The position numbers and the translations under genes were made by a program. A DNA stretch of 64,000 nucleotides, from contig NZ_AP022842.1 in NCBI RefSeq assembly GCF_011398925.1, forward strand, positions 3,026,001-3,090,000. Direction: 5' to 3'. The stretch is from Bacillus sp. KH172YL63 (GTDB taxonomy: Bacteria; Bacillota; Bacilli; Bacillales; Bacillaceae_B). Below are positions 1 to 64,000 of this stretch, in pieces (position 1 is the first letter of the stretch; each line of letters opens with the position of its first letter). The notes beneath the pieces were generated by a model. That model ran no database searches. It saw only the letters and a list, made by a program, of their open reading frames with translations, and was not told where the DNA came from.

Positions 1-503
1 ATCCCGAACAGGGCCGCAATTGAAGAGAATACATCCGAACGGTGCTCGTATGCATTTACGATCAAGGCATCACTCTTAATCCTTTTACCCAACCGGTATT
101 TATATTGAAACATCGCTTCTTTCACAATGATGGAAAAGATGACGGCATAAATGGCGATGGCTGTCGGAGGTGTCAAAGGATGAAAAAAGGACTCTATCGA
201 CGATTTTCCGATTTCGATCCCGACGAGGAATAATAGAACGGCAACGATGATGGCTGCAATGGATTCAGCCTTCCCGTGACCATATGGATGATCTTGATCG
301 GGAGGCTGCTTGGCTGCACGCAACCCGATAAAGACGGCGAGGGATCCCGCTACATCTGATGCAGAATGGACAGCGTCTGCAATCAATGCCCTACTGTTTC
401 CCAAAATGCCTGCCGCCCACTTGATAATGGCCAGCACAATATTCCCTATAATTCCGATCATGGCTGCAAATTCTGCCTTCTTGAAGCGGTCTTCATGATT
501 CAT
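1..503 (-). CDS. Cation diffusion facilitator family efflux protein, 3' end cut by window edge
   Basis: This is the N-terminal ~167 residues of a cation diffusion facilitator, an inner-membrane antiporter exporting divalent metals such as Zn, Co, Fe or Mn in exchange for protons. The translation shows the metal-site motif H-S-A-S-D in the segment ADAVHSASDVAGS, the family signature HPYGHGKAE, and a second HxxxD motif (HRSD) close to the window edge, as expected for helices 2 and 5. The start is the ATG at 503, preceded by the Shine-Dalgarno GAAAGGAGGC; an ATG four bases upstream runs into a stop. The C-terminal cytoplasmic domain lies outside the window, so the metal and the subfamily cannot be decided. 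Confidence 0.9.
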   Translation of the reverse strand, partial: MNHEDRFKKAEFAAMIGIIGNIVLAIIKWAAGILGNSRALIADAVHSASDVAGSLAVFIGLRAAKQPPDQDHPYGHGKAESIAAIIVAVLLFLVGIEIGKSSIESFFHPLTPPTAIAIYAVIFSIIVKEAMFQYKYRLGKRIKSDALIVNAYEHRSDVFSSIAALFG

Positions 504-550
504 TCATAGCGCCTCCTTTCTCCAATTTTCATTGTACCCCAACTCCCCGG

Positions 551-593
551 AAAAACAAAAAAAGACAGGTCCGGGAAAAAGCACCCCCGGACC
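551..593 (-). terminator. Intrinsic terminator downstream of secDF
   Basis: On the minus strand GGTCCGGG pairs with CCCGGACC around a 10-base loop and is followed by a T-rich tract. It lies just after the secDF stop, so it should end that transcript before the efflux gene. Confidence 0.85.
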
Positions 594-602
594 CGATTCT
601 CT

Positions 603-2867
603 TTATACTTGCGGCTCATCTGACCATGTTTTCTTTTCTTTCACAGTCTTGATTGTACCTTTTTTCTTGAGTTCCTTCTTCTTCATTACAAGCCATACTT
701 GCGCTGCAATGAATACAGAAGAGTATGTCCCTGAAACCAATCCAACAAGCAGTGCGATTGAGAAGTTGCGGATTGATTCACTGCCGAAGATCATCAAAGC
801 GACGACCGTGAATACGACGGTCAATACCGTATTGACCGAGCGTCCCATCGTCTGTCTGATACTTTGATTCACGACATCTTCAATGTCTTTATCGGTTTTC
901 AGACGGCGTTTCTTGTGCAGATTCTCCCTGAGCCTGTCGAAGGTGACGATTGTATCATTGATCGAATAACCGACAATCGTCAAGACGGCTGCGATGAATG
1001 TGATGTCCACCTCAAGCCTTGTCAAACTGAAAAAGGCGATGATGAAGAACGCATCATGCAAGAGGGCAAGGATCGCCCCGATGGCCATTTGCCATTCAAA
1101 TCGGATCGTCACATAGATGATGATCCCGACTGACGCAATCGCCACAGCGATCATGGCATTTTTCGCCAGTTCCTTCCCAATAACAGGAGATACAGTGCTG
1201 ATGCTTGGCTCTGCACCATATACCTTCACAAAATGATCTTTAAGCTTCGCAATATCTTCCTTATCCAGATCATCAGGATACCTTACGACAGCGATATTTT
1301 CTTTATCCCCAGAGATGATGACATCTTCAGAAGGGAGTTTGAGTTCCTTCAGTTCATCCTGTATCTCTTCTGTTTTCAAACTCTTGTCAGCAAGGACTTC
1401 CATTCGGGAGCCGCTGACAAAGTCGATCCCAAGATTTAATCTGAAAATCGCCAGGATGATGATACCTGCTGTGATGAGTGCAGCTGAAAGCGTAAAGAAT
1501 TTTTTGCGCTGTGCTGCAAAATCAAAGCGGTCGAAGCGTGTAGGCAGATCGAGCGTATCGTAGTTCTCTGCCAGATCCTTGATTTCGGTTGTTTTCACAC
1601 CGAACCAGCCCGGCTTTTTGTTGAAGATGCGGCTGTTGACCCATAGGCCCAGCAGCAGTCGAGAGCCCCAAACAGCCGTCAGGAAGCTTGTCAGGATTGA
1701 GATGATCAACATCGTCGCAAACCCTTTGACAGAACTTGTTCCGTAGAAGAACAGGACGGCTGCTGCGAGCATTGTTGTCACGTTTGCATCCAGGATCGTT
1801 AAGAAAGAAGACTTATTTCCAGCCTGGAAAGCAGAACGTATCGGCTTGCCGACCCGCATTTCTTCTTTGATCCGCTCATACGTAATGATATTGGCATCTA
1901 CTGCCATCCCGACACCGAGGATAAGAGCTGCGATTCCCGGCAGCGTCAGCACACCGTTCATCAGATCGAATATCAACAGAATCAGGTAAATGTAAACAGA
2001 CAGGGTGATCGTTGCGATCAGTCCCGGGAAGCGGTAGTACGCAATCATGAATAAGAAAATGATCGCAATCCCGATGATACCGGCCGTAACGGTCTTATCC
2101 AGCGCCTGCTGTCCAAATTGAGCGCCGACAGATGTAGAATAGATTTCATCCAGTTTGACCGGGAGTGCACCGGCATTTAAGAGTGAAGCAAGATTCTGGG
2201 CGCGCTCAACCGTGAAATTCCCTTCGATGATGACTTCATCGGAATTGATTGGCTTGCTTACCGCAGGATCGGAGATGAATTTCGGATCCTGTTTCCCTGC
2301 TTCTTCTTTGTATGAATCTTTTCCTTCCTCGAAATCAAGCCAGATGACCAGCTGATTCTGAGGATACATAGCCGAGATTTCTTTCGTTAAGTCATAGAAC
2401 TTCGCACGATCTTTCAGTTTCAATGAAACGATCGGATTATTTTGATTATCAAAGGTCTGCTTTGCAGAACCAGATGCAAGATCCGCTCCGTCGAGGCGTA
2501 CTTTATCGTTTACGTCCCGGAAAGTCAGATTGGCTTGAGTGGAAAGGATTTCCCTTGCCTGGTTTTGGTCTTCCACACCGGCAAGCTGAACACGGATACG
2601 GTTCCCGTCTTCAATTTGGATATTCGGTTCACTTACACCAAGAACGTTGATACGCTTGTCCAATGCATCAGCTGTATTGGCGACTGTTTCCTTGGTGATT
2701 TCCCCGTCCTTTTTGATTGGCTGGACTTCATAAAGAACTTCAAAGCCACCCTGGAGGTCAAGCCCCAGTTTGATGTTGTCGATAATACTCTTCGTCGTTC
2801 CTCCCATAGTACCTGCAAGTAACACCACAAGTATAAAGAAGGCAATAATTCTGCCACGCTTTACCAT
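603..2867 (-). CDS. secDF: Fused protein translocase subunit SecDF
   Basis: This RND-type membrane protein uses the proton gradient to help move preproteins through SecYEG. In Bacillus the SecD and SecF halves are fused, and this 754-residue product fits that length. The SecD half covers roughly residues 1-420, with a large extracytoplasmic P1 domain after the first helix; the SecF half follows. The helix motifs ILGVGMAVDANIITYERIKE and IVGYSINDTIVTFDRLREN, one in each half, carry the conserved Asp/Asn residues of the proton path. YajC, encoded at 8131, is its usual partner. The end is marked by a strong terminator, and comN lies 126 bp upstream, as in B. subtilis. Confidence 0.97.
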   Translation of the reverse strand: MVKRGRIIAFFILVVLLAGTMGGTTKSIIDNIKLGLDLQGGFEVLYEVQPIKKDGEITKETVANTADALDKRINVLGVSEPNIQIEDGNRIRVQLAGVEDQNQAREILSTQANLTFRDVNDKVRLDGADLASGSAKQTFDNQNNPIVSLKLKDRAKFYDLTKEISAMYPQNQLVIWLDFEEGKDSYKEEAGKQDPKFISDPAVSKPINSDEVIIEGNFTVERAQNLASLLNAGALPVKLDEIYSTSVGAQFGQQALDKTVTAGIIGIAIIFLFMIAYYRFPGLIATITLSVYIYLILLIFDLMNGVLTLPGIAALILGVGMAVDANIITYERIKEEMRVGKPIRSAFQAGNKSSFLTILDANVTTMLAAAVLFFYGTSSVKGFATMLIISILTSFLTAVWGSRLLLGLWVNSRIFNKKPGWFGVKTTEIKDLAENYDTLDLPTRFDRFDFAAQRKKFFTLSAALITAGIIILAIFRLNLGIDFVSGSRMEVLADKSLKTEEIQDELKELKLPSEDVIISGDKENIAVVRYPDDLDKEDIAKLKDHFVKVYGAEPSISTVSPVIGKELAKNAMIAVAIASVGIIIYVTIRFEWQMAIGAILALLHDAFFIIAFFSLTRLEVDITFIAAVLTIVGYSINDTIVTFDRLRENLHKKRRLKTDKDIEDVVNQSIRQTMGRSVNTVLTVVFTVVALMIFGSESIRNFSIALLVGLVSGTYSSVFIAAQVWLVMKKKELKKKGTIKTVKEKKTWSDEPQV

Positions 2868-2993
2868 TATGTATAAATCCTCCTTGCCGTTTTAAAAACC
2901 ATATGAACTGTTCAAAAAGTAATAATATTCCTTTAAAACTCCAAGCATTCTCATTATCTACGAGAAAGAAATGAGTGTCAATTTCTTTTAGGG

Positions 2994-3314
2994 CTATTTT
3001 CCATTCTTCTTTGGATGAAGAAGTTCATTCAACTCCTCTTCATTCACCTCTGCAAACCAATTGGGAGAATGATATGCTTCCATCGTTTCGAAGTTCATAT
3101 ATTCGCCAGGCTTGACCGTCAGTACATCACTCACCAATTGAAAGATCTTCACATCTGTTTCTGGCTTCTTCCATTTCTTCTTCGTTAAATAGGCCCACAG
3201 ACGATCCACGGTTGCTTTACCATAGCCGAGAATGTCGAATTCTTCCACTTTGCTTTCAAGTGCTGGCAATAACGAATCATAAAAACGGTCATAAGGATGC
3301 TGGTTATTCTTCAT
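2994..3314 (-). CDS. comN: ComN-type post-transcriptional regulator
   Basis: This 106-residue soluble protein matches the short ComN (YrzD) family by its N-terminal pattern HPYDRFYDSLLPALESK and by its position between secDF and spoVB, as in B. subtilis. There ComN acts after transcription on the comE late-competence operon; the same role here is inferred from family and synteny. The ATG follows a GGGGTGA Shine-Dalgarno with normal spacing. It is divergent from spoVB, sharing a roughly 125 bp regulatory gap. The predicted fold is mostly helical, with no membrane segment. Confidence 0.8.
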   Translation of the reverse strand: MKNNQHPYDRFYDSLLPALESKVEEFDILGYGKATVDRLWAYLTKKKWKKPETDVKIFQLVSDVLTVKPGEYMNFETMEAYHSPNWFAEVNEEELNELLHPKKNGK

Positions 3315-3384
3315 TCCTCGGTCACCCCATCTGGGCTATATATAGCCGGAATTGTTCACTACTTGTCATGCTTTGTCCACCCTT

Positions 3385-3418
3385 GTGCATATACATCATT
3401 GTATACGATTATACCAAT
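3385..3418 (+). promoter_or_regulatory. Possible SigE-type promoter of spoVB
   Basis: GTGCATATA followed about 16 bases later by TATACCAAT loosely resembles the SigE pattern (GTCATATT and CATACAAT). SpoVB is mother-cell expressed in B. subtilis. The match is weak. Confidence 0.25.
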
Positions 3419-3439
3419 TTTGAGAAGGCAGGGAATTTT

Positions 3440-4990
3440 ATGTCAAAATTTCTTAAAGGCACCATGATTTTAATGATGGCAGCCTTTATCACCAGAATAT
3501 TAGGGTTCGTAAACCGGATCGTCGTCGCCAGATTCATCGGGGAAGAAGGCGTCGGCTTATTTATGATGGCTTTTCCTACCCTCATCCTTGTCATTACAAT
3601 CACCCAACTCGGACTGCCTGTTGCCATCTCAAAGAATGTGGCGGAAGCAGAATCGATGAATGACACCCGGAAAGTGAAGAAGATCCTGGTCGTTTCGCTG
3701 TCCATCACAATGGGACTATCCATCATTTTCACCCCGGCCCTCATCCTTCTCGCCCCTTACCTGACAGACGTATTGTTCACAGACGAGCGCATTTATTATC
3801 CGTTGGTGGCCATCGCCCCGATCATCCCGATTGTCGCGATATCTTCCGTGATCCGCGGATATTTCCAAGGCAGACAGAACATGAAGCCTTCTGCTTATTC
3901 ACAGGTGATCGAGCAGGTCGTCAGGATTACACTGATCGCCGTATTGACGAAAACCTTCCTTCCATACGGGATCGAATATGCAGCGGCTGCGGCAATGGTA
4001 GCATCCGTATTAGGGGAACTTGCATCCCTCCTTTATCTGTTCACAAGCTTTAAAATAAAGAAAAAGTTCAAAATCAGGCGTAACTTCTTCACCTCGATCC
4101 GAAATGGCCGGGAAACGTTCAATGAATTGATGAGCGTGGCACTGCCGGCAACCGGGAGCAGGATGATCGGCTCGATCGCCTGGTTCTTTGAACCGATTGT
4201 TGTCGCCAACAGCCTGGCGCTTGCCGGTGTGGCGGCCGGGATGGCCACGAAACAATACGGTTCACTGACCGGATACGCCCTTCCACTTTTGTTCCTGCCA
4301 TCGTTCGTGACCTTGTCATTGTCTCAATCGCTCGTACCTGCAATCAGTGAAGCCAACTCCCAAAAGAACTTCAAAGTGATCGAGCACAGACTGCAGCAGG
4401 CTCTCAGGTTCTGTTTGATCACCGGAGGGATATCAGTCGTCATTCTCTACGTGTATGCGAAGCCTCTTATGGAAGTCATGTACGGTAATGAAAATGGCGC
4501 AGGCTTTTTGATGATCATGGCTCCATTCTTTTTATTCTATTATTATCAGGGACCGCTGCAGGCCGTGCTGCAGGCATTGAATCTGGCGAGGGCCGCCATG
4601 ATCAACAGCCTGATCGGGGCTGTAGTGAAGACCGGCGTCATCTTCGTCCTCGCTTCACAGCCTGCATTCGGCATCAACGGCGCAGCGCTTGGGATTGTGA
4701 CAGGCTTCATGCTCGTGACGCTCCTTCATCTCCTGACGATCCTGAAGCATATCCCCATGACCATCCATCTCAGGGATTATGTGAAGACGGTCGTTGTCCT
4801 CATTGTCACAGGTGCCTGGGGGCATTATTCTTATGTGTATCTGTTTTCCGACGGGTCATCACTATTCCGCCTGCTATTCGGGGTCGTGACGTCGACGATT
4901 GTCTATACCGCCCTTTCCATCCTCTTCAAGCTGATTGTCAAACAGGATCTTGCGAGGATTCCGTTTATCCGGCGTTTTATCATTTTATGA
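3440..4990 (+). CDS. spoVB: Stage V sporulation protein B, MOP-family flippase
   Basis: This polytopic membrane protein of the MATE/MurJ (MOP) superfamily has about 14 predicted helices over 516 residues. In B. subtilis SpoVB is made in the mother cell and is needed for spore cortex synthesis, probably as a lipid II flippase. The N-terminus MSKFLKGTMILMMAAFITR and the motif RGYFQGRQNMKPSAYSQ are typical of SpoVB-like flippases. I chose the ATG at 3440, with AAGGCAGGG upstream, because an in-frame extension back to 3212 overlaps comN and is not family-like. It is monocistronic and ends at a strong bidirectional terminator at 5021-5079. Confidence 0.95.
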   Translation: MSKFLKGTMILMMAAFITRILGFVNRIVVARFIGEEGVGLFMMAFPTLILVITITQLGLPVAISKNVAEAESMNDTRKVKKILVVSLSITMGLSIIFTPALILLAPYLTDVLFTDERIYYPLVAIAPIIPIVAISSVIRGYFQGRQNMKPSAYSQVIEQVVRITLIAVLTKTFLPYGIEYAAAAAMVASVLGELASLLYLFTSFKIKKKFKIRRNFFTSIRNGRETFNELMSVALPATGSRMIGSIAWFFEPIVVANSLALAGVAAGMATKQYGSLTGYALPLLFLPSFVTLSLSQSLVPAISEANSQKNFKVIEHRLQQALRFCLITGGISVVILYVYAKPLMEVMYGNENGAGFLMIMAPFFLFYYYQGPLQAVLQALNLARAAMINSLIGAVVKTGVIFVLASQPAFGINGAALGIVTGFMLVTLLHLLTILKHIPMTIHLRDYVKTVVVLIVTGAWGHYSYVYLFSDGSSLFRLLFGVVTSTIVYTALSILFKLIVKQDLARIPFIRRFIIL

Positions 4991-5020
4991 TTTGGTAGTG
5001 ACGCCCCAGTTAAGAAAAGA

Positions 5021-5079
5021 CAAAAAATCCGAACGATCATTCGAAGCAGTTGAGGTTCGAATGATCGTTCGATTTTTTG
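5021..5079. terminator. Bidirectional terminator after spoVB
   Basis: A 16 bp perfect inverted repeat, CGAACGATCATTCGAA, is separated by 10 bases and flanked by CAAAAAAT on the left and ATTTTTTG on the right, so it can work in both directions. Confidence 0.9.
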
Positions 5080-5159
5080 TGATGGATCTTATTCGTCATT
5101 CCTGTTGTTTTTTTAAAACTATGCGCTGGACCTGCTCTGTCATTGAGTCAGTGCAAAAG

Positions 5160-5240
5160 AGTGAAGGGAAATGCTCCGCTTTCCACGGACGTTCGGCCGA
5201 GCCCGTTTTCCGTAGGAGTCTACGCATTTCCCTTCACACT
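5160..5240. repeat. Stem-loop element with 14 bp perfect inverted arms
   Basis: GTGAAGGGAAATGC (5161-5174) and its exact reverse complement (5224-5237) enclose about 50 bases containing CTCCGCTTTCCACGGAC and GTTTTCCGTAGGAGTC, which pair imperfectly. The plan recalls the two larger repeats at 13.5 and 56.1 kb. No open frame here looks real, so I read it as a non-coding repeat of a kind scattered in Bacillus genomes. Confidence 0.55.
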
Positions 5241-5344
5241 TTAAAGAATGTCATCGTTGACAGAGCTAAAAAGGATGGAGGCTAGTAAAAAACATTCACT
5301 TCACCTTTCCACTAAAGTTAAGTTGGGAGGACATTCCTCCATCT

Positions 5345-5520
5345 ACATATGATGCTTGTCGGGCCTGAACGAGCCGCCTTCGCTTTTCTTTTTGTCCAGC
5401 TGCGGCGGCTAGGCCCTCGAGGTCATAAGCTAAATGGACCAAAAAGGCAAAGTGCGCCTTTCCGGTCCATTCATCTTATGCTTGTCGGTCCTGATCAAGC
5501 CGCCTTCGCTTTTCTTTGTT
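5345..5520. repeat. Bacillus-type intergenic repeat with duplicated ATGCTTGTCGG arms
   Basis: The string ATGCTTGTCGG(G/T)CCTGA followed by GCCGCCTTCGCTTTTCTTT occurs twice (about 5351 and 5474). Between the copies lies CCTCGAGGTCATAAGCTAAATGGACC with a partly complementary GGTCCATTCATCTTATGC. I recognise this arrangement as a common intergenic repeat of Bacillaceae. It abuts the 3' end of the yrbG gene. With the element at 5160 it accounts for the gene-free stretch 5080-5519. Confidence 0.6.
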
Positions 5521-6164
5521 CAGCGGTCTTTTTTGTCTATGTAAAATTCACCGTCTTGAAAGCTGCAGAAGGACACTTCCTGGATGTCTCTGAATCCCCG
5601 GTCCTTTAGTTCCTTTCTCAACCAGAAGGCTGTTTTTCCGATCATATCAAGGTGTGAGGATTGAATCTGCCCATCCAGTACGAGAGGGAGCGTCAGGGAG
5701 TGTGGTGTTTGCGCTTCTTTTTTGATGACAGACAGTTTGCCTGACGGCTCGAGGATGGCAAATTCGACATCGGCCAGGTTAAAGATATCTTTCTCCCTCA
5801 GCTGCAGAAGCAGGTCATCGTAATTGTAGCGTTGCTTCTTCATCCCCCTGTCATCGATTTTGCCGTTGTGGATGATGACGGACGGCTTTCCGTCCAGCAG
5901 CTCTCTGAATGATTTCGACCTGAGCGAAAGCCATGCAAACAGAATCTGCACGAAGACGATGACCCCCATCGGCAGTACCGTGTGGATGATCGGGTCATCC
6001 GGCTGTTCAATCGCCATGACGGCCATTTCAGCGATCATCATGAATACGACCAAATCCAGAATGCTTAGTTCACCGATTTCCCTTTTCCCCATAATCCTGA
6101 AAATAACAATGATTAAACCGTATAGAAAAAGAGTGCGAATGATAATGATGAAATATTCTTCCAC
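5520..6164 (-). CDS. yrbG: YrbG-like DUF421 membrane protein
   Basis: A 214-residue protein of the YcaP/YetF/YrbG family (DUF421): three N-terminal membrane helices (about residues 1-85) followed by a cytoplasmic alpha/beta domain. The recognisable features are FRIMGKREIGELSILDLVVF just after helix 1 and KPSVIIHNGKIDDRGM in the soluble part. Its biochemical role is not established; relatives in sporulating bacilli have been linked to spores. I took the GTG at 6164 because GAGGGGG lies at proper spacing upstream and the length then matches B. subtilis YrbG (about 218). The longer frame up to 6449 overlaps the next gene. Confidence 0.85.
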   Translation of the reverse strand: MEEYFIIIIRTLFLYGLIIVIFRIMGKREIGELSILDLVVFMMIAEMAVMAIEQPDDPIIHTVLPMGVIVFVQILFAWLSLRSKSFRELLDGKPSVIIHNGKIDDRGMKKQRYNYDDLLLQLREKDIFNLADVEFAILEPSGKLSVIKKEAQTPHSLTLPLVLDGQIQSSHLDMIGKTAFWLRKELKDRGFRDIQEVSFCSFQDGEFYIDKKDR

Positions 6165-6232
6165 TACTTTTCCCCCTCTGCATCTGTCATGTTTTAGTAT
6201 CGGCAGAAGGAAGAAATTAATCGGAGGAATAT

Positions 6233-7528
6233 TTAACCACCAAGGAACGGCCGGATATATTTGAAATACACGTATACGGTTGAGATGGCAAGGGAAATGA
6301 CCGTAACCGGAACACCGATCAATACATATTGATAAAACTTGATATGTACATTTTCTTTTGAGGCAAGTCCAGCAATGACAAGGTTGGAGGATGAACCGAG
6401 CAGCGTCCCATTCCCTCCGAGACATGCCCCCAAAGCCAACGACCACCACAGGGGATCCATATTGACCATGCCGAATTCACCGAACTCCTGTATGACCGGG
6501 ATCATTGCGGCGACAAACGGAATATTGTCGACAACCGCAGACAGCAACCCCGTCCCCCACAAGATGACAAAAGCCGTATTCTTCATATCCCCTTCGGTTG
6601 CCCTCAGGATTTCACGTGCGATTTCATCTATGAAACCTGCCTCTTCAATCCCTCCGACAAGTAGAAAAAGCCCCATGAAGAAAAACAGCGTCCCCCACTC
6701 CACCTCTCTTAATATGTTCTCAGGTGGATAGATCTTCTCCAGCAACAGCAAAAGGAGTACAGCCCCGGCAAGGGATACCGTTGTCACATCAAGATGAAAG
6801 ACTGGATAGACAGAAAAACCTACCAACACAAGGGCAAGGACAAACATGGACTGAAATAACCCACTGTTCCGCTTGAGGTATTCTTTTGGGTCAATCCCTT
6901 TCAAGAGCAGCTTCCTGTCTTCTTTCACATGCAGCACCTGCCTGTACAGGACACACATGATCAACAGCGTCACCCCATAGATCAACAGCACGACCGGCAA
7001 CAGATTTTCAAGGAAGGCGTTGAAGGTGAAATGTTTCACTGCCTGCCCGATCATCATATTCGGGGGATCACCGATCAACGTCGCCGTGCCGCCTATGTTA
7101 CACGCGAGAATCGTCATGATCAGAAAAGGGATCGGCGGAAGTTCAAGGATCCTCGTCAGCTTGAACAAAATTGGCACCAGCAGCATTGCGATCGTCACAT
7201 TCGCCAGAAATGCAGAGCCGACAGCAGCCAGGGAAGAAAACAGGATCAGGAGGGCAAGACCGTTCCCATTCACCCACTGTGCAAGGAGAATGGCGATATA
7301 TTCAAACACACCGGTTTTGCTTGTCATCGTCACAATGAGCATCATTGAAAACAATAATGTGATCGTCTTCCAATCAATATACGTAAACAGGGCCTTTTCG
7401 ATGGGAAAGGCCCCGATCAGGAGCATGACGACCCCTCCGGTCATCGCTGCCAATACACGGTTCCACTTCTCTGTCATCAGCAGGATGTATACAGATACAA
7501 ACACGAACAGTACAATCATCGGTGACAT
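6233..7528 (-). CDS. ArsB/NhaD-type ion transporter permease
   Basis: This 431-residue protein has 10-12 hydrophobic helices and belongs to the ion transporter superfamily containing ArsB, NhaD and citrate/anion permeases. Family-like segments are GDPPNMMIG, with the duplicated counterpart LGSSSNLVIAG near the C-terminus, and the polar helix regions NVTIAML and VDNIPFVAAMIP. The substrate cannot be told from sequence: arsenite, Na+/H+ exchange or an anion are all possible. No arsR or arsC neighbour is present, so I assign no arsenic role. The ATG at 7528 follows AAAGGAGG at 10 bases; an upstream extension to 7612 is less likely. Confidence 0.8.
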   Translation of the reverse strand: MSPMIVLFVFVSVYILLMTEKWNRVLAAMTGGVVMLLIGAFPIEKALFTYIDWKTITLLFSMMLIVTMTSKTGVFEYIAILLAQWVNGNGLALLILFSSLAAVGSAFLANVTIAMLLVPILFKLTRILELPPIPFLIMTILACNIGGTATLIGDPPNMMIGQAVKHFTFNAFLENLLPVVLLIYGVTLLIMCVLYRQVLHVKEDRKLLLKGIDPKEYLKRNSGLFQSMFVLALVLVGFSVYPVFHLDVTTVSLAGAVLLLLLLEKIYPPENILREVEWGTLFFFMGLFLLVGGIEEAGFIDEIAREILRATEGDMKNTAFVILWGTGLLSAVVDNIPFVAAMIPVIQEFGEFGMVNMDPLWWSLALGACLGGNGTLLGSSSNLVIAGLASKENVHIKFYQYVLIGVPVTVISLAISTVYVYFKYIRPFLGG

Positions 7529-7675
7529 GGTCGACACGCCTCCTTTCCAGGAAGTTTCATAATAGTGTATGAGGCTTGGCCACGGAAAATTTCTAGTCTT
7601 TTTCATCTCCAAGGTGAATATGCTTGTACTAACACGGCGTAAAAAATTTATTGGGATAGAAGGGGGAGGACCGTC

Positions 7676-8062
7676 ATCGAAGCGAAAAAAATGGGTGGTG
7701 CCGTACTTTACGGAACAACCACCATCTTTGTCATAGCGATAGTTGCAAGCTTGCTATTTTCTTTGCTGCTTAGATTCACTGATCTCACTGAAAGCTCCAT
7801 TACATTATTTGTCACGATCATTTCATTTCTTTCTTTATTTGTCGGCGGGTTTATGTCCGGCGGGAAGGGCAAGACAAAGGGATGGGTGCTCGGGGGCTCG
7901 ACGGGACTGATTTATACCGTGGTCATTTTCTTATTTCAATACCTTGGATATGACAGCTTATTCTCTACGGAACAGCTCATCTACCACGGCTGCTACATCC
8001 TTACAGCCATGATGGGCGGGATCCTCGGTGTGAATATGAGCGGCGGCCAAAGGGAAAGTTAA
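7676..8062 (+). CDS. yrzE: YrzE-like TIGR04086 membrane protein, possibly AUC-initiated
   Basis: A small four-helix membrane protein of the TIGR04086/YrzE family, typically found next to yajC. The function is unknown. Conserved-looking parts are GGAVLYGTTTIF, LFVGGFMSGGKGK and GGILGVNMSGG. The first in-frame ATG is at 7691, but the only good Shine-Dalgarno (GGGGGAGGA, 7662-7670) sits 20 bases away from it and 5-6 bases from an in-frame ATC at 7676. Either an AUC start, a distant ribosome site or a base error explains this. The product is 123 residues from ATG or 128 from ATC. It is convergent with yajC and shares a terminator with it. Confidence 0.75.
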   Translation: MEAKKMGGAVLYGTTTIFVIAIVASLLFSLLLRFTDLTESSITLFVTIISFLSLFVGGFMSGGKGKTKGWVLGGSTGLIYTVVIFLFQYLGYDSLFSTEQLIYHGCYILTAMMGGILGVNMSGGQRES

Positions 8063-8071
8063 TTCAAAAAC

Positions 8072-8120
8072 AAAAAAAGGTTCCTCCCGATGTGCAACTG
8101 CAGATGAGAGGAACCTTTTT
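8072..8120. terminator. Bidirectional terminator between yrzE and yajC
   Basis: AAAAAGGTTCCTC pairs with GAGGAACCTTTTT around a roughly 20-base loop, with A and T tracts on both sides, as suits two convergent genes. Confidence 0.85.
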
Positions 8121-8130
8121 ACTATGCCTA

Positions 8131-8394
8131 TTAAGCTTTCACGACTTCTCTGATCGCATTACGATCATATGTAAGACGGCTGCCGTCACCACACAGGATG
8201 ACTACTTTACCTTCTTCGATTGCGTCGATCGCTCCGTGTAAACCACCGATCGTGATGATTCTATCACCCTTCGCCAGCTCATTTTGCATTTTAGAGACTG
8301 CTTTTTGACGCTTTTGCTGAGGACGGATCAGTAAAAAGTAAAACAGAACGAACATTAAAATCAAAGGTAGAATTGTTCCTAAACTTCCTCCCAT
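8131..8394 (-). CDS. yajC: Preprotein translocase subunit YajC
   Basis: An 87-residue protein with one N-terminal membrane helix (residues 8-25) and a small cytoplasmic domain. The signature FYFLLIRPQQKRQKAVSKM and the downstream GDRIITIGGLHGAI identify YajC (YrbF in B. subtilis), an accessory subunit of the SecDF-YajC complex. AAGGAGGGGAAAAG precedes the ATG. It follows tgt and queA, an order common to most bacteria. Confidence 0.95.
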   Translation of the reverse strand: MGGSLGTILPLILMFVLFYFLLIRPQQKRQKAVSKMQNELAKGDRIITIGGLHGAIDAIEEGKVVILCGDGSRLTYDRNAIREVVKA

Positions 8395-8434
8395 TCTTTT
8401 CCCCTCCTTTCAGTATTGGTTGGTTAGCATTTTA

Positions 8435-9599
<1,165 letters not shown>

Positions 9600-10625
9600 T
9601 TATTTAATGAACATGGCATCTCCAAAGCTGAAGAAGCGATATTGTTCTTTGACGGCCGTTTCATAGGCGTGCATGACGTTTTCCTGACCTGCAAACGCAC
9701 TGACAAGCATGATGAGGGTCGATTTAGGCAAATGGAAGTTGGTGATGAGGCCATCGATCCCTTTGAATTCATAACCTGGATAAATGAAAATATTCGTCCA
9801 GCCATTCTCTTCCACGAACTCCCCGTGCTTGGAAGCAATCGTTTCAAGTGTACGGGTCGAAGTCGTTCCGACCGTGATGATCCGCCCGCCACTTGCCCTG
9901 ACTTCGTTCAGGAGGCGTGCAGTTCCTTCTGATACTTGATAGAACTCTGCATGCATGTCATGGTCCTCAATCGTATCAACCGATACCGGCCTAAACGTCC
10001 CCAAGCCGACATGAAGGGTGATGAATGCAATATGTACACCTTTTTCCCTTAGTTCATCCAACAGCTCTTCGGTAAAGTGAAGGCCTGCTGTCGGTGCAGC
10101 CGCTGAGCCTCTTTCACGGGCAAAAACCGTCTGATAGCGGTCCTGTTCTTCGAGACGTTCACGGATATACGGTGGAAGCGGCATTTCGCCGAGTTCATCC
10201 AGCACTTCATAAAAGATGCCTTCATATTGGAATTCAAGGATCCTGCCCCCGTGTTCTTTTAATCCGACACAGGTAGCTTTCAGCTTGCCGTCCCCGAAGA
10301 CGATCTCGGTACCGACCCGGATCCGTTTGGCAGGCTTGACAAGTGTTTCCCACTTATCTCCGTCCTCCTGCTTCAAGAGCAGCACTTCAATGTTGGCCCC
10401 TGTATCTTCTTTTTGCCCAAAAAGACGGGCAGGCAGTACCCTCGTGTCATTCAGGACGAGGCAGTCCCCTTCCTGAAGGTAATCGACGATATGTTTAAAG
10501 CGGAGATGATCCATCGAACCATCTTCCTTATCAAGCACCATTAATCTACTTTCAGATCGATTTTCCAGAGGGGTCTGGGCAATCAGTTCTTCAGGTAAAT
10601 GAAAATCAAAATCTTCTACTTTCAC
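9600..10625 (-). CDS. queA: S-adenosylmethionine:tRNA ribosyltransferase-isomerase
   Basis: QueA transfers and isomerises the ribosyl part of S-adenosylmethionine onto the preQ1 base in tRNA, the step after Tgt. The 341-residue product has the usual length. Hallmarks are [18 protein letters not shown] at the N-terminus, [15 protein letters not shown], the serine/threonine-rich [11 protein letters not shown], and [15 protein letters not shown] near the C-terminus. It starts at GTG 10625 after AGGTGAC. It lies directly upstream of tgt in the same operon, so it would have no substrate if the tgt frameshift is real. Confidence 0.95.
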
Positions 10626-10662
10626 AGTTTGTCACCTAGCTTATAAAATCTCACTCATGTTC

Positions 10663-10869
10663 CTATTTGAATCGGCCGATTATATAAAAGACAACCGAAA
10701 GTATAACACTTAACAGGATGGAAGTCATAAGTGGAAAATAAAATGTTGTATGTTCTTTCTTAACAATGATATCCCCTGGGAGTCTGCCAATTTTAATGAA
10801 TTGCATCAGAAACCCGACGATGAGGATGATCCCGCCGACGATCATCAATAATTTAGGCAGTCCGGTCAC
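10663..10869 (-). CDS. DUF2905 small membrane protein
   Basis: A 68-residue protein with two hydrophobic helices (about residues 5-24 and 47-64) joined by the family motif [14 protein letters not shown]. These are the marks of DUF2905 proteins, commonly encoded between ruvB and queA; the function is unknown. The GTG start overlaps the ruvB stop (GTGA), indicating translational coupling. Confidence 0.85.
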
Positions 10870-11867
10870 TGGTTCGGCACCTCCATCTGGAAATGGTCAT
10901 ATACGTGATGGGTGACGATCCTTCCTCTCGGCGTCCGTTGGATGAACCCGATCTGCAATAAATACGGTTCATACACATCTTCAATCGTATGGGATTCTTC
11001 ACCGATGCTTGCAGCAATCGTGTCGAGTCCAACAGGGCCACCCCTGAAGCGCTCGATGATGCCTTTGAGCAGCTTGTGATCGATGTGATCAAGCCCGAGC
11101 TTATCGACTTGAAGGAGTTCGAGTGCTTCCCTTGAAAGGGATGTGGTGATGTTTCCATCCCCCTTCACCTGGGCAAAGTCCCTTACACGGCGCAACAGAC
11201 GGTTGGCGATCCGGGGGGTGCCCCGTGAACGCCTGGCGAGCTCCTCGGATGCAGTCGCCTCGATCTTCGTGTTCAGAATCGCAGCGGTCCGCTGGACGAT
11301 TTCATTCAATTGCTCTTCATTATAATATTCCAATCGGCATAAAACACCAAATCGATCCCTTAAAGGGGCTGACAGGGCACCGGCACGGGTGGTGGCCCCC
11401 ACCAATGTGAACGGCGGAAGATCTAAACGGACAGAACGTGCACTCGGACCATTTCCGATGACGATATCTAAGCAGAAGTCTTCCATTGCAGGGTACAGGA
11501 CCTCTTCGATCGCCCGGGGCAATCGGTGGATCTCATCGATAAACAGCACATCCCCTGGTTCCAAAGCCGTCAGGACAGCGGCTAAATCCCCCGGTCTCTC
11601 GATGGCTGGACCGCTCGTGGTCCGCAGATTCACGCCCATTTCATTGGCAATGACAGCGGCAAGCGTCGTCTTACCCAATCCCGGAGGGCCGTATAAGAGG
11701 ACATGATCCAGTGTTTCCTGTCTCATCTTTGCCGCTTCGATGAATACCTCGAGATTATGCTTCACCTTATCTTGCCCAATATATTGTTTTATCGTCTGCG
11801 GACGCAGCGAATATTCAAAGGAATCTTCATTCATTTCCGATTCGCCTGATACGATTCTTTCTTCCAA
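10866..11867 (-). CDS. ruvB: Holliday junction branch-migration helicase RuvB
   Basis: This AAA+ motor works with RuvA to move Holliday junctions during recombination repair. The 333-residue protein shows Walker [12 protein letters not shown], Walker B FIDEIHRL, sensor 1 VGATTRAG, the arginine-finger region APLRDRFG, and the C-terminal winged helix ([15 protein letters not shown]). The start codon is TTG at 11867, preceded by GGGGGAG. It is co-transcribed with ruvA, 28 bp upstream. Confidence 0.97.
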
Positions 11868-11895
11868 ATCGATCTCCCCCTTTCAAAGAATCCAC

Positions 11896-12507
11896 TTATT
11901 TCAATAAAAGCTGGAGCGCTTTTCTGATGATTTCGTCGGATGAATGGCCTTCTCCTTTTAGCTTAGGCGTAATTTTCTTGATTTCACGCTCAGAGTACCC
12001 CAATGCTTTAAGGGCAAGGATCGCTTCATCAAATGCTTCATCTTTCCCGTGAGAAACATCGGTTTCTTCAGGATTCGAGAATAAACTCGGAAAGTAATCG
12101 GGAACAACATCCTGCAGCTTCCCTTTCAGATCGAGGATCATCTGGCGGGCAGTCTTTTTCCCTACGCCGGGAAACTTCGTCAGGAAGCTTTCATTCTCTT
12201 CTTCGATCGCAGTGATCACCTGCTGTGGTGCACCGGAGGCAAGGATTGCCAAGGCACCCTTTGGACCGATCCCTGATACATTTAATAGTTTCATAAAGAG
12301 CAGCTTCTCTTCGATTGATAGAAATCCGTAAAGAGCAATAAGGTCCTCCCTTACATGCTGGTATGTAAAAATCTGAATCTCTTGATTCTGATACTTGGAA
12401 TACACGAACGGGTTCGCCGTGTACAGCTGATAGCCGATCCCGTTGTTCTCCACCACGACATACTCGGGCCCGACTTGACTCACGGTCCCTTTAATATATT
12501 CGTACAT
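11896..12507 (-). CDS. ruvA: Holliday junction DNA-binding protein RuvA
   Basis: RuvA binds four-way junctions as a tetramer and loads RuvB. The 203-residue product has the N-terminal OB fold ([20 protein letters not shown]), two helix-hairpin-helix motifs ([16 protein letters not shown] and [18 protein letters not shown]), an acidic linker and the small C-terminal domain ([21 protein letters not shown]) that contacts RuvB. It is first in the ruvA-ruvB-DUF2905-queA-tgt-yajC operon. Confidence 0.97.
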
Positions 12508-12612
12508 TCAAATCGCTCCCTGTGTGCTATATCACATGACATTTCGTCATGTTTCTTTAAAAAGTCATATAAAACCTATTGTATCATATCACTATTTAAA
12601 ACGGGGAGAAAG

Positions 12613-12759
12613 ATGGACCGGAATGAAACACTTGTTCTAAGAGCAGGATGGCTTGGGCAAAAGGATCGTGTCAGAGGGGATCACTCAATCTGCGTCGGAC
12701 CTCCGCTTTTTTGGCGGAAGGGTGATCCTTATCCGAACCAACAGGATGATCGTGCATGA
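12613..12759 (+). CDS. Possible 48-residue small protein (doubtful)
   Basis: An ATG at 12613 follows GGGGAGAAAG and opens 48 codons: MDRNETLVLRAGWLGQKD and onward, ending NQQDDRA. I recognise no family and see no signal or membrane helix. Part of the frame overlaps an imperfect hairpin around 12690-12730. The rest of the gene-free stretch 12508-12866 holds the bofC terminator and the divergent ruvA upstream region. It could equally be non-coding. Confidence 0.2.
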   Translation: MDRNETLVLRAGWLGQKDRVRGDHSICVGPPLFWRKGDPYPNQQDDRA

Positions 12760-12760
12760 A

Positions 12761-12825
12761 AATAGAAAAATCCGGATGCATTCGATTTTCATCAATCACA
12801 TGAGTGTCGAATATCGTCCGGATTT
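12761..12825 (-). terminator. Intrinsic terminator downstream of bofC
   Basis: AAATCCGGA (12768-12776) pairs with TCCGGATTT (12817-12825), with the inner ATTCGA/TCGAAT extending the stem. On the minus strand TTTTTCTATTTT follows. Confidence 0.7.
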
Positions 12826-12866
12826 CCCTTCACCTTATGGAAGATAGGCGCTGCCACTTCCGATGA

Positions 12867-13415
12867 TTATTTAGGTACAGAATAAGGCTTATATTGTTCA
12901 AGTACCTCTTCATATTCCTGCTTTGACTTGATGGGGATGCCTTTGACCAAATCTTCATGCCGTTTGCTTTCAAGCTTTCCGACATCGATTTGAAAGAAAG
13001 ATTGAATGATCTCGGCCTGCCCCGGCTTGCCGTTGAAAATGGAGAGGACACCCCTTTCGGAAATCCCGAAATACCCGTTCGTCTTCAGCAGAGGGGAGAT
13101 ATCATCCATCTGTCTTTGGAAAACAACCTGATCTTCCGTCATGTCGATCAGCTGCCATTGTTCGTATGTGGCCCAGAAATCTTCCATGCTCCAGATCGTT
13201 TCCTGCACGATTTCTTCACTCACTTCACCATCAAGGTACACCCTTTCCAGAATGACCGTAATCGTGTGGGCCGAAGCCACCTCTGCAGGTGTTTCATTCA
13301 GCTCCAGCAAAGAATTCCCATCGGCAGCCTGTTTCTCCTCAGAATAAAAGAACGTAAAGTAAAATGCACCAATTAACAACATCACCATAAACACGATCCG
13401 AACCTTCATCGTCAT
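12867..13415 (-). CDS. bofC: BofC intercompartmental signalling factor
   Basis: BofC is a forespore-made protein exported to the space between the spore membranes. In B. subtilis it restrains SpoIVB and so controls the timing of sigma-K activation. The product (about 182 residues) has one N-terminal export helix (VFMVMLLIGAFYFTFFY), then a domain with TITVILERVYLDGEVSEE and the BofC C-terminal domain (GYFGISERGVLSIFNGKP). The ATG at 13415 is favoured because GAGGTGATC, an extended anti-Shine-Dalgarno match, lies 8 bases away; a GTG three codons earlier overlaps that site. The spoIVFA/FB genes acting in the same checkpoint lie at 29.7-31.3 kb. Confidence 0.92.
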   Translation of the reverse strand: MTMKVRIVFMVMLLIGAFYFTFFYSEEKQAADGNSLLELNETPAEVASAHTITVILERVYLDGEVSEEIVQETIWSMEDFWATYEQWQLIDMTEDQVVFQRQMDDISPLLKTNGYFGISERGVLSIFNGKPGQAEIIQSFFQIDVGKLESKRHEDLVKGIPIKSKQEYEEVLEQYKPYSVPK

Positions 13416-13513
13416 CGTGATCACCTCGAACTTAATTTATGTACCACTCTATCCACTAGTCTTTCCAAACCCTGTTCACAATATCCACCACAATGGATAT
13501 TTTAGGGACGGAC

Positions 13514-13880
13514 CTTTATAAAAAAAGACTGTTTTCGTAAACATTGTGGCTTTTAAAAAAGCGAGATGCGGTTGATTTCCGCTCCAGATGCTCGCTTTCC
13601 AGGGATGGCGGTGAGCCTCCTCGGACTTCGTCCTGCGGGGTCTCACCTGTCCATCAGTTCCCGCAGGAGTCGATCATCTTCCGCTCCAATCAACCATCGA
13701 AGATAAAAACCATAAATCCACGGAATTAACTGCTTATTCATCTTCTAAATAGTAGTGATAAACTTAATTCAAGTACATACCCCTTGATTCATTGATTTAT
13801 TACGCAGTCTCAAATTACTGAAGCTGCTCACATTAACACCTTATAGCAACAATCTATGCGAAAAGAGCCTCATAAAAAAG
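13514..13880. repeat. Copy 1 of a ~370 bp repeat with long inverted arms
   Basis: Nearly the same sequence recurs at 56051-56420. The strongest stretch (13555-13715) contains GGTTGATT and AATCAACC as outer arms and GGTGAG/CTCACC as an inner stem around TCCTCGGACTTCGTCCTGCG. In this copy the arm pair GATGCTCG/CGATCATC has lost one base pair. The right end (CAACAATCTATGCGAAAAGAG) runs into the T-tract of the coxA terminator. There is no transposase frame. It fills most of the gene-free stretch 13416-13919. Confidence 0.85.
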
Positions 13881-13913
13881 ACTACCCAAGAGATCGACTC
13901 TTAAAGTAGTCCT
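13873..13913 (-). terminator. Intrinsic terminator downstream of coxA
   Basis: On the minus strand GACTAC pairs with GTAGTC, with an inner AAGAG/CTCTT stem, followed by CTTTTTTATG. The T-tract coincides with the edge of the repeat. Confidence 0.75.
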
Positions 13914-13919
13914 TCATTG

Positions 13920-14657
13920 CTATTGTTTGATGCGGTTCTTCAAGGTGGTAAACATATCGTGGAGGTCGAAATTGATTCCGTCCCTTGGCCCTCCGTCACG
14001 AAGGTCATTATCGATGTTTCTTACCCTGCTGAACGTCCCTTCATCGGTCACGACCGAAACCGTCCGTCCGTGAAGATACGGCTGCACGGCTTTTTTCACT
14101 CTGGCCTTCGTTTCGTCCACTTTGCTGTGATCATCAAGTTCGATCGCAATCAGGACGTCAGACCCATAAGCGACAGCACGGACGTCGCTGACATTTTCCA
14201 CCTTACCGGTCACATCACCGATCTTCTCAGCCAAATCCCCTTCATAGGCAGTATAATAAGATCTTTTCGCTTTCCGTGTATTGTCATCGAGGTGCCCGTG
14301 ATAATTTGCATCTCCGTGGCTCGCACGGGCATCCTGCTTCAGGAAATTCTCATCATATTCTGCAAGGGGGCTTGATGGATTCCGTGGATTTCCGTTTTCA
14401 TCCTTGACTTGAAGGAATTTACGTTTCTGCTTCCGGATATCCTGGCCTTCTTTCCCGACAGAATGATCATACATTTCGGTCAGAGGTCCGTCCCTCTCAT
14501 CACGTTCATCACCGCCATGGCCTTCGTTTGAGTAGAAGCCAAGCGGTTCATAGGAGTCTGAATATCGATCCTGCGCTTTTTCTTCACCGCTATTGCATGC
14601 TGTCAGACCCGCTGTCATGACGAGAGTCAATGGGACCATGAATAATCGTTTATCCAA
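13920..14657 (-). CDS. coxA: YhcN/YlaJ-family sporulation lipoprotein, CoxA-like
   Basis: A lipoprotein with signal helix MVPLTLVMTAGLTAC, the lipobox L-T-A-C giving the lipidated cysteine. The C-terminal ~120 residues (EKIGDVTGKVENVSDVRAVA onward, with VLIAIELDDHSKVDETK) are the YhcN/YlaJ sporulation lipoprotein domain. The middle is hydrophilic and Asp/Glu/Arg-rich. Its place beside safA matches B. subtilis coxA (yrbB), a spore cortex protein, although a kinase-like gene is inserted between them here. I start it at TTG 14657, 8 bases after AAGGAGGA. Confidence 0.85.
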   Translation of the reverse strand: MDKRLFMVPLTLVMTAGLTACNSGEEKAQDRYSDSYEPLGFYSNEGHGGDERDERDGPLTEMYDHSVGKEGQDIRKQKRKFLQVKDENGNPRNPSSPLAEYDENFLKQDARASHGDANYHGHLDDNTRKAKRSYYTAYEGDLAEKIGDVTGKVENVSDVRAVAYGSDVLIAIELDDHSKVDETKARVKKAVQPYLHGRTVSVVTDEGTFSRVRNIDNDLRDGGPRDGINFDLHDMFTTLKNRIKQ

Positions 14658-14734
14658 TGGTGATTCCTCCTTCAACCCGATACTTGAGCAGAATGCTGCT
14701 CACCATTAGGTTGTGAAAGGAAGCACCCCTTCAT

Positions 14735-15733
14735 TCAATCAATGTTTGGATTCATCCCCTGCAATTGGTTAATGATCCGTCGCACTTCCCCGTGAAGCTC
14801 TTGATTGAACTGCATTCTCTCCGGGAATTGCCGGATCGTGATGTTCATTAAATATCCCCATACCCGTTGCTTATAGTACTGATCTTCACGTATGAATCGA
14901 TTCCATTCCCTGAATACATCTGTGGGATACATTAATCCAATATAAAACAGGAGCTCATTTTCATACTTCCGGAAAGCGTCCAGCTGTTTGAGTTCAGAGA
15001 GGGACCAATTCACATATGGCAGGATACGGTTGGCGTACTGCAGGTCATCGGTCATTTCTGTAGAACGGGACATCAAATCGAAATCAATCATATACACCCT
15101 TCCATTTTTCCCACGCAAAAAATTATGGTGGGCCACGTCACCATGGGTGATGCATGTGGCAAACGCAGGATGATTGATTGACTTTAATTCCTTTAACGAC
15201 CATCTGCCCCATTCTAAATACGTGTACAAATAATAAGGCTGAATGAACGCTTGCAGATAGGGAAGATTATATTGAAATTGAATCATGCGCTTTTTCCATT
15301 TTTTCAACCATTTATACTGAGGCACTTCTTCTGTCCATGAGTGACGGATCCGCTTGGAAACGGAGTGGAATTTCTTTAATACGTTCAATGCATCCTGCCG
15401 GTCCTTCGGGTGATCATATGAAATCGGCCGGGACGTTTCCAACCAGGTGGTGATCCCGATCGGAAACCCTTCGAATAAGAGCATCTCCCTGTCATGGATC
15501 GGATGAAACGGGAGGACATGATGGAAATTCGCTTGAATCAAGTCCCCGATCAGCCGTTCCTGCAACAGGAATTTCAATTGATTCGGATACCGTTTGACAA
15601 ACCATTTCGTGCCATGGGTCTTCAGCACCCACTTCCCGTCTTTTATCCGTTTCAGGGTTGCGCCGGGATCGTTCATCTTTCTTTGTAAAAAAGAAAGGAG
15701 ACGATGTGAATAATCGTCCCCTCGTGCATGCAT
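14735..15733 (-). CDS. CotS/YutH-like spore coat kinase homologue
   Basis: A 332-residue member of the aminoglycoside phosphotransferase/choline kinase-like superfamily, in the group that includes the spore coat proteins CotS, CotI, YutH and YsxE. The catalytic-loop equivalent is THGDVAHHNFLRG and the metal motif is MIDFDLM, both of which look intact. The N-lobe is short, with WVLKTHGTKWFVKRY containing the likely ATP-binding lysines. The ATG at 15733 lies right after the safA stop, with GAAGGAT overlapping, so the two are one transcript. A coat-related role is inferred from family and neighbours. A second member lies at 63043. Confidence 0.8.
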   Translation of the reverse strand: MHARGDDYSHRLLSFLQRKMNDPGATLKRIKDGKWVLKTHGTKWFVKRYPNQLKFLLQERLIGDLIQANFHHVLPFHPIHDREMLLFEGFPIGITTWLETSRPISYDHPKDRQDALNVLKKFHSVSKRIRHSWTEEVPQYKWLKKWKKRMIQFQYNLPYLQAFIQPYYLYTYLEWGRWSLKELKSINHPAFATCITHGDVAHHNFLRGKNGRVYMIDFDLMSRSTEMTDDLQYANRILPYVNWSLSELKQLDAFRKYENELLFYIGLMYPTDVFREWNRFIREDQYYKQRVWGYLMNITIRQFPERMQFNQELHGEVRRIINQLQGMNPNID

Positions 15734-15734
15734 G

Positions 15735-17291
15735 TTATCCTTCAAAGTCGTCATCGTTGAAATTCGGCATTGCAAATGGTCTTGGACCGAACATCCCCTG
15801 GGGTCCCATCTGCATTCCCTGACCTTGAGGTCCCATCGGCATCCCTTGCGGCCCCATTTGCATTCCCTGGCCGGGCATTTGTCCGGGCATTCCTTGACCC
15901 ATCATTCCCGGTCCGAAGCCGTAGGGCTGCTGCTGCATTCCTTGGGGCATCTGTTGTTGCATTCCTTGAGGCATTTGCTGCATTCCTTGGGGCATCTGTT
16001 GTTGCATTCCTTGAGGCATTTGCTGCATGCCTTGAGGCATCTGCTGCTGCATCATCGGATGAGGCATCATCGGACCGAATCCTTGAGGTCCGCCGCATCC
16101 ACAATCACCTGGATCACTTGCCCCCATCACGTTTGACGGCTGACCCATCGGCATTTGCGCTCCCATGACATTGGACGGCTGACCCATCGGCATCTGGTAT
16201 CCGTTCATCATCGGCGGCGACTCTTCTGTCGATGCTCCCTGGACTTGACCGCCCGGCCCCATCATCCCCGGCATTCCGCCTTGGAATCCTGGTCCCGGCA
16301 TGACCGGTGAAACAGGATAACAATGCTGCGGGAACATTTGCGGCGGCATTTGAGGCGCTTGCCCTTCATCAGAAGCGCCCATCACCCCGGACGGCTGACC
16401 CATCGGTTGTTGCATTGGCATTTGCATCGGCATTTGCATTGGATTCTGCATTGGATTCTGCATATGCATAGGCATTTGCATCGGATGCTGCATCGGCATC
16501 TGGCCTTGAGGCATGTATGGCATGACTGATGATGATTCATCGTCATATCCCATCTGCTGCATCATTGGCATATTCTGCATGCCAGGCATGGACTGAGCAC
16601 CTTGAACCTGACCGCCTGGTCCCATCGGCATTCCATATCCGGCACCTGGATGCATCCCCCCTGGAGGCGGGCAGAAGCCTGGTCCTGGCATTACAGGCGA
16701 AACAGGTACGCAATTATTCGGGTTATTGTACATAGGCTGTGCGTTTCCTCCTTGTGATGGCATTTGTAAGCTTTCTTCTTCTTGAACACCTTTTACGGCT
16801 TCTTGCTTTGGTTTTGGCTGTTCTTTCGCTTTCGGGAGCACATTGGTCGGTTTAGGCGGGGATTTCGGCTTCGGCTTCATTTGCTGTTTCGGCTGCTGCA
16901 CCTGCATGTTTGCCATATTCATCATGTAGTAATTGTTGATATCGATTTCAGGGACAACTGGCTGGGGCATTTTTGGCGTGAATGGCTTTTGGGCTTCTTT
17001 CGGCTTTTCTTTCTTCGTTTCCTGCACCGGCATGGCCATAGGTTTCTGCTCTTTGAATGGATGCTCCGCTTTAGGCATCTCTTTCTTCGGCATCTCCTTG
17101 GATCCGTAATTGATTTGTGTCTCTTTTTTCACAGATCCGCCTGTAGTCGGCACTTTGATTTTCATCCCCGGCATGATCATATCGGGGTTTGAAAGCTGGG
17201 CGTTCATCTGTTTTAATTCTTCGAAATTCACGCCGTACTTCTTGGCGATTTTCCAAAGAGTATCTCCTTTTTGAACAATATGGATTTTCAC
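15735..17291 (-). CDS. safA: SafA-type spore coat/cortex morphogenetic protein
   Basis: SafA binds cortex peptidoglycan through an N-terminal LysM domain and nucleates inner coat assembly. Here LysM covers residues 2-48 (VQKGDTLWKIAKKYGVNFEE to GMKIKVP). A Lys/Pro/Glu-rich linker follows to about residue 185. The C-terminal half is extremely rich in Met, Gln, Gly and Pro, with units MPQGMQQ (about six times), MGQPS(G/N)VMGA (four times) and two copies of PVSPVMPGPGF followed by GPGGQVQGA. The GTG start has GAGGAGGG at 8 bases. Position beside nadA and coxA matches B. subtilis. In B. subtilis an internal start gives a shorter C-terminal form; several internal Met codons could serve, but I cannot pick one. 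Confidence 0.92.
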   Translation of the reverse strand: MKIHIVQKGDTLWKIAKKYGVNFEELKQMNAQLSNPDMIMPGMKIKVPTTGGSVKKETQINYGSKEMPKKEMPKAEHPFKEQKPMAMPVQETKKEKPKEAQKPFTPKMPQPVVPEIDINNYYMMNMANMQVQQPKQQMKPKPKSPPKPTNVLPKAKEQPKPKQEAVKGVQEEESLQMPSQGGNAQPMYNNPNNCVPVSPVMPGPGFCPPPGGMHPGAGYGMPMGPGGQVQGAQSMPGMQNMPMMQQMGYDDESSSVMPYMPQGQMPMQHPMQMPMHMQNPMQNPMQMPMQMPMQQPMGQPSGVMGASDEGQAPQMPPQMFPQHCYPVSPVMPGPGFQGGMPGMMGPGGQVQGASTEESPPMMNGYQMPMGQPSNVMGAQMPMGQPSNVMGASDPGDCGCGGPQGFGPMMPHPMMQQQMPQGMQQMPQGMQQQMPQGMQQMPQGMQQQMPQGMQQQPYGFGPGMMGQGMPGQMPGQGMQMGPQGMPMGPQGQGMQMGPQGMFGPRPFAMPNFNDDDFEG

Positions 17292-17380
17292 TCTATTTTC
17301 CCTCCTCAGGCATAAGTCTATATATCCTATGACAAGATAGGCAAATTGCTAATCATCTACATAAAAACTTATGAGATATC

Positions 17381-17419
17381 AAAAAAAAATATACCGTCCC
17401 GGACGTCCGGGACAGTATA
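17381..17419 (-). terminator. Intrinsic terminator downstream of nadA
   Basis: On the minus strand GTCCCGG-ACGT-CCGGGAC, extended by TATACT/GGTATA, is followed by nine T residues. It separates the nad operon from safA. Confidence 0.92.
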
Positions 17420-17450
17420 TTTCAATTGATCATTTCTGAGTGATGATGCC

Positions 17451-18557
17451 TCATGCCCGTGATAACATGCGCTCCAGAGCAAAAATGGCATTCTCCGATA
17501 CCTTTTCATCCACCTTGATGATATTTCTCGGATTTCCTTCTACAATATTTTCAAGGGACCATAAGAGGTGGGGCAAATCGATGCGATTCATTGTCAAACA
17601 AGGACACATATAAGGATTCAGGGAAACGATCTCCTTATCAGTGTGTTGATCGATCAATCTTTTCACAAGATTCATTTCTGTGCCGATCGCCCATTTCGAG
17701 CCGGCTTCGGACTGTTCAATCGTGTCGATGATGTATTTCGTGCTTCCATTCATATCGGATTTCTCTACAACTTCCCGGCGGCATTCCGGGTGGACGATGA
17801 TATTCATGTCAGGATGCTTACTCCGCACATCTTCAATATTTTTCACTGTGAAATTTTCATGCACGGAACAATGCCCTTTCCACAGAATCACCTTTATATC
17901 CCCCAGTTCCCCTTCAAAAGCAAGCTCATTCATCACCGGATCCCAAACGGCCATTTCAGTCAGGGCTACACCAAGGTCGGCAGCTGTATTGCGCCCCAGA
18001 TGCTGATCGGGCAGGAACAGGATGCGCGGCTTTTCACCCAGCGCCCATTCTACCATCCTGTGGGCATTCGAAGACGTGACCGTCGCCCCACCATTCTTTC
18101 CGACGAAGCTTTTGATCGCCGCAGTCGAATTCACGTAGGTGAGCGGAAGGATCGTGTCACCGAATATGTCCATGAGGATTTCCCAGGCTTTTTCTGTTTG
18201 ATAAATATCTGCCATATCGGCCATGGAACAGCCAGCCCTCATGTCAGGGAGGATGACCGACTGATTTCCATCAGTTAAGATATCAGCCGTTTCAGCCATA
18301 AAATGAACCCCGCAAAACACAATGTATTCTGCGTCTTTATTACGGGCGGAAATTTGCGCAAGCTGAAGGGAATCACCGACGGCATCGGCGAATTGAATCA
18401 CTTCATCCTTTTGGTAGTGATGCCCTGGAATAAACAGCTTCTTGCCCAAAAGGTCTTTGATTTCCCTTACCCTCTCCTCCATTTGTTCGGTTGTAAGATT
18501 GGTGATGCTTTGCGGCAACATGCCCGTTTCCTTCGTTAATTCATCAAGTAACCCCAT
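17451..18557 (-). CDS. nadA: Quinolinate synthase A
   Basis: NadA condenses iminoaspartate (from NadB) with dihydroxyacetone phosphate to quinolinate using a [4Fe-4S] cluster. The ~368-residue length is that of the Bacillus-type NadA. Likely cluster cysteines are in [26 protein letters not shown] and MCPCLTMNR. Substrate-binding motifs include [14 protein letters not shown] and YVNSTAAIK. The ATG at 18557 has AAAGGGG 7 bases upstream; the alternative ATG at 18563 overlaps the nadC stop as ATGA. It is the last gene of nadB-nadC-nadA. Confidence 0.96.
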
Positions 18558-18559
18558 GT

Positions 18560-19402
18560 TCATACCCCTTTCCCAATTGTGACCCTTGCACTGATGTCTA
18601 ATGATTTCACTGAATGGGTCAAGTATCCGAGAGAAATATACTGAACCCCTGTCGCCCCGTACTCAGCCAGACGGTCCCTCGTGATTCCCCCGGAAGCTTC
18701 CGTTACGATATGGGAAGGGACAAGCGGAATCCATGATGCAATCTCCTCAGGACTGCAGTTATCGAACATAATGACATCTGCCCCGCTTTCGACCGCTTCA
18801 ATCAACTGCTCTTTCGTTTCAATTTCCACTTCCACCTTCACCATATGACCGACCTTCGCCTTCACCATCTTCACCGCTTCAGCGATGGATCCTGCGAAGG
18901 AAATATGATTGTCCTTCAGCATGACACCGTCGTAAAGACCATTCCGATGATTGAACCCGCCACCGGTCCGAACCGCATATTTCTCAAGCATCCTGAGTCC
19001 CGGTGTCGTTTTCCGCGTATCACAGATCCTCACCCCGGTGCCATTCACCTCCTGGACGGCCCGATACGTCTCAGTCGCAATACCGCTCAGGCGCTGTATC
19101 AGATTCAGTACCACCCGTTCAGCCTGCAGGAGATCACCCATCGGACCCTTGATTGCGGCAATCCGCTGCCCTCTTTCGACCCATTCCCCGTCTTCTGCAA
19201 ATACCTGGACGTGGATGTCAGGATGAAAGAGACTGAAACCTGTTTCGATCACTCCTTTTCCGCAAAAAATCCCTTCCTCTTTCATATAAAAGGAAAAAGA
19301 ACCTTCGTCATCCGTAAACAAGGTGTCAGACGACAGGTCCCCATCGCCGAGATCTTCAAGATAAAACGCTTCAAGCATAGATTTCAGTTTCATTTTGTTC
19401 AT
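18560..19402 (-). CDS. nadC: Nicotinate-nucleotide pyrophosphorylase (carboxylating)
   Basis: NadC converts quinolinate and PRPP to nicotinate mononucleotide, releasing CO2. The 280-residue protein shows the N-terminal [41 protein letters not shown] with [20 protein letters not shown], and the C-terminal barrel segment [20 protein letters not shown] and EASGGI. Start at ATG 19402 with GAAGGTGGG upstream, overlapping the nadB 3' end by about 30 bp, which suggests translational coupling. Confidence 0.96.
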
Positions 19403-20948
19403 GATATCCCACCTTCAATCTCCCTTGATTATGTTGTATAATCAGCTTTCGTTTCCGCCAGGCTTCAGCTTCCCACGGGTAATCGGCACGAATATGCCCT
19501 CCCCTGCTCTCTGTCCTTCTAAGTGCCGACTCGGTAACAAGCAGGCTGACAATCCAGAAGAAATAGCGTTGAATTTCTTCCCGGCTGTCACAATCAAGCG
19601 GCCTTTCGAAAGTCAAAGGCTGTTCTTTAAGCCAGTTCAAATGGGACAACAGTCTTTCTTCATCCCGGATGATTCCCGCATGACGAATCATTCTCTCTTT
19701 GATTTCTTCTTCTGTATACGGAATGGAAAGGGCATTTTTTTCCTGTACAGGCATGAGTGCGCATCCAATGGTCGGGGAGATTCCCTTCTCGATGAGATGA
19801 TCCCCGAGCCTGTCACCATATACCAATCCTTCCAGAAGTGAATTGCTCGCCAAGCGGTTTGCACCATGAACCCCGCTGCAGGCAACCTCTCCAATCGCGT
19901 ACAGCCCAGGTATACTCGTGCGTCCGACAGAATCGGTCACGACTCCCCCCATGATGAAATGACATCCGGGTGAAACCGGGATTCTTCCGTCTTCAATGGG
20001 GACACCATGTTTTCTGCAGAGACGTGTAATCGAAGGGAATTTCCTCTCGAAATCATCGATCGGACTGATATCCAGATACACGTCCCTTCCCCTTTCTCTT
20101 TCCCTGAAGATGCATTCGGCCACAATGTGACGGGGAGCAAGCTCCATGAGGGGATCTACGCCTTCCATGATCCTCTCACCCACATCATTCAACAGCAGCG
20201 CACCTTCACCCCTCACTGCCTCTGAAATCAGGCCGCGCGTTTTTCCTTCCACTGTAAGCAGGGTCGGATGAAATTGGATGAATTCCATATCCGCAAGCTC
20301 TGCCCCTGCAAGAAACGCAAGGGCCATCCCATCCCCTGTAACCGCGGGATGATTGGAGGTTGCCGGATAAAGCCCGCCGATCCCCCCTGTTGCGAGGACT
20401 ACGTGTGAAGCATGATACATACGGGTTTGCCGCTTATCCTTCGACTTCAGCCCGCAGCAACGGCCCCTTTCATCTTTCAGGAGCTCATACACCATTTCAT
20501 CTTCATGGAACGTGACCTTTTCTTCAGAGAGTGTTCCAAGCAGGTGTTTCATGATATATTTTCCGGTCTGATCCCCGCCTCCATGCAGGATCCGGTTGTG
20601 ACTGTGGGCACCTTCCATCCCGAGGGAAAGCTGTCCATCAACATCCCTGTCAAAAGGTGCACCTTCTTCAACCAGCATTTCTACCATTCTTTTACCATCT
20701 ATAATGAGTTTGTGAATAAGATCTTCATCCCCGTGGAACCGTCCTGCTTCCAACGTATTTTCCACATGTGATCTGATCGTATCATTCAACCCGAGTGGCG
20801 CTGCGATCCCCCCTTGTGCAAGATACGAGTTGCCACTATGAATGCTTCCCTTTGTGATAATCCTCACATAATAATGATCCTGAAGCCGCCGTGCCAATTG
20901 CAGTGCTGCTATGCCACTTCCTACGATGATAATATCGGTTTTTTCCAT
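19371..20948 (-). CDS. nadB: L-aspartate oxidase
   Basis: This FAD enzyme oxidises L-aspartate to iminoaspartate, the first step of de novo NAD synthesis. The N-terminal dinucleotide fold is IIIVGSGIAALQLARRL; the flavin loop is GNSYLAQGGIAAPLG; the catalytic region includes HNRILHGGGDQTGK, LATGGIGGLYPATSNHP and EFIQFHPTLL-like sequence; LYAIGEVACSGVHGANRLAS closes the FAD site. ATG 20948 lies 7 bases after AGGAGG. A NiaR-type palindrome lies just upstream, so repression by niacin is expected. Confidence 0.96.
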   Translation of the reverse strand: MEKTDIIIVGSGIAALQLARRLQDHYYVRIITKGSIHSGNSYLAQGGIAAPLGLNDTIRSHVENTLEAGRFHGDEDLIHKLIIDGKRMVEMLVEEGAPFDRDVDGQLSLGMEGAHSHNRILHGGGDQTGKYIMKHLLGTLSEEKVTFHEDEMVYELLKDERGRCCGLKSKDKRQTRMYHASHVVLATGGIGGLYPATSNHPAVTGDGMALAFLAGAELADMEFIQFHPTLLTVEGKTRGLISEAVRGEGALLLNDVGERIMEGVDPLMELAPRHIVAECIFRERERGRDVYLDISPIDDFERKFPSITRLCRKHGVPIEDGRIPVSPGCHFIMGGVVTDSVGRTSIPGLYAIGEVACSGVHGANRLASNSLLEGLVYGDRLGDHLIEKGISPTIGCALMPVQEKNALSIPYTEEEIKERMIRHAGIIRDEERLLSHLNWLKEQPLTFERPLDCDSREEIQRYFFWIVSLLVTESALRRTESRGGHIRADYPWEAEAWRKRKLIIQHNQGRLKVGYHEQNETEIYA

Positions 20949-20968
20949 CAAAAACCCTCCTGATTATT

Positions 20969-20990
20969 TACAGGTGTCTTGACACATATA
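20969..20990. promoter_or_regulatory. NiaR (YrxA) operator between nadB and nifS
   Basis: The sequence ACAGGTGTCTTGACACATAT contains the palindrome GTGTC-TT-GACAC (20974-20985). It resembles what I recall of the NiaR operator of Bacilli, and it lies between the divergent nad genes with niaR encoded nearby. It overlaps the -35 box of the nifS promoter. Confidence 0.7.
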
Positions 20991-21008
20991 TTTACACAAA
21001 TTTAAACT
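20979..21008 (+). promoter_or_regulatory. Sigma-A type promoter of nifS-niaR
   Basis: TTGACA (20979-20984) and TAAACT (21003-21008) are 18 bases apart, about 65 bases upstream of the nifS ATG. The -35 box overlaps the NiaR-type palindrome, which would explain repression. Confidence 0.55.
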
Positions 21009-21073
21009 AATGACAAGAGTTTTTTACTGGACTCATAGATTCAGAGGCTAAACTAACAAAGGCAGGTTATAAA

Positions 21074-22210
21074 ATGAACTATTTCGATTACGCCGCTACC
21101 ACCCCTGTAAACCTGGATAGTCTGCACGTTTTCCGCACTGTCAGTGAAGAATTCTGGGGAAACCCGAGCAGCCTTCACGATACTGGCGGGTCAGCGCTGC
21201 AGCTGCTGACAAAATGCCGGGAAACATTGGCAGACATGCTCTCTGTTCCATCAAAAGGCCTTTACTTCACCTCAGGCGGAACAGAAGGAAACCATATGGC
21301 TCTCGTCACCATGGCACTTGGCAGACAGAAACAAGGCAAGCACATCATCATAGGGGCAGGGGAGCATTCATCCGTCCATTCCTCTGCCGCCTTTCTTGAA
21401 AAATTGGGTTACTCCGTCTCTAAGATCCCCTTAACTTCCGAGGGATTGATCGATCTGCCCCTGCTGGAACAAGCGATTACAGACGAAACGACTGTTATCA
21501 GTATCGGATTTGTCAACGGGGAAATCGGGACGATCCAGCCTCTCAAGCGTGTGAAGGATGTGCTGGGAGACCGGGGGATTCTCCTCCACAGTGACATGGT
21601 GCAGGCATTTGGCAAGATCGACATCTCAGCACTCACCTCCGTCGTAGACAGCTTCACCCTCTCTTCCCATAAAATCTATGGACCAAAAGGGGTTGGCGCC
21701 GTGTACATCGATCCGGCCCTTGCCCTGTCACCGATGATTCCGGGACAGAGTCATGAAGGCGGATTCAGAGGCGGAACCGTGAATCTGCCTGGAATCGCAG
21801 GATTTGTTGCGGCTGCGAGCCTTCAATCAGAAGGTCCGGCACTCTCGCATTACAATAAGCTGCGGTCTTATTTCCTTTCCCGGCTGAATGAGAGGATTCC
21901 CCGTTCCTTCACACTGTATGAAGGCCCGGAAGATGCACAGCTTCCCCACGTGGTCGGACTCGGACTCCACGGCATCGAGGGGCAGTGGCTTATGCTCGAA
22001 TGCAACCGCAGGGGGATCGCCATCTCCACCGGCAGCGCGTGCGGTTACGGAAGCATGGCGAAAACCATGACCGCCATGGCCGTGAGCAGGCAGGCTGGTA
22101 AAGAATTCATCAGGATCTCATTCGGGAAGGACACCGATGAAAATCAAATCGACACCCTGGTGTCCGCATTATCTGCCATACACACAGAACACGCTGCTGC
22201 CTTAACTTAA
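21074..22210 (+). CDS. nifS: NifS-type cysteine desulfurase for NAD synthesis
   Basis: A PLP-dependent cysteine desulfurase that supplies sulfur for iron-sulfur clusters. Paired with nadBCA, its B. subtilis counterpart matures the NadA cluster. The 378-residue protein begins NYFDYAATTPVN, has the PLP lysine in SSHKIYGPKGVGA, the PLP-contact HSDMVQAFGK, and the active cysteine in STGSACGYGS. The ATG at 21074 follows AAAGGCAGG. niaR follows 54 bp downstream. Confidence 0.93.
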   Translation: MNYFDYAATTPVNLDSLHVFRTVSEEFWGNPSSLHDTGGSALQLLTKCRETLADMLSVPSKGLYFTSGGTEGNHMALVTMALGRQKQGKHIIIGAGEHSSVHSSAAFLEKLGYSVSKIPLTSEGLIDLPLLEQAITDETTVISIGFVNGEIGTIQPLKRVKDVLGDRGILLHSDMVQAFGKIDISALTSVVDSFTLSSHKIYGPKGVGAVYIDPALALSPMIPGQSHEGGFRGGTVNLPGIAGFVAAASLQSEGPALSHYNKLRSYFLSRLNERIPRSFTLYEGPEDAQLPHVVGLGLHGIEGQWLMLECNRRGIAISTGSACGYGSMAKTMTAMAVSRQAGKEFIRISFGKDTDENQIDTLVSALSAIHTEHAAALT

Positions 22211-22264
22211 AGATCGACTTGTGGTATGATTTCCTATATGAATTCGGGGACGGAGGAGATACCT

Positions 22265-22807
22265 TTGACAGGAAAGAAAATCCTCGGGGATGAAAGAAGA
22301 CAGTGGATCCTCGATAAATTAATGACAAAACCAGCCCCTATAACAGGCGGCGAACTGGCGAAGCAGACCAACGTCAGCAGGCAGGTGATCGTCAGCGACA
22401 TCACCCTCCTCAAAGCAAAAGGAGAGCCGATCATCGCAACGAGCCAGGGCTATCTCTACATGCCTGCTTCCAATCAGGAAACCATGATCGAACGGACGGT
22501 TGCATGTCACCACCCGCCTGAGAGATCTCAGGAAGAACTCAACTTACTCGTCGACCACGGCGTCACCGTCAAAGATGTAAAAATCGAACACGGCGTATAC
22601 GGAGACCTGACCGCTTCCATCATGGTCTCAAACCGCAAAGAAGTCGAGCAGTTCATGAAAAGGATCGAAGAAACAGGCGCTTCCTTCCTCTCAGAATTGA
22701 CCGACGGCGTCCATCTCCACACGCTGATGGCACCAACTGAACAAGCGTTGGAAACAGCCGAAAAAGCCCTTCAGGATGCAGGTTTTTTAATTCAAACCCA
22801 TAGCTGA
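22265..22807 (+). CDS. niaR: Niacin-responsive transcriptional repressor NiaR
   Basis: A 180-residue regulator with an N-terminal winged helix-turn-helix (about residues 5-60, GGELAKQTNVSRQVIVSDIT) and a C-terminal 3H domain. The conserved histidines are visible in ACHHPPE, EHGVYGDL and GVHLHTLMAP, the metal-binding set of the family. NiaR (YrxA) represses nadBCA and nifS when niacin is present. The start is TTG at 22265, 7 bases after GGAGGA; longer versions from 22226 lack a ribosome site. Confidence 0.92.
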   Translation: MTGKKILGDERRQWILDKLMTKPAPITGGELAKQTNVSRQVIVSDITLLKAKGEPIIATSQGYLYMPASNQETMIERTVACHHPPERSQEELNLLVDHGVTVKDVKIEHGVYGDLTASIMVSNRKEVEQFMKRIEETGASFLSELTDGVHLHTLMAPTEQALETAEKALQDAGFLIQTHS

Positions 22808-22821
22808 TGCTCTTTGCACCA

Positions 22822-22857
22822 AAAAAAGTCAGATCCATAAGCGGATCTGACTTTTTT
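22822..22857. terminator. Bidirectional terminator after niaR
   Basis: AAAAAAGTCAGATCC and GGATCTGACTTTTTT form a 15 bp perfect stem with a 6-base loop. Confidence 0.92.
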
Positions 22858-22876
22858 GTGTACCGTTTTGATAAGA

Positions 22877-22989
22877 TATCGGCGGAATATTAATTTTAAC
22901 GGCGAAATCTGTGATATAACGGCGATATTTTTATTTTATCGGCGAAATCCAGGATTTAACGGCTAAATCAAATTTTTATCGACGAAACC
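22877..22989. repeat. Six-copy array with exact 20 bp period
   Basis: The motif TA(T/A)CGGCGAAATC recurs starting at 22877, 22897, 22917, 22937, 22957 and 22977, an exact 20 bp step. The third letter alternates between T and A. The intervening bases are AT-rich and vary. It lies between the niaR terminator and the 3' end of pheA. No open frame fits. Its period matches a second array at 26662. Confidence 0.85.
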
Positions 22990-23037
22990 GGGACTTCCCC
23001 TTCCTCCCCGAAACGCCTCATCCACCGACCTCAAAAC

Positions 23038-23889
23038 TCACTCCCCCAAAAGATAAGACCGGTACGTCCCGATCATCTTCACCTTGCATCCGAGGGCTTC
23101 CATTTCACTGATCGCGCCCGGCAGGAGGACGTCATCCATGCCGTGTGCCACATCAATCAAGAAGAAATAATCTCCGAGGCCTGTCTTTAACGGCCTGGAT
23201 TCGATTTTACTCAAGTTCAGCTGTCTCCAGGCGAAAGTGGAAAGAACTTGATGCAGCGCCCCGGAGCGGTCTTTCGGGAGCGTGACCATCAAGGTTGTCT
23301 TCTCTGTGGACTGCTTTTGAGAAAGCGACAGGGTTTCTGCGTTTTTGTGAAGCACGATGAACTTTGTATGATTATAGGCAAAATCATGGATGTTCTCATG
23401 GCGGATCGTTAATCCGTATTTCTTCGCTGCAAGCTCGTTTCCGATCGCACCAAGGAACGTGTCCGGATGTTCACTCACGAATTTAGCGGCGGCAGCTGTA
23501 CTCGTCGTTTGTTCCAGAGGTACACCTTTATAGTGACGATGTAAAAACTTATGACACTGTGCAAGTGCATGGGAATGGGACAGGATCTTCAGAATCTGCC
23601 CGTTTTCTCCATTCCAGTCTGGATGTACCATGAGATGCTGCTGGATGGGCGACGTGAGCTCAGCCACAATCGATAGATTCGCCTCATGGAACAGATAATC
23701 GACCGTGATGTGAACAGAGCCTTCCAGGGCATTCTCAAGGGGTACCACGGCATAGTCCACTTCGTCCTCGATCACCGCTTCGATACAGTCGGGGATCGTG
23801 ACATATGATACGGTCTCTTCTTCTGGAAAGGCCTTCTGGACAGCAAGATCCGTAAAGGAAGCCCGTGGTCCTAAATATGCTATTTTCAC
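23038..23889 (-). CDS. pheA: Prephenate dehydratase
   Basis: PheA converts prephenate to phenylpyruvate in phenylalanine synthesis. The 283-residue monofunctional form has a catalytic domain (about 1-180; KIAYLGPRASFTDLA, VPLENALEGSVHITVDYL, TTSTAAAAKFVSE) and a C-terminal ACT domain with the ESRP motif (KIESRPLKTGLGDYFFLID) that senses phenylalanine. The family's TRF catalytic motif reads TKF here (NHTKFIVL). The start is GTG 23889 with AAAGGAAGAG upstream; extension to 23997 would run to the pheB stop and is not family-like. Confidence 0.94.
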   Translation of the reverse strand: MKIAYLGPRASFTDLAVQKAFPEEETVSYVTIPDCIEAVIEDEVDYAVVPLENALEGSVHITVDYLFHEANLSIVAELTSPIQQHLMVHPDWNGENGQILKILSHSHALAQCHKFLHRHYKGVPLEQTTSTAAAAKFVSEHPDTFLGAIGNELAAKKYGLTIRHENIHDFAYNHTKFIVLHKNAETLSLSQKQSTEKTTLMVTLPKDRSGALHQVLSTFAWRQLNLSKIESRPLKTGLGDYFFLIDVAHGMDDVLLPGAISEMEALGCKVKMIGTYRSYLLGE

Positions 23890-23996
23890 TCTACTCTTCC
23901 TTTCAGTTGCTACAAATTTATTTGAACATTCTAACATGTATGGGTCGAAAGAGAAAGAGCCATACGAAAATCCCTTGAAACAAAAAAATAGAAGCA

Positions 23997-24452
23997 TCAG
24001 GCTCCCGAGCCCAACACTTCTACTTTTTCTACGAATTCTAATCGTCTTAGTTTTGAGAGTAAATCTTCCAATCCGATGGTGAGGTCCGTCACGTTCAATG
24101 ATAGGGTGACATTCGCACGCCCCTGTAATGGAATCGTCTGGTGGATCGTCAGGATGTTACAGCCGTGCTTGGCCGTTTCAGCCAGCAGATGTGACAGCGT
24201 ACCAGACCGGTCTTCCAAATGAAAGAATAGGGTGATGATCCGTTCTTTCACCACAGTATGGAAAGGGAACACGGTATCCCGGTATTTATAAAAGGCGCTC
24301 CGGCTCAAATCGACCCGGTGGACAGCCTCCCATACCGAATCCGCCTTGCCCCGTTCAATCAATTCTTTCGCATCCAGGGTTTTCTTCATCGCTTCTGGCA
24401 GCACGTCTTCACGCACCAGATAAAACTTGCCTTCTTGAAATTTTTTCCCCAA
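23997..24452 (-). CDS. pheB: ACT-domain protein PheB
   Basis: A 151-residue UPF0735/PheB protein: an N-terminal helical part ([35 protein letters not shown]) resembling a DNA-binding fold, and a C-terminal ACT domain ([20 protein letters not shown]). The obg-pheB-pheA order is standard in bacilli. PheB is thought to bind phenylalanine or related amino acids, but its target is not established. Confidence 0.9.
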
Positions 24453-24467
24453 TGACTATTCCTCCAA

Positions 24468-24572
24468 TTGTCTAGCTTCAGAGGTCCGGGGCATCATGCA
24501 CCCCTTTTAAAAAACCGCTTTTGCTTTCTTATTGTAGAACCGGGTCCCCCGTTCATGGGAAGACCCGGCTGC
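24468..24572. repeat. Remnant Bacillus repeat and weak hairpin between obg and pheB
   Basis: TTGTCTAGCTTCAGAGG at 24468, followed by an AACCGCTTTTGCTTTC segment, looks like a decayed copy of the same Bacillus repeat class as 5345-5520. Next to it CCGGGTC and GACCCGG (24540-24572) can form a hairpin on the obg transcript, but without a good T-tract. Confidence 0.4.
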
Positions 24573-24601
24573 TTTTGTCTGAAATAGATGAAGAATGAAA
24601 C

Positions 24602-25888
24602 TTAATCTACAAATTCGAATTCATATTTAATCAAGCGGATTGTATCGCCGTTTTTGGCACCACGTTCACGAAGGGCATCATCCACCCCATATGAACGGAG
24701 CTGTCTGGCGAAACGTCTAGCCGAATCTTCACGGGAGAAGTCGGTCATCTTGAACAGTCTCTCGATCTTCGCACCGCCCACAACGAATGTTCCATCAGGA
24801 TCACGTGTGATTTCGAATTCTCTTTCCTCTTCTTCATGCTTGTAAAGAACACGGTGAATGCTCGTTTCCTCTTCTTCATGGATTGGGAATTCCGGTGTCG
24901 TTTCCACTTTATCCGCAACCGCATAAAGAAGTTCGCTCAAGCCCTGCTGGGTAACAGCCGAGATCGGGAAAATCGGATAATCTTCCTGAAGCTTCTCTTT
25001 GAATAATTTCAGATTCTCTTCAGAATCAGGCATGTCCATCTTATTGGCCACGATGATTTGAGGACGTTCCGTCAAACGAAGATTGTATTGCTTCAGCTCT
25101 TCATTGATTGTCAGGTAATCCTCATACGGGTCTCTGCCTTCCATACCGCTCATATCGATGACGTGGACGATGACGCGGGTCCGTTCAATATGGCGAAGGA
25201 ACTGATGACCAAGTCCGACTCCCTCGTGGGCACCCTGGATCAATCCAGGCAGGTCGGCCATGACGAAACTTCTTCCGTCACCTGTTTCTACCATCCCTAA
25301 GTTAGGGACGATTGTCGTGAAGTGGTAAGCCGCAATCTTCGGCTTAGCCGCTGACACGACTGACAGCAATGTCGACTTCCCGACGCTCGGGAACCCGACC
25401 AACCCAACATCAGCAAGAAGCTTCAGTTCCATCACGATATAACGTTCCTGACCCGGCTCCCCTTTTTCAGAAAGCTCTGGTGCAGGGTTTGCAGGAGTGG
25501 CAAAGCGGGAATTCCCTCTTCCACCGCGTCCGCCTTTCGTGATGACCGCACGTTGACCATGCTTGGTCAAATCCGCGATCGTTTCTCCTGTATCATCATC
25601 TTTCACCACGGTGCCAGGCGGGACCTTGACAATCATGTCTTCCGCATTTCTTCCGTGCTGGTTCTTACTCATCCCGTGCTCTCCACGGGGTGCTTTAAAG
25701 TGACGCTGATAGCGGAAATCCATTAAGGTTCTCAAACCTTCTTCCACTTCGAAAATAACGTCTGCTCCGTGTCCGCCGTCTCCGCCGGCAGGACCGCCTT
25801 TCGGTACATATTTCTCACGACGGAAGGCAACCATACCGTTACCGCCGTCTCCGCCTTTTGTATAAACCTTGACCTGATCTATAAACAT
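24602..25888 (-). CDS. obg: GTPase Obg (CgtA)
   Basis: Essential GTPase involved in 50S ribosome assembly, the stress response and, in B. subtilis, entry into sporulation. About 428 residues: the glycine-rich Obg fold (1-157; [20 protein letters not shown]), the G domain (P-loop [12 protein letters not shown], switch [12 protein letters not shown], base motif NKMD) and the C-terminal OCT domain (about 345-428). The ATG at 25888 follows GTGAGGAGTG; an ATG five codons upstream is less likely. It is co-transcribed with spo0B, 51 bp upstream. Confidence 0.97.
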
Positions 25889-25939
25889 ATTTTCACTCCT
25901 CACTTATCCGTGCAATCATTGAGTGCCCGCCTGATGCGG

Positions 25940-26473
25940 TCATTCAACAACGGCATGAATGACAAGAATCTCTTCTTGAAGCTGTTCTATTTCTATATTT
26001 TCTCCGTTTGATTGCTGATTCTTAAGCCACTCTTCTACAATGCTTGTACTCTTTAGTATACCTGTGAAATCAAATATCAAACGGGAATGTTCTTTCGTAA
26101 TGTCCAGTAAAATGGATAATTGATTTTCCACATTGTTCATTACATTTGATTCAAGGAATTCAAGAAACTCCTTGCACCAGTTAAAAAGCCTGCGATCATC
26201 AAGCCCATGGGATGACTCCGCTTGAAGGACTTCAAAATCAAGCTTAATCAAATGTCTTGACCAATTATATGTTAAAATCCATTCCGTCAATAATGGAAGC
26301 CGTAAATTCGATAGCTTTGATTCATTTTGTGCAACGAGGACCATTTCCTCGATCACCTGCTTCGCACGCTCCACACGATCAAGATCCAGATTGCCTTTAA
26401 TTAACTGCAGATCATTCATCCAGTCGTGACGGGCATGCCTTAACGCCTCGACTACACCCCAATTTTCGCTCAT
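25940..26473 (-). CDS. spo0B: Sporulation initiation phosphotransferase Spo0B
   Basis: Spo0B passes phosphate from Spo0F to Spo0A in the sporulation phosphorelay. The motif LRHARHDWMNDLQLIKGNL carries the phosphorylated histidine (His16 here, in RHDWMN) on the first helix of the dimeric four-helix bundle. The C-terminal ~110 residues form the degenerate kinase-like domain. Length 177 residues is normal. Start at ATG 26473 with AGGAGTT upstream. The coupling of spo0B with obg is as in B. subtilis. Confidence 0.94.
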   Translation of the reverse strand: MSENWGVVEALRHARHDWMNDLQLIKGNLDLDRVERAKQVIEEMVLVAQNESKLSNLRLPLLTEWILTYNWSRHLIKLDFEVLQAESSHGLDDRRLFNWCKEFLEFLESNVMNNVENQLSILLDITKEHSRLIFDFTGILKSTSIVEEWLKNQQSNGENIEIEQLQEEILVIHAVVE

Positions 26474-26661
26474 AATCTAACTCCTATACTAAGTGCTACC
26501 TTTTAGTATATCAAAGATATGAGGGGTGCGTATATTGTTTCTGTAAAATTGATTGTTGTGAATGAAATCGTGACGGCTGATGGGGAGAGGATGGTGATTG
26601 TGCCGGCAGCGGTCAGGTATGGGGAGAGTTGGATATATAGCAGGTGGACTTGATAGTGTAG

Positions 26662-26790
26662 CTGCCGAACTCGATAATATATCCGAAAAGTCGATAATAT
26701 TCCTGCCGAACTCGATAATATATCCGAAAAGTCGATAATATCCTTACCAATCTCGATAACATATCCGAAAAAGTCGATCATATATCCGAC
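26662..26790. repeat. Tandem array, ~41 bp units made of 20-21 bp half-units
   Basis: The unit CTGCCGAACTCGATAATATA plus TCCGAAAAGTCGATAATATT begins at 26662, about 26703 and about 26743, the third copy diverged. The core TCGATAA or TCGAT recurs at 26671, 26691, 26712, 26732, 26753 and 26774. The rest of the gene-free stretch 26474-26968 is AT-rich, ending in the rpmA terminator. A 92-residue minus frame across it is only the repeat being read through. Confidence 0.85.
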
Positions 26791-26913
26791 ATCCAGCTAT
26801 TATAATCCCCAAACTCAGCAATATCCCACTCTAAACTGCCATTTCCCTTCTCAAAACCTATCCTTTTCTCGCTCAAACTGCTTTCAAACCTTACAACTCC
26901 ACCGCCATCTTCA

Positions 26914-26953
26914 ATAAAAATAAAACTCTAACCGAAAGTCGGTTAGAGTTTTC
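26914..26953 (-). terminator. Intrinsic terminator downstream of rpmA
   Basis: AAAACTCTAACC and GGTTAGAGTTTT form a 12 bp stem around CGAAAGTC-type loop bases, followed on the minus strand by ATTTTTATTG. Confidence 0.9.
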
Positions 26954-26968
26954 GTTAAAGATATGCGA

Positions 26969-27271
<303 letters not shown>

Positions 27272-27607
27272 CTACTTTTTGAAGGTTATTTTAATAAAAT
27301 CACTATAGTCTCGTTCAATTGTCTGGAGGCTGATGAGCATGCTGTTTAACAGCAGCTGTATCTTGCTCTCTGTTTCTTCCGGGAGATCATCAGGGATGAC
27401 GCAGCGGAGATATCCGCCATCAGCAGACTGCTCGATGGAAGGCTCTACGCCGGTTAACGCCATAATGGCATTAATACTTCCGAATGAAACAGCAGAAGCA
27501 CCTGCACAAACAATGTCTTGCCCATGTTCGGCAAAATCAGCATGTCCATCCATGGAGAAGGAACGGATCCTTTCCTTGGCGGAACGCTCAACGTAAACGT
27601 TAATCAT
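27272..27607 (-). CDS. prp: Ribosomal-processing cysteine protease Prp
   Basis: A 111-residue protein (YsxB) that cleaves the L27 leader. The catalytic pair is present at the same positions as in Staphylococcus aureus Prp: His22 in MDGHADFAEHG and Cys34 in QDIVCAGASAV. It sits between rplU and rpmA, the standard Firmicute arrangement, with the start 12 bases after the rplU stop. Confidence 0.94.
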   Translation of the reverse strand: MINVYVERSAKERIRSFSMDGHADFAEHGQDIVCAGASAVSFGSINAIMALTGVEPSIEQSADGGYLRCVIPDDLPEETESKIQLLLNSMLISLQTIERDYSDFIKITFKK

Positions 27608-27618
27608 ACTATCACGCC

Positions 27619-27927
27619 TTACGCGTTGATTGCGTCAATCACAACTTTAGTGTATGGCTGACGGTGACCTTGCTTACGACGGTAGTTCTTTTTCGCTTTG
27701 TATTTGAATACTACAAGCTTTTTCGCGCGGCCTTGTTTTTCAACTTTCGCTGTTACAGTAGCTCCATCCACTAAAGGACTTCCTACTTTAACATCGTCAC
27801 CACCAACGAATAGAACTTTGTCGAATGTAACTGTTTCGCCTTGTTCTGCGTTTAGCTTTTCGATGTAGATTGCTTGACCAGCTTCTACACGGATTTGCTT
27901 ACCACCTGTTTCGATAATTGCGTACAT
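27619..27927 (-). CDS. rplU: Ribosomal protein L21
   Basis: The 102-residue protein begins [18 protein letters not shown] and ends with the signature [19 protein letters not shown]. It is a 23S rRNA-binding protein of the large subunit. It is the first gene of rplU-prp-rpmA and is preceded by a structured leader. Confidence 0.98.
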
Positions 27928-27939
27928 AATCGCACCTCC

Positions 27940-28035
27940 TTATAAACTCAGACTCGCCAATGACAGGTGTTGGATTGCTCCAAGCTTTTGTACCTGTAAT
28001 GAGCGGTTGTAGCACGGGTGCTACAATCAATAACA
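27940..28035 (-). ncRNA. L21 leader (cis-regulatory 5' UTR of rplU)
   Basis: About 100 bases of 5' UTR contain a hairpin TTGTAGCACCCGTGCTACAA-type stem on the minus strand, then further pairing segments and the AAGGAGGTGCGA ribosome site. Position and hairpins agree with the known Bacillus L21 leader, thought to mediate ribosomal-protein autoregulation. Ends are approximate. Confidence 0.65.
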
Positions 28036-28040
28036 TTAGA

Positions 28041-28070
28041 ATCCTATCATATAATTCGATGCACTGTCAA
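28041..28070 (-). promoter_or_regulatory. Sigma-A type promoter of rplU operon
   Basis: On the minus strand TTGACA (28070-28065) is followed after 18 bases by TAGGAT (28046-28041), just upstream of the leader hairpins. Confidence 0.55.
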
Positions 28071-28085
28071 TAACATTCAAGAAAT

Positions 28086-29531
28086 TCATATGATCTTTGT
28101 GATTTGATAATGTGGAAGATCGCCAGCGACCACTTTGATAGCGATTTTCTTATTCAATGCTTTCTCGAGTCTCTGCAGATGAGTTTCCTGCTCACCGGCG
28201 AACACCTTCGCCACTTCCCTGGTCGCTTCCACTTCGATCCGTGAACCCTCCGTCCCGTCCATTTCCCACAGTTCCCTTTCAAGTTTGAACGCAAGGGTTT
28301 CAGGGGTCATTTCCCTGCCCGTCCCGTTACATACAGAGCAAGGTCTCGTCAGATAGGTAGGAAGGGGCTGAGAGGTCCGTTTCCGGGTGAGCTCAAGGAT
28401 GCCAAGCGGAGTGAAACCGACGATGGTCGTCCGCTGGGAATCAAAAGCGATTGCATCTGACAACACATCGAGCACAGCTTTTTTGTCGGCCTCTTTCTTC
28501 ATATCAATGAAATCGATTAGAATCATCCCGCTCAGATTCCGGAGGGTCAGCTGCTTCGCCATTTCCTTTGCTGCAAGCTTATTCGTTTCCAGTATCGTTT
28601 GCGCAAGATCATTTTTACCGGTGAATTTTCCTGAGTTCACGTCCACAACGGTCATCGCTTCAGTCGTCTCAATGACAAGAAATGCACCATTTGAGAGCCA
28701 GACGACCTTTTTCAGCACGTTCTCCCAGACAGACGAAACGTGAAAGTGGCGGAGAATATTTTCTTTTCCCTGATAGTGCTCAAGGCGCCATTTCGCCTTG
28801 ATTCCTTCCCCGCTCATCGCTTCAAGATGCAGGAGCGTTTCATAGTCATCGACAACGACTGTGCCGCCTTCCCCTTTTTTCATTTGTTCGTAGATGTCTT
28901 CATAAAAGCGGTCCTGATGTGACAACAGGGATGGACACTTCGCCCTGTGAGAAACCCGCTCAAGGTTTTCATAGACGGTACGGAGCGAACCGATTTCCTC
29001 TTCCAGAAGCGCTTCTTGCACCCCGGCAGCATTTGTGCGCATCACGATTCCTTCTTCCCCACGCTTCCATTCATTCCCGAGGCGCCTTAACACTTTTCGA
29101 TTGTCATCATCCACTTTCTTGGACACGGCCACATAGTGTCCTTTCGGCATGTAGACAAGGTGCTCCCCCTTGAGTTCGATCACCGCTGTCAGGCGCGCCC
29201 CCTTCGTTCCGATTTCATCTTTCATCACCTGGACGATGACTTTCTGTCCTTCATGGACGCATTTTTCGATCGGGACCGGTGGATTCCCCGCTTGATACGC
29301 GGCGACATTTTCAGGAAAGTCCTTTTCATGAAGATAACCGTTCTTAGTCTGGCCGAAATCGACAAATGCTGCACCCAGTCCCCTTTGGACCTTGACGACC
29401 CTTCCTAAATAAATATCCCCGGTCAGGCTTCCTTCGCCGGGCTGATATGTAAATAAACCGCTTATTTCATTATTTGAACGGTGCACCCACCGTTTTTCCC
29501 TGCCTTTACTATGTACAATGATCTCTTCCAC
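28086..29531 (-). CDS. rng: Ribonuclease E/G family protein
   Basis: An endoribonuclease of the RNase E/G family with 481 residues and no long C-terminal scaffold, so of RNase G type. It has an S1 domain (about 37-125; GDIYLGRVVKVQRGLGAAFVD), the catalytic Asp motif MTVVDVNSGKFTG and the second Asp in MILIDFIDM, and the zinc-link region CSVCNGTG (family form CPxC). Full-length catalytic residues suggest an active enzyme. B. subtilis lacks it, using RNase Y and J; other bacilli keep it. GTG start at 29531 with GAGGGATC nearby. It stands alone between the rplU promoter and the spoIVF terminator. Confidence 0.93.
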   Translation of the reverse strand: MEEIIVHSKGREKRWVHRSNNEISGLFTYQPGEGSLTGDIYLGRVVKVQRGLGAAFVDFGQTKNGYLHEKDFPENVAAYQAGNPPVPIEKCVHEGQKVIVQVMKDEIGTKGARLTAVIELKGEHLVYMPKGHYVAVSKKVDDDNRKVLRRLGNEWKRGEEGIVMRTNAAGVQEALLEEEIGSLRTVYENLERVSHRAKCPSLLSHQDRFYEDIYEQMKKGEGGTVVVDDYETLLHLEAMSGEGIKAKWRLEHYQGKENILRHFHVSSVWENVLKKVVWLSNGAFLVIETTEAMTVVDVNSGKFTGKNDLAQTILETNKLAAKEMAKQLTLRNLSGMILIDFIDMKKEADKKAVLDVLSDAIAFDSQRTTIVGFTPLGILELTRKRTSQPLPTYLTRPCSVCNGTGREMTPETLAFKLERELWEMDGTEGSRIEVEATREVAKVFAGEQETHLQRLEKALNKKIAIKVVAGDLPHYQITKII

Positions 29532-29606
29532 TTGGGATCCCTCGTTTCTAAATCGGTTGCCGGGGTGGAAACAGCCACATCACAGGACAACTCTTTCAGG
29601 TCAATA

Positions 29607-29635
29607 GAAAAAAGGGTTGGAAACAACCCTTTTTC
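29607..29635. terminator. Terminator downstream of spoIVFB
   Basis: AAAAAAGGGTTG-GAAA-CAACCCTTTTT is a perfect short hairpin with T-tracts on either side. Confidence 0.92.
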
Positions 29636-29672
29636 CAGTATGCCCTTACTTTAAACAGTTCCCATCGATTCG

Positions 29673-30539
29673 TCAATAAAGGTAAAGAAGATCCTTCGTT
29701 TTGGCGGAGGTCATCTTTTCAGCGAAAAATGCATGAAGCAGCTCATTTTCATCCAGCTTGCCGACTTCCACCCCTTTGTCGAACACCACGAGTGGATGCT
29801 TCACCCCGCGCTGAAATCTTTCCACCACCGTGATGATGGATTCTTCCCCTTCAATGGGCAGCGGACGGAGCTCCATGAACTGACGGCTCTTCCCGTAGTA
29901 CCTTTCTAACAGGAACTTCATGAACGCATACCGCCTTTGTTTCCAGTCCACCCAAAGGGAGAAGTAAAGAAAAGAAAGGACGATCCATAAGTTTAAGTGA
30001 AGCGGGGCCGTCGCAAGCACAATCAGATGAAACACGAGCAAAAGACCAAATGAAAAGAGGAGCGTGTATTCATACGCCCTCATATAATTGAATTTGGTAG
30101 CAAGCCACAAGGAAACCATCTTGCCGCCATCAAGCGGCCAGATGGGTAACAGATTAAACAATAACACCATCATATTCAATTGCAGGAACAGGGAAAATGT
30201 ATCATGGCTCATCACTCCCGTCCTCATCAGCACCCAGCCCAGTCCTATCAGCCACACATGCTGCAATGGACCCGCAGCCACCACCAAGAATTCCTCCCGC
30301 AGCGACCGGTTCCCATGTTCATCCATCTCGGCGACGCCTCCAAAGGGCAATAATGCAATTTTCTTCACCCTCCAGGAAAACGATTGTGCCATCAGACCGT
30401 GCCCCAGTTCATGAATCGTGATGATGACCAGCAGCAAGATCAGCTCGAAAAAATGAGCGGTCATGATGGCGATCGCAATGACGAGCCATAGAAGGGGATG
30501 AATGTAAAATTTCTTCAACAGAGAAATGAAACTAGTCAA
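29673..30539 (-). CDS. spoIVFB: SpoIVFB, intramembrane protease for pro-sigma-K
   Basis: A site-2 zinc metalloprotease in the mother-cell membrane around the forespore that cuts pro-sigma-K. The zinc motif HELGH lies in helix 2 (ITIHELGHGLMAQSF) and the third ligand Asp is in NLLPIWPLDGGKM. A C-terminal CBS-like domain follows (RFLLERYYGKSRQF, LDENELLHAFFAEK). At 288 residues it closely parallels B. subtilis SpoIVFB. The start is TTG 30539, overlapping the spoIVFA stop, with AGGTGATG upstream. Confidence 0.96.
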   Translation of the reverse strand: MTSFISLLKKFYIHPLLWLVIAIAIMTAHFFELILLLVIITIHELGHGLMAQSFSWRVKKIALLPFGGVAEMDEHGNRSLREEFLVVAAGPLQHVWLIGLGWVLMRTGVMSHDTFSLFLQLNMMVLLFNLLPIWPLDGGKMVSLWLATKFNYMRAYEYTLLFSFGLLLVFHLIVLATAPLHLNLWIVLSFLYFSLWVDWKQRRYAFMKFLLERYYGKSRQFMELRPLPIEGEESIITVVERFQRGVKHPLVVFDKGVEVGKLDENELLHAFFAEKMTSAKTKDLLYLY

Positions 30540-31296
30540 AGGACATCACCTGTATCGGGTCGATAAATGTATCACCCATTTTGATCGCAAAATAAAATTC
30601 CCCGGTCCCATCGTTTTGGCTGCTTGTGGACACCTCGCCGACCAGAGACCCCTTCTCGATCTTTTCATATTGCTTCACGTCGATCGATTCGAGATTTCCG
30701 TACCATGATTCAGATTGATCTGCATGCTGGATGACGACCGTATTTCCAAACTCCTCTTTCTTCCCGGCAAAAATGATCAAGCCCCCTTTCATGGCGGTCA
30801 CATCTTCACCGAGTACCGTTTCAAGCATGATGCCCTGTCCATTGGTCTTGAAATTTTCAACGACTTTTCCTGATGCAGGCCTTGCATATTCAGCACTTTG
30901 GCCAGAAGCGTTTTCCCCACCCGTCTCACTTGTCGGCAGCAGCGCCAACGGTTTTCCAAACTGATCTTCATACCAGGTGGATATGGCGGCGAATTGAAAT
31001 TCTGTATCCATCGTTTTCGTCACGACCGATTTGGCCTCATCAAATACCGGGGACGGACTTTTGAACATGATGGCCGTCACAAGGACCATAATTCCGGCCC
31101 CGAGAATTTTCAGCATAAACGTTTCCTTCTTGAAAAGAGGGTGCATCACTTCCGGCGGAGGACCGCCTTCAAAGCTCGCCGGACGCTCCATGCCGTAACG
31201 TTCCTCATCCGTCGGCAGGTAAAATGAAGGGTTTTGTCCTGACACCTTCTTTCGTTTCGCGATTCGTCTGCGTATCTCATCCGCTCGGTTCCCCAT
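30532..31296 (-). CDS. spoIVFA: SpoIVFA, inhibitor/scaffold of SpoIVFB
   Basis: A 254-residue membrane protein: cytoplasmic N-terminus with Arg/Lys-rich RRRIAKRKKVSGQ, one helix at about residues 61-78 (FMLKILGAGIMVLVTAIMF), and an extracytoplasmic LytM/M23-like domain (GGLIIFAGKKEEFGNTVVIQH to FYFAIKMGDTFIDP) lacking an intact zinc set. It anchors and inhibits SpoIVFB with BofA until cleaved by SpoIVB. The operon with spoIVFB is as in B. subtilis. Confidence 0.95.
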   Translation of the reverse strand: MGNRADEIRRRIAKRKKVSGQNPSFYLPTDEERYGMERPASFEGGPPPEVMHPLFKKETFMLKILGAGIMVLVTAIMFKSPSPVFDEAKSVVTKTMDTEFQFAAISTWYEDQFGKPLALLPTSETGGENASGQSAEYARPASGKVVENFKTNGQGIMLETVLGEDVTAMKGGLIIFAGKKEEFGNTVVIQHADQSESWYGNLESIDVKQYEKIEKGSLVGEVSTSSQNDGTGEFYFAIKMGDTFIDPIQVMSFD

Positions 31297-31437
31297 TTAC
31301 ACCATTCCTTTTTATTAGGTAGATTTCATCGATTCCCTTCTCGGTGCCATCGTCCAGACTTCTCGACAGGACGGATTCATTTCAGTCTGATTTGCTACAA
31401 TGTATGACTTGTCCTCAGGGATTATTCCTAGTTACAA

Positions 31438-31470
31438 GAAAAAAGCCCCGACAGCTTGAACTGTTGGGAC
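31438..31470 (-). terminator. Intrinsic terminator downstream of minD
   Basis: On the minus strand CCCAACAG-TTCAAG-CTGTCGGG followed by GCTTTTTTC, ending the mre-min transcript. Confidence 0.88.
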
Positions 31471-31483
31471 TCGGTTGGCGCTG

Positions 31484-32287
31484 TTATGCTTTCACGCCGA
31501 ATAACTTTTTAATTTTCGTAAACATACCGGATCTTTCGTCTTCAAGTGATTGAAGGGGAACCGATTCCCCGAGGATCCGTCTTGCGATATTACGGTACGA
31601 AATGGATGCCTTACTCGAAGGATCGAGTGCGATCGGTTCACCCCTATTGGATGACTTGATCACATTTTCATCGTCAGCGACGATGCCCAGGAGATCGATG
31701 GATAAATGTGAGGTGATTTCATCCACATCAAGCATTTCTCCATTCTTCATCATGTGGTTTCTGATCCGGTTGATGACGAGCTTAGGAGGCTCGATATTCT
31801 CTTTCTCGAGCAAACCGATGATCCGGTCCGCATCCCGGACGGCAGAGATTTCAGGAGTCGTGACGACGATCGCACGGTCCGCCCCTGCCACCGCATTCTT
31901 ATACCCCTGCTCGATTCCTGCAGGGCAGTCGATGATGATATAATCATAGTCTTGCTTTAAGTCCAGTACTAGCTTTTTCATCTGTTCAGGGTTTACAGCA
32001 GATTTATCGCTTGTCTGTGCAGCCGGCAATAAAAAGAGTTTGTCTTCGAATCTCTTATCCTTTACCAGGGCCTGATGTACTTTGCAACGGCCTTCTACTA
32101 CGTCCACCAAATCATAAATGATCCGGTTTTCAAGTCCCATCACCACATCTAGGTTTCTGAGCCCGATATCAGTATCAATCAAACAAACCTTTTTGCCTTG
32201 TAGAGCTAATGCTGTACCAACATTGGCAGAAGTAGTCGTCTTTCCCACTCCACCTTTACCTGAAGTAACAACTATGGCTTCACCCAC
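31484..32287 (-). CDS. minD: Septum site-determining ATPase MinD
   Basis: A ParA-type ATPase that binds the membrane with ATP and recruits MinC to block polar division. The deviant Walker A is KGGVGKTTTSAN, switch II is IIIDCPAGIE, and the C-terminal amphipathic membrane-targeting helix is MFTKIKKLFGVK. At 267 residues it has the usual size. The GTG start is 8 bases after AAAGGAGG. It follows minC by one base in the mreBCD-minCD cluster. Confidence 0.97.
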   Translation of the reverse strand: MGEAIVVTSGKGGVGKTTTSANVGTALALQGKKVCLIDTDIGLRNLDVVMGLENRIIYDLVDVVEGRCKVHQALVKDKRFEDKLFLLPAAQTSDKSAVNPEQMKKLVLDLKQDYDYIIIDCPAGIEQGYKNAVAGADRAIVVTTPEISAVRDADRIIGLLEKENIEPPKLVINRIRNHMMKNGEMLDVDEITSHLSIDLLGIVADDENVIKSSNRGEPIALDPSSKASISYRNIARRILGESVPLQSLEDERSGMFTKIKKLFGVKA

Positions 32288-32288
32288 A

Positions 32289-32972
32289 TTAGCTTCCTCC
32301 TTTAAAACTAGTAATATTTGGTCTAAGATGTTTCAATACTTGCAATCTGTCGACAACAATTTGTCCGTTGTCGTCCACATATGCGCACTCCATCTCCCGG
32401 TCATCCTCTTCGTCCACCCGGTCGGGTGCCCTGTTCAGGGCGTCACCGATCCGCAGCTGTGTAGGGAGCATTTTCGACGCCACAATGACCCCTTCATCGT
32501 TCCCGTTACAGCCGGCATGGGCGATGCCCTTCAGCGCACCCAATATGTAGATGTTCCCGCCGGCAAGCACTTTCCCGCCAGGATTGACATCGCCTACAAT
32601 GAGGATGTCACCGGAGACTTCGACGACCTGACCCGAGCGGATCACCCCGGCAAGGGTTTCAATATTCCGCTCATCTATGAGTTTCTCTGCATCATTTTTC
32701 GTCATGACGTTACTCAATACTTCATTAACTACTAAATTACGTTTTTGTCTTACGATGTCTTTCAACTCTTCTATTTGATCGTCTGCCAAGTACCGATTGC
32801 CTGTTTGGATATTAACCGTGAGAAGGGAATTCCCTTCTGTTTCCCGGTAATGAGCAGACAGCTTATCGTCCAATTCCTTCTTTAATTCATGAAAAGAGCA
32901 TTGATCGTTGAGATGAAGAGTCAGTCCTTCTTTCGTTCCCTTTATCATCACATTTGGCTTTTTATTGTTCAT
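32289..32972 (-). CDS. minC: Septum site-determining protein MinC
   Basis: A 227-residue inhibitor of FtsZ assembly. The N-terminal FtsZ-binding domain begins KKPNVMIKGTKEGLTLHL, and the C-terminal beta-helix has GQVVEVSGDILIVGDVNPGG and GGNIYILGALKGIAHAG, which binds MinD. I start it at ATG 32972 because that aligns with the B. subtilis N-terminus, with GAGGTGAG upstream; the GTG at 32987 adds five residues. Confidence 0.96.
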   Translation of the reverse strand: MNNKKPNVMIKGTKEGLTLHLNDQCSFHELKKELDDKLSAHYRETEGNSLLTVNIQTGNRYLADDQIEELKDIVRQKRNLVVNEVLSNVMTKNDAEKLIDERNIETLAGVIRSGQVVEVSGDILIVGDVNPGGKVLAGGNIYILGALKGIAHAGCNGNDEGVIVASKMLPTQLRIGDALNRAPDRVDEEDDREMECAYVDDNGQIVVDRLQVLKHLRPNITSFKGGS

Positions 32973-33057
32973 GTCGTAAATTCTCACCTCAGTCGTCTAT
33001 TAAATTCGACATAAGCAGTGTCATTTCCTCTTTTTATGAAAAAATTACTAGTGAAAT

Positions 33058-33579
33058 TTAATCATCCAGCCAATCTTTTCGTTTCTTCTGAAGAAAGCTT
33101 TTCAGTGGAAAAGCGAAAATGAGATAAAACAGGGCGTTCAGGGCCAATGTCGGCCAGAGACGCCAATCAACAAACTGCATGAATGTAAAATCAGTCCGTT
33201 TGATGATCAAATTGATTTGATACACCAAAAATTCCAGCACCGACACGTTCACGAGGGAAATGATCCCGAGTACAAAGAGGTTATTATGTAACACTTTCAT
33301 CATTTGGTGAGACAAGAAAATGACGAACGGGAACAACACCAGATAGATCCCGTTGATCTCCGTGTAATAAATATCAAACAGGAAACCAAAGATGAACCCA
33401 TACACGAGCGCAGTCCGGTATTGAAAATACGCACAAATAAAGAAAAGGACAAGAATCAGGAAATGAGGGACAATCATCTTCTGATCGAACCACTTTTCAC
33501 TTGGGAAAAGATGGACAAACAGACTCTCGCTGTAGAAAAACAGGAGGGTCATGAAAGGGAGAAGGAGCCTGCTGATCAT
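33058..33579 (-). CDS. mreD: Rod shape-determining protein MreD
   Basis: A 173-residue integral membrane protein with five or six helices and FGFLFDIYYTEINGIYLVLFP-like MreD signature sequence. It is part of the elongasome with MreC. Its ATGA start overlaps the mreC stop. Confidence 0.95.
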   Translation of the reverse strand: MISRLLLPFMTLLFFYSESLFVHLFPSEKWFDQKMIVPHFLILVLFFICAYFQYRTALVYGFIFGFLFDIYYTEINGIYLVLFPFVIFLSHQMMKVLHNNLFVLGIISLVNVSVLEFLVYQINLIIKRTDFTFMQFVDWRLWPTLALNALFYLIFAFPLKSFLQKKRKDWLDD

Positions 33580-34457
33580 TGCTCTTCCCCCTCACCATCA
33601 GTTTCTTCATCTGTCACGCCCTTGATTTCCCGGTCAATGACCATGACATGTTCTAAATGATAGAAATCAGCAGACGGTTTAACATATGCCGTCTGGGTCA
33701 GCCCGTATTGATCAGGCTTGACTTCCTTCACTTCACCGATGACGAGTCCTTTCGGGAACACGCCCCCGAGGCCTGAGGTGATGACTTTGGATCCTTTTTC
33801 AACCTTCATATCATTCGATATCCGCTTGACTAAAATCTCTTCCTTCTTGCTGTCATATCCTTCGATCCATCCGTTTATGTCCTGCTCTTTGCTTTGGACA
33901 ACAGTGGAAATCCGGTTTTTAGTATTGTTTGTTGAAATCAATTCAACCGTGGAAGAGAATTCATTGACGCTTTTTATTTTTCCGATCAATCCTGTGGAAG
34001 AAATGACGGCCATATCCGAATGGATGCCATTCACCTCTCCCTTGTCGATCGTAATGAGCTCCTGCCATTGATCAGGGTTTCTGGCAATGACTGTCGCCTG
34101 AATCGTGTTATATGAGCGGAGATTTTCCTTCTTCTCAAGGACCGCCCTTAATTCTTCATTATCCTGTTTCAGGTCTTTCACCTTTGTTTCAAGCTTCACC
34201 AGTTCATCCAACCGTGTTTTCAGCTTTTCGTTTTCTATATATGTATTCTGAAGGTCTTGAACATTATCAACGACTCCCGCAACATAATTCACAGGTTTTG
34301 AAACCAACGACTGTCCGAATCCTACCATGTCTTTCACAAACTGCTCTGGCCAGCTGATGCTATCCCGCTCCCGCAGGGAAAATCCAATCAACCCCACAAG
34401 GACGATGACACTGACGAGCAGGATGATCAAACGTTTATTCAGGAAGAATTGTGGCAT
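33576..34457 (-). CDS. mreC: Rod shape-determining protein MreC
   Basis: A bitopic elongasome protein of 293 residues: a short cytoplasmic tail, a membrane helix (about 9-27, LIILLVSVIVLVGLIGFSL), a coiled coil (about 70-115, ENEKLKTRLDELVKLETK) and two beta-barrel domains with NPDQWQELITIDKGEVNG and GLIGKIKSVNEFSSTVEL. An acidic tail ends the protein. Start at ATG 34457 with GAGGTG upstream. Confidence 0.96.
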   Translation of the reverse strand: MPQFFLNKRLIILLVSVIVLVGLIGFSLRERDSISWPEQFVKDMVGFGQSLVSKPVNYVAGVVDNVQDLQNTYIENEKLKTRLDELVKLETKVKDLKQDNEELRAVLEKKENLRSYNTIQATVIARNPDQWQELITIDKGEVNGIHSDMAVISSTGLIGKIKSVNEFSSTVELISTNNTKNRISTVVQSKEQDINGWIEGYDSKKEEILVKRISNDMKVEKGSKVITSGLGGVFPKGLVIGEVKEVKPDQYGLTQTAYVKPSADFYHLEHVMVIDREIKGVTDEETDGEGEEQ

Positions 34458-34550
34458 GATGTACACCTCAACCTTTTCTCATTCTAGTAAATACTATATC
34501 AAAATTCGTCTGTTTTTGATATCATTCGTCAAACTCTTCATGTTTTTTTG

Positions 34551-34606
34551 AAAAAAGATGGGGCCGGCCTTAAGGATGCGTTTGCTTCCTTAAGGAGACG
34601 TCCCCC
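34551..34606 (-). terminator. Hairpin with T-tract between mreB and mreC
   Basis: On the minus strand GGGG...CCTTAAGG and CCTTAAGGCCGGCCCC can pair, followed by ATCTTTTTTC. It may cut part of the transcription running from mreB into mreC. Confidence 0.6.
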
Positions 34607-34625
34607 GTTTCATTGATGTTCAGTT

Positions 34626-35633
34626 TTATTTTCCGCGGTTTTTAAAGAGGTGAATATGGTCAAGGGCTTTCCCTGTACCAATCGCCACACAATCCAAAGG
34701 CTCCTCTGCAATGAGCACAGGCATCTTCGTTTCATCGCTGATCACTTTATCGAGGTTGCGAAGGAGTGCCCCTCCCCCTGTCAGCACGATACCACGGTCC
34801 ATGATATCTGCCGCAAGCTCAGGCGGAGTCTTCTCAAGCGTGCTCTTGACGGCATCTACAATCGTGTATACGGTGTCACGAAGTGCAGAAGCAATTTCCT
34901 CTGCGGTTACTTCAATCGTTTTAGGTAAACCGGTCAAAAGGTCACGACCTCGTATCTCCATCGGCTCAATTCCTTCAGAGTCCCCTGCAGAACCGACTTC
35001 CATCTTGATCGTCTCAGAAGTACGGTCACCGATCATCAGGTTATATGTTTTGCGGATATAGTTGATGATGGCATCGTCCATTTCGTCACCTGCCACACGG
35101 ATCGATTGGCTCGTCACGATCCCGCCTAATGAAATGATCGCCACTTCAGTCGTTCCTCCACCGATATCGACGACCATGCTTCCCGTCGGCTCCCATACTG
35201 GAAGGTTCGCACCGATCGCCGCTGCGAAAGGCTCTTCGATCGTGTAAGCATCACGGGCGCCTGCTTGTCTCGTCGCATCGATTACCGCTCTTTCTTCTAC
35301 ACCGGTAATCCCTGACGGTACACATACCATGACGTAAGGCTTTCTGGAAAATGCACTTTTGTTCCGCGTCGCCTGTTTTATGTAATATTTCATCATCGTC
35401 GCGGTTGTCTCGTAGTCTGCGATGACTCCGTCTTTCATCGGGCGAAGCGCCACCACATTCCCTGGTGTTCTACCAATCATATTTTTCGCGTCGTTTCCGA
35501 CTGCGACAATTTGTTTATTATCTGTTTGAAGAGCAACAACTGAAGGTTCGCGAACGACAATCCCTTTGCCTTTCACATACACCAATGTGTTAGCTGTTCC
35601 TAAATCAATCCCTAAATCTTTCGTTCCTAACAT
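34626..35633 (-). CDS. mreB: Rod shape-determining actin homologue MreB
   Basis: A bacterial actin of 335 residues that guides lateral wall synthesis. Phosphate loops [15 protein letters not shown] and [17 protein letters not shown], the adenosine region [10 protein letters not shown] and the C-terminal VAIGTGKAL are all present. ATG 35633 follows AAGGGAG. It is first of mreBCD-minCD, downstream of radC. Confidence 0.97.
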
Positions 35634-35760
35634 GGATAGTATCTCCCTTTCTGATACAAATTGGCTGGTTTTTCATTGTTTTTATGTGTTTTCATAAGAG
35701 AGTTGTCCAAACACTCTCATCGCAATTTTCATCACAATAGTTGTTCTTTCATGCATAACG

Positions 35761-35790
35761 AAAAGACTCATTCCCTCGTAGAATGACTCT
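35761..35790 (-). terminator. Hairpin downstream of radC
   Basis: On the minus strand GAGTCATTC and GAATGAGTC pair with one mismatch, followed by TTTTCG. It separates radC from the mreB leader. Confidence 0.55.
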
Positions 35791-35883
35791 CTCTTATCAA
35801 GGTTGGTCCGTTATTAGAATCACCATATTGTTTGTAAAAATCATAAGCTTTATTATATCGCAACAAGGAAAAAAATCATAGTG

Positions 35884-36594
35884 TCATAAATACCCTTTTT
35901 CCTTTAAGCTGATGAAACGCTTCTCCCCTATTATAAGGTGATCAAGGATGTCAATGCCAATGATACGGCCGCATTCCACTAATCGTTTCGTCACTTCTAT
36001 GTCTTCCCTGCTCGGGGTCGGATCACCGGATGGATGGTTATGGATACAGATGATGGAAGCTGCAGAGCGGCGGAACGCTTCTTTAAATACCTCCCGGGGG
36101 TGAACGATAGAGGCATTGAGGCTTCCGATAAAGATGGTTTGTTTGTGGAGAACTTGATTTTTCGTATTGAGGTAGAGACAGACAAAATGCTCCTGGGATA
36201 GGAATCTCATATCATTCATGACATAATTGGCCCCGTCTTCAGGTGAACGGATGCTGTATCTGTCGTCAAAACCAAGGTTGCTGATCCGGCGGCCAAGCTC
36301 GACCGCAGCCATGATCTGCACCGCCTTGGCAAGACCGACACCCTTTGTCTTCGTGATTTCCTCTAAGGAGGCGCCCTTCAATAAGTTCAAGCCGTCAAAA
36401 TGGTTCAGCAGTCTGTTCGAAAGCTGTAGGACCGACTCGGATTTCGTACCGGTCCGAAGCAGTATCGCAAGCAGTTCCTGATTGGATAAGCTCGTCGCAC
36501 CGCTTTGGATCAATCTTTCACGGGGTCTTTCATCCTGGGGGAAATCCCGGATCATCAGCCTGTTCTCTTCTTGCTTGTCAATCGTTTTAACCAT
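35884..36594 (-). CDS. radC: RadC family JAB-domain protein
   Basis: A 236-residue protein with an N-terminal helix-hairpin-helix region (LEEITKTKGVGLAKAVQIMAA) and a C-terminal JAB/MPN metallo-hydrolase-like domain with HNHPSGDPTPSREDIEVT. Despite the name a repair role is doubtful; the biochemical function is unknown. AAGGAGGAGCC precedes the ATG. It lies between maf and mreB, as in B. subtilis. Confidence 0.95.
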   Translation of the reverse strand: MVKTIDKQEENRLMIRDFPQDERPRERLIQSGATSLSNQELLAILLRTGTKSESVLQLSNRLLNHFDGLNLLKGASLEEITKTKGVGLAKAVQIMAAVELGRRISNLGFDDRYSIRSPEDGANYVMNDMRFLSQEHFVCLYLNTKNQVLHKQTIFIGSLNASIVHPREVFKEAFRRSAASIICIHNHPSGDPTPSREDIEVTKRLVECGRIIGIDILDHLIIGEKRFISLKEKGYL

Positions 36595-36622
36595 TGGCTC
36601 CTCCTTTTCTTACGTGCAGGAG

Positions 36623-37195
36623 TCACTCTGAAAGAAGGTATCCCATTTGAATCAGCGTCCGGTTCAACCGGGAAATCGGCAGGCCGACGACCGAAAAATA
36701 ATCGCCTTTGATGCTTTTGACAAATTTCGCCCCGATTCCTTGTATACCGTAAGATCCGGCCTTATCAAAGGGTTCTTCCGATGCAATGTATTCATCGATC
36801 TCTTGGGCTGTCAACTCCCAGAACGTAACGTCGGTTTTTTCATAAAAGATTTCTTCCACATCTCCGTGGATGATGGCAACGCCGGTAAAGACTTCATGGT
36901 CGGAACCTGAAAGCATTGACAGCATTTCCTTCGCTTCCTCTTTTGATTCAGGCTTTCCAAGGATCTTCCCGTCCTTGGTCACAACGGTATCCGATCCGAT
37001 GACATAGTGTTCAGGGTGATGCTGAGAAATGTCCTTTGCTTTTTTCCTCGCAAGATACATGACTGCTTCATGGGGCAGAAGATCGGGTGAGAATGTTTCT
37101 TCAACAGCAGAACTGATGACGGAAAAAGAGAGTTGGATTTGTTGAAGGAGTTCCTTTCGACGAGGGGATTGTGAGGCGAGTATGAGGTTGGACAC
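36623..37195 (-). CDS. maf: Maf nucleotide pyrophosphatase
   Basis: Hydrolyses non-canonical nucleoside triphosphates and is associated with septum control in bacilli. The 190-residue product shows NLILASQSPRRKELLQQ, SDTVVTKDGKILGKP with the catalytic Asp, and GSYGIQGIGAKFVKSIKGDY. I start it at GTG 37195, with GAAAGGA 7 bases upstream; the longer frame to 37252 adds residues absent from the family. Confidence 0.93.
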   Translation of the reverse strand: MSNLILASQSPRRKELLQQIQLSFSVISSAVEETFSPDLLPHEAVMYLARKKAKDISQHHPEHYVIGSDTVVTKDGKILGKPESKEEAKEMLSMLSGSDHEVFTGVAIIHGDVEEIFYEKTDVTFWELTAQEIDEYIASEEPFDKAGSYGIQGIGAKFVKSIKGDYFSVVGLPISRLNRTLIQMGYLLSE

Positions 37196-37269
37196 CAAAC
37201 CATTCCTTTCAGCTTGTAAATGGGAGATACAAGAATATACTACCAAATCCAATCTCTGTAAACAAGTAT

Positions 37270-37293
37270 AAAGAGAGCGTCTCCGCTCTCTTG
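37270..37293 (-). terminator. Hairpin downstream of spoIIB
   Basis: AAGAGAGC-GGAGAC-GCTCTCTT on the minus strand, followed by TATACTTG, a weak T-tract. Confidence 0.6.
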
Positions 37294-37337
37294 AATGATT
37301 GTATGATTTCCCGGAAAATAGTCAGAATCAGTCGAAA

Positions 37338-38315
37338 TTACAAACCGCTGTACAGCTCGAGATACTGTAACAGCTCCCCTTGTGCCTTTGCCGCATCTCC
37401 CTGTCCCCCTTCAGATACAGTCAAATTCCCGGCATTGACAAGGGATTTCTGCATGGAGGCCATGGATTCCTGGCTTACCTTGATGTCTCCAATCTCCTTC
37501 ACACCTTGTTGAATGGCGGCAATCGCTGCCTCATCCGGTCCACTGCCGACGACACCAAGGCTGCTTGCCTGCGCAATGGTCTGATAGAGTGCATTGCCTT
37601 TCTCCAAAAATACTTTTTCTTCCTTCGAGGCATTGATTCCTTTGGAGCCAAGAACGAAGTCCTTTGCGTATACATCGACCCCCTGCTCCTTCAGTTTGGC
37701 CCCGAGTGATTTTGCCGTTTCCAAATCTCCTGATACACCGAGCAGCAGGAAAAATTGTCCGTCTTTTTCCACACTTGCATTGTTTACACTTATACCATCC
37801 AGTTGATCCTTCATAGCATTTAACGAATCCTCTTTCGTATACAAACCACCTTGTAGAATAGCAATATTGAAATCAGGCACCTCGACTGCAGTCACTGCCT
37901 GCTGTCCTTCACCGCTTCCCTGGGCCGTATTGTCCTGCAGGGAAGCAGCAGGCGCCGCCGGAGTATCGGTTGTCGTGATCACCTTCAGTGTGCCAAAGCC
38001 TAGCACTGCCCCTACAACGATAGCACCTATCAACGACAGGAGAAGATTGACAGAGTCCTGAAAAGGATTTTTGAAACTCTTCCGTTTCTTTTTTGAAGGG
38101 TTCACATAATTGATCTTTTTATATTCCTTTGGGGGCTCAGGTCCCTCATCCGGAAGGATCCATTCGAAACCATTCTCCTTTGCCTCTTCTCCGGCAGCAG
38201 CCTCCGACTCTCCAAGCTTCCAATCATGCACGAGCAGATCTTCCTCGAATTTCGTTTTTTCACCATTAATTTTAATAGTAATGTTTTTGTCGTTTTTCCC
38301 CCTTTTATTCATCAT
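37338..38315 (-). CDS. spoIIB: Stage II sporulation protein B (SPOR domain)
   Basis: SpoIIB helps engulfment by acting on septal peptidoglycan through a SPOR domain. The 325-residue product has a hydrophilic cytoplasmic N-terminus (about 1-88), one membrane helix (LLLSLIGAIVVGAVLGFGTL) and an extracytoplasmic region with a SPOR-like repeat (FNIAILQGGLYTKEDSLNAM to LGAKLKEQGVDVYAKDF). The ATG at 38315 is 6 bases after AAAGGAGG. It lies between maf and the prepilin peptidase cluster, as B. subtilis spoIIB lies between maf and comC. Confidence 0.9.
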   Translation of the reverse strand: MMNKRGKNDKNITIKINGEKTKFEEDLLVHDWKLGESEAAAGEEAKENGFEWILPDEGPEPPKEYKKINYVNPSKKKRKSFKNPFQDSVNLLLSLIGAIVVGAVLGFGTLKVITTTDTPAAPAASLQDNTAQGSGEGQQAVTAVEVPDFNIAILQGGLYTKEDSLNAMKDQLDGISVNNASVEKDGQFFLLLGVSGDLETAKSLGAKLKEQGVDVYAKDFVLGSKGINASKEEKVFLEKGNALYQTIAQASSLGVVGSGPDEAAIAAIQQGVKEIGDIKVSQESMASMQKSLVNAGNLTVSEGGQGDAAKAQGELLQYLELYSGL

Positions 38316-38360
38316 CGCCACCCTCCTTTAACTATTTTTTTCCATGCTATCACATCCCAT

Positions 38361-38393
38361 AAAAAAAAGAACAAGACTTTTGTCGTCTTGTCC
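38361..38393 (-). terminator. Intrinsic terminator ending the pilus operon
   Basis: On the minus strand ACAAGAC-GACAAAA-GTCTTGT followed by TCTTTTTTTT, directly after the last prepilin gene. Confidence 0.9.
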
Positions 38394-38415
38394 TAATAGG
38401 TTTTCGTCAAATTAT

Positions 38416-38856
38416 TCAGTTTTTCCTCAGGGACTGAATCGTAAGGGTGGAAAACGGGATTTCTTCTTTATCTCCTTCTTCATTGGAGCATAGATTGTAC
38501 TCATCACCGACCAAACAGATCGAAATCACACTCTCCCCATCAGCGAGGACATAGGAATTGTCATCCGGTGACAGGACAGTTTTTGAATGTGGATCTAAAA
38601 TCGGCTCGATCAAGTTGGCATCCACCAATTCTTTGTAGGTGATTTTATTGATGCTCTTTTCCTGAAGCACTGCATCCTTCGCATAATACTGTGCCGAGCT
38701 TTTCATCGTGAGTGCGTTCGCGACGAATGCCTGTTTTTTTGATTTATCAATGATGTTGTTAATGGCGAGGATGGCAATAACCGCTATGATTCCCAGTATG
38801 ACGATCACTGCAAGCAATTCCACAAGCGTATAGCCTTTTTCATTCTTTGTCATCAT
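38416..38856 (-). CDS. Type IV prepilin-like protein, last gene of pilus operon
   Basis: A 146-residue prepilin. The leader MMTKNEKG is followed by YTLVELLAVIVILGIIAVIA; cleavage after Gly leaves Tyr at +1 and the required Glu at +5. Aromatic Tyr in place of methylatable Phe at +1 is unusual. The globular part contains a Cys pair in ICLVGDEYNLCSNE. It differs from the pilin at 41976, so it is a minor pilin or a second major pilin. AAAGGTTTGATGA precedes the ATG, 11 bases after pilO. Confidence 0.88.
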   Translation of the reverse strand: MMTKNEKGYTLVELLAVIVILGIIAVIAILAINNIIDKSKKQAFVANALTMKSSAQYYAKDAVLQEKSINKITYKELVDANLIEPILDPHSKTVLSPDDNSYVLADGESVISICLVGDEYNLCSNEEGDKEEIPFSTLTIQSLRKN

Positions 38857-38867
38857 TCATCAAACCT

Positions 38868-39626
38868 TTAATTGATCTTTACATTCTCTGAATTTTGTTG
38901 CGGGAACTGCTGAAAAGGATTCTTTTTGTTCGATGGCAACGGTGTATCAAGCTTCGGCAGTTCACTTTCCAACTCCACAAGTCCTGGTAAATAAAATGCT
39001 GAGACAACCAGGTTCAACTGAATATTCTCCACATCCTCTTTATATTGGAGGATTTCAGCAGGCCCGCTGAAGGAAATTTGCTCAACTTCCACGATCCGGT
39101 GCAATTCTTCTAGTTCCTGGATGAATTTCTCAATTTCAAAATAGCTTTTTGCTTCAATGGCAAGTGTCGCAGTAAGCTTTTGAATCCCCGGCGGCAGCAT
39201 ATCTCCAGGAGGCGGGTTTCCTTCGACACCTTCTCCTTCAGCCACCTCTCCCTCTGCAGGAAGAGCTGATCCTTCGGTCATGGGCAAGGTGACAGACCCT
39301 TCTGAAAACGCCATCGACTTGATGAAGCTGTCAGAGACGATCTCGGCTTTTTCAAGGTCGATCAACAGCTGTTGCGTCATTGGTTTGACCGGTACCTTTT
39401 GCTGAAGGGAGCTGGAGTTTTCGAATGAGTCCTGCTTGATGGAAGCGATCTTGCCATCCAATGCTTCAATCAACTTCTTCTCTGTGTTGATGTCATTTTG
39501 AACATTTTCCCTTTGGTTCTTCACCGGAAGATAGAAAAACCAGACAGCGCTGAAAATCAGGCCGATCATCAGTACGAGGGCAGTACCGATCGCAATCCAT
39601 TCTTTTTTTGAAAACCGGATGCTCAT
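38868..39626 (-). CDS. pilO: Type IV pilus inner-membrane protein PilO
   Basis: A 252-residue bitopic protein: one membrane helix (about 11-31, AIGTALVLMIGLIFSAVWFF), a coiled coil (about 37-65) and a ferredoxin-like periplasmic-type domain (LTATLAIEAKSYFEIEKFIQ). The Pro/Gly/Glu-rich insert GEVAEGEGVEGNPPPGD lies mid-protein. PilO pairs with PilN outside the membrane, linking the platform to the pilus. It overlaps pilN by four bases. Sequence conservation in this family is low; the assignment rests on topology and neighbours. Confidence 0.82.
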   Translation of the reverse strand: MSIRFSKKEWIAIGTALVLMIGLIFSAVWFFYLPVKNQRENVQNDINTEKKLIEALDGKIASIKQDSFENSSSLQQKVPVKPMTQQLLIDLEKAEIVSDSFIKSMAFSEGSVTLPMTEGSALPAEGEVAEGEGVEGNPPPGDMLPPGIQKLTATLAIEAKSYFEIEKFIQELEELHRIVEVEQISFSGPAEILQYKEDVENIQLNLVVSAFYLPGLVELESELPKLDTPLPSNKKNPFQQFPQQNSENVKIN

Positions 39627-40243
39627 TCCGAATCGCCCCCTTGCTCTTCGGTTTCATTTTCCTTACTCTTAATCGCTTCTCTGTTAAGGGTCAGCTCATA
39701 TTGAGCCGTGTACCTCGGCAGGATGACTTCCGTATTGATGACATTTTGAATTTCACTTCCGGATATCTCTTCTGTTTCCACAGCTAATAGATTCGCATCC
39801 AGTATGTATTCCGATTCCTTCAAATGGGTTAAATAATAGGCTGCTTCCCTGCTCGTGTCGAATTGGACGGTTACTCCGACTCTTCCATTTTCCCCGTAGG
39901 TGAATTCTTTCATGAATCCACGTTCTGGAAGCAACTCTACCAATCCATCAAGGACAGGAACTGTTTCGATTGGATAGCTTTCAGCCCAGCCGACTGCGCT
40001 TTCGAGCTGAACCCAGGCGTCGGATGATTCGAAATTGGAGATGCTTTGCTCCTTTTCTGCCCGCAGCTGCTTGTAGCCTTGAAGTTCACTGCTCAAAGCA
40101 TCTACCTTTTTTCCCTCATTGGAAGACAATATGAATAAGAGAATAAGAGCGATCAGTCCGACAGCTGCAATGCCGATCACCGCAAAGAGCCACTGCCGGT
40201 TTCTTTTTTCACTTTGAGGTAATAAATTGATTTCGACGAGCAC
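39623..40243 (-). CDS. pilN: Type IV pilus inner-membrane protein PilN
   Basis: A 206-residue bitopic protein. The N-terminus MLVEINLLPQSEKR contains the I-N-L-L-P motif by which PilN binds PilM in the cytoplasm. One helix (about 19-40), a coiled coil and a ferredoxin-like domain (FDTSREAAYYLTHLKES) follow. The GTG start overlaps the pilM stop by one base, after GAGGTGAT. Confidence 0.9.
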   Translation of the reverse strand: MLVEINLLPQSEKRNRQWLFAVIGIAAVGLIALILLFILSSNEGKKVDALSSELQGYKQLRAEKEQSISNFESSDAWVQLESAVGWAESYPIETVPVLDGLVELLPERGFMKEFTYGENGRVGVTVQFDTSREAAYYLTHLKESEYILDANLLAVETEEISGSEIQNVINTEVILPRYTAQYELTLNREAIKSKENETEEQGGDSE

Positions 40244-41208
40244 TATATCACCTCTTTTAAACCTAAACCAATTGCTAGCAGGAATTGGTCAGATAATCTT
40301 TGGTCCGTATGGATATCCCGCGCTTCTGAAGGGACGTGGATGACCCCGATGTCAAAGCGGTCGGACAGCAGTTTGTGAATATCGCCGGTCATCGGATGAT
40401 CGCCTGCCACAAAGATCTTGTTGATGGCCGCTTCATCATTGGTGAGTGTATACCGGTAGAAACTGATCACTTTATCGATTTCTTTCACCGTCTCATCAAA
40501 GGGACGGGATTGAAAGCCGCTGTGATTCATCGAAGAATCCTCCATCACTTCCCGGTCATGGGAAATGCCGATCGGCCTGAAAAAGACCGGCTGATGGTCA
40601 TGGAAGATCGATACCGTCACATTATTCTGGGTGAAGTAGAGGAGCATTTCGTGCTGGGCACGATGTGTGATATCCAGTGAGTGGATATAACGGTAGTATG
40701 CAAGTGGACTGATATCGGCGACGACAGGCTTCAAATGTGCGTCTGATAGCAGCTGCTGATAGTCAAGGACGATATCTTCCGGTGCTGCGACAAGGACGAT
40801 TTCTTTCTTATCATCCTTATTCCCCACAACCACCACATCAAAGATTGGATTTTCAAAGGGAAGATGGATGCTCGTCCCGATTTCAAGGAACAAATGGCTT
40901 TTCACTTCATCGTCTGCGATGTCTGAGGAAATCGTCATTTTCCTTACAATCATTTGAGTGTTGGGCACGATGAATTGAACTTCACGCTTCTTGATCCCCC
41001 ACTCAAGGACACATTCTTCCAATAAGGCCTGTAACGCTTCTTTTTCAATGATTTTCCCATCTGAGATCATCCCGTCCGCTATCCGCTTCTCTCCATGTTT
41101 GTAAATGTGTAATGGAGATACAGATTTAATTTCCACAAACCGAATCCATTGATCACTGATGACGAGATTGATTTTATTATTATGTTTATTGAAGAGACGT
41201 GATAACAT
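40243..41208 (-). CDS. pilM: Type IV pilus assembly actin-like protein PilM
   Basis: A 321-residue cytoplasmic actin-fold protein that connects PilN to the motor. NKINLVISDQWIRFVEIKS is the first phosphate-loop region, and LYFTQNNVTVSIFHDHQPVF and INKIFVAGDHPMTGDI the later ones. The residues are less canonical than in proteobacterial PilM, as common in Firmicutes. AGGGG precedes the ATG, 15 bases after the peptidase gene. Confidence 0.88.
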   Translation of the reverse strand: MLSRLFNKHNNKINLVISDQWIRFVEIKSVSPLHIYKHGEKRIADGMISDGKIIEKEALQALLEECVLEWGIKKREVQFIVPNTQMIVRKMTISSDIADDEVKSHLFLEIGTSIHLPFENPIFDVVVVGNKDDKKEIVLVAAPEDIVLDYQQLLSDAHLKPVVADISPLAYYRYIHSLDITHRAQHEMLLYFTQNNVTVSIFHDHQPVFFRPIGISHDREVMEDSSMNHSGFQSRPFDETVKEIDKVISFYRYTLTNDEAAINKIFVAGDHPMTGDIHKLLSDRFDIGVIHVPSEARDIHTDQRLSDQFLLAIGLGLKEVI

Positions 41209-41223
41209 CTTGGATAACCCCTT

Positions 41224-41967
41224 TTAGCTGTATAAAGAAAAATACCAATGCAGGATTGGTTGATGAAAGAAATATGCGAGTAGTGTACCGATGACAATGT
41301 ACGGACCGAACGCGATCGGTTCACCCCTTTTGAAATACCCGGTCATGAGGCCGGTGATCCCGACCACTGCCCCAAAGAGCGTTGCGAGAAAAAAGGAGAG
41401 AAGCATCAGTTTCACCCCCACAACGAACCCGATGACAGCGAATAATTTGATATCTCCGCCGCCCATTCCACCTTTACTGATGATCGCGATGAGCAGCAGC
41501 AGACTGAAGCCTGCTATGGCCCCTGCCAGACTGTCCCACCATGGATCAAGGGGAATGAAAATCCGTTCGATGATGAAAAGGACCGAGAAAAACAATAGCA
41601 CCTTGTCAGGAATGACCATATACTTGATGTCGCTGACCGTGATGATCATAAAAAGTGAGACCAGCGTCAGAGCGACAACAAGCTCCGGCTGGGCACCAAA
41701 CTTGAGATAAGACAGCAGAAATAATAGTCCGGTAGACAATTCCATCAATGGATAGAGAGGAGAAATGCGCCCCTTACATTGAGCGCATTTTCCACGTTGC
41801 ATCATATAGGATAGTACAGGTACAAGCTCCCTGGCCGTCAGTGTATGATGACAATACGGACATGCGGACCTTGGTTTGACGATCGATTTTTTAAGCGGAA
41901 TCCTGAGGCCTGCTACGTTGTAGAAGGAGCCTAGGAGGAGACCGTAGATTAGTATAAAAAGTACCAT
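41224..41967 (-). CDS. pilD: Prepilin peptidase (PilD/ComC)
   Basis: A 247-residue A24 aspartic peptidase that removes prepilin leaders and methylates the new N-terminus. The cytoplasmic zinc-binding CPYC...CAQC tetrad (SACPYCHHTLTARE, GKCAQCKGRIS) is present, and the two catalytic Asp residues are in SDIKYMVIPDK and GGGDIKLFAVIG. Its position between spoIIB and folC equals that of B. subtilis comC, so it probably also serves the competence pseudopilus. The ATG at 41967 has no clear Shine-Dalgarno and may depend on reading of the pilin gene 8 bases upstream. Confidence 0.93.
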   Translation of the reverse strand: MVLFILIYGLLLGSFYNVAGLRIPLKKSIVKPRSACPYCHHTLTARELVPVLSYMMQRGKCAQCKGRISPLYPLMELSTGLLFLLSYLKFGAQPELVVALTLVSLFMIITVSDIKYMVIPDKVLLFFSVLFIIERIFIPLDPWWDSLAGAIAGFSLLLLIAIISKGGMGGGDIKLFAVIGFVVGVKLMLLSFFLATLFGAVVGITGLMTGYFKRGEPIAFGPYIVIGTLLAYFFHQPILHWYFSLYS

Positions 41968-41975
41968 ATAAATAA

Positions 41976-42479
41976 TTATGGTGTGTTATTTGTTACAGCT
42001 GCTCTGTTAACCTCTGCAGCAGATAAAGGGATATTTCTCTTCGCACCATATAATTGAACATCATAAGTAAATTTACCACCGTTATTTGTTATTTTAACAA
42101 ATGAAGTATTTCCAGTGATTTCACCAAAGCTAGTTTGAGCGACTGTTCCTCTCTTGTATCCATCAGTATCTGTTTTTCCACCATCTGGATCATCCATTGT
42201 TTCTAAATATCCTTGAGCCTCTAAATACCCTAAACTAACGTAGGTTGAAGCACCGCTTGCCGGGTGAATTTTATCATTTGAAGTAACAGCAATTTTAGCT
42301 GAGCTAATCATTTGCTGAGCATTAGCAACGTGTGCATCTTTTCTCGAGTTATCGATCAACCCGCCAATACTAGGAATCGCAATCGCAGCGATAATCCCCA
42401 AAATAACGACAACTGCAAGTAATTCAATAAGCGTCAATCCACGTTCATTTTTCAGTTTTTGACCTAATTTTTTTAACAT
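41976..42479 (-). CDS. pilA: Probable major type IV pilin
   Basis: A 167-residue prepilin with leader MLKKLGQKLKNERG and mature start LTLIELLAVVVILGIIAAIA, Glu at +5. The globular part lacks cysteines and ends NRAAVTNNTP. It has its own strong ribosome site (AGGAGGAATTATC), a 110-base upstream gap and a candidate promoter, all fitting a highly expressed subunit. The gene is clearly more AT-rich than its neighbours, which may reflect expression-driven codon use or exchange of the pilin gene. It is called major pilin by inference. Confidence 0.88.
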   Translation of the reverse strand: MLKKLGQKLKNERGLTLIELLAVVVILGIIAAIAIPSIGGLIDNSRKDAHVANAQQMISSAKIAVTSNDKIHPASGASTYVSLGYLEAQGYLETMDDPDGGKTDTDGYKRGTVAQTSFGEITGNTSFVKITNNGGKFTYDVQLYGAKRNIPLSAAEVNRAAVTNNTP

Positions 42480-42531
42480 GATAATTCCTCCTGTTTTGTT
42501 ATCTTTTTCTAAAATCTAGTAATCTAGTACT

Positions 42532-42563
42532 AGTATACAACACTCATCCGACAAAAATATCAA
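42532..42563 (-). promoter_or_regulatory. Candidate promoter of the pilin gene
   Basis: On the minus strand TATACT (42537-42532) lies about 55 bases before the pilin ATG. A TTGATA lies 20 bases further up, longer than ideal spacing. The AT-rich gap also contains repeated CTAGTA strings. Confidence 0.35.
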
Positions 42564-42589
42564 TTTTTTTGCAAAATGATAGTTGTTTT

Positions 42590-43801
42590 TTAATAGTTTT
42601 GGACACTGTTGAAGATTTCGAACATCGGGACGAGGATCGAAGTCACGATGGTGCCGACCAGTCCTGCGAGCATGACAATCATGAGCGGTTCGATCAATGA
42701 TTTCAACCGGTCTGTCGTGCTCTCGACTTCCTTTTCATAGAAGTCGGCAACTTTGGCGAGCATCGCGTCCAGCGAGCCCGTTTCTTCCCCAATGGCAATC
42801 ATCTGGGTCACAAGCGGCGGGAACGCCCAATGGCGCTTCATCGGTTCTGTGAGGGATATCCCCTTTTCCAATGACCGTCTTGATTCACCGATCACTTTGG
42901 ATATGACCTCGTTTTCCACGACCTTCTCGACGATGGCAAGTGCCTGCAAAATCGGGACTGAGCTTGTGAACAAGGAACTTAAGGTCCTTGTCATCCTTGC
43001 GAGTGCCGCTTTTTGCAACATTTTCCCGAAGATCGGGATTCTGAGGATCGCATAGTCGAGATAATATTTCGTTTGCTTGTTCCGTCGTAACATGGCAAGC
43101 GTGACGGCAACCGCCACGAAAAGTAAGATGATCAAATACCAGAACTTTTGCATAAATTCACTCGAGCTGATGACAAACTTGGTGATCGCCGGCAGCTCGC
43201 CGCCGAAGTCGGTGAGCATATTGACGAAAGTCGGCACGACGGCGGCCAATAGGAAGATGACGACGCCGATTGCAATGACGCCTACAACCATCGGGTAAGC
43301 GAGCGCCGAGATGATCTTCTGCCTGGTGATATGCTGCTTTTCATAATGGGTGGCGAGCCCTTCCAGCGTTTCGTCGAGACTCCCTGATGCTTCCCCGGCT
43401 TTCAGCATATTGATAAGTAACGGTTCAAAAATCTTTTTATGGCGGGCGAATGCATCAGACAACGGATTACCGTCCCTCAATTCATCCTCTATCTCCATCA
43501 GTGCTTTACCTAGTGCCTTACTTTCTGTTTGTTGGGCAAGGATGTGGGTAGATTCGACGACGGTGACCCCCGCTTGAAGGAGCGTAGAAAACTGCCTCAG
43601 GAAAATAACGAGGTGCTGCAGCTTCACAGGGTTGCCGATCGTGATATCCTTCGTCATCAGCGTTTCCGGCAGTTCCATGATGTCTACGACCCTGACTTCC
43701 TGCTTTTTCAGCTGGATGAGTGCATCCTTTTTCGTCGAGGCAGTAATCACTCCGGATTTTTTACCCGATTGATCCCGGCCTGTATATTTAAAACGTCCCA
43801 T
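42590..43801 (-). CDS. pilC: Type IV pilus platform protein PilC
   Basis: A 403-residue GspF/PilC membrane protein, the platform on which the ATPases act. Two GspF domains are visible, beginning FLRQFSTLLQAGVTVVES (about 68) and ARMTRTLSSLFTSSVPILQA (about 270), each followed by helices; GEASGSLDETLEGLATHYE and GEETGSLDAMLAKVADFYE are the paired signatures. The ATG is directly after the pilT stop. Confidence 0.96.
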   Translation of the reverse strand: MGRFKYTGRDQSGKKSGVITASTKKDALIQLKKQEVRVVDIMELPETLMTKDITIGNPVKLQHLVIFLRQFSTLLQAGVTVVESTHILAQQTESKALGKALMEIEDELRDGNPLSDAFARHKKIFEPLLINMLKAGEASGSLDETLEGLATHYEKQHITRQKIISALAYPMVVGVIAIGVVIFLLAAVVPTFVNMLTDFGGELPAITKFVISSSEFMQKFWYLIILLFVAVAVTLAMLRRNKQTKYYLDYAILRIPIFGKMLQKAALARMTRTLSSLFTSSVPILQALAIVEKVVENEVISKVIGESRRSLEKGISLTEPMKRHWAFPPLVTQMIAIGEETGSLDAMLAKVADFYEKEVESTTDRLKSLIEPLMIVMLAGLVGTIVTSILVPMFEIFNSVQNY

Positions 43802-44845
43802 TTATTGAGGAAGCTCCTCTCTGCTGTAAGGATAGGCCATTTCTTTTGTGATGAGGCCTCCCTCATAGAGATTCATCACGCTGTCGCTCATGATGTGCAT
43901 GCCGGTTGACTTCGATGTCTGCATGACATTTTGAATTTGATGCACTTTCTCTGAACGGATCAGGTTGGCGATCGCTGCATTATTCATAAGCAGCTCAGTC
44001 GCAGCCCTTCTCCCTTTTTTGTCTGCGGTGGCAAACAGGCGCTGAGAAAGAATCCCGACCAGCACCGACGCAAGCTGCACTCGGATTTGTGACTGCTGTT
44101 CAGGCGGGAATACATCGACGATCCGCTCGATGGTGGCTGGTGCGCTTGATGTATGAAGCGTCGCCAGGACGAGATGACCGGTTTCTGCAGCGGTGATCGC
44201 TGTATGAATCGTCTCAAGATCCCTCATCTCACCGACGAGGATGATATCCGGATCCTGCCTGAGGGCACTTCTCAACCCTTTGGAAAAGGAGCCTGTATCA
44301 AACCCCACTTCCCGCTGATCGATGATCGATGCGCCGTGTTTATGCAAGTATTCGATCGGATCCTCAAGGGTGATGATATGCTTTCTCATGTGGCGGTTCA
44401 TATAGTCGACGATCGATGCAAGTGTCGTAGACTTTCCGCTGCCAGTCGGACCGGTCACAAGAAACAGCCCTTGCGGCTTCTCCGCGATCGTCTTCAGTGC
44501 ATGAGGAAGGAAAAGCTCCTCCATCGTCGGGATCGACGTTGGGATGACACGGATCGCAAGTGAAATACAGGATCGCTGTTTGAACGCATTGATCCTGAAT
44601 CTTGAAACCCCCGGGATTCCATAGGAGAAATCCAGCTCCCCTACTTCCTCAAACACCTCATACATATTTTCAGCGATGATGGCCCTCGCCATGGATGAGG
44701 TGCTCTCCGGAAGTAAATTTTCTTTACCGAATCTCTTCAAGTCCCCGTGGATGCGAAAAATCGGCGGAGACCCCACGGTCAGGTGGATATCCGATGCCCC
44801 AAGTTCATAGGCTGACTTCAAGAGATAATCAACTTTTTCTTTCAT
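43802..44845 (-). CDS. pilT: Type IV pilus retraction ATPase PilT
   Basis: A 347-residue hexameric ATPase that depolymerises pili and drives twitching. Walker A is GPTGSGKSTTLA, the Asp box follows in RKHIITLEDPIEYLH, Walker B is DIILVGEMRDLETI and the His box is GHLVLATLHTSSA. The PilT-type N-terminal ASDIHLTVGSPPIFRIHG and the C-terminal AIANLIRSEKVHQIQNVMQT support PilT over PilB. Competence systems lack this enzyme, so its presence marks a retractable pilus. A GTG at 44854 is the alternative start. Confidence 0.96.
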   Translation of the reverse strand: MKEKVDYLLKSAYELGASDIHLTVGSPPIFRIHGDLKRFGKENLLPESTSSMARAIIAENMYEVFEEVGELDFSYGIPGVSRFRINAFKQRSCISLAIRVIPTSIPTMEELFLPHALKTIAEKPQGLFLVTGPTGSGKSTTLASIVDYMNRHMRKHIITLEDPIEYLHKHGASIIDQREVGFDTGSFSKGLRSALRQDPDIILVGEMRDLETIHTAITAAETGHLVLATLHTSSAPATIERIVDVFPPEQQSQIRVQLASVLVGILSQRLFATADKKGRRAATELLMNNAAIANLIRSEKVHQIQNVMQTSKSTGMHIMSDSVMNLYEGGLITKEMAYPYSREELPQ

Positions 44846-44854
44846 TCCATTCAC

Positions 44855-46516
44855 CTACTCTGAAATCGCTACTCTTAACACTTCTTCCGTGGTCGTCAAG
44901 CCCTGCTTCACCTTCAGCAGCCCATCATCGATCAGGAAGATCGTTTTATTCCGGACCGCGTGTTCACGTAGTTTCGAGAAAGGCTCGTTGTTCAGGATGA
45001 CCTTTTTCATTTCGTCATTCATGACCAGTACCTCATGAATGGCGATCCGTCCTTTATATCCTGTCATATTGCAGGATGAACAGCCTCTTCCACGGGTGAT
45101 CGTTTCGATCTTCATACCCCTTTTGGCAAAGATCTCGACTTCCCTTTTCGTGGCGGGCATTTCCTGTTTGCAGTCACGGCATACTTTCCGAATCAACCGC
45201 TGGGCCACCACCCCACTCAGGGAGGAAGCCACTAAAAACGGCTCGACGCCCATATCAAGCAGTCTTGTAACCGTACTGATCGCATCATTTGTATGGATCG
45301 TGCTCAACACGAGATGTCCGGTCAGTGACGCTCTGATTGATACTTCAACCGTTTCCTTATCCCGGATCTCCCCGACCATGATGATGTTCGGATCCTGACG
45401 GAGGATGGCCCGGAGTCCCTTCGCAAAAGTCAAACCTACGTTTTGATTCACGCCGATCTGATTGATCCCCTCGAGCTGATACTCAACCGGATCCTCGATC
45501 GTAATGATGTTCACTTCTTCACTGTTAAGGTGATTCAGTGCTGCATAGAGGGTTGAGGACTTACCTGAACCGGTAGGTCCTGTAATCAGGACAATCCCTG
45601 TCGGCTGCTGGATCATCTTCATGAATCTTTGGTGATTCACCTTATTGAAACCAAGTTTCCCGAGGTCATTCAGGCTCGATCCAAGATCAAGTATCCGCAA
45701 CACGATTTTCTCCCCGTATACGGTCGGCAATGTCGACACACGGAGGTCGATCGGATGGAAGTCGATATTCACCTTGATCCGCCCGTCCTGTGGCACCCTG
45801 AATTCAGTGATATCCAGATTGGCCATGATTTTCAGCCTGGCTGTCAGCATGCTTTGCATATGCTTCGGAAGATTTCGTTCCGTTCTCAGGATCCCGTCAA
45901 CCCTGTATCGGATGACGACTTTTGTTTCTTGTGGATCAATATGGATATCACTTGCTTTTTGTGTGACGGCATTCGACAGAATCCCGTTCACTAGTCTCAC
46001 AATCGGGGATTCTGAATCAACAATCGTTTCTTCTTCGACCTGGTTTTGATTTCTGTTTTCCTGAAACAGGTCTTCGAATCCATCTTCTAAATCATAGAAT
46101 TTATTGATGACTTTCAGGATGTCATCCTTCGTGGCAATCGCCGTCTCAATCTGAAAACCTGTCGCCAGGCGAAGGTCCTCGATTGCGTAGAAATCAAGTG
46201 GATCGCTCATGGCGACAAATAGCTTGTCCCCTTCTTTTTTCAGGGGGATCATCAGGTTTCGCTTTGCCGATTCTTTCGGGATTAAATGAAAAAGGTTCGT
46301 TTCGAAGGGGTATCTGTATAAGCTGACATGTGGAATGCCAAGCTGGAATTCAAGTACTTCGATCAGCTGCTGTTCCGTTATGTATCCCCTTTGTAAAAGG
46401 GCGTCCCCAAGCTTCTGGCCCTTGGCTTTGTCTTTCAGCGTGTCCTGTAATTGGGATTCTGAAATGATTCCCGCCTCAACAAGCAAATCCCCAAGTCTTT
46501 TTTTAATCGTCGTCAC
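44855..46516 (-). CDS. pilB: Type IV pilus extension ATPase PilB
   Basis: A 553-residue GspE/PilB ATPase. It has an N-terminal GSPII_E_N (MshEN-like) domain (about 1-150; KRLGDLLVEAGIISESQL and LGDALLQRGYITEQQLIEVL), Walker A GPTGSGKSSTLYAAL (about 312-326), Walker B IIMVGEIRDKETVE, His box HLVLSTIHTNDA and the zinc tetrad CRDC...CSSC. MshEN domains can bind cyclic di-GMP. The N-terminal motif here (RLGDLLVEAGIIS, LGDALLQRGYIT) resembles the binding motif, and a diguanylate cyclase lies at 56454. GTG start with AGGTGATAC. Confidence 0.96.
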   Translation of the reverse strand: MTTIKKRLGDLLVEAGIISESQLQDTLKDKAKGQKLGDALLQRGYITEQQLIEVLEFQLGIPHVSLYRYPFETNLFHLIPKESAKRNLMIPLKKEGDKLFVAMSDPLDFYAIEDLRLATGFQIETAIATKDDILKVINKFYDLEDGFEDLFQENRNQNQVEEETIVDSESPIVRLVNGILSNAVTQKASDIHIDPQETKVVIRYRVDGILRTERNLPKHMQSMLTARLKIMANLDITEFRVPQDGRIKVNIDFHPIDLRVSTLPTVYGEKIVLRILDLGSSLNDLGKLGFNKVNHQRFMKMIQQPTGIVLITGPTGSGKSSTLYAALNHLNSEEVNIITIEDPVEYQLEGINQIGVNQNVGLTFAKGLRAILRQDPNIIMVGEIRDKETVEVSIRASLTGHLVLSTIHTNDAISTVTRLLDMGVEPFLVASSLSGVVAQRLIRKVCRDCKQEMPATKREVEIFAKRGMKIETITRGRGCSSCNMTGYKGRIAIHEVLVMNDEMKKVILNNEPFSKLREHAVRNKTIFLIDDGLLKVKQGLTTTEEVLRVAISE

Positions 46517-46537
46517 CGTATCACCTGCTTCAAGGTC

Positions 46538-47899
46538 TTATTTATATTCTTTTTTCTCTGACTTTGATTTAGCGGAGCTCTTCGAAGAAGGCTGCTTTGA
46601 CGCTTCATCACCCTGATCCTGGGAAGGTTCTCCCTCGCTATCTTCGGAAGGAGGGGTTGGATTGGTGTCCTCCTCACCAGCAGGATCACCGCTTTCGTCT
46701 TCGCCCTGGTCCTGGATATTGTCAAAGTCACCTTCAGTTGTATTCACTTCATGCTCTTCTAAAGGGTAGACAGCAATTTTATGAAGGGGGGCATAGAAAT
46801 CTTCGTTGATCAGTTCTTCTGAAAGGATTTCTCCCGACGAGCTCAATTTCTGCTTATATACCCTGATGAGAACGCCATCCTCCCCTTGCTGTACAGTATC
46901 GACAGTCCCCTTGTCGACAAATGGACTGAACTGTTTAATCGTCCGCGGGGCAAAGGTTTCTTTATCCGATAAGCGCACGTTATAAGCATTAGGGAAAGGA
47001 ACACCATGCAACTGCGCTTTGATTCTGTTACCGTCGATGCCCAATTTCAGCTCGTACCCTGTTGCGTTCGGATTCGTGATGACAAAATCCTGATTATTCA
47101 TCGGATTAAATTTTGCTTCAAAGCCAAGAGACACATAATCAGGAAGCTGCTTGCTGATATTCCGTTCAATGATGGAAAAGTTGGAGTGCAGACTGATTTG
47201 ATACAGCAATGATGACACCGGACTTAGATCAGCTTGTGATTCAACTACAAATCCTTCAGATTCTAAGAAGTCAGCAAATGAAAACTGGGAGTTCGGTGCA
47301 ATGGGTATGGTGGGAAAATTGTCTATGAAGTTCTTGACCGTTGGTGTGATCTCTAATTCATTGGACACTGCCTCAAAAATGACTTGTGCAGACTCATTAC
47401 TAGTTATGTAGTCGGAAATATTGACCCCTTCATCGACCTGAAGACTGCCAACCAAGGAAATCAAGTATTCCTGTAAGGAAACGACGTTGAGTTCCTCGGC
47501 ATGATAATCTGTCAATTGTCCAGAAAGGAAAGCGTCAAAAGAAGGTTGATCTACACTGACTATTAAACTGGTATTTGGATTATTCTCCAGCCTTTCAATA
47601 CTCTCTTCCAAATGGAACGTGAAGATGGACGGGTCCAATTTCACGCTTTCCCCACTGTATTCAAGTATGATATTTTGGCTGTTTTTCCATTCTTCAACCT
47701 TTTCCCCAAGTCTCTTCACAGCCTCTTCCCTGCTAATTCCGCCTAAATTGATAGATGCAACTGCAGCATTCTTTGAGAGTTTAAGAGACTGGACAAAAAA
47801 TGATTCATAAGCATAGACGCCTAAATGAGAAAACCCGTATAGAAAAAACGTAGATAAGAATAAAACGGTCATAAGTTTAATAAGCAGACCTTGTTTCAC
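46538..47899 (-). CDS. VanW-like exported protein in pilus operon
   Basis: A 453-residue protein with an N-terminal signal anchor (about 8-30), then a YoaR/VanW-like extracytoplasmic region (peptidoglycan-binding-like repeat KLSKNAAVASINLGGISREEAVKRL; IAPNSQFSFADFLES resembling the VanW core). The C-terminal ~75 residues are acidic and then Ser/Lys-rich (EDSEGEPSQDQGDE, SSKSSAKSKSEKKEYK), probably disordered and wall-facing. VanW-family functions are unclear; a role in letting the pilus cross the wall is speculation from context. GTG start after GGAAGGAG. Confidence 0.75.
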   Translation of the reverse strand: MKQGLLIKLMTVLFLSTFFLYGFSHLGVYAYESFFVQSLKLSKNAAVASINLGGISREEAVKRLGEKVEEWKNSQNIILEYSGESVKLDPSIFTFHLEESIERLENNPNTSLIVSVDQPSFDAFLSGQLTDYHAEELNVVSLQEYLISLVGSLQVDEGVNISDYITSNESAQVIFEAVSNELEITPTVKNFIDNFPTIPIAPNSQFSFADFLESEGFVVESQADLSPVSSLLYQISLHSNFSIIERNISKQLPDYVSLGFEAKFNPMNNQDFVITNPNATGYELKLGIDGNRIKAQLHGVPFPNAYNVRLSDKETFAPRTIKQFSPFVDKGTVDTVQQGEDGVLIRVYKQKLSSSGEILSEELINEDFYAPLHKIAVYPLEEHEVNTTEGDFDNIQDQGEDESGDPAGEEDTNPTPPSEDSEGEPSQDQGDEASKQPSSKSSAKSKSEKKEYK

Positions 47900-47921
47900 G
47901 TTTTGGGCTCCTTCCTGGTTC

Positions 47922-48674
47922 TTACTTGATATTCATCGTTAGATCTACAAACACAGATGGGCCCGCTTCTTGCGCTGCTTTAATATCGGATTCCGTCAAA
48001 GATGAACCTTTTGCGATCAGTAAATGCCCCTCAAGGTTATAAATATCTTCCGTCACTTTTTTCCCAGCCAATAATTGTGTCTGCTTGGACTTGATCGTTT
48101 CAATACCCTGCTGCGGCTGCTCCTGGACTACTGGCTCGTATACCACTTGTTCTTCCTCAATCGCCGGTTCCGGAGTGGCAACTTGGTCGACAGATCCTTT
48201 GAAATTCTCAGCAGCATCTTCATTTACAATGATGATGTCTTTCCCGAACGTTAACACATGCTCGGTTCCAAGGAAGTACGTTTTGTCCTGTGCATGCATT
48301 TCCAAGGAAACAATCGAACCTGTATCTTCATCCACAAGGAATTCCTGTATGCTTCCGATCATTTGACCTTTACGGGTCATGACGCGGGTATCATTGATTT
48401 TGATTTTTTTATTCACAAGCTGATTCGCGATCGGAATTTCATTCAAGTCGATCACGGCATTCTCATTTTCGACTGTCACGGCGTATTCCCCGATCCCGAT
48501 CACCTTTTTGAATGGAATTGCCTTCACGCTGATCTGCCAGTCTTCATGTTCGATTGTAAGGAAATCCACAGATCCTTTGTCCGGATTGATCACAAGGGAT
48601 TTGACCCTGCCAATTTCGCTTCCGTCGGATATACTGATTATCGGTAATGTCTTCATTTCTGCGCTTCTTTTCAT
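47922..48674 (-). CDS. PRC-barrel domain protein in pilus operon
   Basis: A 250-residue cytoplasmic protein with two PRC-barrel-like repeats: residues about 8-85 (LPIISISDGSEIGRVKSLVI) and 88-165 (KIKINDTRVMTRKGQMIGSIQEFLVDEDTG). A Gln/Glu/Pro-rich linker and a C-terminal segment (LLAGKKVTEDIYNLEGHLLIAKGSSLTESDI) follow. PRC barrels often mediate protein contacts; no pilus function is established. It begins 10 bases after the gene upstream, so it belongs to the same operon. Confidence 0.75.
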   Translation of the reverse strand: MKRSAEMKTLPIISISDGSEIGRVKSLVINPDKGSVDFLTIEHEDWQISVKAIPFKKVIGIGEYAVTVENENAVIDLNEIPIANQLVNKKIKINDTRVMTRKGQMIGSIQEFLVDEDTGSIVSLEMHAQDKTYFLGTEHVLTFGKDIIIVNEDAAENFKGSVDQVATPEPAIEEEQVVYEPVVQEQPQQGIETIKSKQTQLLAGKKVTEDIYNLEGHLLIAKGSSLTESDIKAAQEAGPSVFVDLTMNIK

Positions 48675-48684
48675 GTCATCTCAC

Positions 48685-49950
48685 CTATTCTATCGTTTTA
48701 ATTTCACTAAGTTGCTCTACTGCATATTCATTCGTCTGTTCGAGATCCATTTGAATATAAGGGTACGCTTTGAATCTTTCGCGGATTCCTTTGATGAACA
48801 TTTCCAGGTCCTCGAATTGCCCTGACGAAATGTAATGATCCATTAATATTCTTGAAAATGTGTAGTAATCTTGGTCGTGTAAACTCGGGTGTAGATAGTG
48901 TTTGATCATGTTTTCCATTTGATCCGATGAATACAGGTTCCGTGAAAGAGAAATCTGTTCAATCATCGTCTTCATCACTTCCCTCATGATCCTTGGACGC
49001 TCGGGTAGCCCTTCACTCTCCGACTCTTGTGGTGCAATGCTCTCACCCGCTTCTTCCGGCGACAATGGAATCTCTGCATCATCAGTTGTCGAATCAAGTT
49101 CCTCTGTAGGGAGACCCTCTTCGAAAAGGAGGTCCTCGAGATCTTCCTGCTCATCTGAAGTCTCTACTTCTTCTTTCTCGTGGAGCTCTTCATTGTCTAT
49201 GGAGTCTTCGGAGTCTTCGGAGTCTTCTAATACTTCATCCGATGCCTCTTCGATGTCTTCGGGTTCACTTTCATCCTCTACACTGTCATCACTCAGCATA
49301 CTTTCAATCTCACTCAGATCGCTTACGATTTCTTCGCTTTCCACGTGAGCAGCTGCTTCCTCGGAAAGGACTTCATTCAGACCGTTTTCTTCGGTATTTT
49401 CAATGAACCATTCACTTTCGTCTTCTTCTGTCTGGATGGTATCCATGCCTTGCGGGATGCTGTCTTCTTCAAGGCTCTCCTCTGCCGTCTCCGGTTCCGA
49501 TACTGCCACTTCAAGCTCTTCTACAGTTTCAATGATATCATCTTTCTCCAACGGGTCTTCCACATCAAGGGCTGCTTCACTTTCTTCCCCACGGGAGGCA
49601 GGAAGGACCGTTTCCTCTAAAGCGTTGCTTTCACTCTTCCCCATATGTATGGTTTCCTTGGATCCTTCGAATGTATGCACAGATTCCGCTTCTTCCAAAT
49701 CATGACCAGCCGGTACCAATAGACTGCTGAAGCGCTGTTCGATCATATAGGATGAAATCCCGAGCAGGACTATCAGCATGGTACCTATCATCCAAATCGG
49801 GTAAGTGTTTGATGCGACCAGTCCGAGGAGAGTCAAACTAAAGGCAATTGCAGCGATCAACAATTTCCCCTTCACGCTCAATCCTATCGGAATGAAATAT
49901 AAAATAGGTAGCAATAGAATAAGTGCGAGTATTGAAAATAGGTAAATCAT
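48685..49950 (-). CDS. Unknown acidic membrane protein, first gene of pilus operon
   Basis: I do not recognise this 421-residue protein. Residues 1-72 hold three hydrophobic helices (ILALILLLPILYFI, LLIAAIAFSLTLLGLVA, IGTMLIVLLGISSYMI). Residues about 85-310 are a very acidic, probably disordered linker (for example EVLEDSEDSEDSIDNEEL). The C-terminal ~100 residues look folded and helical (RIMREVMKTMIEQISLSRNL, DYYTFSRILMDHYISSG, YPYIQMDLEQTNEYAVEQ). The tight spacing to the next gene places it in the pilus operon. A tethered C-terminal domain that binds a cytoplasmic pilus part is a plausible guess only. Confidence 0.7.
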   Translation of the reverse strand: MIYLFSILALILLLPILYFIPIGLSVKGKLLIAAIAFSLTLLGLVASNTYPIWMIGTMLIVLLGISSYMIEQRFSSLLVPAGHDLEEAESVHTFEGSKETIHMGKSESNALEETVLPASRGEESEAALDVEDPLEKDDIIETVEELEVAVSEPETAEESLEEDSIPQGMDTIQTEEDESEWFIENTEENGLNEVLSEEAAAHVESEEIVSDLSEIESMLSDDSVEDESEPEDIEEASDEVLEDSEDSEDSIDNEELHEKEEVETSDEQEDLEDLLFEEGLPTEELDSTTDDAEIPLSPEEAGESIAPQESESEGLPERPRIMREVMKTMIEQISLSRNLYSSDQMENMIKHYLHPSLHDQDYYTFSRILMDHYISSGQFEDLEMFIKGIRERFKAYPYIQMDLEQTNEYAVEQLSEIKTIE

Positions 49951-50027
49951 CTTACATTCAACCCCTTCCTATGATATATTTCATATAAATCAGACTTAAT
50001 TTAACAAGTTTCGACTACTAGATATTG

Positions 50028-50033
50028 TATAAT
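50028..50033 (+). promoter_or_regulatory. -10 box for the minor prepilin operon
   Basis: A perfect TATAAT lies about 30 bases before the first minor prepilin start, in the 96-base gap between divergent operons. No good -35 is visible at 16-18 bases, so an activator may be needed. Confidence 0.4.
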
Positions 50034-50064
50034 AAACTCAGGTATTTTGAAAGCGGGTGTGGGA

Positions 50065-50586
50065 GTGAAACATATAAAAATATTAAAAAATAATAGAGGG
50101 TTCACCCTGATCGAACTTTTGGTTTCCATTACCATCCTCGGGATCGTCCTCCTCAGCTTTATGAAATTCTTTCTGCAATCCAGTACATATACGAACTACA
50201 ACCAGAAGAAAACGGTGGGGGTGAATGTCGCCCGGAATGTCCTGATGTTCATGGAAAAGCAAAACTTCCCCGAAACGAGGGATTATTTTCATGGCGTCAA
50301 CACAGGAACCACTGAACCCGATGATGCATTCTTGAATGTATTCATCTGCGATGACAAGTACCGCACTTTCTCCAACTCTACTCCAGAAGCAGATTCATGC
50401 CCAAACAAACAAAATATTATGATCAACGGATTGGAATACGAAACGAGTGTGTATTCCGAGCCTGTCAGCAACAGCGATGAAATGGATTATTATATTCCAA
50501 TTACAATTCAAGTGAGGTGGGAAATCAATGACCGGGAATACCATACATCGGTTGATGGAAAGGTTAAAAGCGAAGACATCCGATAA
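50065..50586 (+). CDS. Minor type IV prepilin 1 (PilV/GspI-like)
   Basis: A prepilin of about 173 residues. The leader ending KILKNNRG is followed by FTLIELLVSITILGIVLLSF, with Phe +1 and Glu +5. The globular part has Cys residues in NVFICDDKY and ADSCPNKQ that could form a disulfide. The start is uncertain: GTG 50065 has a weak GGGTGTGGGA upstream, and TTG 50047 is the alternative. It overlaps the next gene by 59 bases. Confidence 0.85.
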   Translation: MKHIKILKNNRGFTLIELLVSITILGIVLLSFMKFFLQSSTYTNYNQKKTVGVNVARNVLMFMEKQNFPETRDYFHGVNTGTTEPDDAFLNVFICDDKYRTFSNSTPEADSCPNKQNIMINGLEYETSVYSEPVSNSDEMDYYIPITIQVRWEINDREYHTSVDGKVKSEDIR

Positions 50587-51115
50587 CAGGGGAATCACCT
50601 TGATTGAGCTATTGGTCACATTGACGATCTCCTCCATCCTTTTACCCGTCACGTACGGGGCGATCATTACCGGATACAAAGTCTATGAAAAGGTATCAAT
50701 CGATACACAGTTAAGGGAAGATGCAGATTATGTATCGGCGATGGTCATGAAGAATCTGTATTCCTATCCTTTTGACAGCGTAGAAGGGTGTGCGCCCGAC
50801 AGCACCTCCTGCATCACATTCGTGAATAATACCGAAAAAAAGGTTACGCCGTACTCCGGTAAATCTTTCTATGAAGTGGAAGATGGCGCGATCCAGCAGG
50901 ATGCCCAAACACTCCAACTCGTGCAAGTGGGTGACAAACATCAATGGAGCTTTAACGGGGTCATCCTCGAGACACCTTCAGATTTCACCGGTTCCACCGT
51001 ATCCACCAGCTGCACGGCAAGTCCATGTAAGGATGCCATGATCACATTGCATTTCGACGTGAGCCATCCTCATTTCGATAAGACACTTCAATTAGAAAGT
51101 AACTTTGGATTCTAG
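50528..51115 (+). CDS. Minor type IV prepilin 2 (PilW/GspJ-like)
   Basis: A 195-residue prepilin with leader MTGNTIHRLMERLKAKTSDNRG and mature start ITLIELLVTLTISSILLPV, Ile +1 and Glu +5. GspJ/PilW-like features are YKVYEKVSIDTQLREDADYV after the first helix. Two Cys pairs (EGCAPDSTSCITF; STSCTASPCKDA) suggest disulfides. ATG 50528 follows GAGGTGGG inside the previous gene. Confidence 0.87.
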   Translation: MTGNTIHRLMERLKAKTSDNRGITLIELLVTLTISSILLPVTYGAIITGYKVYEKVSIDTQLREDADYVSAMVMKNLYSYPFDSVEGCAPDSTSCITFVNNTEKKVTPYSGKSFYEVEDGAIQQDAQTLQLVQVGDKHQWSFNGVILETPSDFTGSTVSTSCTASPCKDAMITLHFDVSHPHFDKTLQLESNFGF

Positions 51116-51131
51116 AAGGGAGAAAAGCACG

Positions 51132-53003
51132 TTGTTAACCAATGAAAGAGGAAACGCCTTATTGACCGTCCTCATCACCTCGCTCGTGATGGTGACGATA
51201 GGCATGGCCATCATCAGCTCTACGATCGGTGGCGCCAAAAGAACTGAGGTAAGGGAAACAGACATCGACATTACATACGAAGGCTTAAAAGCGGTCGAAG
51301 AGATTTCTGCAAAGCTCGTCTTCCAACTCCAGCCGTCACAAAAGCTCGGCATCGATCAACTGACACCACTGAATATGAATACAAAAGTCGCAGACTTCAT
51401 CCAATCAGATATCATTCCTTCATACGGGACATCCGATACGATCAAATGCATCACCATCGTCGATGTCAGCGGCCAGACAGCCTATAATCTCCTGGGAGAT
51501 CATTGCGGGAAAGCAAACTCCCTCACCTATCATACTTTTGGATTGGCGTATTTGAATACCAATCTAACCCGTGTGTATGAATTGATTGTGCAGACGAAAA
51601 ATCCAGATTCGGAACAGGGTAAAATCGAAAAAACCGTTCGAAAAAGAATCATCCTGTCCCCCATCCCAAGCTTTCTGAAATACACATTGGGATCAAGGGG
51701 CATGCTTGAATTGAACGGCTCGCCCCATCTCGTGGGGAACGTCTACGCCCGTTCACTGGGCATCAGTGAGAACGCAAAGTATCAGCTGTCAGCGTCTGAC
51801 CAGCTGGATGTCGAGGCCCCGTTGCCATCCATCATGGGCGACCTGTATACCAGTTATGAACCGTCCAGCTATGCCGCTATCAAATCTTTGGTTGATGATG
51901 AAAAGTTTTATCCCCATCTTCCAATGCCGGAGATTAAACAGGACAGCCAGTTTACAGACATCGCATTCGATCGGACCTATGAAGAGGAAGTCGGCAAAGT
52001 GCTGAGTTCTCTTAATCTCCCGCTGGGTACAAGCATTACCCAGGATAATCTGATTTCTGCAATCGGCCGTAATCTCCTTGTGAACACCCCGATTCTCCCA
52101 CCTATCACGAACGGGATTCTGAATCCCAACGTACAAGGCATCGTGAAATCAAACCGGAGCATCACGGTGAAATCCCTCGCCAATACAGGCGTAGACCTGA
52201 TCGTACAGGGAGATGTCAACATCCTGGCGAACTCTGCCATGAGTATAGGCAACATCATTTCTACAGGGAATGTAACGATTTCTAATTTGACTGGCGAAAT
52301 GAATATCGGAAATATCATCGCTGCCGGAAAGGTGTCGATCGAAGCAAATGCACCGGTAAAGATCAGTGACAACATCGTCAGTTTCGACAATACTTCTTTT
52401 CAGTCTCAAAATTCCACTTCCATTATCGAAGGGAACATTTTCTCCGGCAGGAATTTAACGATCCAGGGAGATGCCAATGACCCCAATGGTGAGAATGATG
52501 AAATCGCATTTGACTCTGTCATTTATGCGAAAGGAAAGACAAGCATTTCCAACCTGAATATCACAGGACACAGCGGTACCTCTGGAACCGGACAGCTCAT
52601 CCTTCTATCTAAGGGACAGTTATTGGTCACGCGGATGAATGAATTCCAGTACTATGCCGACGAATCAGAGAAGGACAAAGCTTCCCTTTTGCCTGATCCT
52701 GCAGAAAGCATCAAACCATTACAGGCCTTCTTCTATACAGACAGTGATGCAACGCTGTACGGGGTCGGTTCCCTCTTCTATGTAAACGGAGGGGTGTTCT
52801 CAAGGGGCAACCTGACTGTCAATGCCGTCCGGGGGAATGTGGACAATATGGCAAGTATCAAGACCGACCTTTTTTCGAATCAGGAGGAAAAGTTATCCCG
52901 GTTCATCGTCAATTATAATAAAGACGTGCTTCTATCCAAGCTCGATGCCCTTCCGCGGGTCGAGGCACTTTCCCTTATCAGCGATGAGATATTGGTAGAA
53001 TAA
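51132..53003 (+). CDS. Large PilX/GspK-like minor pilin with repetitive C-terminal region
   Basis: A 623-residue protein. The short leader MLTNERG is followed by NALLTVLITSLVMVTIGMAI, with Asn +1 and no Glu at +5, as in PilX and GspK, the subunits that cap tip complexes. The N-terminal ~200 residues carry a Cys pair (IKCITIVD, GDHCGKA). From about 320 the sequence has many beta-strand periods with Asn/Gly/Ser turns (VDLIVQGDVNILANSAMSIG, NIISTGNVTISNLTGEMNIG), suggesting a beta-helix. TTG 51132 lies 9 bases after AAGGGAG. I know no named family for the C-terminal part. Confidence 0.8.
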   Translation: MLTNERGNALLTVLITSLVMVTIGMAIISSTIGGAKRTEVRETDIDITYEGLKAVEEISAKLVFQLQPSQKLGIDQLTPLNMNTKVADFIQSDIIPSYGTSDTIKCITIVDVSGQTAYNLLGDHCGKANSLTYHTFGLAYLNTNLTRVYELIVQTKNPDSEQGKIEKTVRKRIILSPIPSFLKYTLGSRGMLELNGSPHLVGNVYARSLGISENAKYQLSASDQLDVEAPLPSIMGDLYTSYEPSSYAAIKSLVDDEKFYPHLPMPEIKQDSQFTDIAFDRTYEEEVGKVLSSLNLPLGTSITQDNLISAIGRNLLVNTPILPPITNGILNPNVQGIVKSNRSITVKSLANTGVDLIVQGDVNILANSAMSIGNIISTGNVTISNLTGEMNIGNIIAAGKVSIEANAPVKISDNIVSFDNTSFQSQNSTSIIEGNIFSGRNLTIQGDANDPNGENDEIAFDSVIYAKGKTSISNLNITGHSGTSGTGQLILLSKGQLLVTRMNEFQYYADESEKDKASLLPDPAESIKPLQAFFYTDSDATLYGVGSLFYVNGGVFSRGNLTVNAVRGNVDNMASIKTDLFSNQEEKLSRFIVNYNKDVLLSKLDALPRVEALSLISDEILVE

Positions 53004-53040
53004 AAAAACGTGGCTATGATCGCTCATAGCCACGTTTTTT
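53004..53040. terminator. Bidirectional terminator between minor pilin operon and VWA gene
   Basis: AAAAAACGTGGCTATG and CATAGCCACGTTTTTT form a 16 bp perfect stem with a 6-base loop, serving two convergent genes. Confidence 0.93.
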
Positions 53041-53043
53041 ATT

Positions 53044-55932
53044 CTACCACCTTCCATCGATGCTTCCATCTCCGTTACCAGGATTCTCACCTTCATCAGA
53101 TACCACTTCGAATATTGCAGTGGCTTTAATGTCTGGGTTCGCATCGGACGTCACCGTGATGGTCGTGACGCCTACATTTTCGGGAACCACTTTCCATTCC
53201 CCATTTTCTTTGATGATCTTCACTACGCCATTTCCTGTATCCGTGACGCTTTTAATCGCTTTATTGGTAGCATTCGTTGGGTTAAACAAGAGATTCGAAT
53301 ACACGTCCATCTCATCACCTTCGAGCAGCAGCGTGTATTTCGACTTATCAAAATCCATGCTATTGAGCTCGACGAATCTGGATTTCACAATGACACGGAT
53401 CAATTTTTTGTATCGCCCATTCAAGATCGACACTTCAACCGTGTCCTCACCAGGGGATAATCCGGTCAGTCTGTTTTCCTTGCTACTCACATCTTTGCTG
53501 TATGCAGCATTGATGAACTTGTCGCGTCCAGGAAGGACATTTACAGCATAATTCTCATTCGGCCTTCCAAACGGGAAGATATCGATGTCGAATGACTTCG
53601 TTTCTCCTACGTATAGTTCGATAAGGGAAGGCACAGAGATTAAATTCTCGCCTTCAATCGAGACCGTTTTGGAGACGACCGCACCTTCGACTGCGAATCC
53701 TCCATTCGCCCTCACCTGCACTTCATTCTTTCCGATCTTATCAAGGAGCTTTTCTTCCCCGAGACTGATGCCGGCCCATCCGCTTAAGAGTTCATCCTCA
53801 TTTAGGATGCGATATTCATACGTTACACCGGCACCCGGCACGCCTCTTGAAAGAATGAACAGTGCTTCGTTTGAAATCGTTGAACGGTCTGCCAATACAT
53901 TTTTAGTAACGCCATCCTTCAGCGTCAGTTCAGGGATGAATGACAACACAGCCCCCGTTCCATCCTTATACGTAATAGCAAGTTGTGTGGAAGAGCTTGT
54001 TAGCGCCTTTACAGCAGTATTCGGGAATGTATTGTTCACACCCGGTTCAAGAACGGCTGTCACATTCTCTGAAAGGAGCTGGACCCTTACCTTCTTGATC
54101 GTTCCGTTCGCATAACCGTCGTAGGCATATTCAATCAGGTTATGGAACTGTCGCGTCCTTACTTTCGCACTGATTTCACTTTGATTGGGATTTAAGTTAC
54201 TGCTTACTTTTTGTCCGTATCTTGAATCTACATAATACACTTTCGCCTGAGGCATCTTCACATTATTGACAGCCCAGACAGCCTTTAAGCTGACAGGGAT
54301 GTTCAGGGTGGCTTGGGAGAACCTGCCGTTATCAAACGTCATTCTTTGCGATAACTTGATGACAGCCGTTCGTTGTCCGTTGATATTCTCGATCGTGATC
54401 CCGGTTCCCTCATTCATCTCCACTCCGTCTGGCAATGGTTGATGAATCGTGATCTCACTAATCTCCCCTTTGGCTTTAGGGTTTACGAGTCCACCAAAGT
54501 TCAGCTGATAGACACCTGAAAACTTATTCGTCTCTTTCCCCTGTTCAATGATTAAGTTAAACAGTTCCTGATTGATTTTACTGAGTTCGAGCATACCGGT
54601 GACAGAAGCAGGTGCATCATCCTTCACTTCGATCGTAACGGATTTTTTGGCCGTATTTCTCCATGCCGTTTCTTCTGCCGTCTTAAATTGGATTTTCATA
54701 TCTTTGAAAAGATATGATCCCTTTGTCGAAAATTCAACTGGAAGGGAAATCGTGATCGGCGTCGGTGCTCCCTGTCCTACTTCATACACACTTGAAAACG
54801 GAATGTATACCGTATGATTGACAACTTTATATTGATTGCGGTCAACAGATACATTTTCAGGTAAAGGGACGACTACTTCCCCGTCCAATTTAACCGAGTT
54901 CAACTTATTGGCTAGCTTTTCAAATGCATCGGATACGCTTCCTTCACTTGCCTTGATGAAGCTTCCCGACGTCTGGCCTGCAAGCATTTCGAGGTATCTG
55001 TCGTCGAGGTCACCTTCCCCGTAGCCAAGGGTGTGCATGGTGATTCTGTCATTATAGATTTCCTTCGACACCTCTAGCCCTTTTTGTTTGATCAGCGCCT
55101 GCATCTGCTGGCTGTTGGTCTCCACATCTGCCGGGTTGTACCAGCCGGCATTGAACGACGTGCCGTCCATCGAGAATGTTTTGACATATAAAGATTTCAG
55201 CTTGCTGTTATCAGGCGAATATATTTTGTGTTGCCATTTATTATAGTTATATTTGTATTGATAATCATAGATGACCTGCTGATCGCTTTCGACGACACCG
55301 GTTTCACCGCAGAAAATCCAAACCGGTTTGATACATATCTCTTTCTTTACCTTGTCTATCGAAGAAGCAATCATCGGCTGTCCGTCGGTTAAGAACACGA
55401 TATACTTTTCATTAGGTGAATTTCTCAGCATATCCTTTGCTGCCCTTAAAGGGTCAGTATAGTTGGTTCCGCCACCGGCAGTCGTGTATAACATGGAAGT
55501 TTTAATCGCTGTGAGGTCATTGCTTAGCGGAAGTATCGTTTCAACTTCTGAAGAAAATGTGATGAGTGAAAAGCGGTCGTTTCTTTGTTTGTTTTTCTCG
55601 AAGAATTGAACAGCATTGGTAAGGCCGTTCTTTGCATTTTGCATTTTATCTTTTGTATTGTTCATGGAACCCGATTTATCAAATACGAAAACAACATCGA
55701 TTGGCGGGCGGTTTGTTTCTTTCACTTCCCCGGAAGGCACGATATTGAAATCCAAAGATGCCTTTGCATTTCCGTCAACCGGCTTGACGATCACTTCCTG
55801 GGATGGAGTCACATTGAAGTTCACACTCAAATCTGCATTCCCGGCGGCATATGTAGTGGTTGAATGAAATAATAGTGCAAGAAACAACATTAACAACGGA
55901 ATTTTTGGCTGAATTCTCATAATATCCCTCAT
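53044..55932 (-). CDS. Secreted von Willebrand factor A protein, candidate pilus tip adhesin
   Basis: A 962-residue exported protein. The signal peptide covers about residues 1-29 (LLMLFLALLFHSTTTYAA). A vWA domain (about 76-345) has the metal site DKSGS at 85-89, Thr156 in GGGTNY and Asp183 in LTDGQ, so the MIDAS is complete. An insertion holds Cys200 and Cys208. Then come beta-rich domains and a C-terminal Ig-like Big domain (about 865-945; NVGVTTITVTSDANPDIKATAIF). There is no LPxTG anchor. vWA proteins act as type IV pilus tip adhesins in streptococci, and its position next to the minor prepilins suggests the same. An ATG at residue 5 is an alternative start. Confidence 0.85.
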   Translation of the reverse strand: MRDIMRIQPKIPLLMLFLALLFHSTTTYAAGNADLSVNFNVTPSQEVIVKPVDGNAKASLDFNIVPSGEVKETNRPPIDVVFVFDKSGSMNNTKDKMQNAKNGLTNAVQFFEKNKQRNDRFSLITFSSEVETILPLSNDLTAIKTSMLYTTAGGGTNYTDPLRAAKDMLRNSPNEKYIVFLTDGQPMIASSIDKVKKEICIKPVWIFCGETGVVESDQQVIYDYQYKYNYNKWQHKIYSPDNSKLKSLYVKTFSMDGTSFNAGWYNPADVETNSQQMQALIKQKGLEVSKEIYNDRITMHTLGYGEGDLDDRYLEMLAGQTSGSFIKASEGSVSDAFEKLANKLNSVKLDGEVVVPLPENVSVDRNQYKVVNHTVYIPFSSVYEVGQGAPTPITISLPVEFSTKGSYLFKDMKIQFKTAEETAWRNTAKKSVTIEVKDDAPASVTGMLELSKINQELFNLIIEQGKETNKFSGVYQLNFGGLVNPKAKGEISEITIHQPLPDGVEMNEGTGITIENINGQRTAVIKLSQRMTFDNGRFSQATLNIPVSLKAVWAVNNVKMPQAKVYYVDSRYGQKVSSNLNPNQSEISAKVRTRQFHNLIEYAYDGYANGTIKKVRVQLLSENVTAVLEPGVNNTFPNTAVKALTSSSTQLAITYKDGTGAVLSFIPELTLKDGVTKNVLADRSTISNEALFILSRGVPGAGVTYEYRILNEDELLSGWAGISLGEEKLLDKIGKNEVQVRANGGFAVEGAVVSKTVSIEGENLISVPSLIELYVGETKSFDIDIFPFGRPNENYAVNVLPGRDKFINAAYSKDVSSKENRLTGLSPGEDTVEVSILNGRYKKLIRVIVKSRFVELNSMDFDKSKYTLLLEGDEMDVYSNLLFNPTNATNKAIKSVTDTGNGVVKIIKENGEWKVVPENVGVTTITVTSDANPDIKATAIFEVVSDEGENPGNGDGSIDGRW

Positions 55933-56050
55933 TTTGGTTATCCTATAATGCTTTCATTATATCAATCTTGAAACTATTTTAATAGGACTTACTGCTCAAT
56001 AACGGAGATTTTTGTCAAATATATTTGCGAATGAACAATCTGGCTCTCCA

Positions 56051-56420
56051 CTTTATATAAAAGGCTGTATTCGTGAACATTGTGGCTTTTAAAAAGCGAG
56101 ATGCGGTTGATTTCCGCTCCAGATGCTCGCTTTCCGCGGGGATGGCGGTGAGCCTCCTCGGACTGCGTCCTGCGGGGTCTCACCTGTCCATCAGTTCCCG
56201 CAGGAGTCGAGCATCTTCCGCTCCAATCAACCATCGAAGATAAAAACCATAAATTCACTGGATTAATTCATCTTCTGAATAGTAGTAATCATCGTCATTC
56301 AAATACAATGCCATTGATTCATTGCTATGGCAATTTTTTATTCCAAAGTCTCAAATTATCGGATGCTCACATTAACGTCTACTAATAGCAACAATCTATA
56401 CGAAAAGAGTCATATAAAAA
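56051..56420. repeat. Copy 2 of the ~370 bp repeat
   Basis: It matches 13514-13880 in the same orientation, most closely from 56090 to 56255. Arms GGTTGATT...AATCAACC, AGATGCTCG...CGAGCATCT and CGCGGG...CCCGC pair around an inner GGTGAG/CTCACC hairpin. This copy keeps pairings that copy 1 has lost. Its right end touches the T-tract of the GGDEF gene terminator. It accounts for most of the gene-free stretch 55933-56453. Confidence 0.87.
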
Positions 56421-56450
56421 GGATGTCTACTGCATGAATAGACATCCTTT
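56416..56450 (-). terminator. Intrinsic terminator downstream of the GGDEF gene
   Basis: On the minus strand AAAGGATGTCTAT and TAGACATCCTTTTTAT form a 12 bp stem with T-tract, abutting the repeat. Confidence 0.88.
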
Positions 56451-56453
56451 CTA

Positions 56454-58166
56454 TTATTTTGCGTATTGTGCCACCCGGTTCCGTCCGGCCTGTTTGGCAC
56501 CGGTGTAGAGGGCCCGGTCGGCGTGGCGGATGAGTGCCATCGTATCGTCTGCGTCTTCAGGCGCGGACGCCACCCCGATGCTTGCGGTGATGCGCACCAT
56601 CATCTTCCTGTTCGATTCATCCAGGCTGTCATGAAGGGTGAACGGCTGGTTCGCAATCTTGCTTCTGACAAGCTCGGCGATGCACAGTGCTTCCTGCCGT
56701 TCGACATCAGGAAGGAGGATGATGAATTCTTCCCCTCCGTATCTTGCTACCGTCCCCTTTTTATCAATCAATGCCAGCAGGCGGTTGGCGAGCTCGATCA
56801 GGATTTCATTCCCACTCTGATGACCATAGTTATCATTAATGACTTTAAAATGGTCCAGGTCAAGCATGATGAGTGACAGGCTTTTCCGTTTTCCCGCTTC
56901 GAGGTTGTTGAACTCCATGGAAAGAAGATCTTCGAAATAGCGGTAGTTGTAGAGTCCGGTGAGGGCACAGCGTTCACTGTTCCGCTTCGTCCTCTCATGA
57001 TGCCTTGCATTGGCGATCGCGATCCCGAAATAGGAACAGAGGATATCGACAATCATTAGCTGATACTTTTCGTATGCTTTCTTTTTCGATGAAGCAAGGA
57101 GGAGGATCCCCCTCACCTTCTGGCTTCTGACGATCGGTACACATAGTACGCTTTCCACTCCATCCGGCATGTACCCTTCCACGATATCAGACCATTCAGC
57201 ACGGCATGTGTACATGACGGACTTCCCTGATTCCCAGACGGCACCACTGATTCCTTGATTTTTCCTGAGGGGGAGTAGGTTGTTCGATTTCATCTCTCCG
57301 TTTTCGACCCTGCGCAGAAGCACCAGTTCCTCTTCATGGCAATCAAGTATGTACGCATATTCCACCGGAAGGGTTTCGATGATTTTCTCTATGAAAATAT
57401 CAAGCACTTCCTTCACCTTCAGGCTCTCTGTCAGCTGATGCCCGATTTCTCCCGCCTTCTGAAGATACTCATTGATCTTTTCAGATGAATTATAAAGCTT
57501 CAAAGTGATCGAAAGGCTGATGAACGGGATACCGATCAGCAGGGATGCGAAGGCGCCAAGTTGAAAGGTTAAATAATAGAGTGACAGGGATAGCGGGAAC
57601 ATGATCATATTGGCCATGAAATCCCACGCAAAGTCCTTTGTGTAAAAGCGGACATCATGGTTTGCCACGTAATGGTGATACAAAAGCAGCAGAACTTGAT
57701 TGACCATGATCGATGCGACCTGATAGCCGAGTATCGGAAGGATCAAATCACCGATATCCCTCATTCCGACGTCTCCGCCGAGGATGAAATAAAGAACCCC
57801 GCTCACGCATGATACGATGAAAAACATCAGGGAATTAAGCGGAACCCTGTGCCAATCAATCTTTGATACTTTCAGCTTGATGAGCAAAGGGATAATCGAA
57901 AATTGCATGAGGATGATCTCAACAAATAGTCCATATTTGATAAAACCGACAAGTGTCACCCATTGAATGAAGAAGATGGTAGACCCGTTGATCACAATGG
58001 GCATGAGCGGGATCACAGCAGCAAAAGCAAGGAGGCTGATGAGCTCCAGCTTATTTCCTGCAATATTTTCAGGCGGACAATAGTGATAAGTGATAAATAA
58101 TCCTGCAGGTACAACCACAAGCCACGCCAGCAAGATATACAGCTGTTTCTTTTTGGATAAGGTCAT
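56454..58166 (-). CDS. Membrane GAF-GGDEF diguanylate cyclase
   Basis: A 570-residue enzyme that makes cyclic di-GMP. The N-terminal ~200 residues hold about eight hydrophobic helices, a membrane sensory module. A GAF domain follows (about 225-375; ISGAVWESGKSVMYTCRAEW, VLCVPIVRSQKVRGILLL). The C-terminal GGDEF domain starts ALTGLYNYRYFEDLL and contains the active site RYGGEEFIILLPD. No RxxD inhibitory site is seen five residues before GGEEF. I use ATG 58166, with GGGGGAT upstream. Its closeness to the pilus genes suggests but does not prove control of pili. Confidence 0.93.
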   Translation of the reverse strand: MTLSKKKQLYILLAWLVVVPAGLFITYHYCPPENIAGNKLELISLLAFAAVIPLMPIVINGSTIFFIQWVTLVGFIKYGLFVEIILMQFSIIPLLIKLKVSKIDWHRVPLNSLMFFIVSCVSGVLYFILGGDVGMRDIGDLILPILGYQVASIMVNQVLLLLYHHYVANHDVRFYTKDFAWDFMANMIMFPLSLSLYYLTFQLGAFASLLIGIPFISLSITLKLYNSSEKINEYLQKAGEIGHQLTESLKVKEVLDIFIEKIIETLPVEYAYILDCHEEELVLLRRVENGEMKSNNLLPLRKNQGISGAVWESGKSVMYTCRAEWSDIVEGYMPDGVESVLCVPIVRSQKVRGILLLASSKKKAYEKYQLMIVDILCSYFGIAIANARHHERTKRNSERCALTGLYNYRYFEDLLSMEFNNLEAGKRKSLSLIMLDLDHFKVINDNYGHQSGNEILIELANRLLALIDKKGTVARYGGEEFIILLPDVERQEALCIAELVRSKIANQPFTLHDSLDESNRKMMVRITASIGVASAPEDADDTMALIRHADRALYTGAKQAGRNRVAQYAK

Positions 58167-58261
58167 CTTTATCCCCCATACGTATTCCATTTCAAATTAG
58201 TAAAAGTCGTAGTTAAATAGTCACAAGTTTAAGAATATTTTATCAAATACCCTCACTAAAG

Positions 58262-59578
58262 TCACTTATTATTTCTATAATTTTCAAGATATACAGACAG
58301 GAATGGCTTCACTTCTGAAAGAAAATAGAGGGATCCTGTCACGAGCAGCACTTCCTCACTGTGCATTTCCTGAACTTTCTTTTTCAAGTAGTCTTTCCAG
58401 TGAGGGACTTTCTCTTTATTTGGATGCGCCGATGCTTCATAAAGTTCTTCCGCTGATGCGACCCTTGGAAACTCAAAGGTCGTGAAAGCGATTTGATCTG
58501 CTGCAGCTCCCAATTGCGTGATCATCGGCTTCAGCTCTTTGTCGTGAAGGGCTGAAAAAAGGATCGATACTTTCTTATCTGTAAATCTCTCCCCGATTGT
58601 TTTCACCAGCGCCTTCACACCTTCCGGATTGTGAGCACCGTCGATATAGATTTGCGGATCATCCGACAATGCTTCCATCCTCCCTGGCCACGTTGCTTTC
58701 ATCAAGCCAGACTTCCAGTTCTCCACGTCTGTATCGAATCCTTCTGTTTCCTTCAGGAGCTCAACCACTTTGAGGGCGATCGCCGCATTATTGATCTGGT
58801 GCGTCCCCAGCATGGACAGCTCATAAACTTCAGTGCGTACCCGTGAACTGAACTGGAACCGTTCTCCCTTTTCAAGCAGCGCGACCCGCTCTGCTGAAAA
58901 AGCATCCCCAAGTTCGAAAAGCTCACTGCCCATTTCGGCCGCTCTTTTTCTGATTACCGACTTCGCTTCCGGCTGATCCACCCCTGAAATGACCGGCACG
59001 TTCTTTTTAATGATACCGGCTTTTTCATAAGAGATGTCTTCAAGTGAATTGCCCAGGAACTGCATATGATCAAGCCCGATACTCGTGATGACCGAAACCA
59101 TCGGTGTGATGACATTCGTCGAATCCAGTCTGCCCCCAAGGCCGACTTCGTAAAGGACGAGATCAACCAAGTTCATTTCAGCAAAATAATAGAAGCTCAT
59201 GGCCGTAATGATTTCAAATTCAGACGGTCCACCCCATTTAGTGTGTTCCATTGCCTCTGCAATTGGCTTAATCTTTTCAACCAGCTCGGTGAGCGCTTCA
59301 TCTGAAACAGGTTGCCCATTGACGCTGATTCTCTCATTGAAGCGCTCGAAATAAGGGGAAGTGAACGTCCCCACCGTGTAGCCTGACTCTTCGAGGATAT
59401 GGCGGACGTAGGTGACGGTTGATCCCTTTCCGTTCGTCCCGCCGATATGGACCGTTCTCAGCTTTTCATGAGGGTTGCCCAGTTCTTTCAATAAATGATT
59501 CATCCGCTGAAGGCCAGGCTTGATTCCCAGTCTCAGCCTGGAATGGATCCACTCCACTGCTTGTTCATAGGTTAGCAT
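58262..59578 (-). CDS. folC: Folylpolyglutamate synthase/dihydrofolate synthase
   Basis: A Mur-ligase-type enzyme adding glutamate to folates. The P-loop HIGGTNGKGSTVTYVR, the family segment GTFTSPYFERFNERI, the central EVGLGGRLDSTNVI with GLDHMQFLGN, and the C-terminal domain start DGAHNPEGVKAL are all present. Length is 438 residues. Start ATG 59578 with GGGAGTG upstream. It lies downstream of valS, the usual Bacillus order. Confidence 0.96.
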   Translation of the reverse strand: MLTYEQAVEWIHSRLRLGIKPGLQRMNHLLKELGNPHEKLRTVHIGGTNGKGSTVTYVRHILEESGYTVGTFTSPYFERFNERISVNGQPVSDEALTELVEKIKPIAEAMEHTKWGGPSEFEIITAMSFYYFAEMNLVDLVLYEVGLGGRLDSTNVITPMVSVITSIGLDHMQFLGNSLEDISYEKAGIIKKNVPVISGVDQPEAKSVIRKRAAEMGSELFELGDAFSAERVALLEKGERFQFSSRVRTEVYELSMLGTHQINNAAIALKVVELLKETEGFDTDVENWKSGLMKATWPGRMEALSDDPQIYIDGAHNPEGVKALVKTIGERFTDKKVSILFSALHDKELKPMITQLGAAADQIAFTTFEFPRVASAEELYEASAHPNKEKVPHWKDYLKKKVQEMHSEEVLLVTGSLYFLSEVKPFLSVYLENYRNNK

Positions 59579-59605
59579 GTGCTTCACTCCCATTATTATC
59601 ATGAA

Positions 59606-59686
59606 AAAAGAGGGCTTTTTCCAGTATGGATCAGGAGATACTGCCTCTCCCGATCCATCCTGAAACCAATAGCCCTCGTCTTACCC
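59606..59686 (-). terminator. Terminator between valS and folC
   Basis: On the minus strand GAGGGCT...AGCCCTC enclose a second pairing GGATGGATC...GATCCAT; TTTTTTC follows. It should end most valS transcripts. Confidence 0.75.
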
Positions 59687-59703
59687 TTTATACTCAGCAG
59701 GTT

Positions 59704-62355
59704 TTATACTGATTTTAGTTCTTCAATTCTTGCTTTTACTGTTGCCTGCTTTTCAAGATAATCTTTTTCTTTTGCTTTTTCCTCATCTACTACGTTTTGA
59801 GGGGCTTTGCTGACAAATTTCTCGTTGTTCAGCTTGCCTTGAACGCGGGATACTTCCTTCGTCCATTTTTCCAGTTCTTTCTCAAGACGGGCAACTTCTT
59901 CCTCAATATTGATCAAGCCTTCTAATGGAAGGAATAAGTCTACTCCGGTCACGACGGCTGTCATCGCTTTTTCAGGCGCTTCTAAATCTGTACCCATTTC
60001 AAGCTTCTCAGGATTACAGAATTTCTCGATATACGCCTGGTTTCTTTCGATGATACCGAGCGTACGGGCATCCTTCGCTTTCAACATTAAATTGATCTGC
60101 TTGCTCATCGGTGTGTTCACTTCAGAACGTACGTTACGAACCGCGCGGATGATGTCGACAAGAAGCTTCATTTCTTCAGCTGCTTCGTTGTCTGTAAACT
60201 CATCTTGAACCGTCGGCCATGCTGCGATCGTAATGGATTCGCCTTCATGCGGCAAGTTCTGCCATATTTCCTCGGTAATAAACGGCATGAATGGGTGAAG
60301 AAGTCTCATTGTGTTGTCGAGAACATAAGCAAGAATCGAACGTGTCGTTTTCTTAGCTGCTTCATCCTCTCCATACAGAGGCAGTTTCGCCATTTCAATA
60401 TACCAGTCACAGAAGTCATCCCAGATGAAGTTGTAAAGAAGTCGGCCCACTTCACCAAACTCATATCGGTCAGCCAAACGAGTCACATTTTCTATCGTTT
60501 CATTCAGGCGGGTAAGGATCCACTTGTCGGCAACCGACTTTTCACCTGAAAGATCGATTTCTTCGTATGTCATGCCATCCATATTCATCAGGGCGAATCG
60601 GGAAGCGTTCCAGATCTTATTCGCGAAGTTCCAAACAGATTCCACTTTTTCAAATGAGAAGCGAAGATCCTGTCCTGGTGAACTTCCGGTTGTCAGGAAG
60701 TAACGGAGGGAATCGGATCCGTACTTTTCGATGACATCCATTGGGTCTACACCGTTTCCTAGTGATTTACTCATCTTACGTCCTTCTGCATCGCGGACCA
60801 AACCATGAATGAGAACATCTTTGAATGGTCTTTCTCCGGTGAACTCCAACCCTTGGAAAATCATCCGCGATACCCAGAAGCCAATAATATCGTACCCTGT
60901 AACAAGTGTGTTCGTTGGGTAATAACGCTTAAAGTCTTCTGCATCCAGATCAGGCCAGCCCATCGTTGAGAATGGCCATAATGCCGAACTGAACCAGGTA
61001 TCCAACACGTCTTCTTCCTGGGTCCAATTTTCGATATCTTCAGGTGCATCTTTCCCTACATACATTTCACCAGTTTCATTGTGGTACCATGCAGGGATTC
61101 TGTGTCCCCACCAAAGTTGACGGGAGATACACCAGTCACGGGTGTTTTCCATCCAGCGTAGGTAGGATGTTTCAAAACGTTCAGGAACAAAATTAACTTT
61201 GTTCTCACCTTCTTGAAGTTTAACCGCTTCTTCTGCCAATGTGTCCATTTTAACGAACCATTGAGTAGAAAGATAAGGCTCAACCACCGCTCCGCTTCGC
61301 TCAGAATGTCCAACCGAATGCATATGCTCTTCGATTTTGAAGAGGACGCCTGCGTCTTGAAGGTCCTTCACGATCTGCTTACGGCAGTCAAAACGATCCA
61401 TGCCGTTATATTTGTCTGCTTTTTCGTTCATCGTCCCGTCTTCGTTCATCACAAGGATGCGTTCCAGGTTATGACGGTTTCCGATTTCAAAGTCATTCGG
61501 GTCATGAGCTGGTGTGATTTTCACCGCTCCGGATCCGAATTCCATATCCACATAATCGTCGCCGACGATCGGGATTTCACGGCCAACGATTGGAAGTGTC
61601 ACGGTCTTTCCGATCAGATGCTTGTAGCGGTCGTCTTCCGGATGTACCGCTACGGCAGTATCTCCGAGCATCGTTTCCGGACGGGTTGTGGCAATTTCGA
61701 TATGTCCGCTTCCATCAGCCAATGGATATCTCATATGATAGAACGCGCCTTGAACGTCTTTATGGATAACCTCGATGTCAGAAAGGGCCGTCTTCGTTGC
61801 AGGGTCCCAGTTGATGATGTATTCGCCGCGGTAGATCAATCCTTTTTTATAAAGGTCGATGAATACCTTCTGAACTGCGTCAGATAATCCTTCGTCAAGC
61901 GTAAAGCGCTCACGGCTGTAGTCAAGACCGAGTCCTACCTTCGCCCACTGTGCCCGGATATGCTCTGCATATTCTTCCTTCCACTTCCACGTTTCTTCAA
62001 CGAACTTTTCACGGCCAAGGTCGTAGCGTGAAATCCCCTGATTGCGGAGTTTTTCGTCCACTTTTGCCTGTGTGGCGATACCTGCGTGGTCCATTCCAGG
62101 AAGCCAAAGGACATCATAGCCCTGCATCCGCTTCATTCTTGTCAGGATATCCTGAAGCGCCGTGTCCCAGGCATGACCCAGGTGAAGCTTTCCGGTTACG
62201 TTCGGAGGAGGAATGACGATTGTATACGGCTCCTTCTCCTTGTCGTTTGCTGCTTCGAAGTATTTTCCTTCAAGCCACCATTTGTATCTGCCTTGTTCAA
62301 TCGCATTCGGATCGTATTTCGTCGGCATCGATAATTGTTGATCTTGCGTTTCCAT
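59704..62355 (-). CDS. valS: Valyl-tRNA synthetase
   Basis: A class I synthetase of 883 residues. The HIGH motif is [16 protein letters not shown] and the KMSKS motif is [14 protein letters not shown]. The editing domain (about 190-345) includes [18 protein letters not shown]. The C-terminal coiled-coil arm ([20 protein letters not shown]) binds tRNA. ATG 62355 follows TAGGAGG. Expression is controlled by the T-box leader upstream. Confidence 0.97.
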
Positions 62356-62405
62356 TGAAATTCCTCCTATATCATCGTATGAAATCATACACTTTTCTAA
62401 AAAAA

Positions 62406-62665
62406 TAAAAAAATCCCCCGTCCTGTAAAAGGACGAAGGATTCCATTCGCGGTACCACCTTTTTTCTCAGGAGAATACAGCCTCCTGAACGCTCGACTTC
62501 CATAACGGCTTCTAACCGGCTTCTACTACTGACATTCATAGAAACAGCTCCCCAGGCGACCTTCCATTGTCTTAACGTAGAAAATCTCTCAGCAAACGAT
62601 TTTCCTCTCTGAAAGTAAGGATCAATGTACTCTTCCTGTTCATTGCTTTTCGCATATTATTCAGT
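62406..62665 (-). ncRNA. T-box leader of valS
   Basis: A tRNA-sensing riboswitch. On the minus strand the order is: Stem I with AGAGAGG and GCTGAGAG loop motifs, a candidate specifier GUC (Val) at 62560-62558, the T-box sequence GGTGGTACCGCG (62459-62448), and a terminator GTCCTTTTACAGGAC plus T-tract ending at 62408. Uncharged tRNA-Val should favour the antiterminator and so raise valS expression. It fills most of the gene-free stretch 62356-62816. Confidence 0.93.
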
Positions 62666-62675
62666 TACTCATTAT

Positions 62676-62703
62676 AGTATAGGATAAGATAAACTTTCGT
62701 CAA
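62676..62703 (-). promoter_or_regulatory. Sigma-A type promoter of the valS transcript
   Basis: On the minus strand TTGACG (62703-62698) and TATACT (62681-62676) are 16 bases apart, immediately upstream of the T-box. Confidence 0.6.
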
Positions 62704-62816
62704 TCATTATTGGCATTTTTCATGAAAAATATTCAAATCGCCTATACCCGGCACCAATATGTATCGAAATCATAAGATAAAGTAGTGTAAATACCCAGGA
62801 AAGTGAGTGGACCACT

Positions 62817-63005
62817 TTGAAGAAAATCAATCAATATACCCTTCAGAAATGGATGGGAACCGCCCGGTTGATTTGTAAACAGTTCATCATCCCCTTTTCA
62901 ATTTTTCAAGGAATCAGGACCATTTTGCTCCCTACCACCTTTGATGTGCTCTTATTGACGCTTTTCATCGGCATCGGCCTTGCCATTTATTTCGACTGGA
63001 TTTAA
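62817..63005 (+). CDS. Small conserved-type membrane protein, unknown function
   Basis: A 62-residue protein with a basic amphipathic N-terminus (KKINQYTLQKWMGTARLICK) and two hydrophobic stretches (FIIPFSIFQGIRTILLP and FDVLLLTLFIGIGLAIYF). I believe similar short proteins occur beside valS in other bacilli, but I know no name or function. The start is TTG at 62817 with GGAAAGTGAG upstream. A terminator follows at once, supporting a real gene. Confidence 0.65.
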   Translation: MKKINQYTLQKWMGTARLICKQFIIPFSIFQGIRTILLPTTFDVLLLTLFIGIGLAIYFDWI

Positions 63006-63006
63006 T

Positions 63007-63044
63007 GGACCGACGAAATGGGGACATTCGTCAGTCCTTTTTTT
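63007..63044 (+). terminator. Terminator after the small membrane protein gene
   Basis: GGACCGACGAA and TTCGTCAGTCC pair with one bulge, followed by TTTTTTT. Confidence 0.82.
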
Positions 63045-64000
63045 ATTCTCCCTCGGCTGCCTGTGCCTGTTCCTTCTTTTTCTTTTCCATTTCATCGAGA
63101 CGCATGACGACATATTCTGTATTTTTCAGAAGCCAGTAGTGCCGCTGCAACTTCTTGACCGACTTCCTTTCATTCCTCTTATCCTTCGGTGTATGGAAGT
63201 ACTTCTCCGCCACTGCGATGACTGAGCTCGGATACGCTAAATAACTCATGAACAGGAGCCGCTCCTCGTTCCGGACGGCAAAATGATGGAAATACGTAGT
63301 GAGCCACTCGACACATTCTTCATAATACTTCGGATACGTTTTCAGCGTCCTTGATAAAAAAGGCAGCAGGTCGTGAAACGGCGAGCCGATTTTTGAATTC
63401 TCGAAGTTATGGAAATACCCCATCCCCCGGTCATCGAACAGGAAATGCTCCGTCGATACCTTTCCGTGGGTGATGACGGTCCTGACCTTCTCCATTTCCT
63501 TCGTTTCTTCGTACCATTCATCCAGCATCTTTCGGGAAAATTTCAAAGCCTGTGACGCATCTTTATAGTACATACAAAAATGCAGCTGAAACGGGGACAT
63601 ATACGTCGTCTTCTCGCAAGCTTCTACATACTCATCAAGGAATTCCTGCTCTTTATCCCACCTCGATGTGAGCAGGTCATAATGGGACTCCCTCTCTTCT
63701 TTATCGATCTTGACTTCCTGAGAAGAAAGAGAATGGAGGCGGGCGAGTTCCCTGAACATTTTCTGGTGCTTCTCAAAGCTGTCTTCCCTTTCCTGATTCA
63801 AAAGCCATGGCATCACATAGTATAGATCGCCTTCATTCCACACGGCGTACCGTCCATCAAGGGTCGGATAGATGGGGACGATCCGGTTGTAGCCCCGTTG
63901 AAAAAGCAGCTGTACATTCCGGACGAAATCCACTCCGTTCTGTGCAGGGAGCTGCTTCACCGCCAGGGTACCCTTGTTGGAGAAAACCTTCGAGATCTTC
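63043..64000 (-). CDS. ysxE: YsxE-like spore coat protein, 5' end cut by window edge
   Basis: At least 319 residues of a CotS-family, aminoglycoside-phosphotransferase-like protein. The segment VITHGKVSTEHFLFDD is the catalytic-loop equivalent, but the HGD Asp is replaced by Lys and the later metal motif reads FHNFENS, so phosphotransfer activity is doubtful. The position next to valS matches B. subtilis ysxE, which is needed for coat assembly with SpoVID. The N-terminal part (reading SNKGTLAVKQLPAQNG at the edge) continues outside the window, and the C-terminus ends in a Lys/Glu-rich tail. Confidence 0.88.
   Translation of the reverse strand, partial: KISKVFSNKGTLAVKQLPAQNGVDFVRNVQLLFQRGYNRIVPIYPTLDGRYAVWNEGDLYYVMPWLLNQEREDSFEKHQKMFRELARLHSLSSQEVKIDKEERESHYDLLTSRWDKEQEFLDEYVEACEKTTYMSPFQLHFCMYYKDASQALKFSRKMLDEWYEETKEMEKVRTVITHGKVSTEHFLFDDRGMGYFHNFENSKIGSPFHDLLPFLSRTLKTYPKYYEECVEWLTTYFHHFAVRNEERLLFMSYLAYPSSVIAVAEKYFHTPKDKRNERKSVKKLQRHYWLLKNTEYVVMRLDEMEKKKKEQAQAAEGE

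Follow-up and report, generated by a model that had tools for sequence, protein, structure and literature searches.

What does Bacillus sp. KH172YL63 (Rossellomorea group) encode between spoIIB and folC, an interval that in B. subtilis presumably holds only comC? In the window, the stretch of 64,000 nucleotides analysed here, this interval carries pilB, pilT, pilC, pilD, pilM and putative pilN and pilO together with five prepilin genes (38416-53003). A sequence-only reading had taken them for a separate, retractable pilus; the genes that it named are all open and lie where it had placed them. It did not mention the genes for a VanW/G5 protein, a PRC-barrel protein and a 421-aa membrane protein (46538-49950), nor a vWA gene (53044-55932) just beyond its range; as found in this analysis, the pil module extends past 53003, to 55932. 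The features are as follows:

38416-38856, minus strand: minor prepilin with KGYTLVELL (146 aa; N_methyl 32.1 bits, cut-off 21.2)
38868-39626, minus strand: putative pilO (252 aa; Pfam PilO and T2SSM below cut-off; assigned by position; most pil loci hold similar genes)
39623-40243, minus strand: putative pilN (206 aa; Pfam PilN 15.5 bits, under the cut-off of 22.8; assigned by position)
40243-41208, minus strand: pilM (321 aa; PilM_2 75.3 bits, cut-off 27)
41224-41967, minus strand: pilD/comC prepilin peptidase (247 aa; A24_N_bact and Peptidase_A24)
41976-42479, minus strand: probable major pilin (167 aa; N_methyl; fast divergence)
42590-43801, minus strand: pilC platform protein (403 aa; T2SSF 217.8 bits)
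43802-44854, minus strand: pilT retraction ATPase (350 aa; TIGR01420 (pilT_fam) 474.4 bits, cut-off 319.1)
44855-46516, minus strand: pilB extension ATPase with an N-terminal c-di-GMP-binding MshEN domain (553 aa; T2SSE 453.1 bits, MshEN 74.6 bits)
46538-47899, minus strand: VanW/G5 protein, pil accessory (453 aa; VanW 28.8 bits, cut-off 27; G5 below cut-off)
47922-48674, minus strand: PRC-barrel protein, pil accessory in many loci (250 aa; PRC 50.9 bits)
48685-49950, minus strand: 421-aa membrane protein, family not assigned (no Pfam or NCBIfam match)
50047-50586, plus strand: pilV-like minor prepilin with Glu5 (179 aa; N_methyl 37.9 bits)
50528-51115, plus strand: pilW-like minor prepilin with Glu5 (195 aa; N_methyl 26.8 bits)
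51105-53003, plus strand: pilX/GspK-like modular minor pilin without Glu5, with a predicted long beta-helix (632 aa; called from its N-terminus; model pLDDT 85.6)
53044-55932, minus strand: secreted vWA protein, proposed tip adhesin, C-terminus GRW (962 aa; VWA_2 69.9 bits; model pLDDT 85.0)
56454-58190, minus strand: GAF-GGDEF diguanylate cyclase with GGEEF, a neighbour and not pil-specific

The complete gene set points to a type IVa pilus that is probably retractable. T2SSE exceeds the Pfam cut-off in both PilT and PilB, as do MshEN in PilB, T2SSF in PilC and both peptidase domains of PilD, and PilB also matches the NCBIfam model NF053729 c-di-GMP_motif (63.4, cut-off 38). In a motif search with patterns for Walker A, MIDAS, MshEN, GGDEF, LPXTG and the Glu5 rule, Walker A was found in PilB and PilT, and CxxC pairs and GGGD in PilD. 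Scores under the NCBIfam cut-offs were obtained for PilB with type_IV_pilB (620.3, cut-off 675.65), for PilM with pilM (83.4, cut-off 133) and for PilC with the GspF model. Pfam PilO reached 15.6 against a cut-off of 22, no NCBIfam model matched PilN or PilO, and both are tentatively assigned from their position, size and conserved order. The pilus proposed earlier is therefore retained as a type IVa system of its own that probably retracts and may serve twitching or adhesion, in which PilT and PilM are recognised by profile and PilN and PilO by position. The absence of PilP and PilQ, also proposed earlier, agrees with the lack of any match to their Pfam profiles among the scanned pil-locus proteins. 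Four N_methyl matches over the Pfam cut-off indicate class III prepilins with Glu5 in the locus. PilX matched neither a Pfam pilin model nor the Pfam PilX_N model and is called a prepilin from its class III-like N-terminus; its start is probably 9 codons downstream of the annotated one. The major pilin candidate shows 48-65% identity (aligned part) in 13 close relatives, compared with 95-98% for PilB.

Among the accessory genes, a VanW/G5 match was found in 50 of 52 loci with pilM and in 0 of 8 loci without it. The 421-aa membrane protein has matches in many pil loci, the weak ones possibly arising through an acidic stretch. The GGDEF protein was rejected as a pil-dedicated enzyme, as its gene adjoins folC in loci without pil too. 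At gathering thresholds, Rfam gave 0 matches in positions 36000-60000, neither to a c-di-GMP riboswitch nor to any other RNA, and the numbers of predicted promoters (39 vs 32.5 expected from shuffled sequence, sd 5.8) and terminators (17 vs 17.9, sd 4.4) were near expectation.

To what extent is this locus shared? A search of Bacillales for pil genes between spoIIB and folC had been suggested as a check by the sequence-only reading. Of 35 genus relatives, 33 have the core locus, as do 17 of the 25 other genomes of the order that were searched. Since the same gene set was found again in dozens of genomes, chance is excluded; within this part of the order, the pil locus is an old one. Two genus relatives without the core locus (G002 and G018) have only pilD (comC) left at the same spot, and both fall within the genus in the PilD tree. 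Given this nesting, a comC-only interval is what pil loss leaves there, and within the genus it looks, on sequence grounds, like a remnant of such loss. Branches outside the genus are long and 23 of the 58 inner branches are starred, so loss is claimed for G002 and G018 only. The earlier view that the system was built at the comC locus is thus reversed, the core being present in most genomes and the comC-only state appearing derived within the genus; for the history of the comC position in this genus, this suggests a pil locus stripped to its shared peptidase wherever comC stands alone. The locus is not the first of its kind: pil operons of Bacillus sp. NRRL B-14911 and of Geobacillus were described by Imam et al. 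in 2011 (PMC3244431, in the portion of the text available). The description of Bacillaceae type IV pili as poorly studied may still hold for their function.

The end of the module raises a further question, namely whether the vWA protein belongs to the pilus. Three minor pilin genes, the last being pilX, are followed by the vWA gene on the opposite strand. Of the 77 loci fetched, 67 contain members of the vWA family, all with folC, and in 64 of these the contig continues beyond vWA; pilX is present in all 64. Position 5 of PilX was callable in 63 of the 64 and is acidic in none, that is, these proteins are without Glu5. Adjacency of vWA and pilX among relatives partly reflects shared descent. 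The vWA gene never occurs without pilX in 52 pil loci, 26 of these have neither vWA nor a strong pilX, and one (G040) has a strong pilX and no vWA; it follows from the loci without vWA that the machine does not depend on the proposed cap. In two genomes without vWA and pilX at the pil locus, three pilins are encoded together at a site apart from it; the stretch that was fetched gave no match to the vWA family. One alternative is an ordinary type IVa pilus of the kind found in S. sanguinis or clostridia, with vWA as a mere neighbour and free surface adhesin. The half of the loci that lack both genes and the opposite strand of vWA fit such a pilus, but the presence of pilX in every uncut vWA locus and the absence of vWA without pilX do not, and we regard this alternative as doubtful. 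The vWA protein resembles the PilC/PilY1 family in being a secreted non-pilin linked to PilV, PilW and PilX.

The protein itself was judged to be secreted from a signal peptide assessed by eye, without scoring, and a motif search found no LPxTG. SpaC, PitA, Mfa5, RrgA and GBS104 are among the best fold matches of its predicted model. No PilC/PilY1 structure is among the fold matches listed, which alone excludes nothing, and no Pfam match to the PilY1 beta-propeller was obtained at E up to 0.1. As this propeller is missing, the protein is not filed as PilY1, although the comparison that it works like PilY1 is kept. Its C-terminal residue is not Trp in 9 of the 67 family loci and is neither Trp nor Tyr in 5, 2 of them fragments; the C-terminal tail (944-958) is unstructured in the predicted model. 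ComZ was not adopted as the fold family of PilX, with ice-binding beta-helices scoring equal or better.

Two other readings concern the machine as a whole. The locus might serve DNA uptake, as a second competence pilus replacing a ComG system that is interrupted in this strain, which we consider quite unlikely. An independent comG operon, the presence of which had been named as a point to verify, lies elsewhere in the host genome, separate from the pil locus; inserted elements interrupt comGA in this operon, and comGA is unbroken in 11 of 22 genus relatives. Of 8 pairs compared for element core repeats at the split sites, 6 had none of at least 10 bases, with 9 bases at a single site, and the other repeats, of 38 and 52 bases, considered as attachment sites, are by eye comGA sequence itself and uninformative. 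A type II-like secretion system, suggested by high GspE and GspF scores for PilB and PilC, or a functionless decaying locus seems extremely improbable, as PilT exceeds its cut-off and the genes are open and conserved at the protein level across many families.

We therefore favour, with reasonable confidence, a retractile monoderm type IVa pilus with a separate vWA tip cap, primed by PilV-PilW-PilX. In such a pilus, the PilC platform, aligned by PilM, PilN and PilO, would be driven by PilT and by PilB, the latter under c-di-GMP control via its MshEN domain, and PilD, the one A24_N prepilin peptidase match in a profile search of the host genome, would process the five prepilins as well as those of ComG. 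A PilV-PilW-PilX tip complex would prime assembly, with the Glu5-less PilX and its beta-helix as the outermost pilin. The vWA/Ig-like secreted protein would rest on the tip with no covalent link and bind surfaces, in the role that PilY1 has in two-membrane bacteria, though with the architecture of a tip adhesin from sortase pili; the conserved Arg/Lys-Trp at its C-terminus may serve as a docking tail. We lean slightly towards a more specific version, in which the Bacillaceae cap is a convergent PilY1 derived from a SpaC/RrgA-type vWA protein without sorting signal, docks on PilX through Arg/Lys-Trp and belongs to an exchangeable PilV/W/X cassette; if so, tip complexes capped by a vWA protein would have at least two separate origins. 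The vWA domain might also be the part that senses contact with a surface. A separate vWA cap in one-membrane bacteria would, if true, offer a simpler model for pilus priming, gripping and surface sensing, in aerobically growable spore-formers and thermophiles.

To our knowledge, no separate vWA tip cap has been reported for the type IV pili of monoderms in the open-licence literature, outside which most subscription papers lie. Gram-positive pil operons, in the available portions of PMC3244431 and PMC9765702, have, as here, pilB, pilC, pilD, pilM, pilN and often pilT, and Paenibacillus thiaminolyticus has an MshEN-PilB, as here (PMC9765702). The same portions describe neither a separate tip protein nor a comC-only remnant; the terms "von Willebrand" and "folC" are absent from PMC3244431, and "von Willebrand" from PMC9765702. 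The Com pilus (ComG), encoded in a separate operon, is without PilT and PilM/N/O, whereas the pil locus has PilT and PilM; with one such peptidase found, the two systems must have PilD in common. The type IVa pilus of Streptococcus sanguinis, as far as the partial texts of PMC6916266 and PMC8179133 go, is likewise monoderm, has PilT and PilM and lacks outer-membrane parts, and it uses a vWA domain for adhesion; its PilN and PilO have putative counterparts here. There, however, vWA is fused to the pilin PilB, whereas the vWA protein of the present locus is secreted on its own and encoded next to a pilin without Glu5. The sortase-pilus tips SpaC, PitA, RrgA and GBS104 and the type V tip Mfa5 resemble the vWA model in fold, but the vWA protein is without LPxTG and is linked to another pilus class. 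PilC/PilY1 is placed at the tip of diderm type IVa pili in the accessible part of a review (PMC10191384). With the Myxococcus PilV-PilW-PilX-PilY1 tip complex, as given in the excerpted text of PMC7541494, the locus shares linked minor pilins, a Glu5-less PilX and a secreted non-pilin with an N-terminal vWA domain; in place of a beta-propeller family match, the protein described here has predicted Ig-like beta domains.

The core of the type IVa pilus (pil) locus was already known; what is new here is the putative tip cassette, composed of the minor pilins PilV, PilW and PilX and a secreted 962-aa vWA protein, together with the reading of comC (pilD, the prepilin peptidase gene) as a remnant. 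The host genome is 4.25 Mb in one contig, C1, with the window at C1:3026001-3090000, and its genus was treated as Rossellomorea, close homologues of its PilX and vWA proteins coming from hosts labelled Rossellomorea or Bacillus sp. Descending from folC, the locus reads as follows (window coordinates).

58262-59602, minus strand: folC, upper flank of the pil locus
Between folC and the minor pilins, minus strand: GGDEF protein, then vWA protein
Below the vWA gene, plus strand: three minor pilins
Below the minor pilins, minus strand, in this order: 421-aa membrane protein, PRC-barrel, VanW/G5, pilB, pilT, pilC, major pilin, pilD
Below pilD, minus strand, in this order: pilM, pilN, pilO, one more prepilin, spoIIB

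A pattern search found the expected motifs in PilB, PilT and PilD; PilN and PilO scored under the curated cut-offs and were named from position. Judging from the MshEN match, PilB would likely be controlled by c-di-GMP. The dN/dS values of the pil-locus genes were 0.01-0.36 in the computable cases (window against relatives G005 and G004; synonymous sites near saturation, several values not computable; a 43-codon maf fragment, 0.77, excluded), the highest being those of the major pilin, 0.31-0.36. The major pilin (41976-42479) diverges far faster than the other genes (48-65% identity over the aligned part versus 95-98% for PilB in 13 close relatives), as though selected for variation, e.g. by pilus-binding phages. 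The 421-aa protein (48685-49950) begins with membrane helices and is acidic in its central part; it evolves fast and is matched in many pil loci, but Pfam and NCBIfam scans gave it no family. The VanW/G5 protein (46538-47899), a candidate guide of the pilus through the thick cell wall, has an N-terminal hydrophobic stretch and was matched in 50 of the 52 compared loci with pilM and in none of the eight without.

A PilM_2 profile search of 61 genomes, the window's own included, gave matches in every one. Because other proteins of about 725 and 440 aa also match PilM_2, pil loci were called from a short PilM frame and locus content. The ~725-aa protein occurs at C1:3367373-3368176 and in many relatives. 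The loci fetched were 52 with short PilM (33 from the same genus, 19 from other families of the order) and eight prepilin-peptidase loci from genomes without it. By tblastn, pilB, pilT, pilC, pilM and pilD were all matched in 33 of 35 genus relatives (partially in G035) and in 17 of 25 other genomes of the order; six of the latter matched pilD alone, G046 had no pilB match and only a stub of pilT, and in G060 pilB, pilT and pilC were unmatched. The pil system noticed between spoIIB and folC from sequence alone proved real and conserved. One or other flank gene was present in 48 of the relatives' 50 loci with pilB, neither being seen in G040 and G049.

The cassette's vWA and pilX genes appear to be dedicated to the pilus. 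Among 52 loci with pilB or pilT (the window and 51 relatives, G060 skipped; pilX at least 200 bits, vWA at least 50 bits), both were present in 25, pilX only in one (G040), vWA only in none and neither in 26, a count inflated by shared descent. In one double-positive locus (G030) the vWA match is weak, at 98 bits, and eight double-negative ones encode a weak PilX-like protein (23-126 bits) with no vWA match. One wider scan, of 84,980 species genomes, found 198 stretches with a vWA relative, of which the best 80 gave 77 loci. Here the scores fell into two groups with a clear gap, 67 family members at 260 bits or more and 10 others at 91 or less. The fetched stretches of the 67 contained folC in every case, pilB in 61, pilT and vanW in 59 each and pilX in 64, the contigs of the remaining three ending 82, 188 and 279 bases past vWA; pilB, pilT, pilV and pilX were matched in none of the 10 others. 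Host genera among the matches listed included Rossellomorea, Domibacillus, Cytobacillus, Niallia, Neobacillus, Geobacillus, Parageobacillus, Anoxybacillus, Thermolongibacillus, Robertmurraya, Priestia, Metabacillus, Schinkia, Calidifontibacillus, Brevibacillus and Aneurinibacillus. The final vWA residue was Trp in 58 and Tyr in four of the 67, and Trp in 68 of 73 homologues (of 81, the eight lowest-scoring left out).

In two relatives whose pil loci have no cassette, G003 and G026, a prepilin search revealed unlinked prepilin pairs, each followed by a longer protein without Glu5 (405 and 483 aa, respectively), to which our pilX profile matched weakly (17.1 and 37.2 bits); that of G026 scored 33.9 bits with Pfam PilX_N (cut-off 25.5). 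The stretches fetched around these trios (the trios being at 7518-9623 of L108 in G003 and at 8169-10480 of L109 in G026) gave no vWA family match. A V-W-X trio is thus retained in both genomes, but the long PilX and its vWA partner come and go as a unit. Upstream of the G003 trio are a cluster judged tad-like by eye, a gene for a CWB2 protein and one for a histidine kinase.

The sequence-only reading had the pil system built at comC, and within the genus the PilD tree points the other way. Two genus members, G002 and G018, have pilD and no pil gene from folC to spoIIB; G018 also has the GGDEF gene there, and all other ORFs in the stretch are shorter than 81 aa. They pair within the genus, and a starred branch (97/90) joins them to the window's clade. 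For this pair the simplest reading is that the pil genes were lost while pilD was retained, the direction of change being claimed for this genus only. The same arrangement of pilD between folC and spoIIB without pil genes occurs in three further families (G050, G058, G059); for G036, G042 and G057, the 19 kb fetched around pilD showed neither flank gene. Exactly one prepilin-peptidase N-domain was found in each of nine genomes searched (the window's own and eight without pilM), so ComG, too, must rely on the PilD of the window.

A comG operon does exist elsewhere in the genome, a point the earlier reading had left to be checked: comGB (T2SSF) and comGC (N_methyl) lie at about 2812.7-2814.1 kb, away from the pil locus, with comGA in pieces.

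C1:2814038-2814736: 3' part of comGA
C1:2850128-2850703: 5' part of comGA, next to a serine-type integrase of 507 aa (PHROG integrase, E 4.7e-123)
C1:2865576-2866472: second 5' part of comGA

Between the pieces lie terminase, portal, major head, tape measure and endolysin families. In the genus, comGA has been struck repeatedly by inserted elements (C1:2814038-2866472; stretches L017, L018, L019 and L091; relatives L092-L107). Breaks fall near residues 184-192 in the window's genome, and in G005 and G007, each represented by the 3' part alone; near residues 274-280 in the window's genome, G001, G010, G012 and G020; and near residue 250 in G017. In G016 and G018 comGA looks intact and is accompanied by an additional 5' fragment, and in G002 and G015 it is apparently split, from genome search matches. 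In Staphylococcus pseudintermedius, disruption of comGA by prophage is known (PMC7029219). With a 461-aa T2SSE ATPase and its T2SSF neighbour forming a tad-like pair near 325 kb (C1, L003), the window's genome may combine pil, tad and com genes. In the PF00437 search of this genome, the pil locus is thus the only PilB/ComG-kind set with an apparently unbroken extension ATPase.

As to the function of the cassette, a Myxococcus study (PMC7541494) describes PilY1, which carries vWA at its N-terminus and a conserved domain at its C-terminus, as priming the pilus together with minor pilins, PilX without Glu5 being placed uppermost; a review (PMC10191384) places PilC/PilY1 at the tip in diderm type IVa pili and describes tip complexes capped by a subunit without Glu5. 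The vWA protein gave no match to the PilY1 family and so is not assigned to it; it would work like PilY1 without being PilY1. Compared with the PilY1 tip complex, the gene anatomy found here fits the scheme, but the cap protein is of another kind.
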